From: a virus
IMG/VR virus record: IMGVR_UViG_3300025769_000169
Coordinates: 1-52,374 of that record
Strand: one strand, 5' to 3'
Length of the DNA: 52,374 nucleotides
The notes below the pieces were generated by a model. That model was not told the DNA's origin. It ran no database searches and worked only from the letters and a program-made list of their open reading frames with translations. Below, piece by piece: positions 1 through 52,374 of this stretch. Position numbers and translations under genes: made by a program. Positions within the stretch are counted from its first letter, which is position 1, and each line of letters begins with the position of its first letter.

Positions 1-144
1 AGTAAATTTGCTGGAGTACAAATGCCGGGTGGTGTAACACTTGATGGTGTTCGTATTATGCAAGAAGCAATGGAAGAGATTGCAAAAATCGAAGAAGAAA
101 TGTCACTCAGATATGAATTACCAGTTGACATGATGGTAGGATGA
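1..144 (+). CDS. gp13: Neck protein gp13, C-terminal end only
   Basis: The window opens inside an open frame that ends at a TGA (142-144), giving about 47 residues. The tail includes FAGVQMPGGVTLDG and ends ELPVDMMVG, which I recognise as the C-terminal signature of gp13 head-completion/neck proteins of marine T4-like phages. It lies 4 nt before gp14, the expected neighbour. gp13 sits between the portal vertex and the tail in the mature neck. The start and most of the gene lie outside the window, so assignment rests on this tail and on gene order. Confidence 0.7.
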   Translation, partial: SKFAGVQMPGGVTLDGVRIMQEAMEEIAKIEEEMSLRYELPVDMMVG

Positions 145-148
145 TTAC

Positions 149-931
149 ATGGCACTTAATGCGTATTTCGACCAAGGCGGCGGATTAGATAGTACAGGTT
201 ATTCTTTAGAGCAAACCCTAATTGAAAATCTTTATACAGAAGCAATTAAGATTTATGGTTTTGACATCTATTACATTCCTCGCACATTAGTAAACGTAGA
301 CACAATCTTCAATGAAGATGAGTTATCTAAATTTACGTCTGCACACTCTATAGAGATGTATCTACAATCAGTAGATGGATTTGAGGGTGAAGGTGACTTC
401 TTGTCGAAATTTGGTGTTGAGATACGAGACAGGGCAAGTTTTGTTGTTGTTAAATCACGTTGGTCTACTGCAGTTGATGATAACGCATCTTTAATTGTAG
501 AAGGCAGACCAAACGAAGGTGACTTACTATACTTTCCTATGACAAAAGGTTTATTTGAAATCACATTTGTTGAGCATGAGAATATTTTCTATCAAGCAAA
601 TAATATCTACACATACAGATTAGATGTTGAAAGATTTGTATACAGTTCAGAGAAGATTGATACTGGTGTATCAGCGATTGATGCTATTGAAGATGCACGT
701 TCAACTGACATGTTTAACTATGAAATATCACTTGAAGATAGTTCAGGTTCATTGTTGCTTGAAAATGGATTTAAGATTATCAAAGAAGATTATACACTTT
801 CAACAACAACTAATGCGACAACAATTGGTGCAAGTATTGAACCTCTTTCAAGAAACAACGACTTTAGTTTGAATGCAGAAGATATCATAGACTTTAGCAC
901 AAGCAATCCATTTGGTGAGGTACAAAGATAA
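149..931 (+). CDS. gp14: Neck protein gp14
   Basis: This 260-aa protein is the T4 gp14-type neck protein, which joins the packaged head to the tail. The N-terminus (ALNAYFDQGG, then an EQTLIENLYTEAIKIYG helix and DIYYIPR) is typical of marine gp14, and the length is close to T4 gp14 (256 aa). It sits between gp13 and gp15 with a 1-nt overlap (TAATG) with gp15, so the three neck genes are probably cotranscribed and translationally coupled. No membrane segment or signal peptide is seen. Confidence 0.88.
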   Translation: MALNAYFDQGGGLDSTGYSLEQTLIENLYTEAIKIYGFDIYYIPRTLVNVDTIFNEDELSKFTSAHSIEMYLQSVDGFEGEGDFLSKFGVEIRDRASFVVVKSRWSTAVDDNASLIVEGRPNEGDLLYFPMTKGLFEITFVEHENIFYQANNIYTYRLDVERFVYSSEKIDTGVSAIDAIEDARSTDMFNYEISLEDSSGSLLLENGFKIIKEDYTLSTTTNATTIGASIEPLSRNNDFSLNAEDIIDFSTSNPFGEVQR

Positions 932-1707
932 TGTTAGGACAAAATCATTTTTATCATGAAACAATTCGCAGAAGTGTTATCGCATTTGGTAGCGTATTCA
1001 ATGATATCGACATTCGTAGAAAAGATGCAAGCGGTAATGCAATACAATCACTGAAAGTGCCTCTTGCATATGGACCAAAACAAAAATTTCTTGCTAGACT
1101 ATATGAAAATCCTCAACTAACAAATACACATCAACTAACTTTACCAAGAATGGGTTTTGAAATTAGTGGATTTAATTATGATGGTCAACGTAAAGTAAAC
1201 AAAATGAATGTTCGTAAAACAGTTGGTACTACTAGCACAGAGATTAAAAGACAATATCAATCTGTACCTTACAACTTGAATTTCAGTCTGTTTATTATGG
1301 CAAAAAACCAAGAAGATGCACTTCAAGTTGTTGAACAAATATTACCATTTTTCACACCAGCATATACTTTAACTATTAATGCTGTTCCTGAGATGGGTAT
1401 TAAAGATGACTTTCCTCTTATACTAGAAAGTCTAACATATGAGGATGATTATGAAGGTGATTTTGCTTCTCGCAGAAGTATCATATATACTATGACATTT
1501 ACTGTAAAGATGAATTTCTATGGACCTATTTCCGAGCAAGGTATCATTAAGACTGTGCAAGCAGATGCTTTCTTAGACAACTCTCCTACTATAGGAACAT
1601 CAATTACACCTACTAGTAGATTGGTGACAACTCCAGACCCAACTTCTGCAGATGCAGATGATGATTTTGGATTTAGTGAAACGTGGACTGATAATCCAGT
1701 AACATAA
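931..1707 (+). CDS. gp15: Tail sheath stabilizer / tail completion protein gp15
   Basis: This 258-aa protein begins LGQNHFYHETIRRSVIAFGSVFNDI and contains the VPLAYGPKQKFLARL segment characteristic of T4-like gp15. gp15 caps the tail and contacts the sheath before head joining. The length is close to T4 gp15 (272 aa). The ATG overlaps the gp14 stop by one base. The last 30 residues are acidic and low-complexity (DADDDFGFSE) and probably flexible. Family assignment is firm from the N-terminal motif and gene order. Confidence 0.9.
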   Translation: MLGQNHFYHETIRRSVIAFGSVFNDIDIRRKDASGNAIQSLKVPLAYGPKQKFLARLYENPQLTNTHQLTLPRMGFEISGFNYDGQRKVNKMNVRKTVGTTSTEIKRQYQSVPYNLNFSLFIMAKNQEDALQVVEQILPFFTPAYTLTINAVPEMGIKDDFPLILESLTYEDDYEGDFASRRSIIYTMTFTVKMNFYGPISEQGIIKTVQADAFLDNSPTIGTSITPTSRLVTTPDPTSADADDDFGFSETWTDNPVT

Positions 1708-1723
1708 TAAGTGAGATTATAAA

Positions 1724-2095
1724 ATGGCAACTAAGACAATATTAGCAACTACAGAAACTAGAGCAACTTTTGCAGTATCGGGAGACTTCACTCCTGGTTC
1801 AGTTGATTTTGATATGGATGTCGATACTTTAGGTAGAGATGAAACTGCAGAAAATCCAGAGTGTATTATTCTACAAATTGATTATGACAATAATGTGGGA
1901 GACATTGAGATTTATCGTGTTACTGAACCAAATCTAACACCAGTGTTTACTTTCAGTGGAGCAGGAGTAGGTGCTATTACAAATACAGGACAACTTGGTC
2001 TTTCAGCAGAACCAAGTAAAGATTTACGAGTTTTTATTGAAGATGGAACTGTGACGATTACTTTGAAAAAGGTAAGCGGATTCACACAACTATAA
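1724..2095 (+). CDS. Small beta-rich protein of unknown function, probably structural
   Basis: I do not recognise a named family. The 123 aa are rich in Thr, Val, Asp and alternating hydrophobics with few Lys or Arg, suggesting a beta-sandwich without membrane segments. The C-terminal half (GDIEIYR ... DLRVFIEDGTVTITLKKVSGF) lines up with the C-terminal half of the 118-aa protein at 10533-10889 (GDVVIES ... DIKVTITTGGTAVLVLKKLTGY), so the two look like diverged paralogs. It sits between gp15 and gp16 in the late block. A capsid decoration or neck accessory role is inference from context. There is no strong Shine-Dalgarno; GTGAG lies about 12 nt upstream. Confidence 0.7.
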   Translation: MATKTILATTETRATFAVSGDFTPGSVDFDMDVDTLGRDETAENPECIILQIDYDNNVGDIEIYRVTEPNLTPVFTFSGAGVGAITNTGQLGLSAEPSKDLRVFIEDGTVTITLKKVSGFTQL

Positions 2096-2105
2096 GGAGT
2101 GTGAT

Positions 2106-2531
2106 ATGAGTATTGATGAAAAATTAAATCGAGTATTTGATATAGCAGAACAGTTACCGACAGAAGTTCAAGCATCTGACCATCTACCAGCACCTGACCC
2201 TAATAAAGCAGATGCAGATGCAGACTATGAAATTGCACGACAAAACTTTCATATGCTCATCGAAAAGGGTAATACAGCAATCGAAGGTATTCTTCAATTA
2301 GCAAGAGAAGCAGAGAACCCTCGTTCATATGAAGTAGCAGGTCAATTAATTAAAACAGTTAGTGATGTAACTCAAGATTTGATGAGACTACAGAAAAATA
2401 TGAAAGACTTAAACAAAGTAGACGAAAAAGCACCTCAGAATGTGACTAATGCACTATTCGTTGGTTCAACTGCAGAACTGCAGAAACTAATCAAGGGTGA
2501 GAAAGAGGAGAAGGTAATCGACCATGAGTGA
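2106..2531 (+). CDS. gp16: Terminase small subunit gp16
   Basis: This 141-aa protein matches marine T4-like gp16. The core helix region runs from IARQNFHMLIEKGNTAIEG through LAREAENPRSYEVAGQL to VTQDLMRLQKNMKDLN, the conserved coiled-coil oligomerization core. gp16 forms ring oligomers that regulate gp17 ATPase and nuclease activity during headful DNA packaging. A good ribosome site (AGGAG) precedes the ATG. It overlaps the next frame by 8 nt, and gp17 follows that small gene. Length fits the family (T4 gp16 is 164 aa). Confidence 0.88.
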   Translation: MSIDEKLNRVFDIAEQLPTEVQASDHLPAPDPNKADADADYEIARQNFHMLIEKGNTAIEGILQLAREAENPRSYEVAGQLIKTVSDVTQDLMRLQKNMKDLNKVDEKAPQNVTNALFVGSTAELQKLIKGEKEEKVIDHE

Positions 2532-2781
2532 TTTCGATTTTGGTTTCACCGCAGTAGATGAGAATGAACTAGAAGCAGTTCAGCAACTTGCACAAACTGC
2601 TACATCTTCATCAGAAGAAGTTCAGAAACTACAAGATAAATTATCAAAACTATATGCCGCTGTTGTTCCTTTGCTGAACAATCTAAAAGCGAATCCAGAA
2701 AAAGATTATATCTATTGGCCTAACCGTACGCTAAAAATTGACCAGTTTGAAGTGGTATTACAGAAGATTATAAATGAGTGA
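2524..2781 (+). CDS. Conserved small protein between gp16 and gp17
   Basis: The 85-aa protein has a predicted helical, Gln/Glu-rich N-terminal half (EAVQQLAQTATSSSEEVQKLQDKLSKLY) and a C-terminal segment KDYIYWPNRTLKIDQF. I recall similar small proteins carrying a YIYWPNR motif at this position in marine T4-like phages, but know no function. It overlaps gp16 by 8 nt and gp17 by 8 nt, so translation is probably coupled with both. A role as an accessory packaging factor is inference from position alone. Confidence 0.72.
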   Translation: MSDFDFGFTAVDENELEAVQQLAQTATSSSEEVQKLQDKLSKLYAAVVPLLNNLKANPEKDYIYWPNRTLKIDQFEVVLQKIINE

Positions 2782-4399
2782 TAATTATCTAGGAAATCCT
2801 AATCTTAAAAAAACTAATGTTCAGCAAGAGTTTACTGCAGAACAAATCGAAGAGTATGTAAAGTGTTCTAAGGACCCATCATATTTTATCGAAAGGTATA
2901 TTAAGATTGTTAATCTGGATGAAGGTTTTATTCCTTTTGAAATGTATTCGTTTCAAAAGAAGATGATTAAAACATTTCATAAGAACAGATTTTCTATATG
3001 TAAAATTCCTAGACAGTCAGGTAAATCAACTACTGTGTGTTCATACATTCTGTGGTTTGCGTTATTCAATCCAACAGTAAACTGTGCTATTCTTGCGAAC
3101 AAAGGTTCCCTTGCAAGAGATTTGCTTGCAAAAATTCATATGTCGTATGAAGCACTTCCGCCTTACTTACAGCAAGGTATCAAAGAATGGAATAAAGGTT
3201 CTATTGTATTAGAGAATGACAGTAAAATTATTGCATCATCAACATCATCTAGCGCGGTTCGTGGTGGTTCATTCAATCTAGTATTTCTAGACGAATTTGC
3301 ATTCGTTCCAAATAATCTAGCAGAAGAGTTTTTTAGGTCAGTATATCCCACAATTACTTCTGGTAAAAATACAAAAGTGATGGTTGTCTCTACACCTAAA
3401 GGTATGAACCATTTTTATAAGATGTGGGTTGATGCTGAAGAGAAACGTAGTAATTATGCAACTATTGAAGTTGAGTGGAATGATATTCCTGGTCGTGGTA
3501 TTCGCTTTAAAGAAGAAACGATTAAAAATACTTCTCAAGAACAGTGGGATCAAGAATTTGAATGTCAGTTCTTGGGGTCAAGTAATACACTTATCAACCC
3601 TAATTCATTGCGTAATATGGCATACAAGCAACCCGAATATGATAAAGAAGGTGTAACAGTATATGAAAAAGCACAAGAAGGTAACACATATATTTGCACA
3701 GTTGATGTCTCAAGGGGCGTAGGAATCGACTACAGTGCGTTTGTGATACTAGATGTAACAAAGATGCCTTTTAAAGTTGTATGTAAGTATCGTTCAAATG
3801 AAATTTCACCTTTAATGTATCCAACTGTTATTAATAGAATGTGTTCTCATTATAACGATGCATATATACTTGTTGAGATAAATGATATAGGTCAACAAGT
3901 CGCGGATATTCTAAATAATGATATAGAATACGAAAACTTATTGTCTACCACATGGAAAGGTAGAGCAGGACAAGTTTTAGGAGGAGGTTTTGGAGGAGGC
4001 ACCACATTAGGTGCTAGAACTACGGGTCAACTGAAAAGATTGGGTTGTAGTAATCTCAAAAATCTAATAGAAGAAAACAAGTTGATAATTCAAGATTTCG
4101 ATATTATCAACGAACTATCTACTTTTGTAGCAAGAAAAGGTTCTTACGAAGCAGAAGAAGGTAGTCACGATGATTTAGCAATGTGCTTGGTGATGTTTGC
4201 ATGGTTAAGTGGACAACCGTATTTCAAAGAATTAACCGAGAATGATATACGACAAAAATTATATAAAGAGAAAATGCAAGCAATAGAAGATGAATTAACA
4301 CCATTTGGTTTTGTAAGTCAAGAAGAAGGCGCTGGTGCCGAATCCTTTGTCGATGCAGATGGTGACAGATGGGTTGTAGTCGATAGTACAAATTGGTAA
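2774..4399 (+). CDS. gp17: Terminase large subunit gp17
   Basis: This is the packaging motor ATPase and nuclease that pumps DNA through the portal and cuts concatemers. In 541 aa, the Walker A is PRQSGKST (residues 79-86, Lys84) and the Walker B LVFLDE is near 169-174 (Asp173/Glu174). The coupling motif VVSTPKG follows. The C-terminal RNase H-like nuclease begins at CTVDVSRGVGIDYSAF and continues to a late acidic GSHDDLAM motif. A Gly-rich stretch (VLGGGFGGGTTLG) sits within the nuclease domain. T4 gp17 is 610 aa, so this is a compact marine version with both domains complete. It overlaps the upstream small gene by 8 nt. Confidence 0.95.
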   Translation: MSDNYLGNPNLKKTNVQQEFTAEQIEEYVKCSKDPSYFIERYIKIVNLDEGFIPFEMYSFQKKMIKTFHKNRFSICKIPRQSGKSTTVCSYILWFALFNPTVNCAILANKGSLARDLLAKIHMSYEALPPYLQQGIKEWNKGSIVLENDSKIIASSTSSSAVRGGSFNLVFLDEFAFVPNNLAEEFFRSVYPTITSGKNTKVMVVSTPKGMNHFYKMWVDAEEKRSNYATIEVEWNDIPGRGIRFKEETIKNTSQEQWDQEFECQFLGSSNTLINPNSLRNMAYKQPEYDKEGVTVYEKAQEGNTYICTVDVSRGVGIDYSAFVILDVTKMPFKVVCKYRSNEISPLMYPTVINRMCSHYNDAYILVEINDIGQQVADILNNDIEYENLLSTTWKGRAGQVLGGGFGGGTTLGARTTGQLKRLGCSNLKNLIEENKLIIQDFDIINELSTFVARKGSYEAEEGSHDDLAMCLVMFAWLSGQPYFKELTENDIRQKLYKEKMQAIEDELTPFGFVSQEEGAGAESFVDADGDRWVVVDSTNW

Positions 4400-4402
4400 A
4401 CT

Positions 4403-4410
4403 TATAAATA
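4403..4410 (+). promoter_or_regulatory. T4-type late promoter before gp18
   Basis: Perfect TATAAATA, the -10-like element read by the late sigma gp55 in T4-like phages. It sits 3 nt after the gp17 stop and 50 nt before the gp18 start, with no -35 box. gp55 itself is encoded at 17488-18036. Confidence 0.85.
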
Positions 4411-4459
4411 TTATCGTAAATGACTAAAACCTTTGATTTTAAATACGGGAGTAAATAAC

Positions 4460-6376
4460 ATGGCATTTCAAATTTCACCAGGCGTTCTAGTTCGTGAAGT
4501 GGACTTAACACAGGTTGTGCCAGCAGTAGCAACCTCACCGGGAGCATATGCGGGCAACTTTCAGTGGGGACCTGTAGACGATGTAATCAATGTATCTTCA
4601 GAAAATGAATTGGTTTCCGTTTTCGGTGAACCTAATGCTGATACATACGAATATTTCTTCTCTGCGGCAAACTTTCTGAGTTATGGTTCTAATCTTCAAG
4701 TTGTTAGAGCAGAAAAAGCAAGTATGCTGAATGCGACACAAGACGGTTCAGGATTCTTAATTAAAAACGAAACACAATACGATAATCTAGGTGCTTCTGC
4801 AATCGCAACAGGAGTTGGCGATTGGGCGGCAAAATATCCAGGTACTCTGGGTAACTCACTTAAAGTATCAGTATGTCACACTGCAGGTGCTTACACAAGT
4901 ACTAATACTACTACATGTGTAACCTCTAATGCGTTAGGAGCAACATCAGTAACAGTTGTATCTGCAAATACTATCTTTGTAGGAGACTTGGTTGTATTTG
5001 CTGGACACAATACTGAATATGAAGTAACAGCAGTATCAACAAATACCTTGACTATCAACGAAAAGGGTAAGACTACTGGTCTAACTACTGCAGTTGATGG
5101 AACAGTTACACCTGTTAATGTAACTGTCAAGTGGTACTATCATGCAGAATTCGATAATGCACCAGGAACATCTGCACAAGCAACGGCAAGAGGCGGTTCT
5201 AATGATGAACTTCATGTAATCGTCATCGATGAAGATGGAGATATTACTGGAACTGCAAACACAATACTTGAAAAGTTCTCAAATTTATCTGTCGCAACTG
5301 ATGCAAAGAAGTCAGATGGAACAGTAAATTACTATGTAGAGCATATTAATCAGTATTCAAATTATCTCTGGTTCGGTGACCACGGCACAAACTTTGATAG
5401 TGACGTAGGTACAGCGACAGGTATTTTGAGTAATGCTTTTGCACACACAAGTAGAGAACCACAGTACGTTTCTCTGTCAGGTGCCGCAAATGGTGCCGCT
5501 CCTACAGCAGGAGAACTACAGACTGCATATGCTAAATTTGCAAACGATGAGCAATTCGATATCTCTCTTATTGTCATGGGACCTGCAAACGGAGCGACAG
5601 CAAAATACGTTGTAGACAATGTTGCTGAAATCAGAAAAGACTGTATGGTATTCTTATCACCAGAACTTGCTGATGCAACTTCAACAACTGCCGCAACAGA
5701 TATTGTAGATTTCAGAGATAATTCGGCAAATATCAACTCTTCATTCGCAGTAATGGATAGTGGTTGGAAATATCAGTATGACAGATACAACGATGTATAT
5801 CGTTGGATTCCTTTGAATGCTGATGTTGCTGGATGCTGTGTAAGAACTGACTTAGTTGCTGATCCATTCTTCTCACCTGCTGGTTTCAACCGCGGGCAGA
5901 TTAAGAATGCAGTAAAAGTCGCATTCTCACCAGATAAAGCAGATAGAGATTCCCTCTATAGAAAGCAAGTTAATCCAGTTGTAGCATTCCCTGGACAAGG
6001 CATCACACTCTTTGGTGATAAAACTATGCTGACTGCACCAAGTGCATTTGATAGAATTAATGTTCGTAGATTGTTCATCATTCTAGAAAAAGCAATTGCT
6101 ACAGCGGCGAAGTTTCAGTTGTTTGAATTCAACGACACTTTCACTAGAGCAAACTTTAGAAATCTAGTCGAACCGTTCTTGAGAGATATTCAAGGTCGCA
6201 GAGGCATCTTTGATTTTAAAGTTGTTTGTGACGAAACTAATAATACTCCTGCAGTCATTGATGCAAACGAGTTTAGAGCAGATATCTTTATTAAACCTGC
6301 AAGGTCAATTAACTTTATCACGCTTACATTCGTAGCAACAAGAACTGGTATCTCTTTTGAAGAGACTGGTGTATAA
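4460..6376 (+). CDS. gp18: Tail sheath protein gp18
   Basis: This 638-aa protein is the contractile sheath subunit. The N-terminus FQISPGVLVREVDLTQ is the classic gp18 start, followed by the FAGNFQWGPVDDV-type motif. The C-terminal core (DRINVRRLFIILEKAI, FNDTFTRANFRNLVEPFL, and a final beta strand ending TGISFEETG) is the conserved sheath polymerisation domain. An earlier in-frame ATG at 4433 exists, but the ATG at 4460 has GGGAG about 8 nt upstream and begins with the family N-terminus. The middle (about residues 110-250), rich in Thr, Val and Gly, is the variable surface domain. Confidence 0.95.
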   Translation: MAFQISPGVLVREVDLTQVVPAVATSPGAYAGNFQWGPVDDVINVSSENELVSVFGEPNADTYEYFFSAANFLSYGSNLQVVRAEKASMLNATQDGSGFLIKNETQYDNLGASAIATGVGDWAAKYPGTLGNSLKVSVCHTAGAYTSTNTTTCVTSNALGATSVTVVSANTIFVGDLVVFAGHNTEYEVTAVSTNTLTINEKGKTTGLTTAVDGTVTPVNVTVKWYYHAEFDNAPGTSAQATARGGSNDELHVIVIDEDGDITGTANTILEKFSNLSVATDAKKSDGTVNYYVEHINQYSNYLWFGDHGTNFDSDVGTATGILSNAFAHTSREPQYVSLSGAANGAAPTAGELQTAYAKFANDEQFDISLIVMGPANGATAKYVVDNVAEIRKDCMVFLSPELADATSTTAATDIVDFRDNSANINSSFAVMDSGWKYQYDRYNDVYRWIPLNADVAGCCVRTDLVADPFFSPAGFNRGQIKNAVKVAFSPDKADRDSLYRKQVNPVVAFPGQGITLFGDKTMLTAPSAFDRINVRRLFIILEKAIATAAKFQLFEFNDTFTRANFRNLVEPFLRDIQGRRGIFDFKVVCDETNNTPAVIDANEFRADIFIKPARSINFITLTFVATRTGISFEETGV

Positions 6377-6378
6377 GG

Positions 6379-6386
6379 GATAAATA
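6379..6386 (+). promoter_or_regulatory. Late promoter variant before gp19
   Basis: GATAAATAGT starts 3 nt after the gp18 stop and 32 nt before gp19. It differs from the TATAAATA consensus at the first base. The same GATAAATAGT string precedes the second tube-like gene (14276), which supports a real late element. Confidence 0.6.
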
Positions 6387-6410
6387 GTAAGATAATAGGA
6401 GCATATAAAA

Positions 6411-6980
6411 ATGGCAACAATTTCAGACTTTAAATCCCGTATGATTGGTGGGGGTGCGAGAGCAAACCAGTTCAGAGTAACGCTATCATTTCCAGAATAC
6501 GTTTCTGGAGCAGTAGCGGGCGTAGCAGGCAGAGATGCAGAATTTCTCTGCCGAGGCGCCGCACTTCCTGGTTCAACAATCGGTAACACTCCAGTCAACT
6601 ATAGGGGTCGTGTTGTAAACTTTGGCGGTGAAAGAACTTTCACTCCATGGACTGTAACAGTGTACAATGACACATCATTCGCAATCCGCGATGCCTTTGA
6701 AATCTGGCAGAATGGTATCAACAACGTAGTAACTAATCGAGGTAGAGTCCTGCCTAGTGAATATCTCGTTGATTTACGAGTTGACCATCTAGACAGAAAT
6801 GATGATGTTCTCAAGTCATATATAATCAAAGACGCATATCCAACCAACATTGGTGAGATTGCTCTAGACTTTGGAACAAACGATGCAATTGCAGAGTTTA
6901 CTTGTGAATTTACTTACCAGTTCTTTGAAAGTCTTGGTGGTCGTTTCGGTGGTGTAACAACCGCAGATACAACTGCTTAA
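6411..6980 (+). CDS. gp19: Tail tube protein gp19
   Basis: This 189-aa protein is the inner tail tube subunit. The start ATISDFKSRMIGGGARANQFRVTL is the conserved marine gp19 N-terminus. It also carries CRGAALPGSTIG, GRVVNFGGERTFTPWTVTVYNDTSFAIRDAFEIW and a C-terminal strand FTCEFTYQFFE. T4 gp19 is 163 aa. It lies directly after the sheath gene, as in T4, with an AGGAG-type ribosome site 11 nt upstream. A homologous fold recurs at 14308-14889. Confidence 0.95.
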   Translation: MATISDFKSRMIGGGARANQFRVTLSFPEYVSGAVAGVAGRDAEFLCRGAALPGSTIGNTPVNYRGRVVNFGGERTFTPWTVTVYNDTSFAIRDAFEIWQNGINNVVTNRGRVLPSEYLVDLRVDHLDRNDDVLKSYIIKDAYPTNIGEIALDFGTNDAIAEFTCEFTYQFFESLGGRFGGVTTADTTA

Positions 6981-7021
6981 TAACTTTCAAGATAATGGTA
7001 TAATGTTTAGGTGGAGAAAAT

Positions 7022-8536
7022 ATGGCAGTAAAACTATTCGGATTTGAAATCAGTCGTAATGGAGGGGAGAAGAATTTACCAAAGCAGGATATAATTCTTC
7101 CTTCTCCAGACGATGGCGTGTCTACTGTTTCTGGTGGCGCGTACGGCACTTTTGTTAATCAAGATTATAGAGCGAAGAACGAATACGACTTAATTAAGAA
7201 GTATCGTGAAATTTCTATGCACCCAGAATGCGAAGCGGCGATTGATGATATTATCAATGAAGCAATCGTATCTGACAGTGATAGGCAAGTATCTATAACT
7301 TTAGACGATGTGCAGGTTTCATCATCTATTAAAAAGAAAATTAATGAAGAGTTTAAACAAGTTCTAAGAATGCTTGACTTCAATAAGAGGTCTCATGAAC
7401 TATTTAAGCGTTGGTATATTGATGGAAGACTATATTTTCATAAAGTAGTTGATAGCAGTAATCCAAAAGAAGGCATACAAAAACTCAGAATTGTCGACCC
7501 TCGTTCAATAAAATTTGTTCGTGAAGTTATTAAAGACGAACAGCAAGAAATTACAAAGGGCGTCAGTGGTATTAAAAAGATTAAAGAATACTTCCTATAC
7601 ACTGAAGGATCGGTGGCGACAAATGTAACGCAGATGAAAACTGCAAATGCAATTGCTCTCACTAAAGATAGCGTAACATATGTGCCTTCTGGTATGACTG
7701 ATATGAATAACAATATGGTTGTGGGTTATTTACACAAAGCAATCAAACCAGTCAATCAGTTGCGTATGATGGAAGATGCTCTTGTTATCTATCGTATTGC
7801 AAGGGCACCTGAGCGTAGAGTATTTTATGTAGATGTTGGTAACTTACCTAAGCAGAAAGCAGAACAGTATCTAAAAGACATTATGAATAACTTTAAGAAT
7901 AAGTTAGTTTATGATGGTGATACAGGTGAAGTAAAAGACGACCGTAAGTTTATGAACATGCTAGAAGACTTCTGGATGCCTCGCAGAGAAGGTGGTAGAG
8001 GTACAGAGATTACTACACTAGGTGGTGGTCAAAACCTCGGTGAGATTGAAGATATTGAGTATTTTAAGAAGAAGATGTTCTTAGCACTCAATGTACCTCA
8101 GTCTCGTATGCAACCTGAAAGTGGTTTTCAGTTAGGTCGAGCAACAGAGATTAATCGTGATGAATTGAAGTTTACTAAGTTTGTAGGTAGATTGCGTAAG
8201 AAGTTCAATGAACTATTTCAAGACTTATTACGCACACAGTTATTGCTTAAAGGCGTTATAACTGAAGAAGACTGGGAACTTATGAAAGAAGATATTCGTT
8301 ATGATTATGTAAAAGATAATCAGTTCACAGAACTGAAAGACCAAGAAATATTAAGAGAACGTCTTGCTTTAGTACGAGATGCCGCTGAATATGCTGGTCA
8401 ATATTATAGTAACTTGTGGATTCGTAAGAATATTCTCAAGCAAAATGATGATGATATTGAGCAGATAAATAGTGAAATAGAAGCAGAAGCGGAAGCATCT
8501 GGTGGAGAAGACGGTGAAGAAGAGGATCAATTCTAA
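7022..8536 (+). CDS. gp20: Portal vertex protein gp20
   Basis: This 504-aa protein is the dodecameric portal through which DNA is packaged and ejected and on which the prohead assembles. Recognisable segments are YREISMHPECEAAIDDIINEAIV, HELFKRWYIDGRLYFHK, YRIARAPERRVFYVDVGNLPK, EDFWMPRREGGRGTEI and LNVPQSRMQPESGF, all conserved in T4-like portals. The C-terminus is acidic (EAEAEASGGEDGEEEDQF). T4 gp20 is 524 aa. A GTGGAGAA ribosome site precedes the ATG, and the stop overlaps the start of the small core protein by one base. Confidence 0.96.
   Translation: MAVKLFGFEISRNGGEKNLPKQDIILPSPDDGVSTVSGGAYGTFVNQDYRAKNEYDLIKKYREISMHPECEAAIDDIINEAIVSDSDRQVSITLDDVQVSSSIKKKINEEFKQVLRMLDFNKRSHELFKRWYIDGRLYFHKVVDSSNPKEGIQKLRIVDPRSIKFVREVIKDEQQEITKGVSGIKKIKEYFLYTEGSVATNVTQMKTANAIALTKDSVTYVPSGMTDMNNNMVVGYLHKAIKPVNQLRMMEDALVIYRIARAPERRVFYVDVGNLPKQKAEQYLKDIMNNFKNKLVYDGDTGEVKDDRKFMNMLEDFWMPRREGGRGTEITTLGGGQNLGEIEDIEYFKKKMFLALNVPQSRMQPESGFQLGRATEINRDELKFTKFVGRLRKKFNELFQDLLRTQLLLKGVITEEDWELMKEDIRYDYVKDNQFTELKDQEILRERLALVRDAAEYAGQYYSNLWIRKNILKQNDDDIEQINSEIEAEAEASGGEDGEEEDQF
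8464..8471 (+). promoter_or_regulatory. Possible internal late promoter variant within gp20 end
   Basis: GATAAATAGT, identical to the variants before gp19 and the second tube-like gene, lies 72 nt upstream of the prohead core gene. It is inside coding sequence (residues DQINSE of the portal), so it may be chance. Position before the prohead core genes makes it worth noting. Confidence 0.3.
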
Positions 8537-8715
8537 TGAATAAAATTAACGCAATGATTAACGATATTAACAACAAAGATTTTGTAAATGCTGAAGTTAA
8601 ATTTCAATCAGTAATGAATGATAAAGTAGCACATGAATTAGCAACAGCAAAAGAAACATTTGCTAAAACACTTTTTAACGATAAAGGTGAACTAGAAATC
8701 GAAACAACGGAGTAG
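8536..8715 (+). CDS. Small prohead core protein (gp67/gp68-like)
   Basis: A 59-aa frame starts ATG at the portal stop (TAATG overlap) and ends TAG. The sequence starts NKINAMINDINNKDFVNAEV and continues FQSVMNDKVAHELATAKETFAKTLF. It is strongly helical and resembles the short prohead core proteins that follow gp20 in T4-like phages (IxDINxxDFVxAExxF..MxDKVAxxL pattern). Such proteins fill the scaffolding core and are degraded or cleaved by gp21. Position between portal and the large head protein supports the call; whether it equals gp67 or gp68 cannot be said. Confidence 0.75.
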   Translation: MNKINAMINDINNKDFVNAEVKFQSVMNDKVAHELATAKETFAKTLFNDKGELEIETTE

Positions 8716-8721
8716 TAAAAA

Positions 8722-10494
8722 ATGTCTGTAACATTCACCCAATTAAAACAGACTATCAACCTCGCTGAAAAAGTTAAAGTAGACAGTGGCGAAAAGATAG
8801 TAAAGACCGATAAAGTAGGTCGTAAGAAGAACATCGAAGTTACTGTTACTACAAAAGGTGGTAAGTACTTTGTATACTTTGATAAAGAAAAGTATGCCGG
8901 TTCATATCGTAGTGAAAAAGATACAGACAAAATTATTGATGATTACTTGAAACTTGTGGGTGAAGAAGTTGAAGTAACAGAGCGTGAAGACACAGCATCG
9001 GCAGTTGCAAGAGCAATGAAAAAGATGGGCGTCAAATACGATAGAAAAAAAGAAGATGACATTATCAGTAAGATTCCCAAAGTGTTGGATTCAATGAAGT
9101 TATCCTCAGGCGCAAAAAGAATGCTAATGAGAGATAGAGATTTCATTGCTGATGTTTTAGGTGATTTGAATGAAGAGTTGCAAGAAAATCGTGCAAAGCG
9201 TGATGCGTTTAAAGCAATGGGTCGAAGAACAGGTAAAGACGCCGCAGACATCGATAACACTGCCACTGACGATGACAGAAAAGCGGCAGACAAAAATATT
9301 ATGATGCAATTAAGAAAAGCAGTATCACTTAGAGGCATGAAACCTATTGAGTTTGCTGATGGTAAAAAAGCAAAGGTTGATCCTAAAGTTGCTGATAAGT
9401 TACTTACAATGTATCAAGGTCTAAAACCAGCATCGAAAATGCAATTACAAACAGTACTTGCTAAATCAAAAAGAGATTTCGATAACGCAGTTAAACAACT
9501 AAAAATCAATGAGTACTTTGATGATAATATCAACGAAGGTAAAATGAAGCAGTTTCATATGATGATGGATTCTGGAAAGACTGCAGAACAAATTGCTAAA
9601 GCACTTAAACTTGATTTGAAATCAGTTAAAGAGTTGATGAAAGAAAGTGTAGAACTTATCGAAGCAGGTCTACCCCCACATCTTGCAAAACTATTTGATA
9701 AAGATGGTAACTTCAAAGACCCTAAGAAACAAAAAATCTTCAACAGAATGATGGGCGATGGTATCGGTAAAGAGATTGCTCAGAAGATGGGTCGTATTCA
9801 GTTTCGTGTAGATGCTGATAGCGCAAAGAAAAAAGTAAAAGTATATGTTGATAGTAATGATGAGAAAGATGCACAGAGAGCATTGAAAAATCATCCTGCT
9901 TACATTTCTGGTGCAATGAGAGTTATCCCAGAAGAAGTTGAACTTGATGAAGCACCAAAGATGAGATATGCTCTTGTTGGAACAGATATGAAAATCTATT
10001 CAATGGGTAGTGATGAGAGAGATTTGAGATTGGATCGCAGAAGTCTTGAAAAGCGTTTTAAAGATGTTGCACCACTAAAAATGGCAAGATTAAAAACTGC
10101 ACAAGCAATTGGTGACAAAGTAGATAAGTCACAACTCAAAGAAGAAGAAGAACTTGATGAAAGATTTACACCGAAGCAAAGAAAGATGGCGATTGGTGTA
10201 GCATCTGACAAGCGTTACAAAGGTGGTAACATGACAGGTGCAGTAAAAGCAATTGAAAAGATTGCAAGAGGTCTTTCAAAAGACAAGCAAGTTGCCGCTG
10301 TTCTACGCAGACAAAATGAAGATTTAAGTTTAAAAGATTTTTCTGAAAGAGAACTAACAACTGCAGAAAAAGATAAGATGAAGAAGTTGGAAAAAGAAGT
10401 GCCTATGAAAGACTTCACCGATAGATATGGTGAAGAAAAGGGTAAAGCAGTTTTTTATGCTACTATTACTAAGATGGCAAAAAACGAAGATTAA
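8722..10494 (+). CDS. Large modular prohead/internal head protein
   Basis: This 590-aa, Lys/Glu/Asp-rich, mainly helical protein sits in the prohead block. I recognise two modules seen in virion proteins of marine T4-like phages. One is at about 190-255 (MMQLRKAVSLRGMKPIEF then KVDPKVADKLLTMYQGLKPASK). The other is near 490-540 (ERFTPKQRKMAIGVASDKRYKGGNMTGAVKAIEKIARGL). It has several LxE tripeptides matching the gp21 cleavage rule, such as LIE before AGLPPHL, LDE before APKM and LDE before RFTP. A packaged, gp21-processed core protein is my inference. No membrane segment or enzyme motif is visible. An ACGGAG ribosome site lies upstream. Confidence 0.75.
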   Translation: MSVTFTQLKQTINLAEKVKVDSGEKIVKTDKVGRKKNIEVTVTTKGGKYFVYFDKEKYAGSYRSEKDTDKIIDDYLKLVGEEVEVTEREDTASAVARAMKKMGVKYDRKKEDDIISKIPKVLDSMKLSSGAKRMLMRDRDFIADVLGDLNEELQENRAKRDAFKAMGRRTGKDAADIDNTATDDDRKAADKNIMMQLRKAVSLRGMKPIEFADGKKAKVDPKVADKLLTMYQGLKPASKMQLQTVLAKSKRDFDNAVKQLKINEYFDDNINEGKMKQFHMMMDSGKTAEQIAKALKLDLKSVKELMKESVELIEAGLPPHLAKLFDKDGNFKDPKKQKIFNRMMGDGIGKEIAQKMGRIQFRVDADSAKKKVKVYVDSNDEKDAQRALKNHPAYISGAMRVIPEEVELDEAPKMRYALVGTDMKIYSMGSDERDLRLDRRSLEKRFKDVAPLKMARLKTAQAIGDKVDKSQLKEEEELDERFTPKQRKMAIGVASDKRYKGGNMTGAVKAIEKIARGLSKDKQVAAVLRRQNEDLSLKDFSERELTTAEKDKMKKLEKEVPMKDFTDRYGEEKGKAVFYATITKMAKNED

Positions 10495-10499
10495 ACTTT

Positions 10500-10507
10500 T
10501 ATAAATA
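10500..10507 (+). promoter_or_regulatory. T4-type late promoter before small structural gene and gp21
   Basis: Perfect TATAAATA starts 6 nt after the stop of the large head protein and 33 nt before the 118-aa gene. It is followed by TAAGTAAG. The same run (ATAAATATAAGTAAG) recurs at 46363-46377. Confidence 0.8.
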
Positions 10508-10532
10508 TAAGTAAGTAAAAAGGGTATAAGCA

Positions 10533-10889
10533 ATGGCAATAGGTCAACAATTTCTAAAGGTCACCAAAACGACTAATGTAGTCAGTGTGACAGGAGGAGC
10601 GGGAAATACTACTATCGATATTGATGGTGCTTCATTTCTTGTGACAAACCAAACTGCTTCATCACCTACAGTTGGTATTAAAGAAATCTACTGGTCAGGA
10701 GATGTAGTTATTGAGAGTGCTACAACCGGAACTGTAAAATTTGATAGCGGTGCAACTGGTACATCAGGTCATTGGATTTTACCTGCACTAGAAGTTACAG
10801 ATAGTGATGAAGATATTAAAGTGACTATCACAACAGGCGGCACCGCAGTTCTAGTGCTTAAAAAATTAACAGGTTATGCAGGTATCTAA
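10533..10889 (+). CDS. Small beta-rich structural candidate, paralog of 1724-2095
   Basis: The 118-aa protein is rich in Thr, Gly, Val and Ser with alternating hydrophobic pattern, suggesting an all-beta fold; no signal peptide or membrane helix is seen. Its C-terminal half resembles that of the 123-aa protein at 1724-2095, ending VLVLKKLTGYAGI versus VTITLKKVSGFTQL. It is the first gene after a perfect late promoter and lies directly before the prohead protease, so a virion role such as decoration or internal head protein is likely but unproven. The start has AAGGG about 10 nt upstream. Confidence 0.7.
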   Translation: MAIGQQFLKVTKTTNVVSVTGGAGNTTIDIDGASFLVTNQTASSPTVGIKEIYWSGDVVIESATTGTVKFDSGATGTSGHWILPALEVTDSDEDIKVTITTGGTAVLVLKKLTGYAGI

Positions 10890-10890
10890 C

Positions 10891-11538
10891 ATGAAACTGA
10901 TTAGAGAAGAAATTTCAGACGCTAACTTTCTCGTAGAAGAGAAGGGTGGCGCAAAACAATATTTCATTGAGGGCGTGTTTATGCAATCCGACCTCAAGAA
11001 TAGAAACGGTCGAGTGTATCCGAAGTCAGTTATGGAAACTGAAGTTAAGAGATATACAAAAGAAAATATCGACCGCAAACGTGCGTTTGGTGAGTTGGGT
11101 CATCCTGATGGTCCGACAATCAATCTTGAAAGAGTATCGCACATGATTACAGAATTGTCAATGGATGGTTCTAATGTCATGGGCAAAGCAAAAATTATGG
11201 ATACTCCATACGGTAAGATTGTTAAGAATTTGATGGATGAGGGCGCTACATTGGGGGTATCTTCTAGGGGAATGGGTTCGCTTAAAGCGGGTCGTTCAGG
11301 TGCCCAAGAAGTGCAAGGTGATTTTTATCTTGCAACCGCCGCCGACATTGTTGCAGACCCATCTGCTCCTGATGCTTTCGTAAATGGCATCATGGAAGGC
11401 GCAGAATGGATTTGGGATAATGGCATCATCAAAGAAGTGAATATCGAAAGATATAAGCAAGACATTGCTAAAGCAAAACTTAATTCTTTACAAGAAGCAA
11501 AGTTAAATGCATTTAATAATTTCTTGTCAAAACTGTAA
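10891..11538 (+). CDS. gp21: Prohead core protease gp21
   Basis: This 215-aa serine protease cleaves the scaffold, core proteins and capsid precursors after Glu in (L/I)xE sites during head maturation. The sequence shows FMQSDLKNRNGRVYP near 30-44, the catalytic His in ELGHPDGP (His71) and the Ser in GVSSRGMG (Ser124/125), followed by LATAADIVADPSAPDAF. These are the hallmarks of the T4 gp21/U9 protease family. An ATG at 10876 in the same frame lies inside the upstream gene; the ATG at 10891 gives the usual KLIREE N-terminus. T4 gp21 is 212 aa. Confidence 0.93.
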   Translation: MKLIREEISDANFLVEEKGGAKQYFIEGVFMQSDLKNRNGRVYPKSVMETEVKRYTKENIDRKRAFGELGHPDGPTINLERVSHMITELSMDGSNVMGKAKIMDTPYGKIVKNLMDEGATLGVSSRGMGSLKAGRSGAQEVQGDFYLATAADIVADPSAPDAFVNGIMEGAEWIWDNGIIKEVNIERYKQDIAKAKLNSLQEAKLNAFNNFLSKL

Positions 11539-11542
11539 AACA

Positions 11543-11550
11543 TATAAATA
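11543..11550 (+). promoter_or_regulatory. T4-type late promoter before gp22
   Basis: Perfect TATAAATA begins 5 nt after the gp21 stop and 36 nt before the scaffold start, with AGGAG at 11566-11570 as ribosome site. Confidence 0.85.
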
Positions 11551-11578
11551 TTAGACAAACAAATAAGGAGTGTCCAAC

Positions 11579-12877
11579 ATGTCTGTAGAAGATAAAATTA
11601 AAGAATTGCTTGAAGCATCAATGCACGAAGCAACTGCTCCTGGAAAGGGTGGCGGTAAAGCAGACCCTATGCCTAAGTTAGATGCAGATGCAGACGGTAA
11701 GGTAGATGATACCGGTGCCGCTGTTGTATCACCAGACGATAAGAATGGTCCTGCTGAAGTGACTAAGAAAGTCAAGAAAGCGGCAGTTCCAGGTGGTGAA
11801 GCAAACAAGGGTGAGCAGTCAATCAAACCAGGTGCTACACCTGTTAAAGAAGAAGATGAAGAAGACGAAGATTTAGAAGTAGTCTCTGAAGAAGAAGTCG
11901 CGGAAGGCGAAATGCCACCTGCCCTCAAAAAAGCAATGGACGCCAAAAAGAAAAATGGCGAAAAGGATATGGATGAGGAAGATGACGAAGACGAGTCCGA
12001 TGACGATGACGATGACGATGAAGACGAAGATGATGACAAAGAAATGGAAGAGATGAAGAAAAAACTTCATGCTCAAGTCGATAAGATGAAAGAAATGAAG
12101 CATATGAAAGCATCTTATGGTTACATGAAGTCATCATACGCCGCGAAGAAAGAAGATGTAGATATGTCAGATGACGTAAATGCATTGACTGAAGGCGGTG
12201 AGTTCGATGCTGAATTCAAAGCAAGAGCAAAGACTGTATTCGAAGCGGCAGTAAACTCTAAAGTTGCTGATAAGATTGTCGAACTTGAAGAGCATTACGA
12301 AACACAAATCGATGAAGAGACTGCAAAGATTGCAGAAGATTTGACAGATAAGGTTGACACATATCTTTCATATGTTGTCGAGCAGTGGTCTAAAGACAAT
12401 GAACTCGCTGTTGAGCGTGGTCTCAAGTCTGAAATCACAGAAGACTTTATCGTATCACTGAAGAAAGTTTTCGAAGAGCATTACATTGATGTTCCAGAAG
12501 ACAAGTATGATGTGGTAGCAGAACAGCAAGATAAGATTGCAGAACTTGAGCAAAAACTCAATGAGCAAATCGAAGCAAATGCTGAAACATCTAAGATGGT
12601 AAACGAAGCAAAGAAGCAAGTTGCTATCGAGGAATCTGCAAAAGATTTGACTGATACTCAAAAAGAGAAGTTCTCTGGTCTTGTAGAAGGTCTTGAGTTC
12701 TCAGATGAGGAATCATTTGCAAAAGAATTGGAAACACTCAAGGAGAGTTACTTTCCAAAGATTGCCAAAACAATCGAAGAGGATGAGGTTGCTGTAGATG
12801 AACTTACAGAAGCAGTCAACTTAACCAGTGAGATGAAAGACTACGTTTCTGCAATCTCCAGAACAGTGGGCAAATAA
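11579..12877 (+). CDS. gp22: Prohead scaffold core protein gp22
   Basis: This 432-aa protein is the main internal scaffold of the prohead, digested by gp21 before DNA packaging. The N-terminal SVEDKIKELLEASMHEATAPGKGG is typical of marine gp22. It is followed by a very acidic region (about residues 85-160 with long Asp/Glu runs), then long coiled-coil helices and a C-terminus ending in DYVSAISRTVGK. T4 gp22 is 269 aa; the extra length comes from the acidic insert, usual in marine relatives. An in-frame ATG at 11570 is possible, but AGGAG at 11566-11570 fits the start at 11579. Confidence 0.92.
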   Translation: MSVEDKIKELLEASMHEATAPGKGGGKADPMPKLDADADGKVDDTGAAVVSPDDKNGPAEVTKKVKKAAVPGGEANKGEQSIKPGATPVKEEDEEDEDLEVVSEEEVAEGEMPPALKKAMDAKKKNGEKDMDEEDDEDESDDDDDDDEDEDDDKEMEEMKKKLHAQVDKMKEMKHMKASYGYMKSSYAAKKEDVDMSDDVNALTEGGEFDAEFKARAKTVFEAAVNSKVADKIVELEEHYETQIDEETAKIAEDLTDKVDTYLSYVVEQWSKDNELAVERGLKSEITEDFIVSLKKVFEEHYIDVPEDKYDVVAEQQDKIAELEQKLNEQIEANAETSKMVNEAKKQVAIEESAKDLTDTQKEKFSGLVEGLEFSDEESFAKELETLKESYFPKIAKTIEEDEVAVDELTEAVNLTSEMKDYVSAISRTVGK

Positions 12878-12881
12878 ATAT

Positions 12882-12889
12882 TATAAATA
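12882..12889 (+). promoter_or_regulatory. T4-type late promoter before major capsid gene
   Basis: Perfect TATAAATA starts 4 nt after the gp22 stop. It is embedded in an AT-rich block with inverted AATATT/TAATATT words. The leader to the gp23 ATG is about 40 nt and ends in GAGGAGATAATAAAATG, a strong ribosome site. Confidence 0.88.
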
Positions 12890-12934
12890 ATATTGTAATA
12901 TTTAACATACGTTAAACAACGAGGAGATAATAAA

Positions 12935-14215
12935 ATGTTTTTAACAGAAAACCTTCAGCAGAAGTGGGGTCCTGTTCTTGACCATCCTGATATGCCACAA
13001 ATTCAGGATTCGTACAAGAAGGCAGTCACAACTGTTATCTTGGAAAACCAAGAAAAAGCAATGAAAGAAGAGCGCGGAATGCTTCACGAAGCAATCCCAA
13101 CAAACCATGCTGATACTATGCCAGACACTGGCGGTATCGCAAAGTTTGACCCAATCCTGATTTCGCTTGTACGCCGTGCAATGCCAAATCTTATCGCATA
13201 CGACATCTGTGGTGTGCAACCAATGACTGGTCCAACTGGTCTGATTTTTGCAATGAAGTCTAACTACTCTTCACAGGGTGGTACAGAAGCATTGTTCAAC
13301 GAAGCAGACACAGACTTCTCTGGTGTCACACCTGCACATGCTGGTGGTAACCCAGTGGAATCACCATTCACAACTGGTACAGGCGCTGGTACAGGTACTG
13401 GTGAAGCACTTGGAGATGGTGCAGTCTCAATGGGTAACTCTGGTCAGTTCAACGAGATGGCATTCACCATCGAAAAGACTTCAGTAACAGCAAAGACAAG
13501 AGCGTTGAAAGCAGAATACACTCTTGAACTTGCACAAGACTTGAAAGCAGTTCATGGTCTTGATGCTGAAACTGAACTCGCTAACATCCTTTCAGCAGAA
13601 ATTCTTGCTGAAATCAACCGCGAAGTTGTTCGTACTATCTACACTTCTGCTAAAGCAGGCGCACAGTCTGGCGCAGTAGCAAGTGCTGGTACTTTCGACC
13701 TTGACGTTGATAGTAACGGTCGTTGGTCAGTTGAGCGTTTCAAGGGACTTCTGTTCCAGATTGAGCGTGATGCTAACACAATCGCACAAGACACTCGCCG
13801 TGGTAAGGGTAACTTCATCATCACTTCAAGTGATGTTGCATCTGCTCTCTCAATGGCAGGCGTTCTTGATTACGCACCTGCACTTCAGACTAATCTGAAT
13901 GTAGACGATACTGGCAACACATTCGCTGGTACCATCAACGGTAAGATTAAAGTGTACATCGATCCGTACTCAGCAAACAGTTCAGATAGCAACCAGTTCT
14001 ACTGTGTTGGTTATAAGGGTTCAAACGCTTATGACGCTGGTCTGTTCTACTGTCCTTATGTACCTCTGCAGATGGTTCGTGCAGTGGGCGAGAATACTTT
14101 CCAACCTAAGATTGGTTTCAAGACCCGTTATGGTCTAGTATCTAACCCATTCACTTCTATCTCAGCAGATAGCAACTCATACTACAGATTGGTAACTGTT
14201 ACTAACCTGATGTAA
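12935..14215 (+). CDS. gp23: Major capsid protein gp23 precursor
   Basis: This 426-aa HK97-fold capsid precursor begins FLTENLQQKWGPVLDHPDMP and contains GGIAKFDPILISLVRRAMPN, YDICGVQPMTGPTGLIFAMKS, TKARALKAEYTLELAQDLKAVHGLDAE and the C-terminal GFKTRYGLVSNPF. The propeptide probably ends at LHE (Glu52) before AIPTN, matching the gp21 (L/I)xE rule. T4 gp23 is 521 aa; the shorter form lacking most of the insertion domain is usual in marine exo-T-evens. Codon use looks more GC-rich at third positions than its neighbours, consistent with very high expression. A terminator follows directly. Confidence 0.97.
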   Translation: MFLTENLQQKWGPVLDHPDMPQIQDSYKKAVTTVILENQEKAMKEERGMLHEAIPTNHADTMPDTGGIAKFDPILISLVRRAMPNLIAYDICGVQPMTGPTGLIFAMKSNYSSQGGTEALFNEADTDFSGVTPAHAGGNPVESPFTTGTGAGTGTGEALGDGAVSMGNSGQFNEMAFTIEKTSVTAKTRALKAEYTLELAQDLKAVHGLDAETELANILSAEILAEINREVVRTIYTSAKAGAQSGAVASAGTFDLDVDSNGRWSVERFKGLLFQIERDANTIAQDTRRGKGNFIITSSDVASALSMAGVLDYAPALQTNLNVDDTGNTFAGTINGKIKVYIDPYSANSSDSNQFYCVGYKGSNAYDAGLFYCPYVPLQMVRAVGENTFQPKIGFKTRYGLVSNPFTSISADSNSYYRLVTVTNLM

Positions 14216-14245
14216 GATTGCATTAAGGGAGATAAACCTTAGAAG

Positions 14246-14271
14246 GGGGAGCAGAAATGCTCCCCTTTTTT
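14246..14271 (+). terminator. Rho-independent terminator after gp23
   Basis: Perfect 8-bp GC-rich stem GGGGAGCA / TGCTCCCC (14246-14253 with 14258-14265), GAAA tetraloop, then a run of six T. It closes the capsid transcription unit. Confidence 0.95.
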
Positions 14272-14275
14272 AATG

Positions 14276-14283
14276 GATAAATA
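14276..14283 (+). promoter_or_regulatory. Late promoter variant before second tail-tube-like gene
   Basis: GATAAATAGT lies 5 nt after the terminator T-run and 32 nt before the ATG at 14308. The same 10-mer with the same 32-nt spacing precedes gp19. Confidence 0.65.
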
Positions 14284-14307
14284 GTAGTATAGATAAAGGA
14301 ATCTACT

Positions 14308-14889
14308 ATGGCATACGATGAAAATATTACATATACAAATTGGACTGATAGCATTGCCGCTACCAATTTAAACTTTCTTACACCTGCTCAGTTTGTGTTT
14401 ACAATGCAAAGACTTGAGGGTGTATCCTTTACATGTCAAACAGCAAATTTACCTAATATCTCTATGGGGTCATCAATGCAGATGACACGAATGAAAGATA
14501 CACCTGTTCCTGGTGATACCATCAACTTTGGCGATTTACTAGTTACTTTTCTTGTAGATGAAAACTGTACTAACTTCATAGCATTAAAAGATTGGATGGT
14601 ACAAGTAACTGCAGATATTGACACAGAAGACTACAATCGCTATATTAATAGACAGGCAGAATTTCCTACAGCAAGAAATTCAACTCTTAAACCTATCGCA
14701 CCAACCATGACTGATGCTACATTGACTATTACAGACAGTAACAACAATGCTAACGTAGAAGTACGCTTCAAAGATTTATTTCCTACATCATTAGAAGCAA
14801 TTCAGTTTGACATTACCGACACTTCTATGCCATACTTAACAGCATCAGCATCTTTTACCTTCTCTTACTACGATATTGTGAAATTATAA
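14308..14889 (+). CDS. Second tail-tube-fold protein (gp19-like; occupies the gp3 position)
   Basis: The 193-aa protein has the tail-tube superfamily layout. An N-terminal segment LNFLTPAQFVFTMQRLEG is followed by CQTANLPNISMG, then VPGDTINFGDLLVTFLVDENCTNFIALKDWM and a late strand SASFTFSYYDIV. It is clearly different from gp19 itself. In marine T4-like phages the gene after gp23 is often annotated gp3 (tail completion/sheath terminator) or as a tube protein; T4 gp3 is 176 aa. Tail-tube capping or initiation is inferred from fold and position. It has its own late promoter and is isolated from gp23 by a terminator. Confidence 0.75.
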   Translation: MAYDENITYTNWTDSIAATNLNFLTPAQFVFTMQRLEGVSFTCQTANLPNISMGSSMQMTRMKDTPVPGDTINFGDLLVTFLVDENCTNFIALKDWMVQVTADIDTEDYNRYINRQAEFPTARNSTLKPIAPTMTDATLTITDSNNNANVEVRFKDLFPTSLEAIQFDITDTSMPYLTASASFTFSYYDIVKL

Positions 14890-14890
14890 C

Positions 14891-14919
14891 TTGACATTAC
14901 GCTATATCTGTGTTATGAT
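14891..14919 (+). promoter_or_regulatory. Sigma70-type promoter for uvsY operon
   Basis: TTGACA (14891-14896), 17-bp spacer, TATGAT (14914-14919). It begins 1 nt after the stop of the tube-like gene and marks the switch from late virion genes to early/middle recombination genes. Confidence 0.85.
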
Positions 14920-14944
14920 GAGTACTATTTGAAATGAGGAATAT

Positions 14945-15388
14945 ATGGTAGATTTAGATAAACTTCAAACAATGTGGCAACAAGACTGTAAGATTGATGA
15001 TATTAATCTAGAAAAAGAAAGTCTACAGACACCTAATCTTCATGCAAAGTATGTTGTCATTCTATCAACAGCAAAACTTAATCTGCAAAAAGAACGTAGT
15101 GATTATTACAAGTTGCGTAGATATAAGTGGAGATACTTTCGAGGAGAAATGTCTCAACGAGAACTTGATGATTTGGGTTGGGAACAATATCTAGGTTCTA
15201 AACCTCTAAAGAATGAGATGGATGAACATTTAGATGGTGACTTTGATTTAATAAAAAAGAAAGACAAAATTGCATATTGGGAAACAGTTGTAGATTTTGT
15301 AGAAAGAGTATTGCGTTCAATTAATTCTAGAGGATGGGATATCAAGAATGCTATTGAATGGCATAAATTTACGAATGGAGTAATGTAA
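14945..15388 (+). CDS. uvsY: Recombination mediator UvsY
   Basis: This 147-aa protein matches T4 UvsY (137 aa). The N-terminus VDLDKLQTMWQQDCKIDD, the middle YYKLRRYKWRYFRG and the end YWETVVDFVERVLRSINSRGWDIKNAIEWHKFTNG align with conserved T4 positions (YWGILLDFC...SRGFAIK). UvsY loads the UvsX recombinase onto gp32-coated single-stranded DNA. It starts behind a near-consensus sigma70 promoter with GAGGA as ribosome site, and overlaps the next small gene by one base. uvsX lies 26 kb away. Confidence 0.92.
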   Translation: MVDLDKLQTMWQQDCKIDDINLEKESLQTPNLHAKYVVILSTAKLNLQKERSDYYKLRRYKWRYFRGEMSQRELDDLGWEQYLGSKPLKNEMDEHLDGDFDLIKKKDKIAYWETVVDFVERVLRSINSRGWDIKNAIEWHKFTNGVM

Positions 15389-15546
15389 TGACACATAGAG
15401 TATTTCAATGTTCTGTATGTGGTGAATACTATTTTGAGAGTGAAGAAGGAGTATTGACACCGGATTATGTATGCATTAACTGTGGTGCTACATATCAAAG
15501 TTTTGTTGATGTAACAGATGAATTCTATAATCGTATCAAAAATTAA
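15388..15546 (+). CDS. Small zinc-ribbon protein between uvsY and uvsW
   Basis: A 52-aa frame starts ATG at the uvsY stop (TAATG) and ends TAA. It contains two CxxC knuckles, CSVC (Cys8, Cys11) and CINC (Cys29, Cys32), the pattern of a one-zinc ribbon. The frame overlaps uvsW by 29 nt, so all three genes are likely translated from one message. A nucleic-acid-binding or transcription accessory role is plausible for zinc ribbons but not shown. It is too short for many gene finders. Confidence 0.7.
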   Translation: MTHRVFQCSVCGEYYFESEEGVLTPDYVCINCGATYQSFVDVTDEFYNRIKN

Positions 15547-16969
15547 CGAAGTCTTCATGTCAATTGACTGTGATGATGCTGGCATTAAATATGAATTGTC
15601 AGAGTATTTCACATTCAAAGTGCCTGGAGCAGAGTTCATGCCTACATTTCGTAATAAAATGTGGGATGGTAAAATACGTCTGTTCAATATGTGGACTAGT
15701 CAACTCTATATAGGTTTAATGGAACACTTAGAAGAATTCTGTAAGACTAGAGGTTATCATCTAGTTGGACAAGATAGTGTTATACCTAAACAAAAATTTT
15801 CTACTGAAGAAGTAGTTAAAGCATTGCTAGATTTAAACTTACCATTTACACCTCGCAACTATCAAGTAGATGCAATACGAGATGGACTAAATGATAAAAG
15901 ACTTGTGATGCTTTCACCAACAGGTTCAGGTAAATCTCTCATTATCTATGGTCTAACACAATTAGGTACTTCAGGTAGAGTTCTTATTATTGTACCTACA
16001 ACATCACTTGTTGAACAAATGTATAAAGACTTTAAAGATTATGGATACAATGTTGAAGAGAATTGTCACAAGATTTATTCAGGTCACGAAAAAGATACAG
16101 ACAAACGTATTGTAATTACGACTTGGCAATCTGTATATAAACTACCTAAGAAATGGTTTGCTGATTATAAGATGGTGATTGGTGATGAAGCACATCTGTT
16201 CAAAGCAACATCACTTAAAACATTGATGGAAAAGACAGAGAATGCAGTTATGCGTTTTGGTACGACAGGTACATTAGACGATACAAAAACTCACAAACTT
16301 ATGCTAGAAGGATTGTTCGGACCTGTTCGTAGATTTACAACATCTAAGCAGTTGATGAAAGATGGTCAACTTGCTAAATTAAAAATATCATGTATCATGC
16401 TGAATTACTCTGATGAGATAAGACAAGAAAACAAAAAATATACATATCAAGAAGAGATGGATTTCTTAGTGTCTCACACACCCAGAAACAATTTCATTAG
16501 AAATTTAGCACTTGACCAGACTGGTAACACACTATTACTATTTCAATATGTCGAGAAGCATGGTAAAATATTATATGATATTATAAAAGAGAAAGCAAAA
16601 GATAGAAAAGTATTCTTTGTGTTTGGCGGTGTCGGTGCAAATGAAAGAGAGGAAATTCGTGCTATTACCGAGAAAGAAAAAGATGCGATTATTGTTGCTA
16701 GTTACGGTACTTTTTCTACTGGCATTAATATTCGTAATCTTCACAATATCATTTTTGCAAGTCCTAGTAAGTCCAAAATCAGAAATCTTCAATCTATTGG
16801 TCGTGGTCTTAGACTAGGCGACAATAAAGAAGAAGCGCAGTTGTTTGATATATCAGATGATATGAGTTGGAAACAACATCGCAACTACACACTAGAACAT
16901 GCTGTCGAAAGAATTAAAACTTACAATGAAGAAAAATTTAAATATAAAACTATAAAGGTAAGCATATGA
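15518..16969 (+). CDS. uvsW: DNA/RNA helicase UvsW
   Basis: This 483-aa SF2 helicase carries motif I SPTGSGKS (133-140), motif II DEAH (223-226), ASYGTFSTGINIRNLHNIIFA and the motif VI region QSIGRGLR. The N-terminal region IDCDDAGIKYELSEYF ... MWDGKIRLFN aligns with the UvsW N-domain. UvsW unwinds R-loops and branched DNA, shifting T4-like replication from origin- to recombination-dependent mode. T4 UvsW is about 503 aa, so this is full length. The ATG at 15518 gives a T4-like N-terminus; an ATG at 15557 would cut into the conserved domain. Confidence 0.95.
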   Translation: MNSIIVSKINEVFMSIDCDDAGIKYELSEYFTFKVPGAEFMPTFRNKMWDGKIRLFNMWTSQLYIGLMEHLEEFCKTRGYHLVGQDSVIPKQKFSTEEVVKALLDLNLPFTPRNYQVDAIRDGLNDKRLVMLSPTGSGKSLIIYGLTQLGTSGRVLIIVPTTSLVEQMYKDFKDYGYNVEENCHKIYSGHEKDTDKRIVITTWQSVYKLPKKWFADYKMVIGDEAHLFKATSLKTLMEKTENAVMRFGTTGTLDDTKTHKLMLEGLFGPVRRFTTSKQLMKDGQLAKLKISCIMLNYSDEIRQENKKYTYQEEMDFLVSHTPRNNFIRNLALDQTGNTLLLFQYVEKHGKILYDIIKEKAKDRKVFFVFGGVGANEREEIRAITEKEKDAIIVASYGTFSTGINIRNLHNIIFASPSKSKIRNLQSIGRGLRLGDNKEEAQLFDISDDMSWKQHRNYTLEHAVERIKTYNEEKFKYKTIKVSI

Positions 16970-17412
16970 CAGACCCTATAAAATTAGTCAAACTGACCAC
17001 CGGCGATAGTTTGATTACTAGAATTAAAGTAGATGAGAATGAAGAGTATGCCACTTTAACAGAACCTATGAGAATTCATAAGTGGATGCAACAGCATGAA
17101 GATGGTGATGGTGCATATGAGAATGCAACTTTCGGACCTTGGGAATCGTTTTCAAATGACCAAGTTTTTTACATTGCAAAGAATGCAATTTTAACCTTGA
17201 CAACCCCTAGAGAAGATGTTATAAGATACTATCATAGAATTGTTGAGAAGTGTAAGACTAATCCCATCGATTCCTTTGATGATGAACCTATCGAAAATGT
17301 AACGCAACTAAAAGAAGCATTGGATAAAATGAATGAGAAACTAGGAATAACAGGTGAAGATGAAGACATACTGGAATATATGTACAACAAGGATAAGATA
17401 ACGAAACACTAA
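16966..17412 (+). CDS. Sm-like candidate protein, paralog of 37899-38216
   Basis: The 148-aa protein starts DPIKLVKLTTGDSLITRIKVDE and contains GPWESFSNDQVFYIAKNAILTLTTP. The same layout (LIKMINGEQIIAKV ... GPWDSFTDKPIAVSKPSVMYIAEP) occurs in the 105-aa protein at 37899-38216, so they are paralogs. Small beta proteins of this type in marine phages have been linked to the Sm/LSm fold by a crystal structure of putative cyanophage origin. I make the link from memory of the family and it needs a structure search. The C-terminal 45 residues are a charged helical extension. It overlaps uvsW by 4 nt. Confidence 0.6.
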   Translation: MTDPIKLVKLTTGDSLITRIKVDENEEYATLTEPMRIHKWMQQHEDGDGAYENATFGPWESFSNDQVFYIAKNAILTLTTPREDVIRYYHRIVEKCKTNPIDSFDDEPIENVTQLKEALDKMNEKLGITGEDEDILEYMYNKDKITKH

Positions 17413-17414
17413 CA

Positions 17415-17444
17415 TTGTTTCTGAAAAGGGAACACCCCTATTAT
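17415..17444 (+). promoter_or_regulatory. Weak sigma70-like promoter upstream of gp55
   Basis: TTGTTT (17415-17420), 18-bp spacer, TATTAT (17439-17444) within the 75-nt gap between the Sm-like gene and gp55. The -35 matches poorly. Confidence 0.4.
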
Positions 17445-17446
17445 AT

Positions 17447-17462
17447 ACACCTAAGTAGGTGT
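17447..17462 (+). promoter_or_regulatory. Hairpin in the gp55 leader
   Basis: ACACCT-AAGT-AGGTGT, a perfect 6-bp stem with 4-nt loop, lies just downstream of the weak -10 box and about 25 nt before the gp55 start. There is no T-run, so it looks like a leader structure or operator rather than a terminator. Confidence 0.4.
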
Positions 17463-17487
17463 TGTCAACAGTTAATATGGAGATATT

Positions 17488-18036
17488 ATGGCAGAAAAGA
17501 AAAAACGAGAACACTACGTTAATAACAAAGAGTTCTTAGAAGCATTGATTGAATACAGAGTGAAAGTTGATGAAGCAAAGTCAGCAGGTAAAGAAACACC
17601 ACCAGTAACAAGATACCTTGGTGAGTGTTTTCTCAAGATAGCACAACATTTATCATACCGCCCAAACTTTATTAATTATACATATAAGCATGATATGATA
17701 TCTGATGGTATTGAAAACTGCTTAATGTATTTGCATAATTTTAATCCTGAGAAGTCAAAGAATCCTTTTGCATATTTTACACAAATTATTTACTATGCAT
17801 TTTTGCGTAGAATTCAAAAAGAAAAGAAACAAACAGAACTGAAGCAAAAGTTAATTCAGAATATGGTTGTTGATGATAGTCTATTTACTGATGACCATGA
17901 TGACGGTCAATACACAAATCAGTATCTAGAGTTTCTTCAAGATAACATGTATGATGATAAGCAAGTTGAAGAGATGAAAGAAATTCAGAAAGAGAAAAAA
18001 GAACGCAAAGGTGCGTTGGATGAGTTTATGGAGTAA
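17488..18036 (+). CDS. gp55: Late sigma factor gp55
   Basis: This 182-aa protein is the phage sigma factor that, with the gp33 co-activator and the gp45 clamp, directs host RNA polymerase to TATAAATA late promoters, several of which occur in this window. The region YRPNFINYTYKHDMISDGIENCLMYLHNFNPEKSKNPFAYFTQIIYYAFLRRI is the sigma region 2-like core. T4 gp55 is 185 aa. The remainder is a highly charged helical tail. A TGGAGA ribosome site precedes the start. No gp33 gene is visible in the window. Confidence 0.93.
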   Translation: MAEKKKREHYVNNKEFLEALIEYRVKVDEAKSAGKETPPVTRYLGECFLKIAQHLSYRPNFINYTYKHDMISDGIENCLMYLHNFNPEKSKNPFAYFTQIIYYAFLRRIQKEKKQTELKQKLIQNMVVDDSLFTDDHDDGQYTNQYLEFLQDNMYDDKQVEEMKEIQKEKKERKGALDEFME

Positions 18037-18042
18037 ATTAAT

Positions 18043-19491
18043 ATGTTACATAGAAAAACTATCTGTATACTTGGTGCAGGTAATGCCGGTCTTTTCGCCG
18101 CATTATATTTAAAAAAATCCTTACCAGGATTAAATGTTTATGTTGTTGGTTCATCTGAACTTGGCATTGTTGGTGTGGGTGAAAGTAGCACAGAACATGT
18201 AATGCAGTTCATGAATTTGATGAATGTAGACCATAAAGAGATAGTTCAAGAATGCGGCGCAACTTTTAAGTTTGGGGTCTATTTTAAAGATTGGTTAAAA
18301 GAAGGTGAAGATTATGTACATTCACTAGTTACAGATACTAATGAAGATGGCATAGACTTTGATTATATGAGTGGTATGGCATATGGTTCTACGAATTTAG
18401 AACTAATGCCACCAAATCTTCTCAACTATTGTGTAGATGAAAAAGACAGTTTACCTAATCAGTTTCATTTTGATACTCAAAAACTAAATGCTTGGTTAAC
18501 CAAAAAATGTAAACTGATAGGCGTACCTATCTATGATGATATTATCAATCAAGTCAATCATGATGATGGTCATGTGGCAAGTCTAGAGAGTGAGACTGCT
18601 GAATACAAAGCAGATATGTTTGTAGATGCTTCTGGTTTTAAGAGACTTATTGCAAAAGAAATACCAGAGTTTAAGTTTATCTCAAAGCAAGATGACATGT
18701 TTGTTGATAGTGCATTTGCTTTTCAGTGTCCTCATGATAACGAAGATAATTATTCTCTATTCACTACTGCACATAAAATGTCTGCTGGATGGATGTGGCG
18801 CATCCCAACATCTGAAAGAATGGGAAATGGATATGCATATAGTTCGAAGCATATATCATACGAAGATGCTGTAAAAGAAGTTACTGATAAACTAGGTTTT
18901 AAACCAAATGTAGGCAGAACATTTAAGTTTGAAGCAGGTCACTACAATAAGACTTTTCATAAGAATGTTGTATTGATTGGTTTGTCATCACACTTTTTTG
19001 AACCCTTAGAAGCAACTGCTATTGGTGTTGGACTACAGCAAGCAAAACTATTAGTGAAGTATGTAAACTCAACTACACCAGAAGCACAGCAAGGATACAA
19101 CAATAAAATTCAACAGATGTTTGAGCAAATGTTCATGTTCATTCGTTTACATTATGTGAACTGCGAAGTGACAAGTTCTTTCTGGCAAGATGTGAAGGAT
19201 TCAGTTTTACCGAAAAATTTACAAAAACTTATTGACATTAATAGAGACCGTGTGTTAGTATGTGAAGACTTAGGAGAACAGACTGGATGGGGTTGGCGTA
19301 TTTTTGGTAGTGATAACTTCAATCAAATATTTTATGCACTAGGACTATTACCTACTAAAAATGTAGAAGACTTCATATATGCTAATGGTAGATTACCTAG
19401 AAAACATAAATTTACAGACAACTCTACCTATAAGCATAAAGATTTGATTACAAAATGGAACAATGAATATGAAAATAGCATTAATAACTGA
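18043..19491 (+). CDS. FAD-dependent tryptophan-halogenase-like protein
   Basis: The 482-aa protein has all main landmarks of flavin-dependent tryptophan halogenases. These are the dinucleotide-binding GAGNAG (11-16), GVGESS (44-49), a lysine in TFKFGVYF (Lys76, at the place of catalytic Lys79 of PrnA), the halogenase signature GWMWRIP (249-255) and FEPLEAT (319-325). Family enzymes chlorinate or brominate tryptophan with FADH2 supplied by a reductase; no reductase is seen here. Members occur in other marine T4-like phages with unknown substrate. It lies 6 nt after gp55 and overlaps gp47. The real substrate may be a peptide or host metabolite; activity is inferred. Confidence 0.85.
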   Translation: MLHRKTICILGAGNAGLFAALYLKKSLPGLNVYVVGSSELGIVGVGESSTEHVMQFMNLMNVDHKEIVQECGATFKFGVYFKDWLKEGEDYVHSLVTDTNEDGIDFDYMSGMAYGSTNLELMPPNLLNYCVDEKDSLPNQFHFDTQKLNAWLTKKCKLIGVPIYDDIINQVNHDDGHVASLESETAEYKADMFVDASGFKRLIAKEIPEFKFISKQDDMFVDSAFAFQCPHDNEDNYSLFTTAHKMSAGWMWRIPTSERMGNGYAYSSKHISYEDAVKEVTDKLGFKPNVGRTFKFEAGHYNKTFHKNVVLIGLSSHFFEPLEATAIGVGLQQAKLLVKYVNSTTPEAQQGYNNKIQQMFEQMFMFIRLHYVNCEVTSSFWQDVKDSVLPKNLQKLIDINRDRVLVCEDLGEQTGWGWRIFGSDNFNQIFYALGLLPTKNVEDFIYANGRLPRKHKFTDNSTYKHKDLITKWNNEYENSINN

Positions 19492-20536
19492 CACACATTT
19501 TGGTGCCAGAAATGACAGTGAAGTATTTAATGATTACTTCTTTAAATTTTATGATAATACATTCTTTCCTTACCTAGAAGAGCATAACATTAAACATTGC
19601 ATTCATTTAGGTGATATTACTGATAGAAGAAAGTTCATAAACTTCAAAACACTACAGAAATTTCGTCATGATTTCATCTGGCGTCTAGGTCGCATGGGTG
19701 TAGATACACATGTGATTATTGGTAACCATGACACATACTTCAAAAACACGAATGAAGTAAATAGCATGGAAACTTTATTCACTGGGTTTGATGGTCAAAA
19801 CGAACCTTGGATTCACGCAGAACCAGCGCATATAATTATAGATGATGTAAAGTTCTTATTCGTTCCTTGGATTTGTGCAGATAATTATGACCACACAATG
19901 AAAGTCATTTCTGAAACCGATGCGGAGATTGTGTTAGGTCATTTAGAAGTACGAGGGTTCACGATGTATAAAGGATTCACGAACTTTGACCACGGACTTG
20001 ATAGAAAGATATTTGATAGATTTGAACTTGTATGCTCAGGTCACTTCCATCATAAGTCAACGCAAGGTAACATCACATATCTCGGTAATCCATATCAGAT
20101 GACTTGGTCTGACTATGGTGACAAGCGTGGGTTTCATATCTTTGATACAGAGACTAGAGAGTTAGAGTTCATTGAAAATCCATACAGCATCTTTAAGAAG
20201 TTAGAATATAATGATAGAGATAAGTCATATGAAAACTTTGATGCGAGTGAATATAAAGACCATTTTGTAAAGGTGGTAGTAATCAACAAAATCAATGCAA
20301 AACAGTTTGACAAAGTGATTGATATGTTGTATAATGTAGGGGTTCATGAGTTGACAATAGTAGAAGATTTTTCTGATTTTGATGCTACATTTGTCGATGA
20401 TAAGAACTTACAGTTAGATGATACATTATCACTACTAAACACATATGTTGATGAAGTAGATACATCTGCAAACAAAGAGCGTATTAAGACAGATATGAAG
20501 CGTTTATATGTTGAAGCGAGTAATAACGTAGTATGA
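19469..20536 (+). CDS. gp47: Recombination nuclease subunit gp47 (SbcD/Mre11-like)
   Basis: This 355-aa calcineurin-type phosphoesterase has the metal-binding motifs DTHFG (Asp8), HLGDITDRR, GNHDT, a later LGHLEVRG and GHFHH. With gp46 it forms the Mre11-Rad50-type complex that resects DNA ends for recombination-dependent replication and helps degrade host DNA. T4 gp47 is 339 aa. An ATG at 19463 is in frame, but GGAA at 19457-19460 is better spaced for 19469. The start overlaps the halogenase end and the stop overlaps gp46 (ATGA). Confidence 0.93.
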   Translation: MKIALITDTHFGARNDSEVFNDYFFKFYDNTFFPYLEEHNIKHCIHLGDITDRRKFINFKTLQKFRHDFIWRLGRMGVDTHVIIGNHDTYFKNTNEVNSMETLFTGFDGQNEPWIHAEPAHIIIDDVKFLFVPWICADNYDHTMKVISETDAEIVLGHLEVRGFTMYKGFTNFDHGLDRKIFDRFELVCSGHFHHKSTQGNITYLGNPYQMTWSDYGDKRGFHIFDTETRELEFIENPYSIFKKLEYNDRDKSYENFDASEYKDHFVKVVVINKINAKQFDKVIDMLYNVGVHELTIVEDFSDFDATFVDDKNLQLDDTLSLLNTYVDEVDTSANKERIKTDMKRLYVEASNNVV

Positions 20537-22248
20537 TTAAGTTTGAATATGTAAGATGGCGTAATTTCCTTTCTACAGGTAATGCGTTTACTGAAATAGA
20601 TATTTGCAAATCACCAACGACACTTGTTGTTGGTTCGAATGGTTCTGGTAAATCTACATTCATAGATGCTCTATGTTTTGCATTGTTTGGTAAACCTTTT
20701 CGTAAGATTAAGATTGGACAGTTAGTAAACTCTATCAATCTAAAAGATGCATTAGTTGAAGTTGAATTTTCTATTGGTGCATCACAATATAAAGTACGAA
20801 GAGGATTGAAACCTGCAATCTTTGAGATTTATCAGAACAACATATTGGTGAACCAAGACGCCGCAACAAAAGATTATCAAGAGTTCTTAGAAAAGCAAAT
20901 CTTGAAATTGAACTACAAATCTTTCACGCAGATTGTGGTACTTGGTTCATCATCTTTTATTCCTTTCATGCAATTACCTGCACCACAGCGTAGAGAGATT
21001 ATTGAAGATTTACTTGACATTCAAATATTCACAAGAATGAATGATATTCTACGAGGTGAGTTGTTGCAAGTTGGGCAAGAGTATAAAGATGCAGAAAGCA
21101 CACTGTCTGTTGTTAGACAGAAAATCGACCTGCAACAAGACTACTTGGAGCGACTAGATGAGCAACGTAAGAAATCGACACAGGAAATCAATGCAAGAAT
21201 TGTCAAGGCGAAGGACTCAATTTCACAATGGCAAGAAGAAATCACAGAGCGAATGGACGGGATACGAGACTTACGAGGAACTATTGAAGATGAAAGCAGA
21301 ACTGATAAACGCTATCAAAAGTTTACCTCTATTCAAGACCAAATGAAGCGCAATGCAACTAAAGTAGCAAATGATATCGCATTCTACAAAGATAATGATG
21401 AGTGTAATACTTGTAAGCAAACTATTGCTGAAGAGTTTAAAGATAGTGTTATACAAGAGCGTAGGGATAAACTAGTTGAACTAGACACTGCACAAGTTCA
21501 GTTGAAATCAGAACTTGAAACAGTTCGCAAACGTATGTCTGAAATTACAGAAGTTCATTCAAAAATACAAAATCTGCAAGATGAAATTAACGAAAGAAAT
21601 ATTCGCATTCAAACTGCAAACAGAAGTATTGATGAATGGAATGCAGAAATAGAAACTGCTAGTGCGACATTAGAAGATGCGGATGAACATACCCAAAAAC
21701 TTGTAGATATGCGTGATGAAGAACGAAAGGTATCAGACTTGAAAAACGAGTTGAATGACCAGCGTTACTATTCAGAGATATCTGCAAATCTTCTCAAAGA
21801 TACTGGTATCAAAACTAAGATTATCAATCAGTATCTACCAGTAATTAATCATTATGTAAACCATTTTCTACAAGCACTTGACTTCTTTGTTCAGTTCAAT
21901 TTAGATGGTTCATTCAAAGAAACAATTAAATCTCGACATAGAGATGATTTTTCATATGCATCATTCTCCGAAGGTGAGAAGTTGCGTATTGACTTATCTT
22001 TGCTATTTACATGGCGTATTATTGCAAAGATGAAAAACTCTACAAACACCAACCTTCTTGTTTTAGATGAGGTGTTTGATAGTTCGTTGGATGCAAACGG
22101 AACAGAAGAATTTCTGAAAATCTTAAATACTATGGACAATGGTGTTAATGCATTCGTAATATCGCATAAGGGCGATACACTGTTTGACAAATTTACTAAT
22201 GTTCTTAAATTTGATAAACCTAATAACTATTCGAGGATTGTACAATGA
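20533..22248 (+). CDS. gp46: Recombination ATPase subunit gp46 (SbcC/Rad50-like)
   Basis: This 571-aa SMC-type ATPase has Walker A GSNGSGKS (34-41). Two long coiled-coil arms flank a zinc hook CNTC (Cys291 and Cys294). It also has the ABC signature FSEGEKLRIDLSL and Walker B LLVLDEVFD. T4 gp46 is 560 aa, so it is complete. It pairs with gp47, with which it overlaps by 4 nt. Many TTACGAGG/CGTAAG words occur but no strong promoter, so it is read with gp47. Confidence 0.94.
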   Translation: MIKFEYVRWRNFLSTGNAFTEIDICKSPTTLVVGSNGSGKSTFIDALCFALFGKPFRKIKIGQLVNSINLKDALVEVEFSIGASQYKVRRGLKPAIFEIYQNNILVNQDAATKDYQEFLEKQILKLNYKSFTQIVVLGSSSFIPFMQLPAPQRREIIEDLLDIQIFTRMNDILRGELLQVGQEYKDAESTLSVVRQKIDLQQDYLERLDEQRKKSTQEINARIVKAKDSISQWQEEITERMDGIRDLRGTIEDESRTDKRYQKFTSIQDQMKRNATKVANDIAFYKDNDECNTCKQTIAEEFKDSVIQERRDKLVELDTAQVQLKSELETVRKRMSEITEVHSKIQNLQDEINERNIRIQTANRSIDEWNAEIETASATLEDADEHTQKLVDMRDEERKVSDLKNELNDQRYYSEISANLLKDTGIKTKIINQYLPVINHYVNHFLQALDFFVQFNLDGSFKETIKSRHRDDFSYASFSEGEKLRIDLSLLFTWRIIAKMKNSTNTNLLVLDEVFDSSLDANGTEEFLKILNTMDNGVNAFVISHKGDTLFDKFTNVLKFDKPNNYSRIVQ

Positions 22249-22676
22249 GCGAAGATAAGAAGTATAAAATTAGCGTAGAACCGGACCATAAAAAATCAAT
22301 TAGTGAATTGACTACTTTTTATAAAGAAGAGGGTGAACACAAATACTGGATCACCATGGACCAAGGTTGGCGATGGGGTAAATGGGTAGGTGAAGTAACT
22401 GAAGAACAATTACAAGAACTTAGAGAAGACAGCGATAATGGCGTATGTGAACCTGACATCTATGAAGGTCTTGAGATGGACTATCTTGACGATGGTGTGT
22501 GGTTAGACTTTGAAGGTTCAAAAGATGTTACCGCAGAAATGCTTGAAGAGTTCGAAACAGCATGGGACGAAGACGGTTTTGATGCTGTCATTGAATTAGG
22601 TTGGGAAGAACAAGATTGTGAAACCTTTATTAACACAGGCCTAAATATTACTATTGAAGGAGAAGATAATGGGTGA
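22245..22676 (+). CDS. Acidic protein of unknown function
   Basis: The 143-aa protein is very acidic, with many Trp (YWITMDQGWRWGKWVGEV, GVWLDFEG, ELGWEEQD). I know no family. The Trp-rich N-terminal half suggests a small compact domain; the second half is Asp/Glu-rich. The ATG overlaps the gp46 stop (ATGA), and the gene overlaps its follower by 8 nt, so it belongs to the same operon. Possible DNA mimicry from its acidity is only a guess. Confidence 0.65.
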   Translation: MSEDKKYKISVEPDHKKSISELTTFYKEEGEHKYWITMDQGWRWGKWVGEVTEEQLQELREDSDNGVCEPDIYEGLEMDYLDDGVWLDFEGSKDVTAEMLEEFETAWDEDGFDAVIELGWEEQDCETFINTGLNITIEGEDNG

Positions 22677-22938
22677 AGTTAGATTTACACAAACAGAATA
22701 TCATCAGATGACAATCACTAAAGACATGAGCGTGAGTGAAGAACATATCATCGAACAAGGTTTGACAGTAGAACGCTTTAAAGAAATTATGAATGGTGAA
22801 GACCATACTGATGAAGAGTGCGACCAATATAATGAAATTCTTATGGGGTGGGCAGATGTTCTTGACAGTCAAGAAGATTTGTGGACTGACCGTAAGGGTG
22901 GTTATGATATCGATTATGAGTTGGTAGACGATGAGTAA
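22669..22938 (+). CDS. Small acidic protein of unknown function
   Basis: The 89-aa protein starts GEVRFTQTEYHQMTITKDMSV and is rich in Asp/Glu with a central helix GLTVERFKEIMNGEDHTDEE. No family recognised. The ATG at 22669 has GAAGGAGAA well spaced upstream; an earlier in-frame non-ATG start is unnecessary. It overlaps the deformylase gene by 8 nt, making a tightly coupled trio after gp46. Confidence 0.65.
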   Translation: MGEVRFTQTEYHQMTITKDMSVSEEHIIEQGLTVERFKEIMNGEDHTDEECDQYNEILMGWADVLDSQEDLWTDRKGGYDIDYELVDDE

Positions 22939-23464
22939 AATTTTAGATTTAACGCCTCCAAGTGAAGCAAGATACAAACCAGAAGAGTTTGATTTTGAGA
23001 ATCCATTTATGGATCCAATTGAACTTGCTGACCAGTTGTGGGATAATATGCTACACTATAAAGGCGTAGGATTATCTGCAACTCAAGTGGGTTTTAACAC
23101 TAAAGTTTTTGTCATGGGTCAAGATGACTTTCGTTTGAATGTTTTTAACCCTCAAGTACTTACAATGTCATCTGAACTGAAAGCAATGAAAGAAGGTTGT
23201 TTGACATGGCCTGGATTGTTTTTATCAATTCGTAGACCTGTTTTCTGTGTAGTATCATATTATGATGAAAAAGGTAATAACCAGAAGTTTAAATATGAAG
23301 GTATGACTGCACGAATATTCTTGCATGAAATGGATCATATGCTCGGCATCGATTTCACACAGAGAGCATCAAAGTTAGTGCTTGATAGAGGTGTCAAAGC
23401 AAGAGATAAGAAAATTAAAAAGTTAGTAAAAGATGGAAAGTTAAAATTAGATGCCGTGGGTTGA
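22931..23464 (+). CDS. def: Peptide deformylase
   Basis: This 177-aa enzyme removes the N-terminal formyl group from nascent proteins. All three family motifs are present. Motif 1 is GVGLSATQ (45-52), motif 2 EGCLTWPG (88-95, metal-ligand Cys90), and motif 3 LHEMDHM (His132 and His136, catalytic Glu133). Phage deformylases of this kind are known from marine T4-like phages, where they are thought to keep host or phage proteins (photosystem proteins in cyanophages) processed during takeover. It lies in an operon with no other translation gene. The C-terminus is a Lys-rich helix. Confidence 0.93.
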   Translation: MSKILDLTPPSEARYKPEEFDFENPFMDPIELADQLWDNMLHYKGVGLSATQVGFNTKVFVMGQDDFRLNVFNPQVLTMSSELKAMKEGCLTWPGLFLSIRRPVFCVVSYYDEKGNNQKFKYEGMTARIFLHEMDHMLGIDFTQRASKLVLDRGVKARDKKIKKLVKDGKLKLDAVG

Positions 23465-24047
23465 TTTACCTAAAAAAGGTGAAATAGGAGTTATGCCTTT
23501 TGAAAGGTTTGATTGGAATGATATAATACATAACTTTCAAGCATCTGTTGATTATAGAAACTCAGAAGAATGGAAAAAGGTTATTTCAAAATCTGGAAGA
23601 GCAGTTAGACTAGTATCGCAAAATCAAATTGAAATTGATAATGATACTAATACATTTCCTTCTTTTGCTACACATAATGCAGAGTTAATACCTCAGGTTG
23701 CATATGTAAGAAAAATTATAGAAGAGAAGCATCTTATTGAAAGAAGTGCTAGTAGAGTAAATTGTCATTTGTTTGTATCTCTTGTTGCAGAAAGTGACGG
23801 ACTAAACTTTCATCTTGACACTGAAGATACATACATATGGCAGATACAAGGCAAAACACTTTGGACAGTACAACAAGGTATAAACGAAGGTGATCCCATC
23901 GAAGAATTTATATTAGAACCAAACGACATGATATATATTCCAAAAGGTTGGCGCCACTATCCTACTATCACGGGTCCAAGATGTTCAGTTAGTTTTGCAA
24001 TTGAAGATAATCTATTTAATAGTGTAGAAGAAAGGTCAGATATATGA
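23451..24047 (+). CDS. JmjC/cupin-type oxygenase candidate
   Basis: The 198-aa protein has a cupin/JmjC-like Fe(II) site. HLD (His121, Asp123) lies in GLNFHLDTEDTYIWQIQGKTLW and the distal His169 in IPKGWRHYPT. This spacing and the Q(I/L)xGxKxW-like turn resemble protein hydroxylases of the JmjC/cupin_8 group. The substrate is unknown; ribosomal proteins or other proteins are typical targets of relatives. It overlaps the deformylase by 14 nt and the following hydroxylase gene by 4 nt. An alternative is a non-enzymatic cupin, as I cannot confirm the 2-oxoglutarate-binding residue. Confidence 0.7.
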   Translation: MPWVDLPKKGEIGVMPFERFDWNDIIHNFQASVDYRNSEEWKKVISKSGRAVRLVSQNQIEIDNDTNTFPSFATHNAELIPQVAYVRKIIEEKHLIERSASRVNCHLFVSLVAESDGLNFHLDTEDTYIWQIQGKTLWTVQQGINEGDPIEEFILEPNDMIYIPKGWRHYPTITGPRCSVSFAIEDNLFNSVEERSDI

Positions 24048-25186
24048 CACAGACAGAAGTAGAAATGAAAGATTGGCAGAAAGGTTATCAGTTAGATTAC
24101 CTGAAAGAAATTACTGCAGAGTATGACCATTACAATTCATACACCGATAGTCCTTTTGCACAATTTAAGAAGAATAATGTAGCAGACTTTTTAGACAAAG
24201 GTTCGCTACGCAAAGCAGGTGATGCATGGATTAATATCACGGAAGCAAAAGTTAAGTCAAAGATTACAATGCACGGTGAGACTATTATTGGTTATAAAGA
24301 ACCAGGTGATGTTGTAATTCAAAATATATCTGCATATACAGAAAACGTAAAGAACTACATCAATCACTATTCAGATAGAAACTGTTGGTTGTTTGTGTGG
24401 TCAGAAGATGCAAAAGCAGTTGAGTTTGCTAAAGAAGCAGGATTCGACTATGTTGGTAGCAAAATAACTACGTTTGCAGAGATATATAGCGTTTTCTTTC
24501 GTAATTCTAGCACTTCATTCGAGGATCGCTCTCATCCGCCCATAGACGGCGCTGAGACGGTTTCTATAAGTAAATGCATGTTTGACACTATCGAAACATC
24601 GATTATACGCACCGAACTAGAAAAATTGACGATGGAGTATACTAATCATTACTCAAATTACAATAAAAAAGGTGCTTGGTCAGCAATATCGCTGAGAGGA
24701 TATAGACCAGATGCATCATTTATTGCAAAACCTGTTGAAATGAGCAAGAAATGGAAAGCAGAAAACGACACATGGGAAGAGTGGGAGTGTGAAGACACAC
24801 CTTTGCGTGAGCAGTTTCCGTATGTCAATGAGATACTCTCAAAGATACCTACTGACAATATTGAGCGAATAAGATTTATGTCACTCGCTCCAGGTGGTGG
24901 TGAACTGCAAAGACACACAGACCAAGTTGACCCTTATCTTGGTGTTGCAGATGGTAAGATTATGAGACTACATATTCCAGTGATTACAAATCCGAAGATG
25001 GAGTTTACATCGTGGGATATGCATGGGCAGAAACATGTTGTTAATATGAAAGAAGGTGAGTTGTGGTATCTAGATATTCGCAAACCACATATGGCGATTA
25101 ACAATGGTGATGAAACAAGAATACATTTAGTGGTGGATATAGAAGCAAATGATAAATGCAGAAGATTATTTAGAGTTAGTGAGTGA
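24044..25186 (+). CDS. GNAT-like domain fused to aspartyl/asparaginyl beta-hydroxylase
   Basis: In this 380-aa protein the C-terminal part (about 270-380) is an Asp/Asn beta-hydroxylase domain. HTD gives the first two iron ligands (His291, Asp293), His349 in RKPHMAINNG is the third and Arg359 in DETRIHLVV would bind 2-oxoglutarate. The N-terminal 160 residues look like an acetyltransferase-type fold (CWLFVWSEDAKAVEFAKEAGFDYVGSKI resembles a GNAT end region), but acetyl-CoA motifs are not clear. Such a two-domain protein could modify one target twice. It overlaps both neighbours, the downstream one by 38 nt. Confidence 0.72.
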   Translation: MTQTEVEMKDWQKGYQLDYLKEITAEYDHYNSYTDSPFAQFKKNNVADFLDKGSLRKAGDAWINITEAKVKSKITMHGETIIGYKEPGDVVIQNISAYTENVKNYINHYSDRNCWLFVWSEDAKAVEFAKEAGFDYVGSKITTFAEIYSVFFRNSSTSFEDRSHPPIDGAETVSISKCMFDTIETSIIRTELEKLTMEYTNHYSNYNKKGAWSAISLRGYRPDASFIAKPVEMSKKWKAENDTWEEWECEDTPLREQFPYVNEILSKIPTDNIERIRFMSLAPGGGELQRHTDQVDPYLGVADGKIMRLHIPVITNPKMEFTSWDMHGQKHVVNMKEGELWYLDIRKPHMAINNGDETRIHLVVDIEANDKCRRLFRVSE

Positions 25187-25916
25187 TTGGGAAGACCCTT
25201 ACGATGCGCCTGTTCTGTGCAATCATGATGATGTTATCGTGGTTCGGGACGACCTACTACCTGCAGGTTCAAAAGTGCGGTTCATCGATAAACTCATACG
25301 GGATACCGATTGCGAAGAGTGGGTGTTCGGTGGTTCAAACAAAGTTGGATGGGGACCAATCTCACTAGCATATGTGTGTCAGAAGTATGGAAAAAAGGCA
25401 ACTTGCTTTTGGGCAGATAGAAAAGAACCAACATGGCATCAACAGAAATACATGGAGTACGGAGGTCGTATTGAATGGGTGAAGATGGGAATGCTAAATG
25501 TCACTCTGTCAAGAGCAGAGCGATACCGCAGAGAGAGTCCTCAAACCCGCAGGACATTGCCCTTAGGACTAGAACACGATTGGGTGCTAGGAAGTATAGT
25601 GAAAGTAGCGCAGTCGCTAGATGTAGCGCCAGAAGTAATCTGGACAGTAGGGTCATCAGGAACGATAAACCGAGGGTTGCAACTTGCATTCCCAGAGTCC
25701 GAAGTTCATGTGATACAGACGGGTCATAAGATGGATGAACGTCAGGTTGGTCGCGCTATCTTACATGAAACTGCATATAAATATGACAAACCAGTGAAGC
25801 AATCAGAAGCACCACCATTTCCGTCTGCTCCTGAATATGATGCAAAAGCATGGAAAGTGATACAAGAAAATATGGATAGAAATAAACTTAATTTATTTTG
25901 GAATGTAGCGGCATGA
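25149..25916 (+). CDS. Possible PLP fold-type II enzyme
   Basis: The 255-aa protein has features reminiscent of the tryptophan synthase beta / ACC deaminase fold. There is an early Lys in GGSNKVGWGPISLAYVCQKYG (Lys65) followed by a helix, then a TWHQQKYMEYGGRIEWV segment. A glycine loop GSSGTINRG (168-176) resembles a phosphate-binding loop, and a strand SEVHVIQTGHK follows. It is shorter than classic enzymes (about 330 aa) and I cannot confirm Schiff-base chemistry. Residues near 120-135 are Arg-rich. It sits between two oxygenase genes and overlaps both. Confidence 0.5.
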   Translation: MINAEDYLELVSDWEDPYDAPVLCNHDDVIVVRDDLLPAGSKVRFIDKLIRDTDCEEWVFGGSNKVGWGPISLAYVCQKYGKKATCFWADRKEPTWHQQKYMEYGGRIEWVKMGMLNVTLSRAERYRRESPQTRRTLPLGLEHDWVLGSIVKVAQSLDVAPEVIWTVGSSGTINRGLQLAFPESEVHVIQTGHKMDERQVGRAILHETAYKYDKPVKQSEAPPFPSAPEYDAKAWKVIQENMDRNKLNLFWNVAA

Positions 25917-26470
25917 TAAAAAGATTAGATTATATCGATAATTTGTTTGATGATGAGTTTGTAGCAAGAGTAGCAACAAAGTATCATGATAATTTATTTT
26001 ATTATGGCAATGTATCAAACAATCCAGATGATGCAATATTTTGGGCCAGTAAAAGACTGAAAGATTATACTCATATATTAGATTGTCCTGACCAAAAGTT
26101 TATCTTTAATAAAATTAAAGAATACTATAAGTTTGAAGTTAATGAAAAAGAAATAGACAAAGAGAATGTCTATATCAATGGACAAACATATGAATTAGAC
26201 GGGTCTATGCACATTGATAGTTTACATCGAACAAAAAATTTACAAGAGAACTTTACCATTTTGTACATGGTAAATTATTTACACGAAGGAATAAGAGGAT
26301 TTGAAACTCCAATGGGTGTAGTTGATTTTGTTCCAGGTAGAGTTGTGATATTTAGTTCTTTAATGTCGCATCGAGGATTATCTACCTCGGTAAAAACTAA
26401 TTGTCGAATGACATTAACATGGAAAAGTTTTGATTTAGTGTTTGACAAAACCAGTCCAATGATGCTATAA
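25913..26470 (+). CDS. 2OG-Fe(II) oxygenase-like protein
   Basis: The 185-aa protein (ATG at 25913 overlapping the previous stop) has an HxD in GSMHIDSLHR (His100, Asp102). The distal His153 is in SLMSHRGLSTSV and an Arg ten to twelve residues later (CRMTLTW) would suit the 2-oxoglutarate carboxylate. The overall layout matches prolyl-4-hydroxylase-like phage oxygenases. Substrate unknown. An in-frame ATG at 25898 lies inside the upstream gene and would add five residues. The last codons carry the -10 box of the next promoter. Confidence 0.72.
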   Translation: MIKRLDYIDNLFDDEFVARVATKYHDNLFYYGNVSNNPDDAIFWASKRLKDYTHILDCPDQKFIFNKIKEYYKFEVNEKEIDKENVYINGQTYELDGSMHIDSLHRTKNLQENFTILYMVNYLHEGIRGFETPMGVVDFVPGRVVIFSSLMSHRGLSTSVKTNCRMTLTWKSFDLVFDKTSPMML

Positions 26471-26471
26471 T
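26442..26471 (+). promoter_or_regulatory. Sigma70-type promoter with almost no leader
   Basis: TTGACA (26442-26447), 18-bp spacer, perfect TATAAT (26466-26471), lying inside the end of the oxygenase gene so that the -10 contains its TAA stop. The next ATG is at 26481, only 10 nt after the -10, so transcription would start within about 3 nt of the start codon. Confidence 0.82.
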
Positions 26472-26480
26472 GAGAGTAAT

Positions 26481-26708
26481 ATGAAAACCTATATACATGT
26501 AAACCAACATAAGATTAGAGCGAACAAAAAGCATGGTACAAACGAACCTGTTATCACAGTAAAAAAGGGTCGCTCAAATACATATTGTCATGCAGTTAAG
26601 ATACTAGGTGACAGTGTAGTTCGTTATGGTGGTAATGAAAAACCTATTCTATCTTGCGGCGCAAGAGTAGTGATAGAAACAGAAAGTGATGTTGAGATTA
26701 TTGAATGA
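26481..26708 (+). CDS. Conserved small protein of marine T4-like phages
   Basis: The 75-aa protein starts KTYIHVNQHKIRANKKHGTNEPVITVKKG and ends SCGARVVIETESDVEII, a pattern I recall from hypothetical proteins of cyanophages; function unknown. It appears to be a compact beta barrel with a basic N-terminal half, suggesting nucleic acid binding, but this is a guess. It is transcribed from the promoter that overlaps the previous gene and overlaps the methylase by 4 nt. Confidence 0.72.
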   Translation: MKTYIHVNQHKIRANKKHGTNEPVITVKKGRSNTYCHAVKILGDSVVRYGGNEKPILSCGARVVIETESDVEIIE

Positions 26709-28264
26709 AGCATTTTTATGAAAGAAATAGTTATCTACTAGAACATGAAGTAAACAAGACATTCGAAGAAGTTCTATGGATGACAGACGATGAATTTCGT
26801 CAATGGTTGCATGATATGCGAAAAGAAGTAGTATACTCATGGGATGAACTAGGTCTGCCTCCAAGAGTTGGTTGGAGTGAAACTGATATTATTGACCAGT
26901 TCAATAAGATGTCTAGTTTTCCTGTTCATGAGTTTGAATGCTTTAACGAAGAGACAGGTGAGCGAGATGTTATTCGTAATACATCAGTTATAGGTAATGC
27001 CGCCAATCAGTGGTTTCCTACAATGATGAAAACAAAGATTGTTTACAACGATATCAGCAAAGCAAAATCTATCTATGACCACTTTGTTGATGAAGATTTA
27101 TTTCAGAAAGTATATACATATGGGCATCGTCACTTTAAGCGGGATTCTTTCTATCATTATAGCAATCCTATTAAGCAAGAAGGGTTGGTTGAATTTGGGA
27201 CCTTACGGCACACAGTTTCTAGCGGCAGGTCTTTTATTGATTGGTTTGAGCGTAATGGTCGTCAATATGATACACATGATTATTGGTTGAAACCAGATAA
27301 AGAACAAGACTATACAGGTTATGATGACAAACTAAGAGATGTCGCGTGGGCGCAAGTTACTAGAGAAGAAATTGAACAACTAGACATACCTGACAAATGC
27401 AAAGTCAATATGAAAGACGAATATGATGTCTATCAGATTATGCTGTTCAAGAAAGGTCAAAAAATCTTTCCTTTGGGGTTCAAACCTTTTCGTATCTCTT
27501 GGTGTCAATACGCAGTAAACTTTCCGCCTCTTACTGCTAAATATCTCTATGAAAAATATACTGAGCATTTTAAAGACCAGTCTACTATTCGTATTTGGGA
27601 TCCCTCTGCTGGTTGGGGCGGTCGTATTCTTGGTGCTATGTCTATCTCTGATGACCGCAATGTACACTATATTGGGACTGACCCTAATACCGACCATACT
27701 GTCATTACAGAAGACGGTACCAAAAGCACAAAGTATGCTGAACTTGCAAGGTTTTTCAATGAGAAAACTTACAGAGCAACAGGTCTATTCCCACATACAA
27801 ACACATACGAAATTCACCAATGTGGGTCAGAAGTCTTTGAATGTGAAGAAGAGAGTATCGATATGGTCTTCACCTCGCCGCCTTATTTTGCGAAAGAAGC
27901 GTATAGCGAGGACGAAGAACAATCGTACAAGAAGTTCGACCAGTATGAAGCGTGGGTAGAAGGGTTTCTTAGACCTACACTTACTAACGCATATAAATAC
28001 TTAAAGAACGACAGATACTTACTCTGGAATATTGCAGATGCAAAGTTCGGTAATGAGATGCTACCTTTAGAAGGTGATAGTATTCGTATCTGTGAAGAAC
28101 TTGGGTTTGAGTATGTGACCACGTTAAAGATGGCACTAGCACAGATGCCAGGTGGTAATAGAGTTGATGAGGAGACAGGTAAACCGCGGGCGAAAAACTT
28201 TTGTAAAGTCAACGGCATCTGGTTAAAGTATGAACCGATATTCGTATTCAAAAAACATCTTTAG
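26705..28264 (+). CDS. DNA methyltransferase (N4/N6 type, TSPPYF motif)
   Basis: The 519-aa protein has the SAM-binding motif I DPSAGWGGR (299-307) followed by YIGTDPN. The catalytic motif is TSPPYF (390-395), the (D/N/S)PPY signature of amino-methyltransferases acting on adenine N6 or cytosine N4. The 290-residue N-terminal part is unrelated to classic methylases and could be a recognition or second functional domain. Order motif I then SPPY fits group gamma-like enzymes. It might protect phage DNA or change expression. No matching endonuclease lies beside it. The gene overlaps the next methyltransferase by 35 nt. Confidence 0.8.
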   Translation: MKHFYERNSYLLEHEVNKTFEEVLWMTDDEFRQWLHDMRKEVVYSWDELGLPPRVGWSETDIIDQFNKMSSFPVHEFECFNEETGERDVIRNTSVIGNAANQWFPTMMKTKIVYNDISKAKSIYDHFVDEDLFQKVYTYGHRHFKRDSFYHYSNPIKQEGLVEFGTLRHTVSSGRSFIDWFERNGRQYDTHDYWLKPDKEQDYTGYDDKLRDVAWAQVTREEIEQLDIPDKCKVNMKDEYDVYQIMLFKKGQKIFPLGFKPFRISWCQYAVNFPPLTAKYLYEKYTEHFKDQSTIRIWDPSAGWGGRILGAMSISDDRNVHYIGTDPNTDHTVITEDGTKSTKYAELARFFNEKTYRATGLFPHTNTYEIHQCGSEVFECEEESIDMVFTSPPYFAKEAYSEDEEQSYKKFDQYEAWVEGFLRPTLTNAYKYLKNDRYLLWNIADAKFGNEMLPLEGDSIRICEELGFEYVTTLKMALAQMPGGNRVDEETGKPRAKNFCKVNGIWLKYEPIFVFKKHL

Positions 28265-28901
28265 TAACGTACCAGTCGAATTCGAAGATTGGGGTCAAAA
28301 AGATTATGATGAGTTGTGTGGCATTGAAAAATATGCATATCAAACATATCGTTACTTCATCAAAGACTATCTGCAAAATCATACTGAAATCACAGCGATG
28401 GATATTAACTGTGGTCTTGGATACGGTCTAGCATGTCTCAAAGGCGAATATAATTTTAAAAAGTGTATTGGATATAATAATGACCAAAACATGCTTGAAG
28501 CATGTAAGATTAGACATTCTGGTATCTCTTTTTACAAAGACTTTATATTGTCTAAGCAGAGAGATGCAAATCTAATTTTCTCTATTGATGCATTTGACCA
28601 GTATGATAATAAGAGTGCTTTGTTGCTTAGACTATCGCAAGCATTAGCAGATGATGGTATCTTGTGTATAATTCAAAACTCAACAGACGAAAATGAATAT
28701 AATAATTACATTGAAATTTTACATGGAGTACATGGTCTAAAGAAATTATATAATGCAGATATAACTGCACATGTTGCAGGTGGTATTAAAAAGTTTGAAA
28801 ATTTTGCAGATGGTTCATCATCAATACCTTATGCTACAGTTTCATCAAAAATATCTCGTTATGATGATTTCAGATACTATGTAACTATTATGAAGAGATG
28901 A
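28230..28901 (+). CDS. Class I SAM-dependent methyltransferase
   Basis: The 223-aa protein carries motif I MDINCGLGYGL (57-67) then KKCIGYNNDQNMLEACK, the typical Rossmann nucleotide-binding strand and acidic residue pattern, and a LSQALADDGILCIIQN strand typical of post-motif regions. No SPPY motif, so the substrate is probably a small molecule or protein rather than DNA bases. The start at 28230 lies inside the DNA methylase (35-nt overlap); no better internal Met is available before motif I. It overlaps the next oxygenase by 4 nt. Confidence 0.75.
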   Translation: MNRYSYSKNIFSNVPVEFEDWGQKDYDELCGIEKYAYQTYRYFIKDYLQNHTEITAMDINCGLGYGLACLKGEYNFKKCIGYNNDQNMLEACKIRHSGISFYKDFILSKQRDANLIFSIDAFDQYDNKSALLLRLSQALADDGILCIIQNSTDENEYNNYIEILHGVHGLKKLYNADITAHVAGGIKKFENFADGSSSIPYATVSSKISRYDDFRYYVTIMKR

Positions 28902-29407
28902 TAACATTAATAGATACTTTTTTAGAACCTGATACATTTTTCAGAGCAACTTCACTATCAAACGAAATTTATAATTCAACAGAATGCACACTAAAATCTA
29001 ATGCATCTTGGAATTCTAATGTTGTGCGAACAAGTCATACTGTTCTTGTACATATGATATCTGATGACGAACTTGTGAACTACTTACAAACAAGAGTAGA
29101 AGAAGAATTTGGTCACTATGATATCACACCTATGTTTTATTACTGGACACAGTTTAGTTACATACCGTGGCATAATGATGGAAATCATTCAGCGGCACTT
29201 ACAATTTATCTCAATGAACAAGATGAAAATGATGGTGGATATTTTATGTATGAGAAAGATGATGGAACAATCGAAGCAGTTGCACCTAAACCTAATAGAG
29301 CGATATTTCAAGCAGATGGAGTGAGACACTCTGTTACTTCAGTTAATCTTGGTGCACCAGTCAGAAGAACAATACAAATATTCATGAAAAAACGCTTGAC
29401 AAACTAA
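28898..29407 (+). CDS. 2OG-Fe(II) oxygenase (prolyl-4-hydroxylase-like)
   Basis: The 169-aa protein is the clearest oxygenase of the island. PWHNDGNHSAALTIYLN holds His92 and Asp94, and HSVTSV the distal His144. Arg156/157 in APVRRTIQIF is the likely 2-oxoglutarate ligand. GGYFMY lies between them as in prolyl 4-hydroxylase-type domains (DUF-type phage oxygenases of about 170-190 aa). Likely targets are proteins or nucleobases, unknown. Its last 12 bases hold the -35 of the next promoter. Overlaps the methyltransferase by 4 nt (ATGA). Confidence 0.82.
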   Translation: MITLIDTFLEPDTFFRATSLSNEIYNSTECTLKSNASWNSNVVRTSHTVLVHMISDDELVNYLQTRVEEEFGHYDITPMFYYWTQFSYIPWHNDGNHSAALTIYLNEQDENDGGYFMYEKDDGTIEAVAPKPNRAIFQADGVRHSVTSVNLGAPVRRTIQIFMKKRLTN

Positions 29408-29424
29408 TCTACCTGTGGTATTGT
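29396..29424 (+). promoter_or_regulatory. Sigma70-type promoter for the 45-aa membrane protein
   Basis: TTGACA (29396-29401), 17-bp spacer, TATTGT (29419-29424), starting in the last codons of the oxygenase gene; leader of about 20 nt with GAGAGAGG ribosome site. Confidence 0.8.
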
Positions 29425-29449
29425 ATACCTAGAAATGAGAGAGGTATAA

Positions 29450-29587
29450 ATGTTTAGTGCGATTTGGTTTGGTTTGACACTTCCTTTTAGAATTATCTGG
29501 TGGATTGTTCTGATTGGAATTGGTCTAATGGCATTTTATTTTAGTTTTTTTGTCATTATTGCCATAATCAGTGCGATTTTCGCTTGA
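29450..29587 (+). CDS. 45-aa hydrophobic membrane protein
   Basis: A short frame ATG to TGA encodes 45 residues, nearly all hydrophobic or aromatic. Residues 1-18 include FSAIWFGLTLPFRIIWW and residues 19-45 form a second stretch rich in Ile, Phe and Ala. This suggests one or two transmembrane helices with a single Arg (Arg14) as the only charge. It has its own sigma70 promoter and a good ribosome site, which argues it is real. The TGA stop lies within the -35 of the next promoter. Possible roles are inner-membrane accessory of lysis, exclusion or the adjacent VWA/AAA pair; none is shown. Confidence 0.72.
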   Translation: MFSAIWFGLTLPFRIIWWIVLIGIGLMAFYFSFFVIIAIISAIFA

Positions 29588-29613
29588 CAAAATATGATAA
29601 CGTATGTTATTAT
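29584..29613 (+). promoter_or_regulatory. Sigma70-type promoter for the CobT-like gene
   Basis: TTGACA (29584-29589), 18-bp spacer, TATTAT (29608-29613). The -35 contains the TGA stop of the 45-aa gene. The downstream ATG at 29646 has AGAAGG as ribosome site. Confidence 0.85.
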
Positions 29614-29645
29614 GTATATAGATGATGAGAAAAGAAGGTGTGTTT

Positions 29646-31913
29646 ATGACAAAAATTACTGAAGTCAAATCTGTTCTAGCAAAATTGCTTGCTACTGAGA
29701 ACTTGACTGTCGAGTATGCAAATGTCGATACTGCTAGTTTCGATGTTAAAAATCGCATATTGCGTATTCCGACAATGAAAGATTTAGATGCAAAAACTCT
29801 AGACCTGTTTGTTGGTCATGAAGTCGCCCATGCTCTATGGACTCCTTGCGATGGCATGGAGAACCTTCCTATCAAATCTAAGAATTTTCATTCAGTTGTG
29901 AATGTCGTAGAAGATGCCCGCATTGAGCGACTAATTCAGAAGAAATATCCTGGTCTAAAGAAACCATTCTATCAAGCATACACACAGTTGCATGAGAATA
30001 ATTTCTTTGGTACAGAAGAAATGAACATTTCTGATTTGCTTCTTATCGACCGCATCAATCTAAAAGCAAAACTCGGTACTCAAATCAACATTGAGTTGAC
30101 AGGTAAAGAAAAAGAATTCTTTGACCGTTCTATGACTACTCAAACTTTTGATGAAGTTATCAAACTATCAGAAGAGTTGTTCGAATATTGTCAGCAAGAG
30201 TTAGAAGAAAAGCAACAGAATTCAGAAGATAATCCTGATGTTTCTCCTTACATGATGCAATCTGAGCAAGGCGATGAGCAAGAGCAAAACGCCGATAATG
30301 ATGGTGCTGATGAAGGCGAAGGTCAAGGTATGAATGCTGTACAAGGTGATGCTGACCAAGATGCAGAAGAGCAAGGTCAAGCAAACTCTGCTGATACAGA
30401 AGAAGATGCCGATGGCGAAGATACAGTAAAAACTAAAGCACCAAATTTAGTAGATGATATGGATGGTAAAGCAGAAGATACTGAAGGTTCTGCTCCTGGT
30501 GTCAAATCAATTACTGATATGGCATCTAACAAGAATACCAAAAAGTTAGTCGAGACTGATGAGGATTCGATTCCTCGTTACTATGATATTCCTAAGACTA
30601 TCAATATCAATGAAGTCGTTGTTCCATTCACCACAATTCATTCTGAAATTGTAGAACATTGGGGCAACACCGAGCGTGTCAAAAATCTGTTGACCAAGAC
30701 CGCAAAAGAATTCAAAAAGAAGAATGAAAAGGTAATCAATTATCTGCACAAAGAATTCGAAATGAAAAAAGCGGCAGATATGTATGCCCGCGCAAACACT
30801 ACCAAGACTGGTGTTATCAATTCAAATCTGCTTTACTCATACAAGTACAATGAAGATATCTTTATGAAAAAGACTGTTCTTCCAAATGGTAAGAACCACG
30901 GTATGGTTTTCTTCCTTGACTGGTCTGGTTCAATGTCAGATAACATGAAAGGTACTATGGAGCAGTTGCTTTGTCTCGCATTGTTCTGCAAAAAAGCACA
31001 GATTCCTTTCTCTGCTTATGCATTCTCTTCTGAGTACTACAAGCGTACACAAACAAATCTAGAAAAAATTCAGTCTCTTAATATGAATGAACTGAATGTT
31101 AGTGGTGTTTCGCTGTTAGAACTTTTCAATGACAAAATGAATACTGTTCAATTCAACAAAGCAGTCGAGTTATGTGTAGCATTGTCAAATCTGTATAGCA
31201 GAAAATATGGTTATGGTGATTTTGCATACATGGGTCTTCCAAGAAAATATTATCTTGGCGGTACTCCTCTTGATGCTACAATTATTATCGCCCACAGACT
31301 TGTTCCTGAGTTTCAGAAAAAAATGAACGTGCAAGTTATGAATGTGTGTTTCTTGACAGATGGTTCAAGTCACACCGTGAGTGGTTGTGTTGGTTACAAC
31401 AAGTTCGGTGGTGTCGATGCATTTACTGTCACCGCTGATGTAAACTCTCGCGGCACATTCTTTATCCGTGATAAGAATACTGGAACTCTCATTAAGTCTG
31501 TCGGTGACAAATACAACCGAGGCGATATGACAAAAGCATTATACATGTCTCTCAAAAAGTCAACTGGTACAAACACAATGGGTTTCCACTTAGTTGGTCA
31601 GCGTAATGAGATGCGCTATGCATATGACAAGTACATTGCTCCAACATTAGACAGTGAGATTGCACGATACACATATTTCGATGATTGGAAAAAGTCATTC
31701 AATAGAAACAAATGCGATACTTCAATTATCAGTGGATTAGATGAATTGTACATCATCAAAGGTGGTAAAGCACTTGAGGTTGATGATGAAGGTCTTGATG
31801 TTGAGGTTGGTGCTTCAAAGCAAAAACTGACCACAGCATTCAAGAAAGCGGCACAAGGTAAATTGCAGAACCGAGCAGTTCTGAGCAAATTTATTGAGAA
31901 TATCGCCGCTTGA
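29646..31913 (+). CDS. CobT-like zinc-protease / VWA-domain protein
   Basis: The 755-aa protein has two functional signatures. HEVAH (58-62) with a downstream VEDARIE is a gluzincin-type zinc site. A C-terminal von Willebrand A domain has MIDAS DWSGS (Asp425, Ser427, Ser429) and a later LTDGS. Between them is a long acidic, Gln/Asp/Glu-rich linker (about 180-290). This architecture matches CobT and other VWA partners of MoxR-type AAA+ ATPases. A CobS-like ATPase is the next gene, so they probably act as a chelatase-like remodelling pair. No CobN subunit is visible, so cobalamin synthesis is doubtful. A further in-frame Met lies upstream at 29622. Confidence 0.85.
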   Translation: MTKITEVKSVLAKLLATENLTVEYANVDTASFDVKNRILRIPTMKDLDAKTLDLFVGHEVAHALWTPCDGMENLPIKSKNFHSVVNVVEDARIERLIQKKYPGLKKPFYQAYTQLHENNFFGTEEMNISDLLLIDRINLKAKLGTQINIELTGKEKEFFDRSMTTQTFDEVIKLSEELFEYCQQELEEKQQNSEDNPDVSPYMMQSEQGDEQEQNADNDGADEGEGQGMNAVQGDADQDAEEQGQANSADTEEDADGEDTVKTKAPNLVDDMDGKAEDTEGSAPGVKSITDMASNKNTKKLVETDEDSIPRYYDIPKTININEVVVPFTTIHSEIVEHWGNTERVKNLLTKTAKEFKKKNEKVINYLHKEFEMKKAADMYARANTTKTGVINSNLLYSYKYNEDIFMKKTVLPNGKNHGMVFFLDWSGSMSDNMKGTMEQLLCLALFCKKAQIPFSAYAFSSEYYKRTQTNLEKIQSLNMNELNVSGVSLLELFNDKMNTVQFNKAVELCVALSNLYSRKYGYGDFAYMGLPRKYYLGGTPLDATIIIAHRLVPEFQKKMNVQVMNVCFLTDGSSHTVSGCVGYNKFGGVDAFTVTADVNSRGTFFIRDKNTGTLIKSVGDKYNRGDMTKALYMSLKKSTGTNTMGFHLVGQRNEMRYAYDKYIAPTLDSEIARYTYFDDWKKSFNRNKCDTSIISGLDELYIIKGGKALEVDDEGLDVEVGASKQKLTTAFKKAAQGKLQNRAVLSKFIENIAA

Positions 31914-31959
31914 TTAGAAAAGTTTTTCACACTTTTGCCATAAATAGTGAAAATAATGC

Positions 31960-31988
31960 TTGACTAATTCAGTAAAATATGAGATAAT
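31960..31988 (+). promoter_or_regulatory. Sigma70-type promoter for the CobS-like gene
   Basis: TTGACT (31960-31965), 17-bp spacer, GATAAT (31983-31988), 33 nt before the start codon. A late-like CATAAATAGTG (31939) and a small inverted repeat AAAAGT/ACTTTT (31918-31936) lie just upstream in the 107-nt gap. Confidence 0.7.
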
Positions 31989-32020
31989 GTTTACATAATG
32001 ATGAGAAAAGGTGATTAATT

Positions 32021-33178
32021 ATGAATAAACGTGAGATGTTTCTTGAGTCCGCAACTGCGATGTTTCCTAAACAGACTGAGTTCAGTCGTTCAGAACTAGT
32101 TCAAGTTGCCAATTCTATTGGTATGAAATATGCACCATCATGGATTGTAAAATCTGATGAACATAAAGTTGGCGATGGTGTGTATTCACTATTCGCAAAT
32201 ACTGTAACGGCAACAGTTGCCGAACCACAAACGGTTGCTGAGGTCGTAGAGATGCCTAAAAAGAAATTGCAAGTGTTAGATAGTACTGTCACTAATCTGA
32301 TTCCTCAAGCATATGCGAACTATGTTCCATTCGGTCAGTTTTCTGATGTTAAAAATATCGTCAAGTCTAAAATGTTCTATCCGACATTCATTACTGGTCT
32401 GTCTGGTAATGGTAAGACTATGATGGTCGAACAGATTTGCGCCCAACTGAACCGCGAGTTCTTCCGTGTGAACATCACTATCGAAACCGATGAAGATGAT
32501 TTGCTCGGTGGTTATCGCCTTGTTGATGGCGAGACTGTCTTCTTTGATGGTCCAGTTATTCAAGCAATGAAGCAAGGTGGCGTATTGCTCCTTGATGAGA
32601 TTGACCTTGCATCAAACAAGATTATGTGTTTGCAACCAATCCTAGAAGGCAAGGGTATTCTACTGAAGAAAATCAATCAGTATGTACAACCTGCTCCTGG
32701 TTTCCAGATTATTGCTACTGCAAACACCAAAGGTAAGGGTTCAGAAGATGGACGCTTCATCGGTACGAACATCCTGAACGAAGCATTTCTTGAGCGTTTC
32801 CCAATCTGTATCGAACAAGAGTATCCTTCTATTACTGTAGAAAAGAAAATCATCAATAAAGAGTTGGACTCTCTTGGAAAGTCTGATGATGATTTTGCTG
32901 ATAAACTGACCAAGTGGGCAGATATCATTCGTAAGACGTTCCTCGATGGTGGCATCGATGAGATTATCGCCACTCGGCGTCTTGTACATATTGTCAAAGC
33001 ATATGCCGTCTTTGGTGACCGCATGAAAGCGATACAGATGTGTATCAACCGCTTTGATGATGAAACTAAATCTGCGTTCATCGACCTCTATTCGAAAGTC
33101 GATGAGCAGATTGTCGATACTGATTTCGGTGAAAGTGTTACTGAACCACAATCAGATGTTGACAAAACACCGTTCTAA
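32021..33178 (+). CDS. cobS: CobS-like MoxR-family AAA+ ATPase
   Basis: The 385-aa AAA+ ATPase has Walker A GLSGNGKT (126-133, Lys132), then DEDDLLGGYRLVDGE, the pattern before Walker B in CobS/MoxR proteins. Walker B LLLDEIDLA follows, and then ATANTKGKGSEDGRFIG with the sensor and NEAFLERFPI arginine-finger region. CobS is the ATPase subunit of cobaltochelatase and is widespread in marine T4-like phages. Its partner is probably the VWA protein just upstream. The first 85 residues form a separate winged-helix-like start (FSRSELVQVANSIGMKYAPSWIV). Substrate unknown. Confidence 0.88.
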   Translation: MNKREMFLESATAMFPKQTEFSRSELVQVANSIGMKYAPSWIVKSDEHKVGDGVYSLFANTVTATVAEPQTVAEVVEMPKKKLQVLDSTVTNLIPQAYANYVPFGQFSDVKNIVKSKMFYPTFITGLSGNGKTMMVEQICAQLNREFFRVNITIETDEDDLLGGYRLVDGETVFFDGPVIQAMKQGGVLLLDEIDLASNKIMCLQPILEGKGILLKKINQYVQPAPGFQIIATANTKGKGSEDGRFIGTNILNEAFLERFPICIEQEYPSITVEKKIINKELDSLGKSDDDFADKLTKWADIIRKTFLDGGIDEIIATRRLVHIVKAYAVFGDRMKAIQMCINRFDDETKSAFIDLYSKVDEQIVDTDFGESVTEPQSDVDKTPF

Positions 33179-33201
33179 GTGTATGCTTAGAACAATTGAT
33201 A

Positions 33202-33222
33202 GAGACTGCGTTTTGCAGTCTC
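33202..33222 (+). promoter_or_regulatory. Hairpin upstream of the winged-helix gene
   Basis: Perfect 8-bp stem GAGACTGC / GCAGTCTC around a GTTTT loop, 23 nt after the CobS stop. No T-run follows, so it is more likely an operator, processing site or leaky terminator than a classic terminator. Confidence 0.6.
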
Positions 33223-33253
33223 GCCATTAACATTACTAAGGAGTGAATATACT

Positions 33254-33514
33254 ATGGCACGACAAAAAACGTCTGTAAAGACAAAAATCATGAATGCACT
33301 TTCAACTGGTGAGTCCTTCACCCGCAAGCAACTTGCACGGAAAGCACGGACTGATACAGTCAATGTGTCTCGCCGTATTAGCGAACTGCGCCTAGAAGAA
33401 GGTGTCATGATTTACTCTAACCCAACGGGTAAGGGTAATAGTGTATCGTATCGTATCGGTACACCTACTAAGGCAGTTGTTGCCGCTGGACTACGTTCAG
33501 TAGCAACCGCCTAA
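33254..33514 (+). CDS. Small winged-helix DNA-binding protein
   Basis: The 86-aa protein contains KTKIMNALSTGESFTRKQLARKARTDTVNVSRRISELRLEEG, a winged-helix pattern with a recognition helix (TVNVSRRISELR), then a wing IYSNPTGKGNSVSYRI. The N-terminus is basic (ARQKTSVKTK). It is probably a small DNA-binding regulator or an accessory to the neighbouring AAA+ pair. A strong AAGGAG ribosome site precedes it and perfect hairpins lie on both sides, so expression seems to be controlled separately. Confidence 0.72.
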   Translation: MARQKTSVKTKIMNALSTGESFTRKQLARKARTDTVNVSRRISELRLEEGVMIYSNPTGKGNSVSYRIGTPTKAVVAAGLRSVATA

Positions 33515-33520
33515 TGAGTT

Positions 33521-33573
33521 AGAGAGTGGAGGGTTCATCTTACACCTTTCTCCCCTCCACTCTCTGCACTTTT
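33521..33573 (+). terminator. Long-stem hairpin / probable terminator
   Basis: Perfect 13-bp stem AGAGAGTGGAGGG (33521-33533) with CCCTCCACTCTCT (33553-33565), 19-nt loop, then GCACTTTTATTA. The stem is unusually long and the U-run is short, so it may also serve as an RNase III-type processing site. Confidence 0.75.
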
Positions 33574-33595
33574 ATTATGATAAAATGAGTATTGT

Positions 33596-33871
33596 ATGAC
33601 AATCAAATATAAATTCAAAGAGAGACAACTCATTCAAGAGTTTCAAGAATATATCGATAGCACCTATGAAGGTCACTATTCGAAAGACAAGTTTCAAGCG
33701 ACCGAGTTCATCATCGATGGTGGACACGGTACTGGTTTCTGTATCGGTAACGTACTAAAGTATGCACAACGATACGGCAAGAAGGGTACTGCTAGTGATG
33801 CCCGAAAAGACCTGATGAAGGTTCTACACTACGCACTAATACAACTGTATGTACATGATGAGGATTTGTAA
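33596..33871 (+). CDS. DUF3310-family protein
   Basis: The 91-aa protein has the DUF3310 pattern: HYSKDKFQATEFIIDGG followed by GNVLKYAQRYGKKGTASDARKDLMKVLHYALIQL. This short family is common in phages and often found near nucleotide metabolism or replication genes; no firm biochemical role is known. It is the first gene of the replisome block after the long hairpin and overlaps gp45 by one base (TAATG). Confidence 0.8.
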   Translation: MTIKYKFKERQLIQEFQEYIDSTYEGHYSKDKFQATEFIIDGGHGTGFCIGNVLKYAQRYGKKGTASDARKDLMKVLHYALIQLYVHDEDL

Positions 33872-34536
33872 TGAAAATTAGTAAACAAACATTTGATGTT
33901 TTAAAGAACTTCAGTGAGATTAATGAGAACCTGCTCATCAAACCAGGTAACAAATTGCAGACTATTTCAGTAATGAAAAATGTCTTAGCAGAAGCAACTG
34001 TAGAAGAAACTTTTGACAAAGAGTTTGCTATCTACGATTTGAATTCTCTATTGAGTGTATTGTCACTTTATGAAAGTCCAGACATTACACTTAATGATGA
34101 TTATTTGACTGTATCGCAAGGTAAATCGAGTTCTAAGTTTTGGTATGCTGACCCTAGTCTCGTAGTGTCACCAACTAAAACTATTACAATGCCTAGCAGT
34201 GAAGTCAAAGTTCGTATCACACAATCTAACTATACTGATTTGCTTAAAGCATCGAACATTATGCAATTGCCTGATGTTGGTCTAGTATCAGATGGTGATA
34301 CGATTAACTTAATTGCAACTGACAAGAAGAACCAAACTTCAAATCAGTTCAATGTTGAAGTAGCAGAAGGTACTGGAACTAAATTCAATTTCTACTTCAA
34401 GCGTGAAAACTTGCGTATGATTCCAGGTGAATATGATTTGACTATTTCTAGTAAGAACATTTCACACTGGGTGAATACTAACAAGAACCTGCAATATTGG
34501 GTTGCTCTGGAGACTGATAGTACATACGAAGTTTAA
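33871..34536 (+). CDS. gp45: Sliding clamp gp45
   Basis: The 221-aa protein is the trimeric clamp that tethers gp43 polymerase and also serves as mobile activator of late transcription with gp55. KISKQTFDVLKNFSEINENLLIKPGN and the EFAIYDLNSLLSVLSLYESPDI segment are typical. T4 gp45 is 228 aa. It is followed by gp44 and gp62 as in T4. Confidence 0.93.
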   Translation: MKISKQTFDVLKNFSEINENLLIKPGNKLQTISVMKNVLAEATVEETFDKEFAIYDLNSLLSVLSLYESPDITLNDDYLTVSQGKSSSKFWYADPSLVVSPTKTITMPSSEVKVRITQSNYTDLLKASNIMQLPDVGLVSDGDTINLIATDKKNQTSNQFNVEVAEGTGTKFNFYFKRENLRMIPGEYDLTISSKNISHWVNTNKNLQYWVALETDSTYEV

Positions 34537-34550
34537 ACAAGGATTATATA

Positions 34551-35495
34551 ATGGATATTAAAAGTGATGAATTTCTGTGGGTTGAAAAGTACCGCCCACA
34601 GACCATTCAAGATGCGATTTTACCAAAGCATCTTGAAACAACCTTTCAACAGTTTGTTGAGAGTGGGGATATTCCTAACCTATTGTTGTGCGGCACTGCA
34701 GGTGTCGGTAAGACCACAGTCGCAAAAGCACTTTGCGAACAGATGGGTTATGATTGGATTATTCTCAATGGTTCAAGTGAAGGTGATATTGACACCTTAC
34801 GAACTAAAATTGTAAACTTTGCTAGTACTGTGTCCTTCAGTGGCAAAGGTAAAGTGGTCATCTATGATGAAGCAGATTATTTGACCGCGGTGACGCAACC
34901 TGCTTTGCGTAACTTTATTGAAGAGTTCAGTAAGAACTGTCGGTTCATCTTCACTTGTAACTATAAAAACAAAATCATTCCTGCACTTCATTCTAGGTGT
35001 AGTGTGATTGAGTTTACTATTCCTAAAGATGAGAGACCTAATCTTGCAGGCAGTTTCTTCAATCGCGTAAATCAAATCTTAGATACTGAGAATGTTCAGT
35101 ATGAAAAAGGTACTGTAGCGAAGATTGTAGAAAAGCACTTTCCTGACTTCAGACGCACACTCAATGAACTGCAGAAAATTTCTGTTGGTGGTCGTATCGA
35201 TAGTAGTAGTGTAGATGTAGTCGATGTCGATATCAAAAATGTTATCGCACACTGCAAGCAAAAAGACTTTCAGAAGATGCGTAAATGGGTCGCTGACACT
35301 ATTCACACAAGCGATGCACAAGATGTATATCGTAAAGTCTACGACACTATGAGTGAGCATCTACAACCGCAGAGCATACCTCTTGTAGTTCTAAAGATTG
35401 CTGACTATCAGTATAAGAATGTGCATGTGGCAGACCAAGAAGTAAACATGGTTGCATTCTTTACTGAAGTTATGGTTGACTGTGAGTTTCAGTAA
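34551..35495 (+). CDS. gp44: Clamp loader large subunit gp44
   Basis: This 314-aa AAA+ ATPase has FLWVEKYRPQTIQDAILP at the start, Walker A GTAGVGKT (48-55, Lys54) and Walker B VVIYDEAD (Asp106/Glu107). The SRC motif is LHSRCSVIEF (Ser148-Arg149-Cys150). With gp62 it loads the gp45 clamp onto primer-template DNA. T4 gp44 is 319 aa. The stop overlaps the ATG of an oxygenase gene that separates it from gp62. Confidence 0.95.
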   Translation: MDIKSDEFLWVEKYRPQTIQDAILPKHLETTFQQFVESGDIPNLLLCGTAGVGKTTVAKALCEQMGYDWIILNGSSEGDIDTLRTKIVNFASTVSFSGKGKVVIYDEADYLTAVTQPALRNFIEEFSKNCRFIFTCNYKNKIIPALHSRCSVIEFTIPKDERPNLAGSFFNRVNQILDTENVQYEKGTVAKIVEKHFPDFRRTLNELQKISVGGRIDSSSVDVVDVDIKNVIAHCKQKDFQKMRKWVADTIHTSDAQDVYRKVYDTMSEHLQPQSIPLVVLKIADYQYKNVHVADQEVNMVAFFTEVMVDCEFQ

Positions 35496-36187
35496 TGCCG
35501 ATACCTTATTTACATCATGAATTATTTGAACTAAATGATGGTCTTCTATGCAAGAAGCATGTGATAGAAGGTATCGGTCCTGTCGTAGTGATTGACCAGA
35601 CTTACAAATACCCTAGTGATATTGCACTAATGCTAGACCAAGCATGGGTTCCTTCTTTTCACTATGGTAGAAGTAGTTCTAATTATAAAGACTACTATGA
35701 TTGCAGATATAATATTCAAATTACGAAAACAGGTCATGTCAAAGAAAATGAAGTTCAACTTTTAATTAGAGATATGGCGAAGAACTATCTTGGTTATGAG
35801 TGTATTGATGAAGAACTTGATTATACTTTCAATTGCTTTACATGGGTAAACCCACCTTCAAGCAATGATGTTCAGTCTATGCCACATCAAGATAGTGAAG
35901 GTAAATCACATATTGCATCTGTAACTTATTTCAATGATAATGAAAACCACGGCACAGCATTTTATTCTCATTGTGATGCCGAGCAAGAAGAAGTTATAGA
36001 CATTCGGTGTGATATATCGAAGAATGCAGAACTAGTTGAAGTGATTACAGGTAAAAAGAACAGAACTATCATTTATCCTAGTTGGTACTGGCATGGTGCA
36101 TATATAGAAGACCACAGTGAGTGGGTCGATAATTGGAGATACAGTCAAGTATACTTCAATAGAGTGAAACCGGATTTTAAATTATGA
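35495..36187 (+). CDS. DUF6445-like 2OG-Fe(II) oxygenase inserted in clamp-loader operon
   Basis: The 230-aa protein has HQD (His131, Asp133) in SMPHQDSEGKSH and a distal His200 in PSWYWHGAYI. The middle SHIASVTYFNDNENHGTAFYSH fits the jelly-roll core of DUF6445-type oxygenases, which are frequent in marine phages. It sits between gp44 and gp62 with 1-nt and 4-nt overlaps, so it is cotranscribed with the replisome. Substrate unknown. Confidence 0.72.
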   Translation: MPIPYLHHELFELNDGLLCKKHVIEGIGPVVVIDQTYKYPSDIALMLDQAWVPSFHYGRSSSNYKDYYDCRYNIQITKTGHVKENEVQLLIRDMAKNYLGYECIDEELDYTFNCFTWVNPPSSNDVQSMPHQDSEGKSHIASVTYFNDNENHGTAFYSHCDAEQEEVIDIRCDISKNAELVEVITGKKNRTIIYPSWYWHGAYIEDHSEWVDNWRYSQVYFNRVKPDFKL

Positions 36188-36567
36188 GTACACCATTTGA
36201 TTATGTAAAAGCAATATCATATACAAAAGAAGATATGATTGTAGATGATATTACAGAAAAAGATTACAATCCCTTTATTGTCAATCGCGCTTTAAGCATG
36301 GGTATTGATACTGTGCTTCAAGCAAACGAGATGAACCAGCGTCATCACCTGTCTAAAAAGTTACAATTTGACTTTTTACTAAATAGTATAAGTAAGCGAA
36401 AGCGATTTGATAAATGGCAGAAGGCGAATAAGAGTGAAGAGTTAGATTATGTACGAGCATACTACAATTACTCCTACCCTAAAGCAATTGCCGCTTTGTC
36501 AGTCCTTTCCAATCAACAAATTGATACTATTAAAAAGAAGATAGACAATAAAGGTGGAGTAAAATGA
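36184..36567 (+). CDS. gp62: Clamp loader small subunit gp62
   Basis: The 127-aa protein contains YNPFIVNRALSMGIDTVLQANEMN, a conserved gp62 stretch, and a C-terminal YNYSYPKAIAALSVLSNQQID. T4 gp62 is 187 aa; short forms are usual in marine relatives. It bridges the gp44 tetramer in the loader. It overlaps both neighbours by 4 nt (ATGA). Confidence 0.85.
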   Translation: MSTPFDYVKAISYTKEDMIVDDITEKDYNPFIVNRALSMGIDTVLQANEMNQRHHLSKKLQFDFLLNSISKRKRFDKWQKANKSEELDYVRAYYNYSYPKAIAALSVLSNQQIDTIKKKIDNKGGVK

Positions 36568-36971
36568 ATGATTGGACAGTTGAAAATATGGTTGAGGTTA
36601 CGCTGTCTCAACCTGATGATTTTCTAAAAATTAGAGAGACACTTTCTCGCATGGGAATTGCGTCAAAGAAAGACAAGAAATTATATCAGTCTTGTCATAT
36701 CTTGCATAAGCAAGGTAGATACTTTATCGTACACTTTAAAGAGTTGTTCGGTTTAGATGGCAAGCAAACAAATTTTTCACAAGAAGACCAAGAGCGTAGA
36801 AATACCATTGTAAAACTTTTGAAAGATTGGGGATTAATTTCTGTAGTCGCTGAAGATAAGATTGCTGACCAAGCACCCTTATCTCAAATTAAAGTAATTG
36901 CATTCAAAGAAAAAAATGAATGGATACTTGAAACTAAATACAACATAGGAAAGAAAAAAATAGATGCTTAG
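36564..36971 (+). CDS. regA: Translational repressor RegA
   Basis: The 135-aa protein matches T4 RegA (122 aa). The N-terminal VEVTLSQPDDFLKIRETLSRMGIASKK, then LYQSCHILHKQGRYFIVHFKELFGLDGK, and DQERRNTIVKLLKDWGLI are conserved. RegA binds the start region of early mRNAs, including clamp-loader genes and itself, and blocks ribosomes. It occupies its T4 position between gp62 and the polymerase, but about 1.3 kb of other genes lie between regA and gp43 here. Confidence 0.92.
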   Translation: MNDWTVENMVEVTLSQPDDFLKIRETLSRMGIASKKDKKLYQSCHILHKQGRYFIVHFKELFGLDGKQTNFSQEDQERRNTIVKLLKDWGLISVVAEDKIADQAPLSQIKVIAFKEKNEWILETKYNIGKKKIDA

Positions 36972-37068
36972 TTGGTTTAGAAAAGTTTTCTGGTATAGAC
37001 CTTCTATTGTCGGTGATATGTCTCAACATAGACTACACTCTGGCAAATATGAAGATTTGTGCATGTAA
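36964..37068 (+). CDS. Possible 34-aa basic/aromatic peptide
   Basis: An ATG inside the last regA codons opens a 34-residue frame (LSWFRKVFWYRPSIVGDM ...) ending TAA, overlapping regA by 8 nt like many small genes here. It is amphipathic with several Trp, Phe and Arg. No family known and no clear ribosome site beyond GGAAAG about 15 nt upstream, so it may not be translated. Confidence 0.3.
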   Translation: MLSWFRKVFWYRPSIVGDMSQHRLHSGKYEDLCM

Positions 37069-37073
37069 AGCAC

Positions 37074-37105
37074 TTGATATTATGAAATTGATGACTATAT
37101 ATAAT
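37074..37105 (+). promoter_or_regulatory. Sigma70-like promoter upstream of Hsp20 gene
   Basis: TTGATA (37074-37079) with TATATA (37096-37101, 16-bp spacer) or TATAAT (37100-37105, 20-bp spacer). Just downstream, GAAGA ... TCTTC (about 37108-37131) can form a small leader hairpin. Confidence 0.5.
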
Positions 37106-37168
37106 GTGAAGACGCCTCAGTTGGGTCTTCTATAAAAAATAAAGTCTTGCTTAATAGGAGATAAAAAC

Positions 37169-37624
37169 ATGACTAATTTAACGACACTAAGGTCGGCGCT
37201 ACAGTCGTTTGACCAAAATCTTTTAACCCCATATGCTGTTGGATTCGACCACACCTTTAATAGGTTGTGGGACTATGCGACACATCAGGCAGAATCCTCA
37301 GGATTCCCGCCTTACAATATTGTCAAAGATGCTGAAGATGGTTACAAATATACCATTGAGATGGCACTTGCTGGTTACAGTAAAGATGATATTGAAATTG
37401 ATTTTGCAGAAGGTTGTCTAACAATCAAATCTAAAAAACAAGAAGATGCTAAAGATACGCTGTCGATTTGGAAAGGTATTTCTAATCGCTCGTTTACTAG
37501 AAAGTTTACTCTTGCAGATGAGGTTGTTGTCAACAGCGCAGAACTAAAAGATGGTATGTTGAGAGTTGAACTTGAACGTATCATTCCTGAAGAGAAACTA
37601 CCTAAGAAGATTGAAATTAAATAA
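37169..37624 (+). CDS. Small heat shock protein Hsp20
   Basis: The 151-aa protein has an alpha-crystallin domain (about 45-151): PPYNIVKDAEDGYKYTIEMALAGYSKDDIEI, then GCLTIKSKK, the RSFTRKFTLADEVVV strand and the C-terminal KKIEIK (I-x-I motif). Hsp20 genes are near-universal in marine T4-like phages and are thought to protect proteins during infection or help particle assembly. It has its own promoter, ribosome site AGGAG, and a hairpin terminator. Confidence 0.93.
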   Translation: MTNLTTLRSALQSFDQNLLTPYAVGFDHTFNRLWDYATHQAESSGFPPYNIVKDAEDGYKYTIEMALAGYSKDDIEIDFAEGCLTIKSKKQEDAKDTLSIWKGISNRSFTRKFTLADEVVVNSAELKDGMLRVELERIIPEEKLPKKIEIK

Positions 37625-37643
37625 TCCTTCGGAGGGCATCACC

Positions 37644-37672
37644 TGAGCATGTGTAAAAACTGCTCATTTTAT
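37644..37672 (+). terminator. Probable terminator after Hsp20
   Basis: 6-bp stem TGAGCA / TGCTCA with an 11-nt loop, followed directly by TTTTATT. The next gene's AGGAG starts right after, so it may be only partial. Confidence 0.55.
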
Positions 37673-37684
37673 TAGGAGTATATG

Positions 37685-37909
37685 ATGAATAAACCTGTAA
37701 CTGAGAAACTTGAAAAAATGAATGTAGCAAAGAATAAAATTGAAGACGCCATTGAAGAATATGAAGTTCAACTTCAAAAGCGTAAAGAACAAATCACCAA
37801 TATGAAACAAGCACAAGTTCAACTTGAAGCAGAAGCAAATTCTCTTGTTGGTTCTATTAGTGCTTTGCGTAAAGTGATGATTGATGAAGAGGAAAAAAAT
37901 GATGAGTGA
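37685..37909 (+). CDS. Small coiled-coil protein
   Basis: The 74-aa protein is one continuous helix with heptad pattern (EKLEKMNVAKNKIEDAIEEYEVQLQKRKEQ ...). Two ATGs occur in tandem; the second (37685) has better spacing to AGGAG at 37673-37677. It overlaps the Sm-like candidate by 11 nt. No function known; a dimeric or trimeric coiled coil acting as a scaffold is likely. Similar short coiled coils occur in this spot in other marine T4-likes, to my recollection. Confidence 0.65.
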   Translation: MNKPVTEKLEKMNVAKNKIEDAIEEYEVQLQKRKEQITNMKQAQVQLEAEANSLVGSISALRKVMIDEEEKNDE

Positions 37910-38216
37910 TGTAACTCTAATTAAAATGATTAATGGTGAACAAATTATCGCTAAAGTAAAGAGTGAAGATGAGGATACAATCACAGTAGAAAAACCTGCT
38001 ATTGTTATGCTTGCTCCTGGACAAGGAAATCAAGTTCAAGTTCAGATGGGTCCTTGGGACTCTTTCACAGATAAACCAATTGCAGTTTCTAAACCTAGCG
38101 TAATGTATATTGCAGAACCAACAACAGAACTTCTCAATAGTTATAATCAAAACTTTGGTAGTGGACTTGTTATTCCTAATAAGAAACTTGATACCAGTGC
38201 ATTTCTAAAGGGGTAA
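37899..38216 (+). CDS. Sm-like candidate protein, paralog of 16966-17412
   Basis: The 105-aa protein starts MSDVTLIKMINGEQIIAKVKSE and contains GPWDSFTDKPIAVSKPSVMYIAEP. It parallels the longer paralog next to uvsW: N-terminal strand with G(E/D)xxI, then GPW(D/E)SF, then a final strand pair. A five-stranded Sm/Hfq-like barrel is plausible from the beta pattern and from reported marine phage Sm-like structures. ATGs at 37899 and 37902 both work; AGAGGA lies upstream. The stop codon lies inside an inverted repeat. Confidence 0.6.
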   Translation: MMSDVTLIKMINGEQIIAKVKSEDEDTITVEKPAIVMLAPGQGNQVQVQMGPWDSFTDKPIAVSKPSVMYIAEPTTELLNSYNQNFGSGLVIPNKKLDTSAFLKG

Positions 38217-38229
38217 AAGACACTTTTAC
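38213..38229 (+). promoter_or_regulatory. Inverted repeat at the stop of the Sm-like gene
   Basis: GTAAAAG-ACA-CTTTTAC, a perfect 7-bp repeat that includes the TAA stop and ends 13 nt upstream of the -35 of the polymerase promoter. It could be an operator or a weak transcription end. Confidence 0.4.
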
Positions 38230-38242
38230 GCGCATAAAACTG

Positions 38243-38271
38243 TTGACAAATCACACATTATGGCGCATAAT
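38243..38271 (+). promoter_or_regulatory. Sigma70-type promoter for DNA polymerase
   Basis: TTGACA (38243-38248), 17-bp spacer, CATAAT (38266-38271), 30 nt before the TTG start of gp43. Confidence 0.85.
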
Positions 38272-38300
38272 AGTGTGATGATAAATGATGAGGCAATATA

Positions 38301-40832
38301 TTGAAGTTCTATACAAACGTCCAGCAATGGGGTAACAACATTCTAGTTCGTGGTGTAGGTCATGATGGTCAACGTGTTATGCAAAGACATAAAGACTTTT
38401 CACCCACACTATTCTTAAAAGCAAACAAACCCACAAAGTACAAGACTATTGAGGGTGAGTATGTCGATGAATTCAAACCTGGCGGTGTCAAAGAAGCAAG
38501 AGAGTTTCTTGACCAGTACAGAGATGTTGAGAACTTCAAAATCTATGGTCAGACGCAATATCTCTATCAGTGGATATCTGACAACTTTGTAGATAAAGAT
38601 GAGATTGACTTTGACACTAATCAAATCTCTATTCTGTCACTCGACATTGAGACTTCTACAGAGTATGGTTTCCCAAACATTCAAACTGCTAATGAACAAA
38701 TCTTGCTCATCACTGTGCGAGATAGTCTGACTAAGAAGTTGACTACATGGGGTCTCAAAGAATATCACGGTAGCAATAGAGATGTAGACTATCGAACTTT
38801 CACTGATGAGCGAACTATGTTGAGTGACTTCATCGCGTTTCTAAATGATTATAAACCTGATGTTATCACTGGTTGGAACACTCGCTTCTTTGATATTCCA
38901 TACATTGTCAATCGCATCGAAAGACTTCTCGGTGAAGAGAAAGTTCGTCTTATCTCTCCCTGGAAGATTGTCAAAGGTGGTAAGATTACTATTCAAGGTA
39001 GAGAGCAACAATACTATGATATTTTTGGTATTGCTGGCATTGACTATCTAGAACTGTTTCGCAAGTATCGTGGTATTGGTTATGAGAGTTTTGCACTTGC
39101 ACATATTGCAAATGTTGAACTTGGTTCTGAGAAACTTGACCACTCTGAGTATCAAAACTTCAAAGACTTCTATGAACAAGACTGGGATAAGTTTGTTGAC
39201 TACAACATTCGTGACGTTGAACTTGTTGCACAATTAGAAGACAAACTTGGTTTGATTGACTTGCAGTTGACGATGGCGTATGACTTTCGCGTAAACTATG
39301 AAGATGTATTCTCGCAGGTTCGTTGTTGGGATATGCTCATCTATAATACTTTGCGTAAGAAAGGTATTGTCATTCCGCCAAAGAAAATGAATTACAAGAA
39401 TGAAGCATATGCTGGTGCATATGTGAAAGACCCTACTATCGGTCAGCATGATTGGGTTGTTTCTTTTGATTTGAACTCTCTGTATCCTCACTTGATTATG
39501 CAGTATAACATTTCACCTGATACTATTGTTGATGAGAGAGTACAATGTAGTGTAGATGAACTTCTAGCAAAGAAACTCGACACTTCTCACTTGAAAGAAA
39601 ACAATCTTTGTATGTCGGCAAATGGTCAATGTTTCAGAACAGACTTTCAAGGGTTTCTACCTGCTATGATGGAAGAACTCTATGAGAGTAGAAAGTTCTA
39701 TAAGAAGAAGATGCTTGAAGCAGAGCAAGAATATGAGATTACAAAGAAATCTGACTTGCAGAGAGATATTGCAAGATATGGCAACATTCAACTTGCAAAG
39801 AAGATTGCACTAAACTCTGCTTATGGTGCGTTAGGTAATCAGTACTTTAGATACTTTGACATTCGACAAGCAGAGGGCATCACACTCTCTGGTCAGTTGT
39901 CTATTCGATGGATTGAAGAAGCACTGAATAAATACTTTAACAAATTACTAAAGACTGATGGAGAAAATTATGTCATTGCAAGCGATACGGATTCGGTTTA
40001 CCTTAATCTTAGCGGACTTGTTAGTCAAGTGTTTGGCGAGAGAGTCCACTTATCGAAAGACGAGGGTGGTGTATCGAAAGAGCGAATTGTTAAGTTTCTT
40101 GACCGAGTTGCTAACGAGAAACTTGAACCTTTTATTGATAAGAGTTATAAAGACCTTGCTGACTATATGAATGCATATGAGCAGAAGATGTTCATGAAGC
40201 GTGAAGTAATCGCTGACAGAGGCATCTGGACTGCAAAGAAACGATACGTTTTGAATGTACACAATTCTGAAGGTGTGCAGTATGATGAACCAAAACTCAA
40301 GATTATGGGGTTAGAGGTTGTCAAGTCTTCAACGCCTGCACCTGTGCGTGTGATGTTGAAAGATGCTATCAAAGTTATTGTGAATGGTTCGAATGATGAC
40401 CTTCTAGAATTCATTGAGAATGCAAGAACAGAATTCAACTCACTACCGCCAGAAGAGATTGCTTTTCCTCGCTCGGTGAATGGTGTTGAAAAGTACAAGT
40501 CTGATATCAAAATCTATACGAAAGGTACGCCCATGCATGTTCGTGGTGCGCTGATGTATAATGAACTTGTACGCAATAAGAAGATAACTAATCGTTATGC
40601 TCAAATTAAAGATGGTGAAAAAATCAAGTTCATTCACTGTAAGATGCCAAACCCTATTGGCGAAAACATTATTTCTTTTCTAGCAACTCTTCCCGAAGAG
40701 TTTGACATGCATAAGTATATTGACTATGAGATGCAATTTACGAAAGCATTTTTAGAACCTCTACGATTTATTGCAGAGAGTATCAATTGGCAGTTAGAAA
40801 AGATTGCAACATTAGAAGATTTTTTTGGATAG
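38301..40832 (+). CDS. gp43: Family B DNA polymerase gp43 (TTG start)
   Basis: The 843-aa replicative polymerase has exonuclease motif I DIE (Asp115, Glu117) and later GWNTRFFDIPYI. Polymerase motif A is DLNSLYP (390-396), motif B KIALNSAYGALGN, and motif C SDTDSVY with Asp562/Asp564. T4 gp43 is 898 aa; both active sites are complete. The first in-frame start that keeps the conserved N-terminus (KFYTNVQQWGNNI) is TTG at 38301, with GAGG about 9 nt upstream and no ATG nearby, which may limit polymerase yield. It carries its own sigma70 promoter. Confidence 0.95.
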   Translation: MKFYTNVQQWGNNILVRGVGHDGQRVMQRHKDFSPTLFLKANKPTKYKTIEGEYVDEFKPGGVKEAREFLDQYRDVENFKIYGQTQYLYQWISDNFVDKDEIDFDTNQISILSLDIETSTEYGFPNIQTANEQILLITVRDSLTKKLTTWGLKEYHGSNRDVDYRTFTDERTMLSDFIAFLNDYKPDVITGWNTRFFDIPYIVNRIERLLGEEKVRLISPWKIVKGGKITIQGREQQYYDIFGIAGIDYLELFRKYRGIGYESFALAHIANVELGSEKLDHSEYQNFKDFYEQDWDKFVDYNIRDVELVAQLEDKLGLIDLQLTMAYDFRVNYEDVFSQVRCWDMLIYNTLRKKGIVIPPKKMNYKNEAYAGAYVKDPTIGQHDWVVSFDLNSLYPHLIMQYNISPDTIVDERVQCSVDELLAKKLDTSHLKENNLCMSANGQCFRTDFQGFLPAMMEELYESRKFYKKKMLEAEQEYEITKKSDLQRDIARYGNIQLAKKIALNSAYGALGNQYFRYFDIRQAEGITLSGQLSIRWIEEALNKYFNKLLKTDGENYVIASDTDSVYLNLSGLVSQVFGERVHLSKDEGGVSKERIVKFLDRVANEKLEPFIDKSYKDLADYMNAYEQKMFMKREVIADRGIWTAKKRYVLNVHNSEGVQYDEPKLKIMGLEVVKSSTPAPVRVMLKDAIKVIVNGSNDDLLEFIENARTEFNSLPPEEIAFPRSVNGVEKYKSDIKIYTKGTPMHVRGALMYNELVRNKKITNRYAQIKDGEKIKFIHCKMPNPIGENIISFLATLPEEFDMHKYIDYEMQFTKAFLEPLRFIAESINWQLEKIATLEDFFG

Positions 40833-40841
40833 GAGATAGAT

Positions 40842-41069
40842 ATGGAAGAAGAAATCAAAAATGCACTTATTACTCATGCTCAAGGTCATATTGACAAACA
40901 TGCTATGAATGTAAAAATTCTCATGCGTAACGCAGTAGGCATTGGTGAGCATGGTGATATACTAGAAGAAATTGAAAAAGAACTAAAGATAATTGCAGAA
41001 TATCATGATGAAATTGAGATGATACACAAATATATCAGTCCTGCCCATCCTTATGATAAATTACCTTGA
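40842..41069 (+). CDS. Conserved small protein between gp43 and uvsX
   Basis: The 75-aa helical protein (EEEIKNALITHAQGHIDKHAMNVKILMRN ... EIEKELKIIAEYHDEIEMI) occurs in this position in marine T4-like phages as I recall; function unknown. It is rich in His and Glu. It has an AGGAG ribosome site and its TGA stop is part of the -35 of the uvsX promoter. Confidence 0.7.
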   Translation: MEEEIKNALITHAQGHIDKHAMNVKILMRNAVGIGEHGDILEEIEKELKIIAEYHDEIEMIHKYISPAHPYDKLP

Positions 41070-41094
41070 CATTCAATGTAAACTGTAGTATAGT
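41066..41094 (+). promoter_or_regulatory. Sigma70-type promoter for uvsX
   Basis: TTGACA (41066-41071) contains the upstream TGA stop; 17-bp spacer; TATAGT (41089-41094). The uvsX ATG at 41118 has AGGAG upstream. Confidence 0.85.
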
Positions 41095-41117
41095 GAATAT
41101 TAATTATAGGAGATATT

Positions 41118-42140
41118 ATGAATAGTTTTTTAAAAGATATTGTCAAAGAGAGTAAGAACGAGTTTGCTGGCGTTGTCGCAGATGGCGTAGAAGCAGGTGA
41201 TGTTTCTACTTTTATTGACAGTGGTTCTTATATCTTCAATGCACTGTTAAGTGGTAGCATCTACGGTGGTTTACCTGCTAACAAGATTACAGCAATCGCA
41301 GGGGAATCCGCAACTGGAAAAACCTTCTTTGCTCTCGGTCTGTGTAAAAGTTTCTTAGATGCTAATCCAGATGCTGGAGTAGTTTACTTTGAGACTGAGA
41401 GTGCATTGACAAAAGATATGATTGAAGAGCGAGGCATCGATGGTAATCGTATTGTAATGATGCCTGTTACAACTGTGCAAGAGTTTAGAACTGAAGCAAT
41501 TCGTATTGCTGACAAGTATCTTGAACAGAAAGAAGAAGATAGACAACCTCTGATGTTTGTGCTTGATAGTCTTGGTATGCTATCGACAACGAAAGAAATC
41601 GAAGATACCGCAGATGGTAAAGAGACAAGAGATATGACTAGGTCACAACTAGTCAAAGCGGCATTCAGAGTATTGACGCTAAAACTAGGTAAAGCAAAAG
41701 TACCTATGGTCGTCACTAATCACACTTATGACCAGATGGGTACTATGTTTCCTCAGAAAGTTATGGGCGGTGGGTCAGGTCTTCAATACGCCGCATCAAC
41801 TATCGTGTTCTTGTCTAAGAAAAAAGACAAAGAAGGAACAGAAGTTGTAGGTAACATCATTCACTGTAAACTGAACAAGTCACGATTGACTAAAGAAAAC
41901 TCTATGGTTGATGTATCACTGAAATACAAAGGTGGTCTAAGTCGTTGGTACGGTCTACTTGAACTTGCAGAAGAAGCAGGTATCTTTAAGAAAGTTGCAA
42001 CTCGTATTGAATTACCTGATGGTGCTAAACTATATGGTAAGCAAATCTTATCTGATCCAGAAAAGTATTTCACTGAAGAAGTGATGCAAAAACTAGACGC
42101 ATTTGCTAAGGAGAAGTTTACATATGGTGGTGAAGTATAG
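41118..42140 (+). CDS. uvsX: Recombinase UvsX (RecA-like)
   Basis: The 340-aa strand-exchange protein has Walker A GESATGKT (62-69) after [12 protein letters not shown], then [24 protein letters not shown] and [16 protein letters not shown] typical of phage RecA-like proteins. It works with UvsY and gp46/47 in repair and recombination-dependent replication. T4 UvsX is 391 aa; the shorter form is usual in marine relatives. Its end overlaps the next gene by 17 nt. Confidence 0.94.
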
Positions 42141-42405
42141 TCACGTTAAAAAAGAGACTTTCATCGCCACTCGTATCGATGAAGGTAAGTATGCAGGTAT
42201 CGTGTATCAAGTCGGTCGTATTCAGTTTAGTAAACCTGATGAGACAGGTCATAGAGCAATGCGATTTAAGTACGAGATACTTGAGAATAAAAAGTCGATT
42301 GAAATTGAAAATGAAATCACCAGTATCATAGGTGATATCATTGTCGACCAAATGGAAAAACAAATAGAAGCAGGTGAATTAGTATATGCAAACGGCACGG
42401 ATTGA
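42124..42405 (+). CDS. Conserved small protein between uvsX and gp41
   Basis: The 93-aa protein starts [20 protein letters not shown] and has [33 protein letters not shown] as a mixed beta/helix tail. I know no function. The ATG at 42124 has AAGGAGAA about 8 nt upstream; an in-frame TTG at 42103 is less likely. It overlaps both uvsX (17 nt) and gp41 (20 nt), so it is tightly coupled to recombination and helicase expression. Confidence 0.65.
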
Positions 42406-43819
42406 AACAACAATATTATCTAACCTATTACTGAATGAAGAATTCGTAAGAAAAGTTATGCCGTTCTTGAAACCTGAGTACTTTCATGATAGTTCAGAGA
42501 AACTGGTATTTGCAGAGATATACAATGCAATTACCAAATATAATAAACTACCTACCACAGAACAAATCATTATTTCTCTTAATGAAGCACACAATGTTCC
42601 TGAACCTGAATTTAAATCTGCGGTTGAACTAATAAATAGTCTCAATGAGCAGTCTGCAGATAATGCTTGGTTGATTGATATCACCGAGAAATTCTGTAAA
42701 GATAAAGCAATCTACAATGCCATCGTAGAAGGCATTCAGATAGTAGAGGGGAAGGACAAGCAACGGTCACCAGATGCTCTTCCTTCTCTACTATCTGATG
42801 CTCTCTCTGTGTCATTTGATCCTAATGTTGGTCATGACTATTTTGAACAATCAGATGAGAGATTTGATTTCTATCACACAAAAGAAGAAAAGATACCTTT
42901 CAATCTCAAGTACTTTGACTTGATTACAAAAGGTGGTCTACCAAGCAAAACACTCAATGTAGCACTAGCAGGTACAGGCGTTGGAAAATCCTTATTTATG
43001 TGCCACCTTGCCGCAAACTATATGATGCATGGAAAGAATGTCCTTTACATCACTATGGAGATGGCAGAAGAGCGTATTGCTGAACGTATTGATGCTAATC
43101 TACTGAACTTAGATATTCAGACATTGAGCGAACTACCAAAGAGTATGTTTGACAAGAAGATTGCATCTTTACAAAAAGAAACACACGGCAAATTGATTGT
43201 CAAAGAATACCCTACAGCGACCGCACACAAAGGTCATTTTGATGCGCTGATAAATGAACTAGCACTAAAGAAAAGTTTCAAACCTGATGCTATCTTTATT
43301 GACTATCTCAACATCTGTGCATCTCAGCGTTTCAAAGCAGGAGCATCACAGAACTCCTATACTATTATCAAATCAATCGCAGAAGAATTGCGAGGTCTAG
43401 CAGTAGAGCATAATGTTCCTATCATCTCTGCTACACAGACTACGAGACAAGGGTTCTCTAGTACCGATATTGGACTAGAAGACACTTCAGAAAGTTTTGG
43501 ACTACCAGCAACATGTGATTTCATGTTTGCACTGATATCAAATGAAGAACTAGAACAGCATAATCAAGTTCTAGTGAAGCAGTTGAAAAATCGATACAAC
43601 GACCCTACAAAATACAAGCGTTTTGTATTGGGTATCGACAGAGCAAAAATGCAGTTGTATGATGTAGAGGACTCTGCACAAGAAGAACTTGTAGAGAACA
43701 TGGTACCCAAAAACGTACCACAAGGGGTACAAGTAGTAGAAACTAATGGATTTGATAAACTAAAGGAACAACGCAATGAAAAGCAAAAGTATAAAGACTT
43801 CTCGACATTCAAGATTTAA
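42386..43819 (+). CDS. gp41: Replicative helicase gp41 (DnaB-like)
   Basis: The 477-aa hexameric 5'-3' helicase has a DnaB-type N-domain (TILSNLLLNEEFVRKVMPFLKPEYF) and Walker A GTGVGKS (196-202). It also has VLYITMEMAEERIAERID, the Walker B region DAIFIDYLNI and the SATQTTRQ switch. T4 gp41 is 475 aa. The primase gp61 is not in this window. The start overlaps the upstream gene by 20 nt and the end overlaps the next small gene by 44 nt. Confidence 0.94.
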   Translation: MQTARIETTILSNLLLNEEFVRKVMPFLKPEYFHDSSEKLVFAEIYNAITKYNKLPTTEQIIISLNEAHNVPEPEFKSAVELINSLNEQSADNAWLIDITEKFCKDKAIYNAIVEGIQIVEGKDKQRSPDALPSLLSDALSVSFDPNVGHDYFEQSDERFDFYHTKEEKIPFNLKYFDLITKGGLPSKTLNVALAGTGVGKSLFMCHLAANYMMHGKNVLYITMEMAEERIAERIDANLLNLDIQTLSELPKSMFDKKIASLQKETHGKLIVKEYPTATAHKGHFDALINELALKKSFKPDAIFIDYLNICASQRFKAGASQNSYTIIKSIAEELRGLAVEHNVPIISATQTTRQGFSSTDIGLEDTSESFGLPATCDFMFALISNEELEQHNQVLVKQLKNRYNDPTKYKRFVLGIDRAKMQLYDVEDSAQEELVENMVPKNVPQGVQVVETNGFDKLKEQRNEKQKYKDFSTFKI

Positions 43820-44003
43820 GATTGAGTTTGATGGTAGTAGAAATATTTGGTGTATTCATGATACCAAATACGATGATATTATTGAAGTCAGTCCTAAAAG
43901 AATTGAAGCAAAGCATAAATGTGATATTCTAAACACAGGAACAGGGTTCGAAGACTGGCAGATTCCTTCATTTATGAGAAACACTTTCTTTAAAAAAGCA
44001 TAA
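43776..44003 (+). CDS. Small basic protein downstream of gp41
   Basis: The 75-aa protein starts KSKSIKTSRHSRFKIEFDGSRNIWCIHD and continues KYDDIIEVSPKRIEAKHKCDIL. The N-terminus is strongly basic and Ser-rich, suggesting nucleic acid contact. No family recognised. It overlaps gp41 by 44 nt; AAAGGAACAACGC gives a ribosome site inside gp41, supporting real translation. Confidence 0.6.
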   Translation: MKSKSIKTSRHSRFKIEFDGSRNIWCIHDTKYDDIIEVSPKRIEAKHKCDILNTGTGFEDWQIPSFMRNTFFKKA

Positions 44004-44010
44004 ATACTAC

Positions 44011-44039
44011 TTGACAAGTACCAATTTGTATAGTATTAT
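44011..44039 (+). promoter_or_regulatory. Sigma70-type promoter before SprT-like gene
   Basis: TTGACA (44011-44016), 17-bp spacer, TATTAT (44034-44039), leader about 25 nt with GAAGAGAGG. A CATAAATA word (43999-44006) lies just upstream. Confidence 0.82.
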
Positions 44040-44065
44040 ATAACTATATTGAGAAGAGAGGTTGT

Positions 44066-44479
44066 ATGTTAGTAGTAGATGTAGTCGGTAGTAATAAAAC
44101 GAAGCGCGATATTGCTTATAATGTCGTGCATTTCATGTTGCAAAAACTACTACCTAGATTGCGTAATATTGAAATTGAAGTCAAGTTCAGTAAAATGACC
44201 GATGATGCAGTAGGTTACTGCATGATGCTAGATAACAATCGTGAGTATCAATTAGAAATATCAAGAGACCTTAACATAAAAGAACTTGTTATGACTATCT
44301 GTCATGAGATGGTGCATGTCAAGCAGTATGTTCGAAATGAAATGAAAGAAGGTCAGATGGTTTGGAAGAAAAGACCAGTTGCTTCAGATACGAAGTATTA
44401 TGACCTACCTTGGGAAAAAGAAGCATACGCAATGCAAGCATCACTTGCAAAAGCATGTTGGAATAAAGGAATCTTTTAA
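44066..44479 (+). CDS. SprT-like zinc metallopeptidase
   Basis: The 137-aa protein has TICHEMVHVKQY with HExxH at His80-Glu81-His84 and a later acidic segment DLPWEKEAYAMQ that could give the third ligand. The size and motif match SprT-like/minigluzincin proteases of phages. Possible substrates include DNA-protein crosslinks, by analogy with Spartan-type proteins, but this is inference. It follows a strong promoter, and its stop overlaps the next start (TAATG). Confidence 0.75.
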   Translation: MLVVDVVGSNKTKRDIAYNVVHFMLQKLLPRLRNIEIEVKFSKMTDDAVGYCMMLDNNREYQLEISRDLNIKELVMTICHEMVHVKQYVRNEMKEGQMVWKKRPVASDTKYYDLPWEKEAYAMQASLAKACWNKGIF

Positions 44480-45681
44480 TGTCATTACTCCCACTAGGTG
44501 AGTTTACAAAATATGGTATTGAGCGACCACAGATATTGATGGAAAAACTTTTTCTGTTGAATGGTCGCTCAAACACTATTCATACACCAGATGGTACTTT
44601 CGAATTAGATGGTATCATTATCAATGGTAAAGAAACCCTACGAACACCTAGTTCGATGCCAAGTCTGGCAGATGAACTTGCTAGAGAGATTGCAAGTTTC
44701 AAAGATAATACTGCTGGACAAAAAGTAGAACTTAAAGGTAAATATACCGGACAAGAGAGAACTACTATCATTGGTATTGGTAAGATGACTAAGACTGAAG
44801 AGTTTGGTGGACAACCTGCCGGCGGAAAGAAAGAAAATAAAGGACTGAAGTTTGAGCGTGACTTAGCAAACTCACTAGTGAATTACGCAAATGGAATAAA
44901 AGAGTCCACAGACACACATGCTAAACTAGCACATGAATTAATGTCTGCAGTGTGTAAGCAGAACCGTTCACCAGTAAAAGAAATTAAGCAGATGGGCGGT
45001 GCTAACGAAAGTCGCCCATTCGTTATGATGAACGGTAAAGTCGCAATCGGACCAGGTAATCCTGCAGACGTTGGTAAAAAGTTGACTGATATAACAGTCT
45101 TTCATTCTGATAGAACTGAGAGTTATCTATCAGCAAAGTTTTCAAGCACATTGACATTTGTTAATACTGGTGTAAAAGGTGCTGGTAAACCATTCACTGA
45201 AGCAGAAGTAAAAGCAGGAATGATTACAAACGATATGGGTAAGCAATTACTCAAAGCACTTGGTATTGATAATGCAACATTCTGTGCAGTATTTAATCTA
45301 TATGGAACTGGACAGAAAGCGGCAACGCCTCATGTGGTTGATGTGACTTCCGCTGTTGACAAACCACTTCTAACAAATCTACTCATGTCTGCTATCGGCG
45401 CAAACTACTGGATGGTTCATGGACAAGGCGGCGGTAAAGCATATTGTTGGTGGGTAGGAACAGAACAAAATAAAAAGTATGCGAATATCAATGCATCTAA
45501 GTTTACTTTATATTATGGTGGTATCACAAACGGTACAGCAAAACGTATTGATATGAAGTTCTCAAACTCGTACTTTGATTTTAAACTAAATATAAGAAAT
45601 AAACAGGGAGGGATAGCACCAACTCACTTCTTATTGGACTATACGTCAAAAGAAGCGACAGGCAAGAAGTTACTAGGATAA
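44479..45681 (+). CDS. Possible PD-(D/E)XK-type nuclease
   Basis: I do not recognise a named family for this 400-aa protein. A central segment LTDITVFHSDRTESYLSAKFS has the spacing Asp ... Ser-Ala-Lys seen in some PD-(D/E)XK active sites, with a preceding helix that includes GLKFERDLANSL (Glu candidate). The N-terminal 100 residues look separate (PLGEFTKYGIERPQI, then FELDGIIING). The end (FDFKLNIRNKQGG) is a beta region. It lies between a metallopeptidase and a KxDG nucleotidyltransferase-like gene, which together suggest DNA or RNA processing. Confidence in nuclease function is low. Confidence 0.5.
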   Translation: MSLLPLGEFTKYGIERPQILMEKLFLLNGRSNTIHTPDGTFELDGIIINGKETLRTPSSMPSLADELAREIASFKDNTAGQKVELKGKYTGQERTTIIGIGKMTKTEEFGGQPAGGKKENKGLKFERDLANSLVNYANGIKESTDTHAKLAHELMSAVCKQNRSPVKEIKQMGGANESRPFVMMNGKVAIGPGNPADVGKKLTDITVFHSDRTESYLSAKFSSTLTFVNTGVKGAGKPFTEAEVKAGMITNDMGKQLLKALGIDNATFCAVFNLYGTGQKAATPHVVDVTSAVDKPLLTNLLMSAIGANYWMVHGQGGGKAYCWWVGTEQNKKYANINASKFTLYYGGITNGTAKRIDMKFSNSYFDFKLNIRNKQGGIAPTHFLLDYTSKEATGKKLLG

Positions 45682-45737
45682 TGTGTGACAAAAATATCAC
45701 ATAGTATAAAAAAAATGAGAAAAAGTGAAAAAAACCC

Positions 45738-45765
45738 TTGACTTTTACCGAAAGTGTGTTATAGT
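45738..45765 (+). promoter_or_regulatory. Sigma70-type promoter giving a leaderless message
   Basis: TTGACT (45738-45743), 16-bp spacer, TATAGT (45760-45765), behind an A-rich block. The ATG at 45772 falls where transcription would start. A weak TGTGA/TCACA repeat lies upstream at about 45685. Confidence 0.75.
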
Positions 45766-45771
45766 ATAAGC

Positions 45772-47016
45772 ATGATTAGTTTTAAGAAACATACAGAACA
45801 GTTGTCAGAAAACCGCAATACGCATCTGACACATATCGAAGAAACCATTATCACTGATGGTGCTAGTGGTGCAGAAAATGCTATTAACTTCCTGAAAGAA
45901 GTTCGTAACATGCTATCAAGTAATGTTCGAACTGGTGTAAACATCACTACTAAATGGGATGGTGCACCTGCTATTTTCTGTGGTGTCGACCCAGAAGATG
46001 GTAAGTTCTTTGTTGCGACTAAATCAGTTTTCAATGCAAGTCCTAAGTTAAACAAAACGAGTGCAGATATTAAAAAGAACCACCAAGGTGGTCTTGTCGA
46101 AAAACTTGAAGTTGCACTTAAAGAATTGTCTACGTTAGGTATCAAAGGTGTCATTCAAGGTGACATGATGTATACAAAAGCAGACTTGCAGACTAAGACA
46201 ATTGAAGGTGAAGAGTATATTATCTTTCAACCTAACACAATTGTCTATGCTATTCCTAAGAACGGACCTCTTGGTAAGTTTGTTTCTAAAACAAAAATGG
46301 GTATTATCTTTCATACAGAGTATAAAGGTAAGACATTACAGACGATGAAAGCATCGTTTAATATAAATATAAGTAAGTTGAGAAAAACGAAGACAGTTTG
46401 GTTCGATGATGCCTCATATAAAGATGTTTCAGGCACAGTTACACTAACTAAAGATGAAACCGAAAATCTCAATGGTTACATCGAACGGATTGAAAGTCTT
46501 CTACCTAAAGTGTCTAGTTATCTAGATAAGATGGCAGGTGACTTTGATGAAAAGAACCAATTCGCTATTCCAACTAACTTTAAGGTTCATCTGAACTCAT
46601 ACTTCAGAAGTACCGATGATTTACCTGACAGTAACACTATGGTTGCTGACTTTAAGACTTATTGGACTACTAAGTTAGACAAGAAGATTGAAAGTGTAAA
46701 ATCAGAAGGTGCTAAAGAGAAGTATACTGAGATTAAGAAAGATGGACTGAATAAGATTGAAAAGCAAACTGCAGATTTGCAGAATGCTACTTTATTGTAT
46801 AACTATATTATGGACGCTAAGAATGTATTGGTGCAGAAATTGTCGAAAGTGAAATCTATTGGGACATTTCTGAGAACAAATGATGGATTAAAGACCACAG
46901 AACCTGAGGGGTTTGTGGCAGTGGACAGATTAAAGGGTAATGCAGTTAAACTAGTGAACCGCTTAGAGTTCAGTCGTGCTAACTTCACTGCCGCTAAAAA
47001 TTGGGTGAAAAAATGA
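45772..47016 (+). CDS. KxDG nucleotidyltransferase-fold protein (DUF6267-like)
   Basis: The 414-aa protein has TTKWDGAPAIFCG with Lys61-Trp-Asp63-Gly64, the KxDG motif I of ATP-dependent DNA/RNA ligases and capping enzymes. It is followed by KFFVATKSVFN, IKGVIQGDMMYT (position of motif III) and EYIIFQPNTIVYAI (motif IIIa-like). Later motifs IV and V are not clear, so ligase activity is uncertain; the C-terminal 170 residues are helical. I recall this family as DUF6267 in marine phages. An upstream GTG at 45754 would lie within the promoter, so 45772 is preferred. The stop overlaps the next start. Confidence 0.72.
   Translation: MISFKKHTEQLSENRNTHLTHIEETIITDGASGAENAINFLKEVRNMLSSNVRTGVNITTKWDGAPAIFCGVDPEDGKFFVATKSVFNASPKLNKTSADIKKNHQGGLVEKLEVALKELSTLGIKGVIQGDMMYTKADLQTKTIEGEEYIIFQPNTIVYAIPKNGPLGKFVSKTKMGIIFHTEYKGKTLQTMKASFNINISKLRKTKTVWFDDASYKDVSGTVTLTKDETENLNGYIERIESLLPKVSSYLDKMAGDFDEKNQFAIPTNFKVHLNSYFRSTDDLPDSNTMVADFKTYWTTKLDKKIESVKSEGAKEKYTEIKKDGLNKIEKQTADLQNATLLYNYIMDAKNVLVQKLSKVKSIGTFLRTNDGLKTTEPEGFVAVDRLKGNAVKLVNRLEFSRANFTAAKNWVKK
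46362..46369 (+). promoter_or_regulatory. Possible internal late promoter within the KxDG gene
   Basis: A perfect TATAAATA followed by TAAGTAAG, the same 15-base run as at the late promoter at 10500. It is coding, so may be chance, but it would place virion-type genes from 47013 on under late control. Confidence 0.4.
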
Positions 47017-49871
47017 CACTAAAGTTTAATGAACTTCAGCAAAGACTGAAGGAAGCAAAAGAGAAAAAAGTTGTATTCTCATTCGGTAGAATGAATCCTC
47101 CTACTATTGGACATGAGAAACTTGTAAACAAAATCAAATCAGAAGCAAAGACGCGAGGCGCCGATGCCCGTCTTTACTTGTCTCATACAAGCAACAAAGA
47201 AAAAGACCCTTTGACTTATAATAGTAAAGCAAAGTATGCTAAGAAAGCATTCGGCATTTTTGTGAAGTCGAGAGCAAGAACAATTATAGAAGTTGCAAAA
47301 GAATTAGAAGCAGATGGTTACACTGATATTGTATTAGTATTTGGTGAAGACCGCGATGCTGAGATGGTCAATCTCATTAAGAAGTACAATGGAAAAGAAT
47401 TCAATTTTAACTCAATCGATTCCGTCTCTGCTGGCAAGCGTGACCCTAATGCAAAAGGTGTTGAAGGTATCTCTGGTACTAAGTTGCGTGAACTTGCGAA
47501 GACTGGTCAACTTGATACGTTTAAGAAAGCACTAGCATCTAAACTATCAGATAGAGAAAAGACTGCAATCTACAACGAAATTCGCAAAGTGTATTCTATC
47601 AGTGATAGTGCAATTTTTGACAGAGATGAATTGCGTGAAGCATATTTAGTTGGTGAACTCTTCAACGTAGGCGATGTAGTCTATGATATGAATGAGAACA
47701 AAGAATACGAAATTGTAGAACAAGGTACAAACTTCTTGTACTGCAAAGGAGCAGATGGTAATGTACATACAAAGTGGTTATCCGACCTTACAGAAAAGAA
47801 ATCAGCGAAAGACGATGACACCGAAGTTAGACAAGATAAAGATATCGCCGATAAAGACGGTACACAACCAGCAAAATACTTTGCAGGACTCAAGTCCAAG
47901 TCTACCAAATCTGCCAGAGATGCACATTTCAAGAAGGGCGCAGAGAAATCAGATGACGACCCAAGTGCTTACAAACCAGCACCTGGAGATGCTACAGCAA
48001 AGACAAAACCTTCAACGCACACTAAGAAATTCAAAGCGATGTTTGGTGAAACACTATCTTTCAAAGAGCATCAGCAGTTAGATGAGATGCCACGGTGGTT
48101 GACTGACCTATTAGGAACATATACTAATCAGCGTGGTTACGATAAAGCACAGCAATTATTACAGCAAATCTTAGACCGCAAAGCAAAAGAAGCAGGTGGT
48201 ATGAAGAAGTTGAAGCATGACCCTGCATATTATGCCGCTGTTGTTGCTAAACAGATTAAAGGTATTGATGCAAGAGTTCTTGCTAGACTAGTATCAGAAC
48301 AGACACTTGCAGAAGCGGCAGAGGTTGCATTTGAAGTAGAGATTGAAGATATCGGTACAATGCTAGTTGCTGGTGCAAATAAGCAAGAAGTCAAACAGCG
48401 TCTTCAGAAGATGTTCAGAGATGCAAGAAAGTTTTCTATTGGTAAGCGTCTGATGGACCCACAGATTAAGATGTGGTATCGTTCCAAAGCAGGTGATAAA
48501 CCACAAGTTGATGAAAGTCGAATTACACATGCTGAAGAAGATGGGTTGCGTGAATTCTTGCGTAAGAAAAAGCAACCAGTAAAGCAGAGTCCTATTCAAA
48601 AAGTACTATCAAATATTGAAACTAACAGAGATAAAAGACCAAAAGATGTTAAGTTAGATGGTGGTAAAGTTGTTAAAGTTACACCTGAAGTTGCTAGAGA
48701 ACTTATGAAGTTTGTAAACAAGAAAAATGCTGAAGGCGATAAAAGATTTGATTTATCGAAGTTTGATGTATTTTCTAAAGTTATGAAGCAACTTAATTTT
48801 CCTATTACAGTTCGTGAAGAACTTGAATTGGATGAAGAGTGGAACATCGATTTATTTTTAGAAGATACTGAACAAGTTGAAGGTGATGATGACGATGCAT
48901 TAGCAATAGAACTTGAAAAGATAATTGATGCATATAATGAAATCGAAGATTTGCCTGATTTGTATCCAGACTTGGATAATGATGGTGACCACGATGACGA
49001 TGATGAAGAATTGCGTATCAATCGTGATGGCGAAGAAAAAGGTGTTATTGATGATAACTACAAATGGGTGAATGAAGTTCTAACACCAGCGCAGAGATTT
49101 AAGCGCAGTCAACAAATGCGTAGACTAAAAGGTAAGATTGCAAGAGCAAGAAAAATTGCGCTGAAAAGACCGTCTTCACCTGAGAAGTTACAGTCAAGAG
49201 CGCAACGTCATGCTAGAAATCTTATTCGTAAAAAATTCATTAAGGGTAAGAACTATAATGAGTTGAGTTTTGCAGAAAAGCAAGCAGTAGAAAAAAGAAT
49301 GCAAGGTAAAGGCGCACTGATTAATCGTATTGCTATGCGTGTGAAACCCAAACTAAAGAAACTAGAACAAGAAAGATTACGCAATCAGAATACACAGGAG
49401 TCCAGACTGATAGAGGCAAATGAATATCGTGTGGGTTCTGAGATGTATTACGAGACATTCAATGAATGGAAAAAATCTATTGATAGAAGTGATTTAGATA
49501 GTTTCGACAGAGAGTTGCTTGAGAGTGACATTGGTTCATTTGCAATGTATGAAGGTAATCATGTACCACTTGACTGTCCAATGATGGAAGAAGAAAAGCA
49601 ACCCGAATTAAACAAACCTAAAGCAGGTGGACCTAAGAAGTACTATGTGTATGTGAAAGACCCATCATCTGGTAATATCAAAAAAGTCAGTTGGGGTGAT
49701 ACTACTGGTCTGAAGATTAAACTAAATGATCCAGAAGCAAGAAAGTCATTCGCCGCACGACATCAATGTAGCACTAAGAAAGACAAGACAAAACCCGGTT
49801 ATTGGGCGTGTCGTATGCCTTATTATGCAAAGCAGTTAGGATTATCTGGTGGCGGAAACTTCTTCTGGTAA
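47013..49871 (+). CDS. NMNAT-like nucleotidyltransferase fused to virion modules
   Basis: The 952-aa protein starts with a nucleotidyltransferase domain (1-about 210). GRMNPPTIGH (25-34) is the GxxxPxTxGH motif and ISGTKLRE (153-160) the IS(x)TxxR motif of NMN/FAD-type adenylyltransferases. The rest is a mosaic I associate with T4-like virion proteins. It has LDE and LAE sites fitting gp21 cleavage, an acidic PDLDNDGDHDDDDEE patch and a basic LTPAQRFKRSQQMRRLKGKIARARK module (about 690-790). The C-terminus is YYVYVKDPSSGNIKKVSWGD ... CSTKKDKTKPGYWACR, a DUF5872-like module. So it may be packaged and injected. ATG 47013 overlaps the previous stop (ATGA). Confidence 0.82.
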   Translation: MTLKFNELQQRLKEAKEKKVVFSFGRMNPPTIGHEKLVNKIKSEAKTRGADARLYLSHTSNKEKDPLTYNSKAKYAKKAFGIFVKSRARTIIEVAKELEADGYTDIVLVFGEDRDAEMVNLIKKYNGKEFNFNSIDSVSAGKRDPNAKGVEGISGTKLRELAKTGQLDTFKKALASKLSDREKTAIYNEIRKVYSISDSAIFDRDELREAYLVGELFNVGDVVYDMNENKEYEIVEQGTNFLYCKGADGNVHTKWLSDLTEKKSAKDDDTEVRQDKDIADKDGTQPAKYFAGLKSKSTKSARDAHFKKGAEKSDDDPSAYKPAPGDATAKTKPSTHTKKFKAMFGETLSFKEHQQLDEMPRWLTDLLGTYTNQRGYDKAQQLLQQILDRKAKEAGGMKKLKHDPAYYAAVVAKQIKGIDARVLARLVSEQTLAEAAEVAFEVEIEDIGTMLVAGANKQEVKQRLQKMFRDARKFSIGKRLMDPQIKMWYRSKAGDKPQVDESRITHAEEDGLREFLRKKKQPVKQSPIQKVLSNIETNRDKRPKDVKLDGGKVVKVTPEVARELMKFVNKKNAEGDKRFDLSKFDVFSKVMKQLNFPITVREELELDEEWNIDLFLEDTEQVEGDDDDALAIELEKIIDAYNEIEDLPDLYPDLDNDGDHDDDDEELRINRDGEEKGVIDDNYKWVNEVLTPAQRFKRSQQMRRLKGKIARARKIALKRPSSPEKLQSRAQRHARNLIRKKFIKGKNYNELSFAEKQAVEKRMQGKGALINRIAMRVKPKLKKLEQERLRNQNTQESRLIEANEYRVGSEMYYETFNEWKKSIDRSDLDSFDRELLESDIGSFAMYEGNHVPLDCPMMEEEKQPELNKPKAGGPKKYYVYVKDPSSGNIKKVSWGDTTGLKIKLNDPEARKSFAARHQCSTKKDKTKPGYWACRMPYYAKQLGLSGGGNFFW

Positions 49872-50121
49872 ACCCTACACCGATAGAGGAGATGAACGTA
49901 TTTTCAGCGAAGATGTTGAAGATGCAGAGTTGATTTGGCATAGGGATAAATACAATAGAGAGATAACAATTTTAGAAGGTGAAGGGTGGAAGTTGCAGTT
50001 AGATAATCAACTACCTGAAGAACTGATAAAAGGAAAGATTTATAAGATACCAGCATTAGAGTATCACAGAGTAATAAAAGGAAAAGGAAATCTTAAAATA
50101 AAGATTTGGGAAGATAAATGA
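49849..50121 (+). CDS. Small cupin-like protein
   Basis: The 90-aa protein contains ELIWHRDKYNREITILEGEGWKLQLDNQLP ... KIPALEYHRVIKGKGNLKIKI, a conserved short protein of marine T4-like phages with a cupin-like beta pattern (His in WHRD and YHRV). Function unknown. The best start is GTG at 49849, overlapping the upstream gene by 23 nt; no in-frame ATG exists before the conserved core. It overlaps the next gene by 4 nt. Confidence 0.65.
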   Translation: MAETSSGKPYTDRGDERIFSEDVEDAELIWHRDKYNREITILEGEGWKLQLDNQLPEELIKGKIYKIPALEYHRVIKGKGNLKIKIWEDK

Positions 50122-50702
50122 CAGATAAAACAATTTACAAATCAATGCGTCAGACTATGGATGAAATGTACTCAGAAGAAATGACTGAGAGTGCAGAAGC
50201 AGGTCTGAAGAAAAAGGCAGACAAGTCTGGTATGCCTCTTGGTGTATTGAAGAAAGTATATGATAGAGGAGTTGCCGCTTGGAAAGGTGGTCATCGTCCA
50301 GGTACCACTCCACAACAATGGGGTATGGCGCGAGTTAATTCATTTGTCACTAAATCTTCTGGTACATGGGGTAAAGCAGATGCAGACCTTGCTAGAAAAG
50401 TACAAGGAGAAGAGTATGTGCCTGAACAAGATGAACCAGCATCACCAGATGAAAGTTCAATGGCGATGCAACAGTTAAAGTTCATGGCGTATGCCGCAAA
50501 TGAAATTATGGACCACATTAAGAATGGTGGCGAGTTTCCTGAGTGGATGCAAAATAAACTATCAGCAACGCATGAAGATATGAAATCACTTCATGCTAAT
50601 ATCGACCATGATAAAGTCGAAGCAGTAAGTCCCGCACAACAAGCGGCAATCGCAATCTCTAAAAAAGAGCGTGGCGAGAAACCTAAAGGAGAAAAAAAAT
50701 GA
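50118..50702 (+). CDS. DUF5824-like virion module protein
   Basis: The 194-aa protein carries GLKKKADKSGMPLGVLKKVYDRGVAAWKGGHRPGTTPQQWGMARVNSFV, which I recognise as the DUF5824-type module found in virion or prohead proteins of marine T4-like phages. The C-terminal SPAQQAAIAISKKERGEKPKGEKK is a second short module. In other phages these modules are joined in larger proteins; here they stand alone. The gene overlaps its neighbours by 4 nt, so it belongs to the late module cluster with 47013. Confidence 0.75.
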   Translation: MTDKTIYKSMRQTMDEMYSEEMTESAEAGLKKKADKSGMPLGVLKKVYDRGVAAWKGGHRPGTTPQQWGMARVNSFVTKSSGTWGKADADLARKVQGEEYVPEQDEPASPDESSMAMQQLKFMAYAANEIMDHIKNGGEFPEWMQNKLSATHEDMKSLHANIDHDKVEAVSPAQQAAIAISKKERGEKPKGEKK

Positions 50703-50908
50703 GTTTAGGAATTGGTAATCCGTTCATCTTAAAAGAGAGAGAGCGTCCGACAATCGAAGATAAAGACCAAAGTGCTTATCAAAAGTTTTTTGCAAAAGAA
50801 CTGAAGAAAAGAGGTGTAAGTTCACCTTCAGAACTATCAGCAGGAGATAAAAAAGCATTCTTTGACTATATCGATAAGAATTGGAAAGGTGACAACGAAT
50901 CCGACTAA
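50699..50908 (+). CDS. Small virion-module protein (AYQKFF type)
   Basis: The 69-aa protein contains SAYQKFFAKELKKRGVSSPSELSAGDKKAFFDYIDKNWKGD, a short helical module known to me as a recurring C-terminal element of T4-like structural proteins. Its function is unknown. The start overlaps the DUF5824-like gene (ATGA). The stop lies in the loop of a perfect hairpin, so translation end and RNA structure coincide. Confidence 0.7.
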   Translation: MSLGIGNPFILKERERPTIEDKDQSAYQKFFAKELKKRGVSSPSELSAGDKKAFFDYIDKNWKGDNESD

Positions 50909-50916
50909 TCGGATTC
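50897..50916 (+). promoter_or_regulatory. Hairpin spanning a stop codon
   Basis: Perfect 8-bp stem GAATCCGA / TCGGATTC with a CTAA loop that contains the TAA of the small module gene. No T-run follows, so it is more likely an mRNA 3' end protector or partial attenuator than a full terminator. Confidence 0.6.
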
Positions 50917-50932
50917 AGTCACAGACAGTTCA

Positions 50933-51181
50933 ATGGCAAAGCAATTTACAAGGGAAGATGTTCCTAAAGTAGAAGATTTGTGGTTTAACTTTATTAAGAA
51001 AGTTCGTGATTTAGGTCTTGACTTTTGTGATAATGATGTTAATATAGAGTTGAAGATAAAAGAAACACCAGACCATGAGATTACAAATCGATTGAATTTG
51101 GTTTTCGCTGACAACTTGAGAGAGACAGTCATGAAAGTAAGTCACAACGTAAAAGATAAACCGAAAGAAGTAGATGAATAA
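50933..51181 (+). CDS. Small protein of unknown function
   Basis: The 82-aa protein starts AKQFTREDVPKVEDLWFNFIKKVRDLG and ends in a charged tail. The middle (FCDNDVNIELKIKETPDHEITNRLNLVF) looks like a beta hairpin plus helix. No family recognised. There is no good ribosome site upstream of the ATG, so translation might depend on the upstream hairpin context. Its stop is directly followed by the next ATG. Confidence 0.55.
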   Translation: MAKQFTREDVPKVEDLWFNFIKKVRDLGLDFCDNDVNIELKIKETPDHEITNRLNLVFADNLRETVMKVSHNVKDKPKEVDE

Positions 51182-51700
51182 ATGATTACATTAAAGCAGT
51201 TTGAACAAAAAGGACAAGCGAAGATATTCTTAGACATGGATGGAGTTTTAGCAGACTTCATTAAAGGTGTCGCTGACACTACTGGAGAAGATTTTACATC
51301 ACCCGATTTGAATAATAAAGGTAAAGGTAAAATCAAAGCAGAAATTGAACAGAATCCTCGCTTCTGGCATGAGTTAGACTGGATGCCAGGCGGTCAACAA
51401 CTGTATCGTTATGTCAAATCTAGTCAACCTCATATCTTGTCTGCTTATGCAAACTGGGATAAAAACTGCAAAGATGGTAAGAACTTCTGGATTAAAAAGA
51501 ATTTGATGATACCGAAGCAACGCATAAATCTTGTCAAACGAGAAGACAAACAGAAATACGCAGTGCAAGATGGTATTGCAAACATATTGATTGATGATTA
51601 TATCAAAAATATTCGTGAATGGGAAGCGGCAGGTGGTATAGGTATTCATCACACTGACGTTAAAAGAACTATAAATACTTTAAAGAAACACGGTTTCTAA
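51182..51700 (+). CDS. HAD-superfamily phosphatase, 5'-deoxyribonucleotidase-like
   Basis: The 172-aa protein has the HAD nucleophile motif FLDMDGVLADF (Asp18, Asp20), a WMPGGQQLYRYV segment, and LIDDYIKNIREWEAAGGIGIHH, the fourth motif and flap of 5'(3')-deoxyribonucleotidases. Such enzymes dephosphorylate nucleotide monophosphates; phage versions may tune nucleotide pools. Size fits the family (about 170-200 aa). A perfect late promoter for the next gene lies in its last codons. Confidence 0.78.
   Translation: MITLKQFEQKGQAKIFLDMDGVLADFIKGVADTTGEDFTSPDLNNKGKGKIKAEIEQNPRFWHELDWMPGGQQLYRYVKSSQPHILSAYANWDKNCKDGKNFWIKKNLMIPKQRINLVKREDKQKYAVQDGIANILIDDYIKNIREWEAAGGIGIHHTDVKRTINTLKKHGF
51670..51677 (+). 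promoter_or_regulatory. T4-type late promoter for the 182-aa structural gene
   Basis: Perfect TATAAATA inside the end of the HAD gene, 47 nt before the ATG at 51724, followed by an AGGAGA ribosome site. Confidence 0.8.
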
Positions 51701-51723
51701 TTAACAAATAGGAGAAATAAACT

Positions 51724-52272
51724 ATGTCTTCATGGGGCGCAACAGACGCAAACGAGGCAAAACCTAAATGGTTAACTGCCGCGCAAAAAACAGATACATT
51801 CGCAGATAGTCGCGGATGGGTATATCGTGATCCAAATACGGGTCTAGAAGAAGTATTAGTAGCAATTGGACAATTGTCTGCTTCTACTAAACTAAACATT
51901 GCAGATGTAACTGCAGTTAACTTCACAACTACTACGTTCAGCGAAGCGGCAGGTGGTAACATCGACATTGCTGTTTCATTCAACGAGAAGATTACTGTAA
52001 CTGGTTCACCAACTATCACAGTAACTAATGACCAAGCAGGTTCTGGTACTGATGCAACATTTACTGCAACATATCAGTCTGGTTCAGGTCGCAACAAATT
52101 GACATTCCGTGCTACTTATGCCGCCGCTGATGGTGGTGTAGCAGAAGATGATGTACTGTCAATTGCTGACCAGAACATTGCACTTGCTGGTGGTACCTTG
52201 GTTGATGGCGAAGCAGTTAATGCCGCAGTCGCAATCGCTGGTGTAACAAGCACACTTACAATTAGTGCGTAA
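51724..52272 (+). CDS. Late structural protein with beta-rich C-terminus
   Basis: The 182-aa protein starts SSWGATDANEAKPKWLTAAQKTDTFADSRGWVYRDPNTG, the type of N-terminus I associate with virion structural proteins of marine T4-like phages. The rest is rich in Thr, Ala, Val and Asp with Ig-like strand repeats (GNIDIAVSFNEKITVTG, RNKLTFRATY). It is driven by a late promoter, so capsid decoration or fibre attachment is plausible. Higher GC wobble than neighbours, as in gp23, hints at high expression. A GC-rich hairpin follows. Confidence 0.75.
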   Translation: MSSWGATDANEAKPKWLTAAQKTDTFADSRGWVYRDPNTGLEEVLVAIGQLSASTKLNIADVTAVNFTTTTFSEAAGGNIDIAVSFNEKITVTGSPTITVTNDQAGSGTDATFTATYQSGSGRNKLTFRATYAAADGGVAEDDVLSIADQNIALAGGTLVDGEAVNAAVAIAGVTSTLTISA

Positions 52273-52277
52273 TTTAT

Positions 52278-52300
52278 TGGGCGCCATTTAGTTGCGCCCA
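52278..52300 (+). terminator. GC-rich hairpin after late structural gene
   Basis: Perfect 7-bp stem TGGGCGC / GCGCCCA with a 9-nt loop, 5 nt after the stop. It is not followed by a T-run, so termination efficiency is uncertain. Confidence 0.6.
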
Positions 52301-52366
52301 CCTAGAAAAGTCTATGTCTTGTAACAAAGCATAGAGTGAATTAAAACTGCAAAATAGGAGACTAAC

Positions 52367-52374
52367 ATGGCAGA
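52367..52374 (+). CDS. Start of the next gene, truncated by the window end
   Basis: ATGGCAGA preceded by TAGGAG six nt upstream and no stop before the edge. Only two and a half codons are visible, so the product cannot be named; a virion gene like the one before is likely. Confidence 0.5.

Follow-up and report, generated by a model that had tools for sequence, protein, structure and literature searches.

We identified, in a fragment of an uncultured T4-like phage (52,374 nt, called the window below), three genes that likely form a DNA-hypermodification module, as judged from sequence comparisons. They are predicted to encode an AspH-type oxygenase, a PLP enzyme and a methylase with an SPPY motif, they lie within a larger island of enzyme genes, and through them the phage probably makes an amino-acid-derived ornament on its own DNA.

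All island ORFs reported by an earlier sequence-only reading of this DNA were recovered at their coordinates on the + strand, with the close packing and short overlaps it had described. The enzyme families it had named were largely correct, the SAM methyltransferase and GNAT labels being weak matches, and the further oxygenase it had placed at 35495 is present as OGc. The features are:

22931..23464, + strand: peptide deformylase (PF01327, 1.2e-31), a gp46 neighbour outside the module
23451..24047, + strand: cupin/JmjC_2 oxygenase (PF08007, 9.6e-13), lineage-specific extra
24044..25186, + strand: AspH-type 2OG-Fe(II) oxygenase, 380 aa (PF05118, 1e-16), core of the module
24914..24922, + strand: HxD motif H291-T-D293 of the AspH protein, predicted iron-binding from the AspH alignment
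25149..25916, + strand: fold-type II PLP enzyme, 255 aa (phrog_7093 'threonine dehydratase', 2.5e-35), core of the module
25272..25274, + strand: codon of K42, presumed PLP-binding lysine, invariant in two PLP alignments
25898..26470, + strand: OGa, 2OG-type oxygenase (phrog_274, 9.4e-16), lineage-specific extra
26481..26708, + strand: 75-aa protein (phrog_8676, 5.6e-21; no Pfam match)
26705..28264, + strand: N4/N6-type (T-S-P-P-Y) DNA methylase, 519 aa (PF01555, 1.6e-7), core of the module
27875..27886, + strand: methylase motif IV SPPY (S391-Y394), invariant in the methylase alignment
28230..28901, + strand: possible SAM methyltransferase (Pfam 3.5e-4, below cut-off), lineage-specific extra
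28898..29407, + strand: OGb, 2OG-Fe(II) oxygenase (PF13640, 1.1e-7), lineage-specific extra
35495..36187, + strand: OGc, 2OG-like protein beside gp44/gp62, outside the module (DUF6445, 3.3e-13; phrog_1644, 7.5e-16)

The deformylase and cupin genes overlap by 14 nt, the cupin and AspH genes by 4 nt, the AspH and PLP genes by 38 nt, and the PLP and OGa genes by a few nt set by the choice of start codon; further on, the 75-aa ORF and the methylase overlap by 4 nt, the methylase and the SAM methyltransferase by 35 nt, and the latter and OGb by 4 nt. The 75-aa ORF was missing from the gene list of the sequence-only reading. OGa has no Pfam match, and its phrog_274 label, 'DNA endonuclease V', looks wrong. 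No near-identical DNA to the island was found among 50,697 phage records. Four of the five oxygenase-type genes identified lie within eight consecutive genes, which occurs in 1.5% of random placements among 63 predicted genes, small ORFs having been scanned non-exhaustively. The oxygenase clustering is real but modest, and 2OG oxygenases are described as abundant in marine T4-like phages anyway (PMC3037559, seen in part).

Among T4-like relatives, the best 80 of 227 loci were compared; many contigs are short, and presence or absence was scored by tblastn, which misses diverged copies. The AspH protein was found in 80/80, the PLP enzyme in 64/80 and the methylase in 62/80. PLP is missing between the AspH gene and the methylase in L053, L065, L066, L088, L093 and L101, and was not detected by tblastn near AspH and methylase in L221-L223. 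Because such loci exist, PLP is not obligatory. Its slot can also be taken by a second family, PLP2, present in 9 T4-like loci, always directly 3' of the AspH gene and never together with PLP. The AspH tree shows five changes between PLP and PLP2, at least four of them forced by supported branches; on this tree, the slot in the T4-like group is filled by either of two predicted PLP families, repeatedly swapped. The shared trio order inside T4-like phages can be inherited synteny, and ParB was not noticed in these loci. Melnitz-2 and S-RIM12, annotated phages that are two of the closest gp46 relatives, have no annotated trio behind gp46, so that this comparison yielded no cultured T4-like phage carrying it.

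The trio is also found in unrelated phages. With ParB, it occurs in the non-T4 loci L224, L225, L230, L234, L242, L253, L257 and L264, in the order ParB/methylase - AspH - PLP; the order methylase - AspH - PLP is seen in L119 and L120, the shorter contig L118 showing AspH and PLP. PLP genes of the type found in Erythrobacter phage R6L (best 80 of 393 loci) have a methylase within 300 nt in 48 loci, within 1.5 kb in 60 and within 6 kb in 65; once loci sharing 70% identity are merged, the first two counts are 13/21 and 19/21. The methylase was absent from the fetched flank in 15/80, some of these being full 6-kb flanks. R6L gp1 carries the PLP domain as an insertion flanked by motifs I and IV of the methylase, and a like fusion was observed in L110 and L111. 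The window methylase is related to this R6L-type methylase, which carries or adjoins the PLP domain (hhalign 96.5%, E 8.2e-10).

In cultured phages, the AspH protein was found only in Mycobacterium phage LilMcDreamy (two records), with a partial match in PfAn1. In LilMcDreamy it stands behind a Tet/JBP-like oxygenase (Tet_JBP 0.0022, below cut-off) and an amino acid:DNA transferase (ADDT, PF18724 2.7e-12). Among its kin, tblastn found ADDT in 26 of 51 loci examined (out of 80 listed), Pfam adding L204 and L207. When AspH proteins were grouped at 70% identity, 31 of 47 clusters had methylase/PLP, 12 had ADDT and none had both (8 expected if independent), an exclusivity that follows clades, so that its P value overstates independence. 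Two of the 47 clusters are without any of methylase, PLP, ADDT, Tet and ParB. The proposal of DNA hypermodification made in the sequence-only reading is thus supported for the AspH oxygenase, PLP enzyme and methylase, found together in unrelated phages beside or inside known DNA-modifying enzymes; one pathway shared by the whole island is not supported.

In the AspH protein, the oxygenase (aa ~173-376) follows an N-terminal domain (aa 1-~165), and the PF05118 match (aa 186-367) scores 61.6 bits against a curated cut-off of 22.6. H291, D293, H349 and R359 are invariant in the AspH alignment (n=52 sequences); from family knowledge, we take them to be the metal/2OG ligands. The predicted model (pLDDT 94.9) was compared with solved structures, and the oxygenase domain comes nearest to L-proline cis-4-hydroxylase, at Foldseek 2.7e-11 and with Z 16.2 over 176 aligned positions (rmsd 2.7), and to a nucleoside-antibiotic hydroxylase, with Z 16.6 over 157 aligned positions (rmsd 2.5). 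On this model, the closest solved folds are amino-acid hydroxylases. The top PDB matches of the N-terminal domain are two N-acetyltransferases, both weak (E 0.05 and 0.18); the Pfam matches of 17 members include no family named as GNAT, and VIA-align on the model, which hardly probed this domain, gave oxygenase-type folds only. The domain is possibly GNAT-like.

The product of 26705-28264 is a predicted N4/N6 amino DNA methyltransferase (PF01555 score 32 bits, cut-off 26.7) with a ~260-aa N-terminal extension; a fold search with its model (pLDDT 74) returned generic Rossmann methyltransferases only. The window PLP enzyme matches PALP (PF00291) at 5.5e-4, below the curated cut-off of 35 bits, which its homologs in L002 (40.6 bits) and L003 (46.3 bits) exceed. 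K42 of GSKxR is invariant (9 sequences) and presumably binds PLP, as family knowledge suggests; the SG of the phosphate-loop region is also conserved. Neither the PLP nor the methylase profile matched PDB sequences at 0.01. A search of a genome collection gave 13 relatives of the PLP enzyme, mostly on alphaproteobacterial contigs.

Two other readings of these genes are both improbable. The methylase might only methylate, with the PLP enzyme and AspH acting on a free amino acid or cofactor and all three co-located as early anti-host genes. The solved relatives nearest the AspH domain hydroxylate free proline and the PLP enzyme is a PALP enzyme in Pfam, in keeping with this reading, but it is at odds with the insertion of a PLP domain into a methylase and with the genes found nearby, namely ParB and, for the AspH protein, ADDT/Tet. 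We give an equally low weight to unrelated auxiliary genes gathered without a common product at a variable spot behind gp46, the deformylase and the ribosomal-oxygenase-like cupin acting on host translation. Marine T4-like phages hold many 2OG oxygenases (PMC3037559), and aspartyl/asparaginyl beta-hydroxylase and deformylase are termed core in pelagimyophages, no pathway being stated in the part of that source available (PMC7029224); unrelated phages, however, carry the trio in the absence of the remaining island genes, and the fusion of PLP into a DNA methylase also counts against this reading. The modification of translation proteins suggested in the sequence-only reading has no pointer except the deformylase, a steady gp46 neighbour in 65/80 relatives (80 best of 227 loci).

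The remaining genes behave differently from the trio: among the same 80 best of 227 relatives, the cupin was found in 10/80, OGa in 10/80, the SAM methyltransferase in 8/80 and OGb in 4/80, against 64 for PLP and 62 for the methylase, and their positions are taken by different genes in other lineages. By this distribution, they look like changeable extras or are unrelated to the module. A single pathway for the whole island, from the deformylase through cupin, AspH, PLP, OGa, methylase and SAM methyltransferase to OGb, as first proposed, is therefore the least probable reading, despite the tight packing with short overlaps, the modest oxygenase clustering (P 0.015) and the co-occurrence of most island genes in a close clade, since the variable genes are so much rarer and Methylophilales phage Melnitz-2 keeps the deformylase beside gp46 without the trio. 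Independent shuffling among relatives, which was to count against that proposal, is seen in the variable genes but not in the trio.

Both PLP families have kin among the PLP enzymes of M6/YuA-type and ViI-type phages, which are known for thymidine hypermodification. The window PLP is related, at ~24% identity, to that of the SN1/YuA cassette, where it is found with aGPT-Pplase and radical SAM genes (PMC9476957), so that a related PLP enzyme lies inside a DNA-modification cassette, as in the M6/YuA/SN1 pathway to 5-(2-aminoethyl)-dU. Unlike in those phages, neither ThyA-family hydroxymethylase nor ADDT was found in the T4-like records (n=14), where a DNA methylase and AspH oxygenase occur instead. 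PLP2 is related to the PLP enzyme of the ViI/Ackermannviridae 5-NeOmdU phages (match covering ~60% at ~29% identity; PMC6336734, PMC11721090), and PMC6336734 lists the PP35 enzyme with the conserved 5-hmdU genes of Ackermannviridae; a ThyA-family gene was again not found in the 14 T4-like records. PLP2 is also related to Mycobacterium phage Vincenzo gp2, whose gene overlaps gp1, a ParB plus SCPPY methylase. R6L gp1, annotated as a methylase (PMC5463345), and Vincenzo gp1-gp2 combine the same two families, methylase and PLP, by fusion or by gene overlap, but the AspH protein was not seen beside them. Among LilMcDreamy gp1-gp4, gp4 has the full-length architecture of the window AspH protein (hhalign 1.2e-85, LilMcDreamy's own IMG/VR record being one of the 52 profile rows), whereas its upstream partners are Tet/JBP-like and ADDT proteins and those in the window methylase and PLP. 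In the CmoA-CmoX-CmoY system of 5-carboxymethylcytosine, a methyltransferase-family protein installs a handle, as proposed here, to which glycine is then coupled, and ParB neighbours occur; CmoX, in contrast to the SPPY N4/N6-type methylase of the window, is a C5-methylase with SPPC, and a preliminary search by its authors turned up no CmoA-linked N6/N4 carboxymethyltransferase (PMC12783734, seen in part). No description of a PLP, methylase and AspH module was found in the literature searched.

In the 14 T4-like records, some possibly fragments, no ThyA-family (PF00303), ADDT (PF18724), Tet_JBP or C5-methylase (PF00145) gene was detected; the ThyA profile was positive in SN1 and 9/14 control genomes, and that of ADDT in LilMcDreamy and SN1. 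The classical 5-hmdU/ADDT route and the C5-methylase/TET and CmoX routes were therefore rejected for this group, and no Tet_JBP-ADDT cassette was found beside the AspH protein there. Because these four families were not detected, a non-classical route is proposed: the best reading of the module product is an amino-acid-derived base that would be made without the classical 5-hydroxymethyl-dU route.

The methylase-family protein would locate and activate a base in the DNA of the phage itself and, together with the PLP enzyme, give a base to which an amino acid or amine is attached. The PLP step in the M6/ViI pathways is a decarboxylation or another alpha-carbon reaction on a DNA-tethered residue, and the same may apply here. 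The AspH domain would next hydroxylate the amino acid or amine moiety, while the front domain of this protein might acylate it or hold the DNA. Tet and ADDT of LilMcDreamy-type phages would yield an equivalent amino-acid adduct, and this would account for one AspH protein being common to both routes. The origin of the adduct in the T4-like group is a guess, because no amino-acid-attaching enzyme was identified there (ADDT 0/14). A specific chemistry is conceivable, if rather unlikely, in which the 'methylase', instead of methylating, puts an amino-acid-bearing group on an exocyclic base amine, with the PLP enzyme decarboxylating or rearranging this group and the AspH domain adding a hydroxyl to it. 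An example of such a transfer is that of the 3-amino-3-carboxypropyl group of SAM to adenine N6 or cytosine N4, so that an alpha-amino acid would be linked to the DNA in a single step.

With the modified base, the DNA in the virion would be protected against host nucleases. Phage base modifications determine which nuclease defences, restriction included, are effective, and new base-modification pathways have repeatedly yielded new enzyme chemistry. If the module is as proposed, uncultured T4-like phages, a large group present in many metagenomes, have a hypermodified base not yet described, and the families named 'threonine dehydratase', 'DNA modification methylase' and 'aspartyl/asparaginyl beta-hydroxylase' gain a common, testable role. 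Pieces of the proposed pathway exist in the cultured phages Vincenzo, AlanGrant, LilMcDreamy, R6L and ZS04 and are testable now. If the transfer of an amino-acid-bearing group were true, phage DNA would have, in addition to hydroxymethyl, 7-deazaguanine exchange and carboxymethyl, a further handle chemistry distributed across uncultured T4-like phages.

The record of 52,374 bases is viral and carries T4-like genes for the terminase, sheath, portal, prohead protease, gp23-type major head protein, a UvsW-like helicase, gp46/gp47, DNA polymerase and UvsX. Immediately after gp47-gp46 plus two small ORFs lies an island of modifying enzymes (22931-29407). An ORF check recovered all the ORFs named in the sequence-only reading, with overlaps of a few bases. 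Genes referred to below, the 75-aa protein being an addition to that reading, are:

24044-25186, AspH-type oxygenase with a possibly GNAT-like half (AspH protein)
25149-25916, PLP enzyme
25898-26470, 2OG-type oxygenase (OGa)
26481-26708, 75-aa protein
26705-28264, TSPPY DNA methylase
28230-28901, possible SAM methyltransferase (SAMmt)
28898-29407, 2OG-type oxygenase (OGb)
35495-36187, 2OG-type oxygenase (OGc)

The deformylase, the JmjC_2 cupin, the AspH-type oxygenase, the N4/N6-type methylase, OGb and OGc scored above Pfam thresholds, the PLP enzyme and OGa have family support from PHROGs, and matches were weak for the SAM methyltransferase as well as for the GNAT half. Four of the five oxygenase-type genes identified among the 63 genes of the window fall within eight neighbours (P = 0.015). 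Several database labels are misleading: OGa and OGb match phrog_274, 'DNA endonuclease V', yet resemble 2OG oxygenases, and the same caution applies to phrog_7093 ('threonine dehydratase') and to 'DNA modification methylase' in R6L and Mae-JY30.

In close relatives (11 loci for the PLP gene, 8 for the AspH gene), identity is kept for the AspH protein (46-100%), the PLP enzyme (54-99%) and the methylase (59-100%); these same loci have only diverged copies of the cupin, OGa, SAMmt and OGb, or lack them. A profile search with the AspH protein gave 227 loci, the best 80 of which were retrieved. By tblastn, with all counts being lower bounds due to contig ends and 8-kb flanks, these 80 contain gp46 (75), gp47 (72), the deformylase (65), the PLP enzyme (64) and the methylase (62), and the cupin (10), OGa (10), SAMmt (8) and OGb (4). 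The commonest order is gp47, gp46, deformylase, AspH, PLP, variable genes, methylase, VWA protein and MoxR. The 75-aa protein (phrog_8676; no match in Pfam) occurs in 10/80 loci, at varying positions near the AspH gene. Directly after the island (29622-33178) come a large VWA-like protein (763 aa; 32/80 loci), for which a firm Pfam match was not found, and a MoxR/CbbQ-type AAA ATPase (23/80), a pair commonly named cobT/cobS in marine phages. In many T4-like loci (cluster in 34/80) a dCMP deaminase, perhaps merely a nucleotide-metabolism neighbour, lies between PLP and methylase, for example at L024:13547-14014 (PF00383, 3.9e-23) and L016:12490-12918. Immediately upstream of gp47, a tryptophan-halogenase family protein is encoded (18043-19491; PF04820, 5.6e-87), with family members in 9/80 AspH-bearing T4-like loci; PMC3037559 includes halogenase genes among those it gives for cyanophages.

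The AspH protein is also found in DNA-modification cassettes. LilMcDreamy gp4, whose own IMG/VR record is among the 52 profile rows, matches it over the whole length and is preceded by a ParB-like gp1, a Tet/JBP-like gp2 (0.0022, below cut-off) and gp3, an amino acid:DNA transferase (ADDT; 2.7e-12). In a second search, 80 of 222 loci were retrieved and 51 examined, with ADDT in 26, a Tet-like protein in 23 and an R6L-type methylase in 11; several show the order ParB/methylase, AspH, PLP, so that the window trio recurs in phages of another kind. Across all loci, 31 of 47 AspH clusters (70% identity) have methylase or PLP, 12 have ADDT and none has both, which we read as a pattern and not as 47 independent events because the split follows the AspH tree. 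On that tree the ADDT group and the T4-like group each make up one side of a supported branch. Two of the 47 clusters had none of the DNA-modification partners looked for.

PLP and methylase are paired in unrelated phages as well. Erythrobacter phage R6L gp1 is a single 810-aa protein in which a ParB-like region and methylase motif I are followed by a complete PLP domain and then by methylase motif IV with the remaining sequence. The fusion recurs in two IMG/VR contigs; separate neighbouring genes encode PLP and methylase in Microcystis phage Mae-JY30 and many contigs. Among the best 80 of 393 loci with an R6L-type PLP, a methylase lies within 300 nt in 48, 1.5 kb in 60 and 6 kb in 65 (after collapsing at 70% identity, within 300 nt in 13/21 clusters and 1.5 kb in 19/21). 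The window methylase is homologous to the R6L type (hhalign 96.5%, E 8.2e-10). Mycobacterium phage Vincenzo gp1, annotated as ParB-like, contains a methylase domain with SCPPY; the gene for gp2, a PLP enzyme, overlaps that of gp1.

Nine of the 80 loci lack the window-type PLP and carry another fold-type II PLP enzyme (PLP2) immediately 3' of the AspH gene; the two never co-occur (0/80) and show remote homology to each other (hhalign 96.8%, E 2.4e-10). An AspH tree of 33 T4-like proteins, six with PLP2, requires five PLP2 changes, at least four forced by well-supported branches, so that the slot seems, from these sequences, to have been refilled several times. PLP2 matches the Ackermannviridae PLP enzyme, which in Salmonella phage bering bears the label 'threonine ammonia lyase'; PMC6336734 places a PLP enzyme among 5-hmdU transformation genes conserved across Ackermannviridae. 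The window PLP is ~24% identical to those of YuA and SN1, the latter flanked by aGPT-Pplase2 and radical SAM genes. No PLP was found between the AspH gene and methylase in L053, L065, L066, L088, L093 and L101. On another T4-like contig (L017:2777-6249), with no AspH gene in view, a 75% identical PLP enzyme sits between DNA polymerase and UvsX, near a DPPY methylase and, judged by eye, a putative NodU/TobZ-kind carbamoyltransferase.

AspH residues H291, D293, H349 and R359 are invariant in 52 sequences and PLP lysine K42 in nine; the methylase, modeled with moderate quality, keeps D-x-S-x-G-W and TSPPY. The best fold matches of the AspH AlphaFold2 model (pLDDT 94.9) are L-proline cis-4-hydroxylase and a nucleoside-antibiotic hydroxylase, followed by AspH itself; these fold neighbours are hydroxylases of amino acids or amino-acid residues.

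Amino-acid-derived phage bases are already known; the trio is undescribed as far as our literature searches go. PMC7029224 notes a beta-hydroxylase, possibly the AspH protein, and a deformylase as pelagimyophage core genes, there with no DNA-modification reading. ThyA-family, ADDT, C5-methylase and Tet_JBP genes were not found in 14 T4-like records (≤150 kb, possibly incomplete), so on this sample the handle would not be the known hydroxymethyl- or carboxymethyl-pyrimidine. The boldest reading, that the methylase transfers aminocarboxypropyl from SAM and gives an alpha-amino acid directly, is unlikely. We propose that the methylase would pick and open the base, that methylase and PLP enzyme would make an amino-acid-derived group, and that the AspH protein would trim it. 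The AspH substrate is probably an amino acid that has first been attached to DNA, mainly because AspH is served either by Tet and ADDT or by methylase and PLP.

Follow-up and report, generated by a model that had tools for sequence, protein, structure and literature searches.

The window, the whole 52,374-nucleotide stretch of DNA analysed here, from a marine T4-like virus, encodes on its plus strand a CobT-like protein that combines an HExxH metallopeptidase-like domain with a VWA domain bearing a MIDAS, the two joined by an acidic linker (29646..31913), followed on the same strand by a CobS/NorQ/CbbQ-type AAA+ ATPase (32021..33178) that was identified from its ORF, profile matches and a PDB search. 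A small membrane ORF of 45 aa (29450..29587, plus strand) lies upstream. The longest ORF of the VWA gene spans 29622-31913; however, the start at 29646 is likelier, since the ATG there is preceded by the ribosome-binding site AAGAAGG. The pair is already known: it is widespread, belongs to the core genes of T4-like cyanophages and pelagiphages, and has been described in two publications, where the erroneous annotation of the CobT-like gene as a peptidase is also covered (PMC8651126, PMC7824862). New here are the tests on the pair, namely of motif conservation, CobN absence, genomic setting and promoters.

Motifs and genomic setting of the gene pair

In the 755-aa VWA protein, an HExxH...E site is followed by the acidic linker and then by the VWA domain. 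The predicted zinc-binding motif HEVAH (29817..29831, plus strand; residues 58-62, H58-E59-H62) has the motif VVEDARIE downstream, and the VWA domain shows the series DWSGS...GGTPL...TDG, in which DWSGS is the MIDAS motif (30918..30932, plus strand; residues 425-429). These motifs and a match far beyond chance to the phrog_459 profile ('peptidase', E=6e-192, residues 4-754) bear out the earlier note, which had described a protein joining HEVAH to a MIDAS VWA domain. Both motifs proved conserved when checked: H58, E59, H62, E89 and D90 are invariant in the alignment of VWA proteins (A1), as is the MIDAS motif; among viral copies possessing the N-terminus 157/157 keep HExxH, as do all 20 phage contigs binned as genomes, and DxSxS is found wherever its region is present (168/168 viral copies). 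One divergent plasmid relative, from Acinetobacter, has lost HExxH, and a Burkholderia plasmid match was rejected as a cellular VWA gene without this motif. The conserved HExxH and downstream acidic residue correspond to a zinc metallopeptidase motif, and the domain is probably an active enzyme of this kind, judging by sequence; a profile search gave no match to any known peptidase family. A sequence search of the VWA profile against PDB returned no meaningful match, and the predicted VWA structure, built from an alignment of the window and IMG/VR loci only, matches the VWA domain of NorD in the NorQ-NorD complex (PDB 9qh6, E=1e-4).

The downstream protein was correctly assigned in the earlier note to the CobS/MoxR-type AAA+ ATPases. 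It carries Walker A (GLSGNGKT) and Walker B (LLLDEID) motifs, invariant across its aligned relatives, and an invariant ERF, and it matches phrog_249 ('porphyrin biosynthesis') far beyond chance (E=3e-122, residues 72-364). Among Pfam families it matches AAA_5 (E=2e-21), with CbbQ_C just under the cut-off, and the closest solved structures in the PDB search are midasin, CobS, NorQ and CbbQ. Its own predicted structure is too weak for use (mean pLDDT 59). A MoxR-type AAA+ gene adjoining a MIDAS VWA gene is the layout of MoxR/NorQ-type AAA+/VWA systems.

That the two genes form a true pair was confirmed by their co-occurrence, a check set beforehand: both are present in 139 of 180 viral loci, in the order VWA to AAA+ in 138, and the partnership persists where the order is reversed (two loci) or the genes are divergently oriented (two further loci). 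On some contigs, no AAA+ gene lies close to the VWA gene; in one 87-kb record the two lie about 18 kb apart, and no AAA+ gene was found in three VWA-bearing records of 46-62 kb, which are fragments. ATPase matches in Staphylococcus phage K and a Listeria phage were rejected as pairs, their neighbours not being VWA proteins.

In the window, the pair lies in a T4-type replication/recombination cluster, between gp47 (19463) and gp46 (20533) on one side and gp45 (33871) and gp44 (34551) on the other, with gp43 at 38301. In relatives, gp46/47 is found upstream in 55/69 loci and gp45/44 downstream in 77/82. Pairs in cyanophage S-SM1 and pelagiphages HTVC008M and Mosig (phrog_459 plus phrog_249) have both genes, their order and the active-site motifs as in the window, at 32-35% identity for the VWA protein and about 54-63% for the ATPase, and those of S-SM1 and HTVC008M likewise lie between gp46/47 and gp45/44. 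More distant adjacent pairs of an HExxH-VWA protein and a CobS-like ATPase occur without CobN on the phage-plasmids E. coli pHXH-2 and Klebsiella 1825-KPC53 and in Vibrio phage ICP2, near dnaE (which the pair adjoins on the E. coli phage-plasmid) or primase (ICP2). That the pair lies close to replication genes could be a matter of expression class alone.

The window and its near relatives differ from the cyanophage and pelagiphage pairs by the additional 45-aa membrane ORF. Its orthologues are kept at the same position in five close relatives, and the comparison of relatives' loci revealed no similar small ORF upstream of the pair outside this group. The ORF was thus rejected as a general third partner, and the self-contained module including a membrane protein that the earlier note had envisaged did not hold.

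Promoters and inferred timing

A consensus scan identified near-consensus sigma70-type promoters on the plus strand before all three ORFs, as the earlier note had claimed: TTGACA-17-TATTGT before the 45-aa ORF (29396..29424), TTGACA-18-TATTAT before the VWA gene (29584..29613) and TTGACT-17-GATAAT before the AAA+ gene (31960..31988). Promoter-like sites over the region as a whole are about as numerous as expected by chance (77 vs 66.8), so these assignments rest on the placement of the sites. For the pair itself, the class is enriched across relatives: a site scoring 10/12 or better stands before the VWA gene in 52/145 and before the AAA+ gene in 58/143, compared with 4.7 and 5.0 expected from shuffles. 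This promoter class is shared with gp43 and uvsX in the window and is of the early/middle type. The late boxes TATAAATA in the window precede virion genes, and none was found before the pair; in relatives, TATAAATA occurs upstream of the VWA gene in 2/145 and of the AAA+ gene in 1/143, no more than by chance. The text of the transcriptome papers does not state the expression of cobS or the peptidase gene.

Relation to the cobalt chelatase

According to a published hypothesis, which is also implied by the usual cyanophage annotation, the phage proteins borrow the host CobN (PMC8651126). CobS and CobT of the phage would then form, with host CobN or a ChlH-like subunit, a working cobalt chelatase that raises cobalamin for nucleotide synthesis. 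The phage pair resembles CobS-CobT (TIGR01650, TIGR01651; PDB 9uka series) in combining an AAA+ ring with a protein composed of an N-terminal domain, an acidic linker and a VWA domain, and the ATPase matches the CobS equivalog TIGR01650 (E=2e-22). However, its score of 79.9 bits is far below the cut-off of 558.6, and the VWA protein has no match to CobT TIGR01651 (equivalog cut-off 759 bits) at E<=0.1, nor to Pfam CobT or CobT_C. The ATPase, by sequence comparison, is a homologue of CobS yet no equivalog, and the homology to CobS-CobT is remote. The VWA domains of the phage-plasmid and ICP2 pairs are nearer to CobT: ICP2 and the E. coli plasmid both give TIGR01651 matches, though below the cut-off, and ICP2 also matches PF11775. 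The active-site motifs also differ, as HExxH is kept in the phage proteins and is absent from all 14 cellular CobT, eight of which, when aligned, have NIDGE in place of the phage GGTPL.

The earlier note had seen no CobN near the pair; no CobN-family protein is encoded in the 52-kb record, nor in any of 23 viral or plasmid records that carry the pair. CobN is likewise missing from a Nonlabens assembly containing a phage contig with the pair, whereas a Prochlorococcus single-cell genome with a contig of this type encodes two CobN-family proteins, which favours the borrowing of host CobN. Against it, a distant version of the pair is present in 215/5426 E. coli genomes, and relatives occur on E. 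coli phage-plasmids, although the control E. coli genome of our panel, standing in for the carrier genomes, has no CobN. Moreover, the pair is carried by the Pelagibacter phages HTVC008M and Mosig, whose hosts would have little use for cobalamin, as SAR11 lacks both MetH and MetE (PMC12478193). No B12-dependent RNR exceeds the family cut-off in 15 pair-bearing records, and class II RNR matches were rejected as a sign of B12 dependence, all being below the cut-off with lengths of about 770 aa that suit class I. Overall, we regard a chelatase function of the phage pair as quite unlikely.

A candidate remodelling protease of the replication phase

We consider it probable, with some reserve, that the pair forms an AAA+/VWA/metallopeptidase machine which remodels proteins during the replication phase and does so without CobN. 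The two proteins would assemble into one complex, in which a MoxR/CobS/NorQ-type AAA+ ring with ATPase activity cooperates with a VWA adaptor bearing the metallopeptidase domain. On the model of NorQ-NorD, CbbQ-CbbO and CobS-CobT, a client protein would be recruited via the MIDAS of the VWA domain and then pulled on or remodelled by the ring; cleavage of this client, or of part of it, would fall to the HExxH domain. The machine would be made alongside early/middle replication genes, and its most likely client would be a protein at work during replication/recombination or takeover. The comparison with NorQ-NorD and CbbQ-CbbO is based on sequence-related AAA+ proteins, the VWA fold match to NorD and two-component client remodelling. 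The clients of NorD and CbbO are nitric oxide reductase and rubisco, respectively; to our knowledge, no metallopeptidase domain has been reported in either adaptor.

An anti-host or conflict role, suggested in the earlier note alongside remodelling, would have the machine disable or degrade a host protein, such as a defence or transcription factor. MoxR-VWA modules are found in bacterial conflict systems (PMC7159879), and both the early/middle promoter type and the conserved protease motif would suit an attack on host proteins. However, among 5027 PADLOC models the VWA protein has no match and the ATPase reaches only E ~0.01, and the genes belong to a conserved replication/recombination cluster, where the pair keeps core status and synteny across hosts as different as cyanobacteria, SAR11 and others, unlike what we would expect of patchy counter-defence genes. 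Of the module proposed in the earlier note, the partnership, the conserved motifs, the lack of CobN and the doubt about a vitamin role are retained; the anti-host role, which we judge unlikely, and the self-containment are not. We give still less credence to a virion-assembly chaperone and processing protease. This role was proposed for group 2.2 jumbo phages, in which an AAA+ gene likewise adjoins one for a vWA protein whose N-terminal part is a metallopeptidase domain; the parallel drawn there was the MoxR-VWA pair found in Acidianus two-tailed virus and cited for tail assembly (PMC7824862). Early-type promoters are compatible with a late function, but TATAAATA remains at chance before both genes while preceding hsp20, a presumed assembly helper, in 23/46, the pair is located in the replication cluster, a separate gp21-type prohead protease was identified by reading at 10876-11538, and enterobacterial T4 relatives are missing from the organism list of phrog_459-bearing phage records.

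Few 'auxiliary metabolic genes' belong to the core of all T4-like cyanophages; cobS is one of them, and it is routinely tallied as a sign that viruses steer vitamin B12 metabolism. Should the pair prove to be a replication-phase remodelling protease, such tallies would be mistaken, and a machine of very abundant ocean viruses would be left without an assigned function.

Tentatively, the phage pair may even represent the older, protease-competent form of CobS-CobT, an AAA+/VWA metalloprotease that works on its own and targets a replication-phase protein. Its use for B12 chelation would then be secondary, in cells where CobN was gained and HExxH lost, and the CobT of Caulobacterales might share this CobN-independent role. 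Such a role would explain why CobT is near-universal in this order (60/60 genomes) whereas CobN is present in only 15/60. That most of the Caulobacterales genomes in this sample keep CobT while lacking CobN suggests a second function for the cellular proteins as well, which is testable in Caulobacter, an organism itself incapable of de novo B12 synthesis (PMC6538847).

Gene content and family identity

By gene reading, this 52-kb T4-like virus fragment carries virion genes in the usual order and then replication genes, the T4 names in the window resting on such reading and on agreement with relatives that are annotated. The genes gp47 (19463) and gp46 (20533) are followed by an oxygenase and methyltransferase group and by the VWA-ATPase pair, after which come gp45 (33871), gp44 (34551), gp62, regA, hsp20, gp43 (38301), uvsX (41118) and gp41 (42386). 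The three ORFs described in the earlier note are present as claimed: a 45-aa ORF starting at 29450; the VWA protein gene (vwa), which ends at 31913 and most likely starts at 29646, since a good ribosome-binding site precedes that ATG; and the AAA+ ATPase gene (aaa, 32021-33178). Near-identical or similar counterparts of the 45-aa ORF (AIWFGLTLPFRII...) occupy the same position only in the related loci L010, L011, L013, L018, and L024; thus the ORF probably encodes a genuine small membrane protein of this clade, as proposed, and no part of the general machine. The same region contains a tryptophan-halogenase family flavoprotein (18043-19491; PF04820, E=6e-87) within the T4-like replication genes, and several clustered 2OG-Fe(II) oxygenase/hydroxylase-type genes (23451-29407 and 35495-36187; Asp_Arg_Hydrox and 2OG-FeII_Oxy_3 by family match, others by reading), accompanied by a peptide deformylase at 22931.

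The VWA protein is assigned to phrog_459 (E=6e-192; annotated 'peptidase'). The ATPase falls in phrog_249 (E=3e-122; annotated 'porphyrin biosynthesis', meaning cobS). Among 50,697 phage records, 463 contain a homolog of the VWA protein; almost all are cyanophages, plus pelagiphages. A scan of 84,980 prokaryotic genomes yielded 20 relatives, most in a gp46/gp45 setting and read as phage contigs binned into genomes; thus the family is essentially viral. The pair has already been described. The two-gene cluster cobST occurs widely among tailed viruses, where cyanophage cobT is mostly misannotated as peptidase and viral cobST is proposed to borrow host CobN (PMC8651126); cobS belongs to the cyanophage core (PMC3037559); and group 2.2 jumbo phages encode a MoxR-vWA pair that carries a metallopeptidase at the N-terminus, for which virion assembly was proposed (PMC7824862). 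New here are tests of the published CobN-borrowing and virion-assembly proposals, and the interest of the pair lies in evidence against the standard vitamin-B12 label on a core cyanophage gene. In the S-RSM4 record FM207411, the label 'cobalamin phosphate synthase like' on cobS seems to come from confusion with the enterobacterial CobS, an unrelated protein of the same name.

Partnership, active sites, and comparison with cobaltochelatase

Both genes occur in 139 of 180 viral loci from three scans, with vwa preceding aaa in 138, which supports their earlier description as a pair. The gene order is reversed in L030 and L218 and the orientation divergent in L212 and L215, loci that still carry both genes, thus the pair holds together through rearrangement. 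Five of the six ATPase-only loci begin within 0.8 kb of the ATPase gene. Some of the 35 VWA-only loci are truncated, and many come from a lineage with MazG-like and other genes next; one 87-kb record of this lineage has the ATPase gene about 18 kb away, and it was not found in three others of this lineage, all fragments of 46-62 kb.

The zinc site and MIDAS pointed out earlier are conserved: HExxH is present in all 157 viral copies having the N-terminus and in 20/20 genome-scan relatives, and DxSxS in 168/168 copies where the region is present. The Walker A, Walker B, and ERF motifs of the ATPase are invariant in the alignment. Divergent relatives from phages and phage-plasmids (ICP2, CRP-810, E. 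coli, Klebsiella, Gordonia) also keep HExxH. On the Acinetobacter plasmid ZW85p2 (L036:3918-5840), HEVAH is replaced by QEVAK and the zinc motif is lost, with the VWA domain and the ATPase partner kept. The predicted VWA protein structure (mean pLDDT 71) has a structural match in the VWA domain of NorD from the NorQ-NorD complex, and a PDB search with the ATPase profile found midasin, CobS, NorQ, and CbbQ.

Against equivalog profiles, the window ATPase scores 79.9 bits, below the CobS cut-off of 558.6, and the VWA protein has no match to the CobT profile. The pair of the Pelagibacter phage HTVC008M gave the same outcome, and S-SM1 gave a weak match to a putative-cobaltochelatase profile and nothing stronger. 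Judged by these profiles, the pair does not belong to the cobaltochelatase subunit families. HExxH is absent from all 14 cellular CobT sequences recovered, and an alignment with eight cellular CobT proteins places NIDGE in their VWA domain at the position of GGTPL in the phage family.

CobN distribution and the predicted function

We moderately favor the pair as a predicted CobN-independent AAA+/VWA/metallopeptidase remodeling machine of the replication phase. Given where the genes lie, a protein of the replisome or of recombination is our first guess for its client, and a host protein our second. The earlier note observed the pair correctly, and its functional proposal, a self-contained remodeling or anti-host module rather than a vitamin gene, was half right and half not; an anti-host role appears unlikely.

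Slightly less probable still is CobN borrowing, in which phage CobST joins host CobN. Two CobN-family proteins are encoded in a Prochlorococcus single-cell genome with a pair-bearing phage contig, thus borrowing is possible in cyanobacteria; it suits only some hosts. As the earlier note stated for the vicinity of the pair, CobN is missing: none of 23 pair-bearing viral or plasmid records, including ten whole named records, encodes a CobN-family protein. Among 5426 E. coli genomes, 215 harbor a distant form of the pair, plasmid-borne in every case, and the control-panel E. coli genome has no CobN-family match; nor does an assembly of Nonlabens, a putative host, that holds a pair-bearing T4-like contig. 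The pair is carried by the Pelagibacter phages HTVC008M and Mosig, and SAR11 has neither MetH nor MetE (PMC12478193). No B12-dependent RNR exceeded the cut-off in the pair-bearing records examined.

In the order of genome G022, taken as Caulobacterales by inference, most genomes encode CobT but no CobN: true CobT (TIGR01651) was detected in 60/60 genomes at E<=0.001 (59 over the equivalog cut-off), versus CobN family in 15. Incomplete assemblies are possible, yet they do not account for 45 genomes missing CobN against none missing CobT. The control-panel Caulobacter vibrioides likewise has a CobT match and no CobN match. Therefore, cellular CobST, too, probably serves in some role independent of CobN. 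C. crescentus has no de novo B12 synthesis (PMC6538847).

Promoters and genomic setting

Five virion-type genes in the window have the T4-type late box TATAAATA (4403, 10500, 11543, 12882, and 51670) 20-60 bases ahead of them, and the late regulon is readable straight from the sequence via these boxes. No such box precedes the pair in the window, where sigma70-type promoters are found instead, as for gp43 and uvsX. Among relatives, promoters of at least 10/12 within 120 bases were found for vwa in 52 of 145 (4.7 expected from shuffling), for aaa in 58 of 143 (5.0 expected), and for gp43 in 16 of 17, absolute values being approximate because ORF starts were set mechanically; TATAAATA upstream of vwa and aaa stays at chance level. 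The hsp20 gene of related loci has TATAAATA within 120 bases upstream in 23 of 46 cases versus 1.75 expected, thus phage hsp20 looks late in half of the loci. The promoter-like site at 33159 belongs to an 86-aa ORF (33254-33514) that weakly resembles MarR-like and Ren-like phage families.

The pair has gp46/47 upstream in 55 of 69 loci and gp45/44 downstream in 77 of 82; a role in virion assembly, the least probable reading, is a poorer fit to this timing and place. Such a setting recurs in unrelated elements: dnaE follows the pair on an E. coli phage-plasmid, as it does by reading in a Klebsiella phage, and in ICP2 a primase is near. Likewise, on the Marinobacter plasmid pMAQU02 (L037:949-8502), recT, a lambda-type exonuclease, a MoxR-like ATPase, DUF3150, a related HExxH-VWA protein, and toprim are clustered, a putative three-gene plasmid version of the remodeling machine beside recombination genes.

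Follow-up and report, generated by a model that had tools for sequence, protein, structure and literature searches.

The 52,374-nucleotide stretch of viral DNA analysed here (the window), which comes from a marine T4-like phage, contains a gene in which an apparent adenylyltransferase is joined to a very long C-terminal extension, which raises the question of where such an enzyme would act. Conceivably, it could serve inside the infected cell as an ordinary metabolic enzyme, or it could be loaded into the phage head and delivered with the DNA. We favour the latter answer, with a probability of roughly two in three: a head-packaged, injected nucleotidylyltransferase of the NadD/NadM/CoaD superfamily that carries a tag like those of the T4 internal proteins (IPs) and a tail of exchangeable modules.

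Enzyme core and mosaic tail

The reading frame starts with an ATG at 47013, its stop codon ends at 49871, and it encodes 952 residues (Table 1). The original prediction of an adenylyltransferase domain with intact motifs was borne out by the reading frame, the GRMNPPTIGH and ISGTKLR motifs, and matches in PHROG, Pfam and Foldseek. Specifically, the protein matched PHROG 3041 ('cytidyltransferase'; E 4.9e-70) and PHROG 395 (E 6.6e-51), and shares the T4-GC190 core with its GRxNPPTxGH and S..K.R motifs. Pfam CTP_transf_like was matched by 60/60 aligned orthologs (best E 5.4e-9) and by the window protein by itself at just E 0.012. In an alignment of 59 diverse sequences (A6), 24 core columns were invariant, catalytic motifs included; G25, R26, N28, P29, T31, G33 and H34 of the HIGH motif and S154 and R159 of ISGTKLR showed no variation. 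These data establish the superfamily. A PDB profile search with the enzyme alignment gave no meaningful match. Structure modelling of the enzyme was limited to residues 1-356, because the full-length alignment placed module M6 wrongly. Most of the core was modelled with pLDDT >90, and the top Foldseek match was the NaMN adenylyltransferase 8aih (NadD; E 2.8e-6, probability 1.00); by this model, the core has the HIGH-superfamily fold. The small domain behind it is conserved among orthologs, and the name KOW/SH3-like is our inference from its modelled strands.

Table 1. Features of the enzyme locus and of related genes in the window
Feature	Residues	Position	Strand	Basis or remark
Head-cluster ORF, located between portal and protease genes		8722..10494	+	segments common to tails of related enzymes
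Head maturation protease, gp21-like, presumed processing enzyme		10876..11538	+	PHROG 207, E 2.9e-82
Sigma-70-like promoter TTGACT..TATAGT, directly before DUF6267 ATG		45738..45766	+	TTGACA..TATAAT in close relatives
DUF6267 protein		45772..47016	+	Pfam E 1.8e-115; overlaps enzyme gene by 4 bases
952-aa mosaic protein, N-terminal HIGH-superfamily nucleotidylyltransferase		47013..49871	+	'cytidyltransferase' annotation in relatives
Capsid-targeting-like propeptide, (L/I)xE/A just ahead of core	1-14	47013..47054	+	sequence
Nucleotidylyltransferase core	17-197	47061..47603	+	AlphaFold model, VIA matches, invariant columns
HIGH motif GRMNPPTIGH	25-34	47085..47114	+	sequence
ISGTKLR motif	153-159	47469..47489	+	sequence
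Small beta-strand domain, KOW/SH3-like by appearance	205-262	47625..47798	+	predicted strands
Tail module M3	272-347	47826..48053	+	GTQP.KY..GL..STK..R..HFKKGA...APGD...KTKPS.HTKKFK.MFGE
Tail module M4	355-428	48075..48296	+	iterated profile
Acidic segment with LDNDGDHDDDD, pI 4.1	600-685	48810..49067	+	sequence
Tail module M6, very basic, pI ~11.9	686-793	49068..49391	+	iterated profile
Tail modules M7/M8 (SFAARHQC...GYWACR)	796-952	49398..49868	+	iterated profile
DUF5824 module, separate gene		50118..50702	+	fused to enzyme in HTVC008M and Melnitz

The family occurs in ~530 phage records, mainly Kyanoviridae, where it is annotated 'cytidyltransferase' (T4-GC190). The S-SM1 ortholog SSM1_190 is 36.5% identical to the window protein (E 1.4e-52), and the locus has the arrangement found in the T4-GC190 family, downstream of a helicase and adjoining a DUF6267-type gene. 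S-CBWM1, for which a virion NMNAT has been reported, gave no match to the family in a search run without a positive control.

The predicted count of ~740 residues past residue 210 was correct. By iterated profile, M3 is present in 64 nucleotidylyltransferase ORFs and three others. Module exchange is evident within the family: M6 is a separate gene in Melnitz (gp17), as is M8 in HTVC008M (gp131), and the enzyme protein of one relative (L063) includes a P-loop kinase. The window protein owes its 952 residues to the fusion of modules encoded elsewhere by separate neighbouring genes, and this long, shuffled mosaic is what distinguishes it from the published orthologs.

Two claims about the tail were not borne out as worded. 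The first was that its modules are typical of T4-like head proteins. An iterated profile search found none of the tested modules in other ORFs of the window, and only the tails of three relatives (L023, L151 and L034) share segments with the head-cluster ORF (E 1.4e-9 to 2.3e-5; reversed controls gave none). M8 was discarded as a head marker: small pelagi- and roseophages have a copy of it in a group of non-structural genes, immediately upstream of terminase. The second was that the tail holds (L/I)xE sites for the gp21 protease. We counted eight, against 7.6 ± 2.4 after shuffling, which is chance level, and rejected them as gp21 sites; the scaffold ORF at 11570-12877 has 34.5 such sites per 1000 residues versus ~14. 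The modules that form separate neighbouring genes in relatives, some with segments common to the head-cluster ORF, would also suit a protein with a structural role in the head or core whose enzyme domain survives only as a relic. Set against the 24 invariant core positions, catalytic motifs among them, such a relic seems highly improbable.

N-terminal peptide and detection in virions

Capsid targeting and L/I-X-E cleavage have been described for T4 (PMC9026906). The N-terminus of the window protein, MTLKFNELQQRLKE/A (the slash marks the presumed cut), fits a propeptide of 10-19 residues ending in (L/I)xE; its LKE, at residues 12-14, has a position conserved in the family, and the nearest orthologs have LKE/A and LHE/A at the propeptide end. 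Just ahead of the core, (L/I)xE was found in 33/44 orthologs versus 7.0 ± 2.1 in shuffles, a clear statistical signal, even if shuffle-based figures overstate significance, related sequences being non-independent. The S-SM1 N-terminus, MKKFSAFLNE/A, resembles that of T4 IPIII, MKTYQEFIAE/A. A strict IPIII-like pattern (an aromatic near residue 4, a hydrophobic residue before LxE, E at ~9-10), drawn up after some family N-termini had been seen, matched 25/110 enzyme ORFs (0.2 expected) and 54/120 DUF6267 ORFs (0.1 expected). It retrieved only ipII and ipIII from T4 (60-108 kb), only gp140, gp191 and gp192 from the S-SZBM1 genome, and ORF91 plus one internal frame from S-SCSM1 (60-100 kb). The readable virion-detected orthologs match it in 3/3 cases (S-SZBM1 and S-SCSM1 by scan, S-SM1 by eye). 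A strict-pattern scan of the whole window gave no match, the enzyme N-terminus included, and the window copy reads as a looser version of the IPIII capsid-targeting sequence. The HTVC008M ortholog has no typical site. As a virion marker among all S-SZBM1 genes, a looser criterion that accepts any LxE placing the cut at residues 8-19 was dropped, with 7/29 virion proteins versus 27/186 others (p 0.18); only the stricter T4-like pattern separates them. Of the predicted release by gp21, a prohead-protease-type site stands, conserved in the N-terminal peptide, and not the LDE/LAE sites of the tail. Furthermore, weaker sites where the core meets KOW and where KOW meets the tail exceed shuffles across the family, so the enzyme domain could still be released.

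Supporting the idea of a packaged protein, virion proteomics has identified orthologs in S-SM1 in 2010 (T4-GC190; PMC3037559), in S-SZBM1 in 2022 (gp140, with the product of the next gene, gp139; PMC9146016) and in S-SCSM1 (ORF91, 'NMNAT', whose neighbours 89, 90, 92, 93, 95 and 97 are annotated virion proteins; PMC9602691). In addition, S-CREM2 ORF154 (2023) is a virion protein by its annotation (PMC10665884). The proteomics of the first three phages supports packaging well, though the core idea was published before, and an injected NMNAT role has already been proposed in the ortholog literature. In S-SM1, S-SZBM1 and S-SCSM1 these are orthologs of 360-410 aa, from which packaging of the long-tailed 952-aa form is predicted.

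The protein might instead be an ordinary early enzyme of the infected cell that contaminates particles or binds them non-specifically. Its gene sits among replication and metabolism genes, with those for polymerase, recombinase and helicase upstream of it, and the operon is preceded by a sigma-70-like promoter that looks early rather than late. The late-promoter motif TATAAATA has eight sites (4.15 expected), several of them just before virion genes; none is just before the enzyme operon and one is inside the DUF6267 gene at 46362, which is not decisive. The proteomics authors caution that carry-over is possible after CsCl purification, and two studies obtained few enzyme peptides (2-3; PMC10665884, PMC9146016). 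Nevertheless, independent detection in several phages, often alongside direct neighbours, and a frequency of T4-type N-termini in the family that greatly exceeds chance make this explanation unlikely.

Since orthologs occur in purified particles and many carry a T4-type loading signal, delivery of the enzyme into the cell along with the phage DNA is probable. For the window protein, we infer packaging, cleavage, ejection, substrate and tail role as follows. The IP-like peptide would steer the protein into the prohead core during head assembly, and the head protease would cut after (L/I)xE, just before the enzyme core. The enzyme would then enter the cell together with the DNA and adenylylate a small-molecule mononucleotide at time zero. 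The patchwork tail, with its one very basic module, may bind DNA or core proteins.

Substrate and neighbouring genes

The domain had been called NMNAT-like. The adenylyltransferase superfamily and fold stand, and the core model does not single out NMNAT: the VIA Z scores of the core model (overall range 12.5-14.5) are nearly tied between CoaD (14.5), NadD (13.5) and NadM (13.0). Among candidate substrates, NMN or nicotinate mononucleotide would be the likeliest.

A role against NAD-depleting defences had also been proposed, in which the protein would rebuild NAD+. The best Foldseek match and the NadM-type NMNATs in the VIA list fit this, as does the known NAD+ salvage of phages (PMC9503650). 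NADases that release nicotinamide and ADP-ribose, however, leave an NMNAT alone without substrate. Moreover, NadV reportedly accompanies NadM in every phage that has the latter (PMC9503650); nicotinamide phosphoribosyltransferase (PF04095) was not found in 7/8 related genomes, DLP_6 being the only one to have it, nor in the window, a 52-kb fragment. The proposal is weakened because those seven relatives have no detectable nicotinamide phosphoribosyltransferase, and we consider it distinctly unlikely.

The enzyme could otherwise partner the DUF6267 protein and kinases packaged alongside it, either on nucleic acids, in end repair or modification, or in recycling NMN for an NAD-using ligase, with no bearing on NAD pools. 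The overlapping DUF6267 gene encodes ligase-like motifs (KWDGAPA, QGD, EGFVAV and KLV). Targeting-like N-termini are also found on co-located zeta/PNK-like kinases and a pol-beta-type nucleotidyltransferase, and weakly on a KptA-like protein, and the kinase within L063 agrees with this view. Against it, the AlphaFold model of the DUF6267 protein (mean pLDDT 76, poor C-terminus) had no PDB fold match and a PDB profile search with its alignment no meaningful one, and we set aside a ligase assignment by fold, keeping it as a motif-level lead. Moreover, the DUF6267 protein is not reported among S-SZBM1 virion proteins (PMC9146016), a different gene lies upstream of the enzyme in S-SCSM1, and the KptA match was just E 0.03. 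On balance this reading appears improbable.

More tentatively, and at somewhat less than even odds, marine T4-like phages may carry a capsid-targeted enzyme cassette: the adenylyltransferase, a possibly ligase-like DUF6267 protein, zeta/PNK-like kinases and other nucleotidyltransferases, loaded into the head by a T4-IPIII-type tag and delivered by injection at time zero as a kit for nucleotide or nucleic-acid metabolism, with module shuffling yielding giant fusions such as the window protein. A conserved, readable tag would allow marine phage proteins injected with DNA to be predicted from sequence. For viruses that are among the commonest in the ocean, the so far loosely noted 'enzyme in virions' would become a delivery route open to direct testing. 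The T4 internal-protein system would also extend beyond small accessory proteins to metabolic enzymes.

Comparison with known systems

NadM, NadR, NadD and CoaD have the HIGH-superfamily fold and motifs in common with the window protein, which differs in having no nudix or ribosylnicotinamide kinase domain and is too distant in sequence for a PDB profile match. With phage NAD+ salvage of the KVP40 type (NadV plus NadM/NadR), it may share the NAD+-forming step, whereas NadV was not found in 7/8 genomes related to the window. T4-GC190 (S-SM1 gp190, S-SZBM1 gp140 and S-SCSM1 ORF91) belongs to the same core family and has a like neighbourhood of helicase, DUF6267-type gene (in most), enzyme and mosaic genes; these orthologs, in contrast, have 360-410 residues and a strict targeting peptide, where the window protein has 952 and a loose one. 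The T4 IPs are small proteins with no sequence relationship to the window protein, and T4 Alt, an ADP-ribosyltransferase, consumes NAD and is no adenylyltransferase. Yet IPII, IPIII and Alt, like the window protein, begin with a propeptide ending in (L/I)xE, presumed to serve head targeting and ejection, and Alt would be its counterpart as an injected, NAD-linked enzyme.

The adenylyltransferase core and its packaged relatives

The ORF opens with ATG and encodes 952 residues, among them both motifs of the N-terminal adenylyltransferase domain named in the original prediction, GRMNPPTIGH (residues 25-34) and ISGTKLR (153-159). Residues 8-274 matched PHROG 'cytidyltransferase' families (E 4.9e-70 and 6.6e-51). 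The Pfam match of the protein alone was weak (E 0.012), and CTP_transf_like was matched by 60/60 aligned orthologs (best E 5.4e-9). The AlphaFold model of residues 1-356 (mean pLDDT 81) was good in the core, mostly >90, and its top Foldseek match in the PDB was 8aih, a nicotinate mononucleotide adenylyltransferase (E 2.8e-6); VIA Z values for the core came close to a tie (CoaD 14.5, NadD 13.5, NadM 13.0). Together these findings firmly place the core in the adenylyltransferase superfamily, as predicted. Since 24 positions, the motifs included, are invariant in 59 diverse sequences, the core looks catalytically active.

Packaging, also predicted, is already documented for relatives. The T4-GC190 'citidylyltransferase' was found in S-SM1 virions (PMC3037559), and the gene encoding it, SSM1_190, is orthologous to the core (36.5%, E 1.4e-52). 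Both gp140 and gp139, the product of the adjoining gene, were present in S-SZBM1 virions (PMC9146016); genes 89, 90, 91 (NMNAT), 92, 93, 95 and 97 of S-SCSM1 are annotated as virion proteins (PMC9602691 for the NMNAT); and a virion 'cytidylyltransferase', ORF154, is known here from the S-CREM2 paper alone (PMC10665884). These papers already propose an injected NMNAT, and they name carry-over into CsCl-purified material as a caveat.

By tblastn, 535 phage records matched the enzyme, mainly Synechococcus, Prochlorococcus and other Kyanoviridae phages, with some jumbo phages. The cyanophage versions examined have 360-410 aa, and long versions are found in a pelagiphage, in methylophilales phages and among uncultured viruses. 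The window protein is a strongly fused new variant of this known virion-associated family.

A predicted T4-type capsid-targeting N-terminus

The T4 internal proteins start with a propeptide of 10-19 residues, which directs them to the prohead and is cut off by gp21 after L/I-X-E (PMC9026906). (L/I)xE lies ahead of the core in 33/44 sequences of the ortholog alignment (expected 7.0 +- 2.1). The N-terminus of S-SM1 gp190, MKKFSAFLNE/A (slash, presumed cleavage point), is close to T4 MKTYQEFIAE/A. A strict pattern based on this T4 sequence was found in T4 60-108 kb only in ipII and ipIII, in S-SZBM1 only in the enzyme gp140, gp191 and gp192, and in S-SCSM1 60-100 kb in the NMNAT and one internal frame. 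In fetched viral contigs it occurred in 25/110 enzyme ORFs (0.2 expected), 54/120 DUF6267 ORFs (0.1) and 35/875 other ORFs (1.1), the last including P-loop kinases, a pol-beta-type nucleotidyltransferase and, in part, enzyme or DUF6267 copies missed by the motif filter. Because the sequences are related, and some of them had been viewed before the pattern was drawn up, this excess over shuffles should not be taken for a probability; how specific the pattern is in T4 and S-SZBM1 counts for more. The window protein fails the strict pattern and has a looser form, MTLKFNELQQRLKE/A, shared with its nearest relatives.

Our literature search found no report of the tag in cyanophages, although reports outside the literature covered are possible. 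What is new here is the putative T4-type targeting signal, read from sequence, in the enzyme family and its neighbours, which offers a concrete, testable route into the head.

Two small S-SZBM1 genes adjoining a virion protein gene, gp191 and gp192 (OL473597 122311-123125), begin with near-perfect T4 IPIII-type peptides (MKSFKSFLSE, MKTFKQYITE) and are candidate internal head proteins. P-loop kinases adjoining the locus in other contigs (L109, L118, L124, L140, L095, L097, L103, L147) also have such N-termini, for example MKSFEQILSE/GLYDPGIFKAFFLAGGPGSGK, and are zeta-toxin/PNK-like where examined (L124).

The mosaic tail

The tail is a mosaic. Its module M6 is a stand-alone gene in Melnitz (gp17), as is M8 in HTVC008M (gp131); DUF5824, a separate gene in the window, is part of the enzyme protein in both phages, and module number and order vary across the tails of uncultured relatives. 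The proposed protease sites within the tail were not borne out, (L/I)xE occurring at chance frequency (8 vs 7.6 +- 2.4 expected). The proposed T4-like head-protein modules are only weakly supported: tails of three relatives share segments with a window ORF between the portal and head protease genes (E 1.4e-9, 3.6e-6 and 2.3e-5; reversed control empty), but an iterated profile search found no copy of the tail modules in the window's other ORFs.

Locus and function

The locus has a conserved order: polymerase, recombinase and helicase, a variable gene, the DUF6267 gene, the enzyme and mosaic genes.

Features of the window
Feature	Position	Strand
SprT-like protein, flanking	44066-44479	
PHROG 8438 protein of unknown function, flanking	44479-45681	
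Sigma-70-like promoter, TTGACT..TATAGT, through the DUF6267 ATG	45738-45774	
DUF6267 gene	45772-47016	+
Enzyme gene	47013-49871	+
DUF5824 gene	50118-50702	
5'-nucleotidase (NT5C), flanking	51182-51700	
ORF sharing segments with relatives' tails	8722-10494	
Late-promoter-like TATAAATA sites, directly before ORFs, several of them head/virion genes	4403, 10500, 11543, 12882, 51670	+

The sigma-70-like promoter ends ~5 bases ahead of the DUF6267 ATG, and close relatives (L091, L092, L102) keep TTGACA or TTGACA-like..TATAAT close before the ATG, which suggests a leaderless early transcript. A longer, GTG-started ORF from 45754 would be wrong if the transcript is leaderless.

The enzyme may plausibly be an NMN or NaMN adenylyltransferase. 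By itself, an NMNAT cannot work from nicotinamide and ADP-ribose, and nicotinamide phosphoribosyltransferase was found in 1/8 related genomes (DLP_6 only); the predicted action against NAD-depleting defences is therefore weakened.

A functional link between the enzyme and the DUF6267 protein is a possibility: the conserved segments KWDGAPA, QGD, EGFVAV and KLV (K-W/Y-DGAP, QGD, EGxV and KLV across homologs) resemble, as motifs only, those of covalent nucleotidyltransferases (ligases); the DUF6267 structure model had no PDB match. Given these motifs and its presence in Pseudoalteromonas phage XG4 (L175), where the enzyme does not lie close by, DUF6267 may be an uncharacterised covalent nucleotidyltransferase.

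In one fetched contig (L063), the nucleotidylyltransferase ORF joins a P-loop kinase domain to the adenylyltransferase in the same polypeptide, a NadR-like arrangement that does not by itself identify the protein as NadR.
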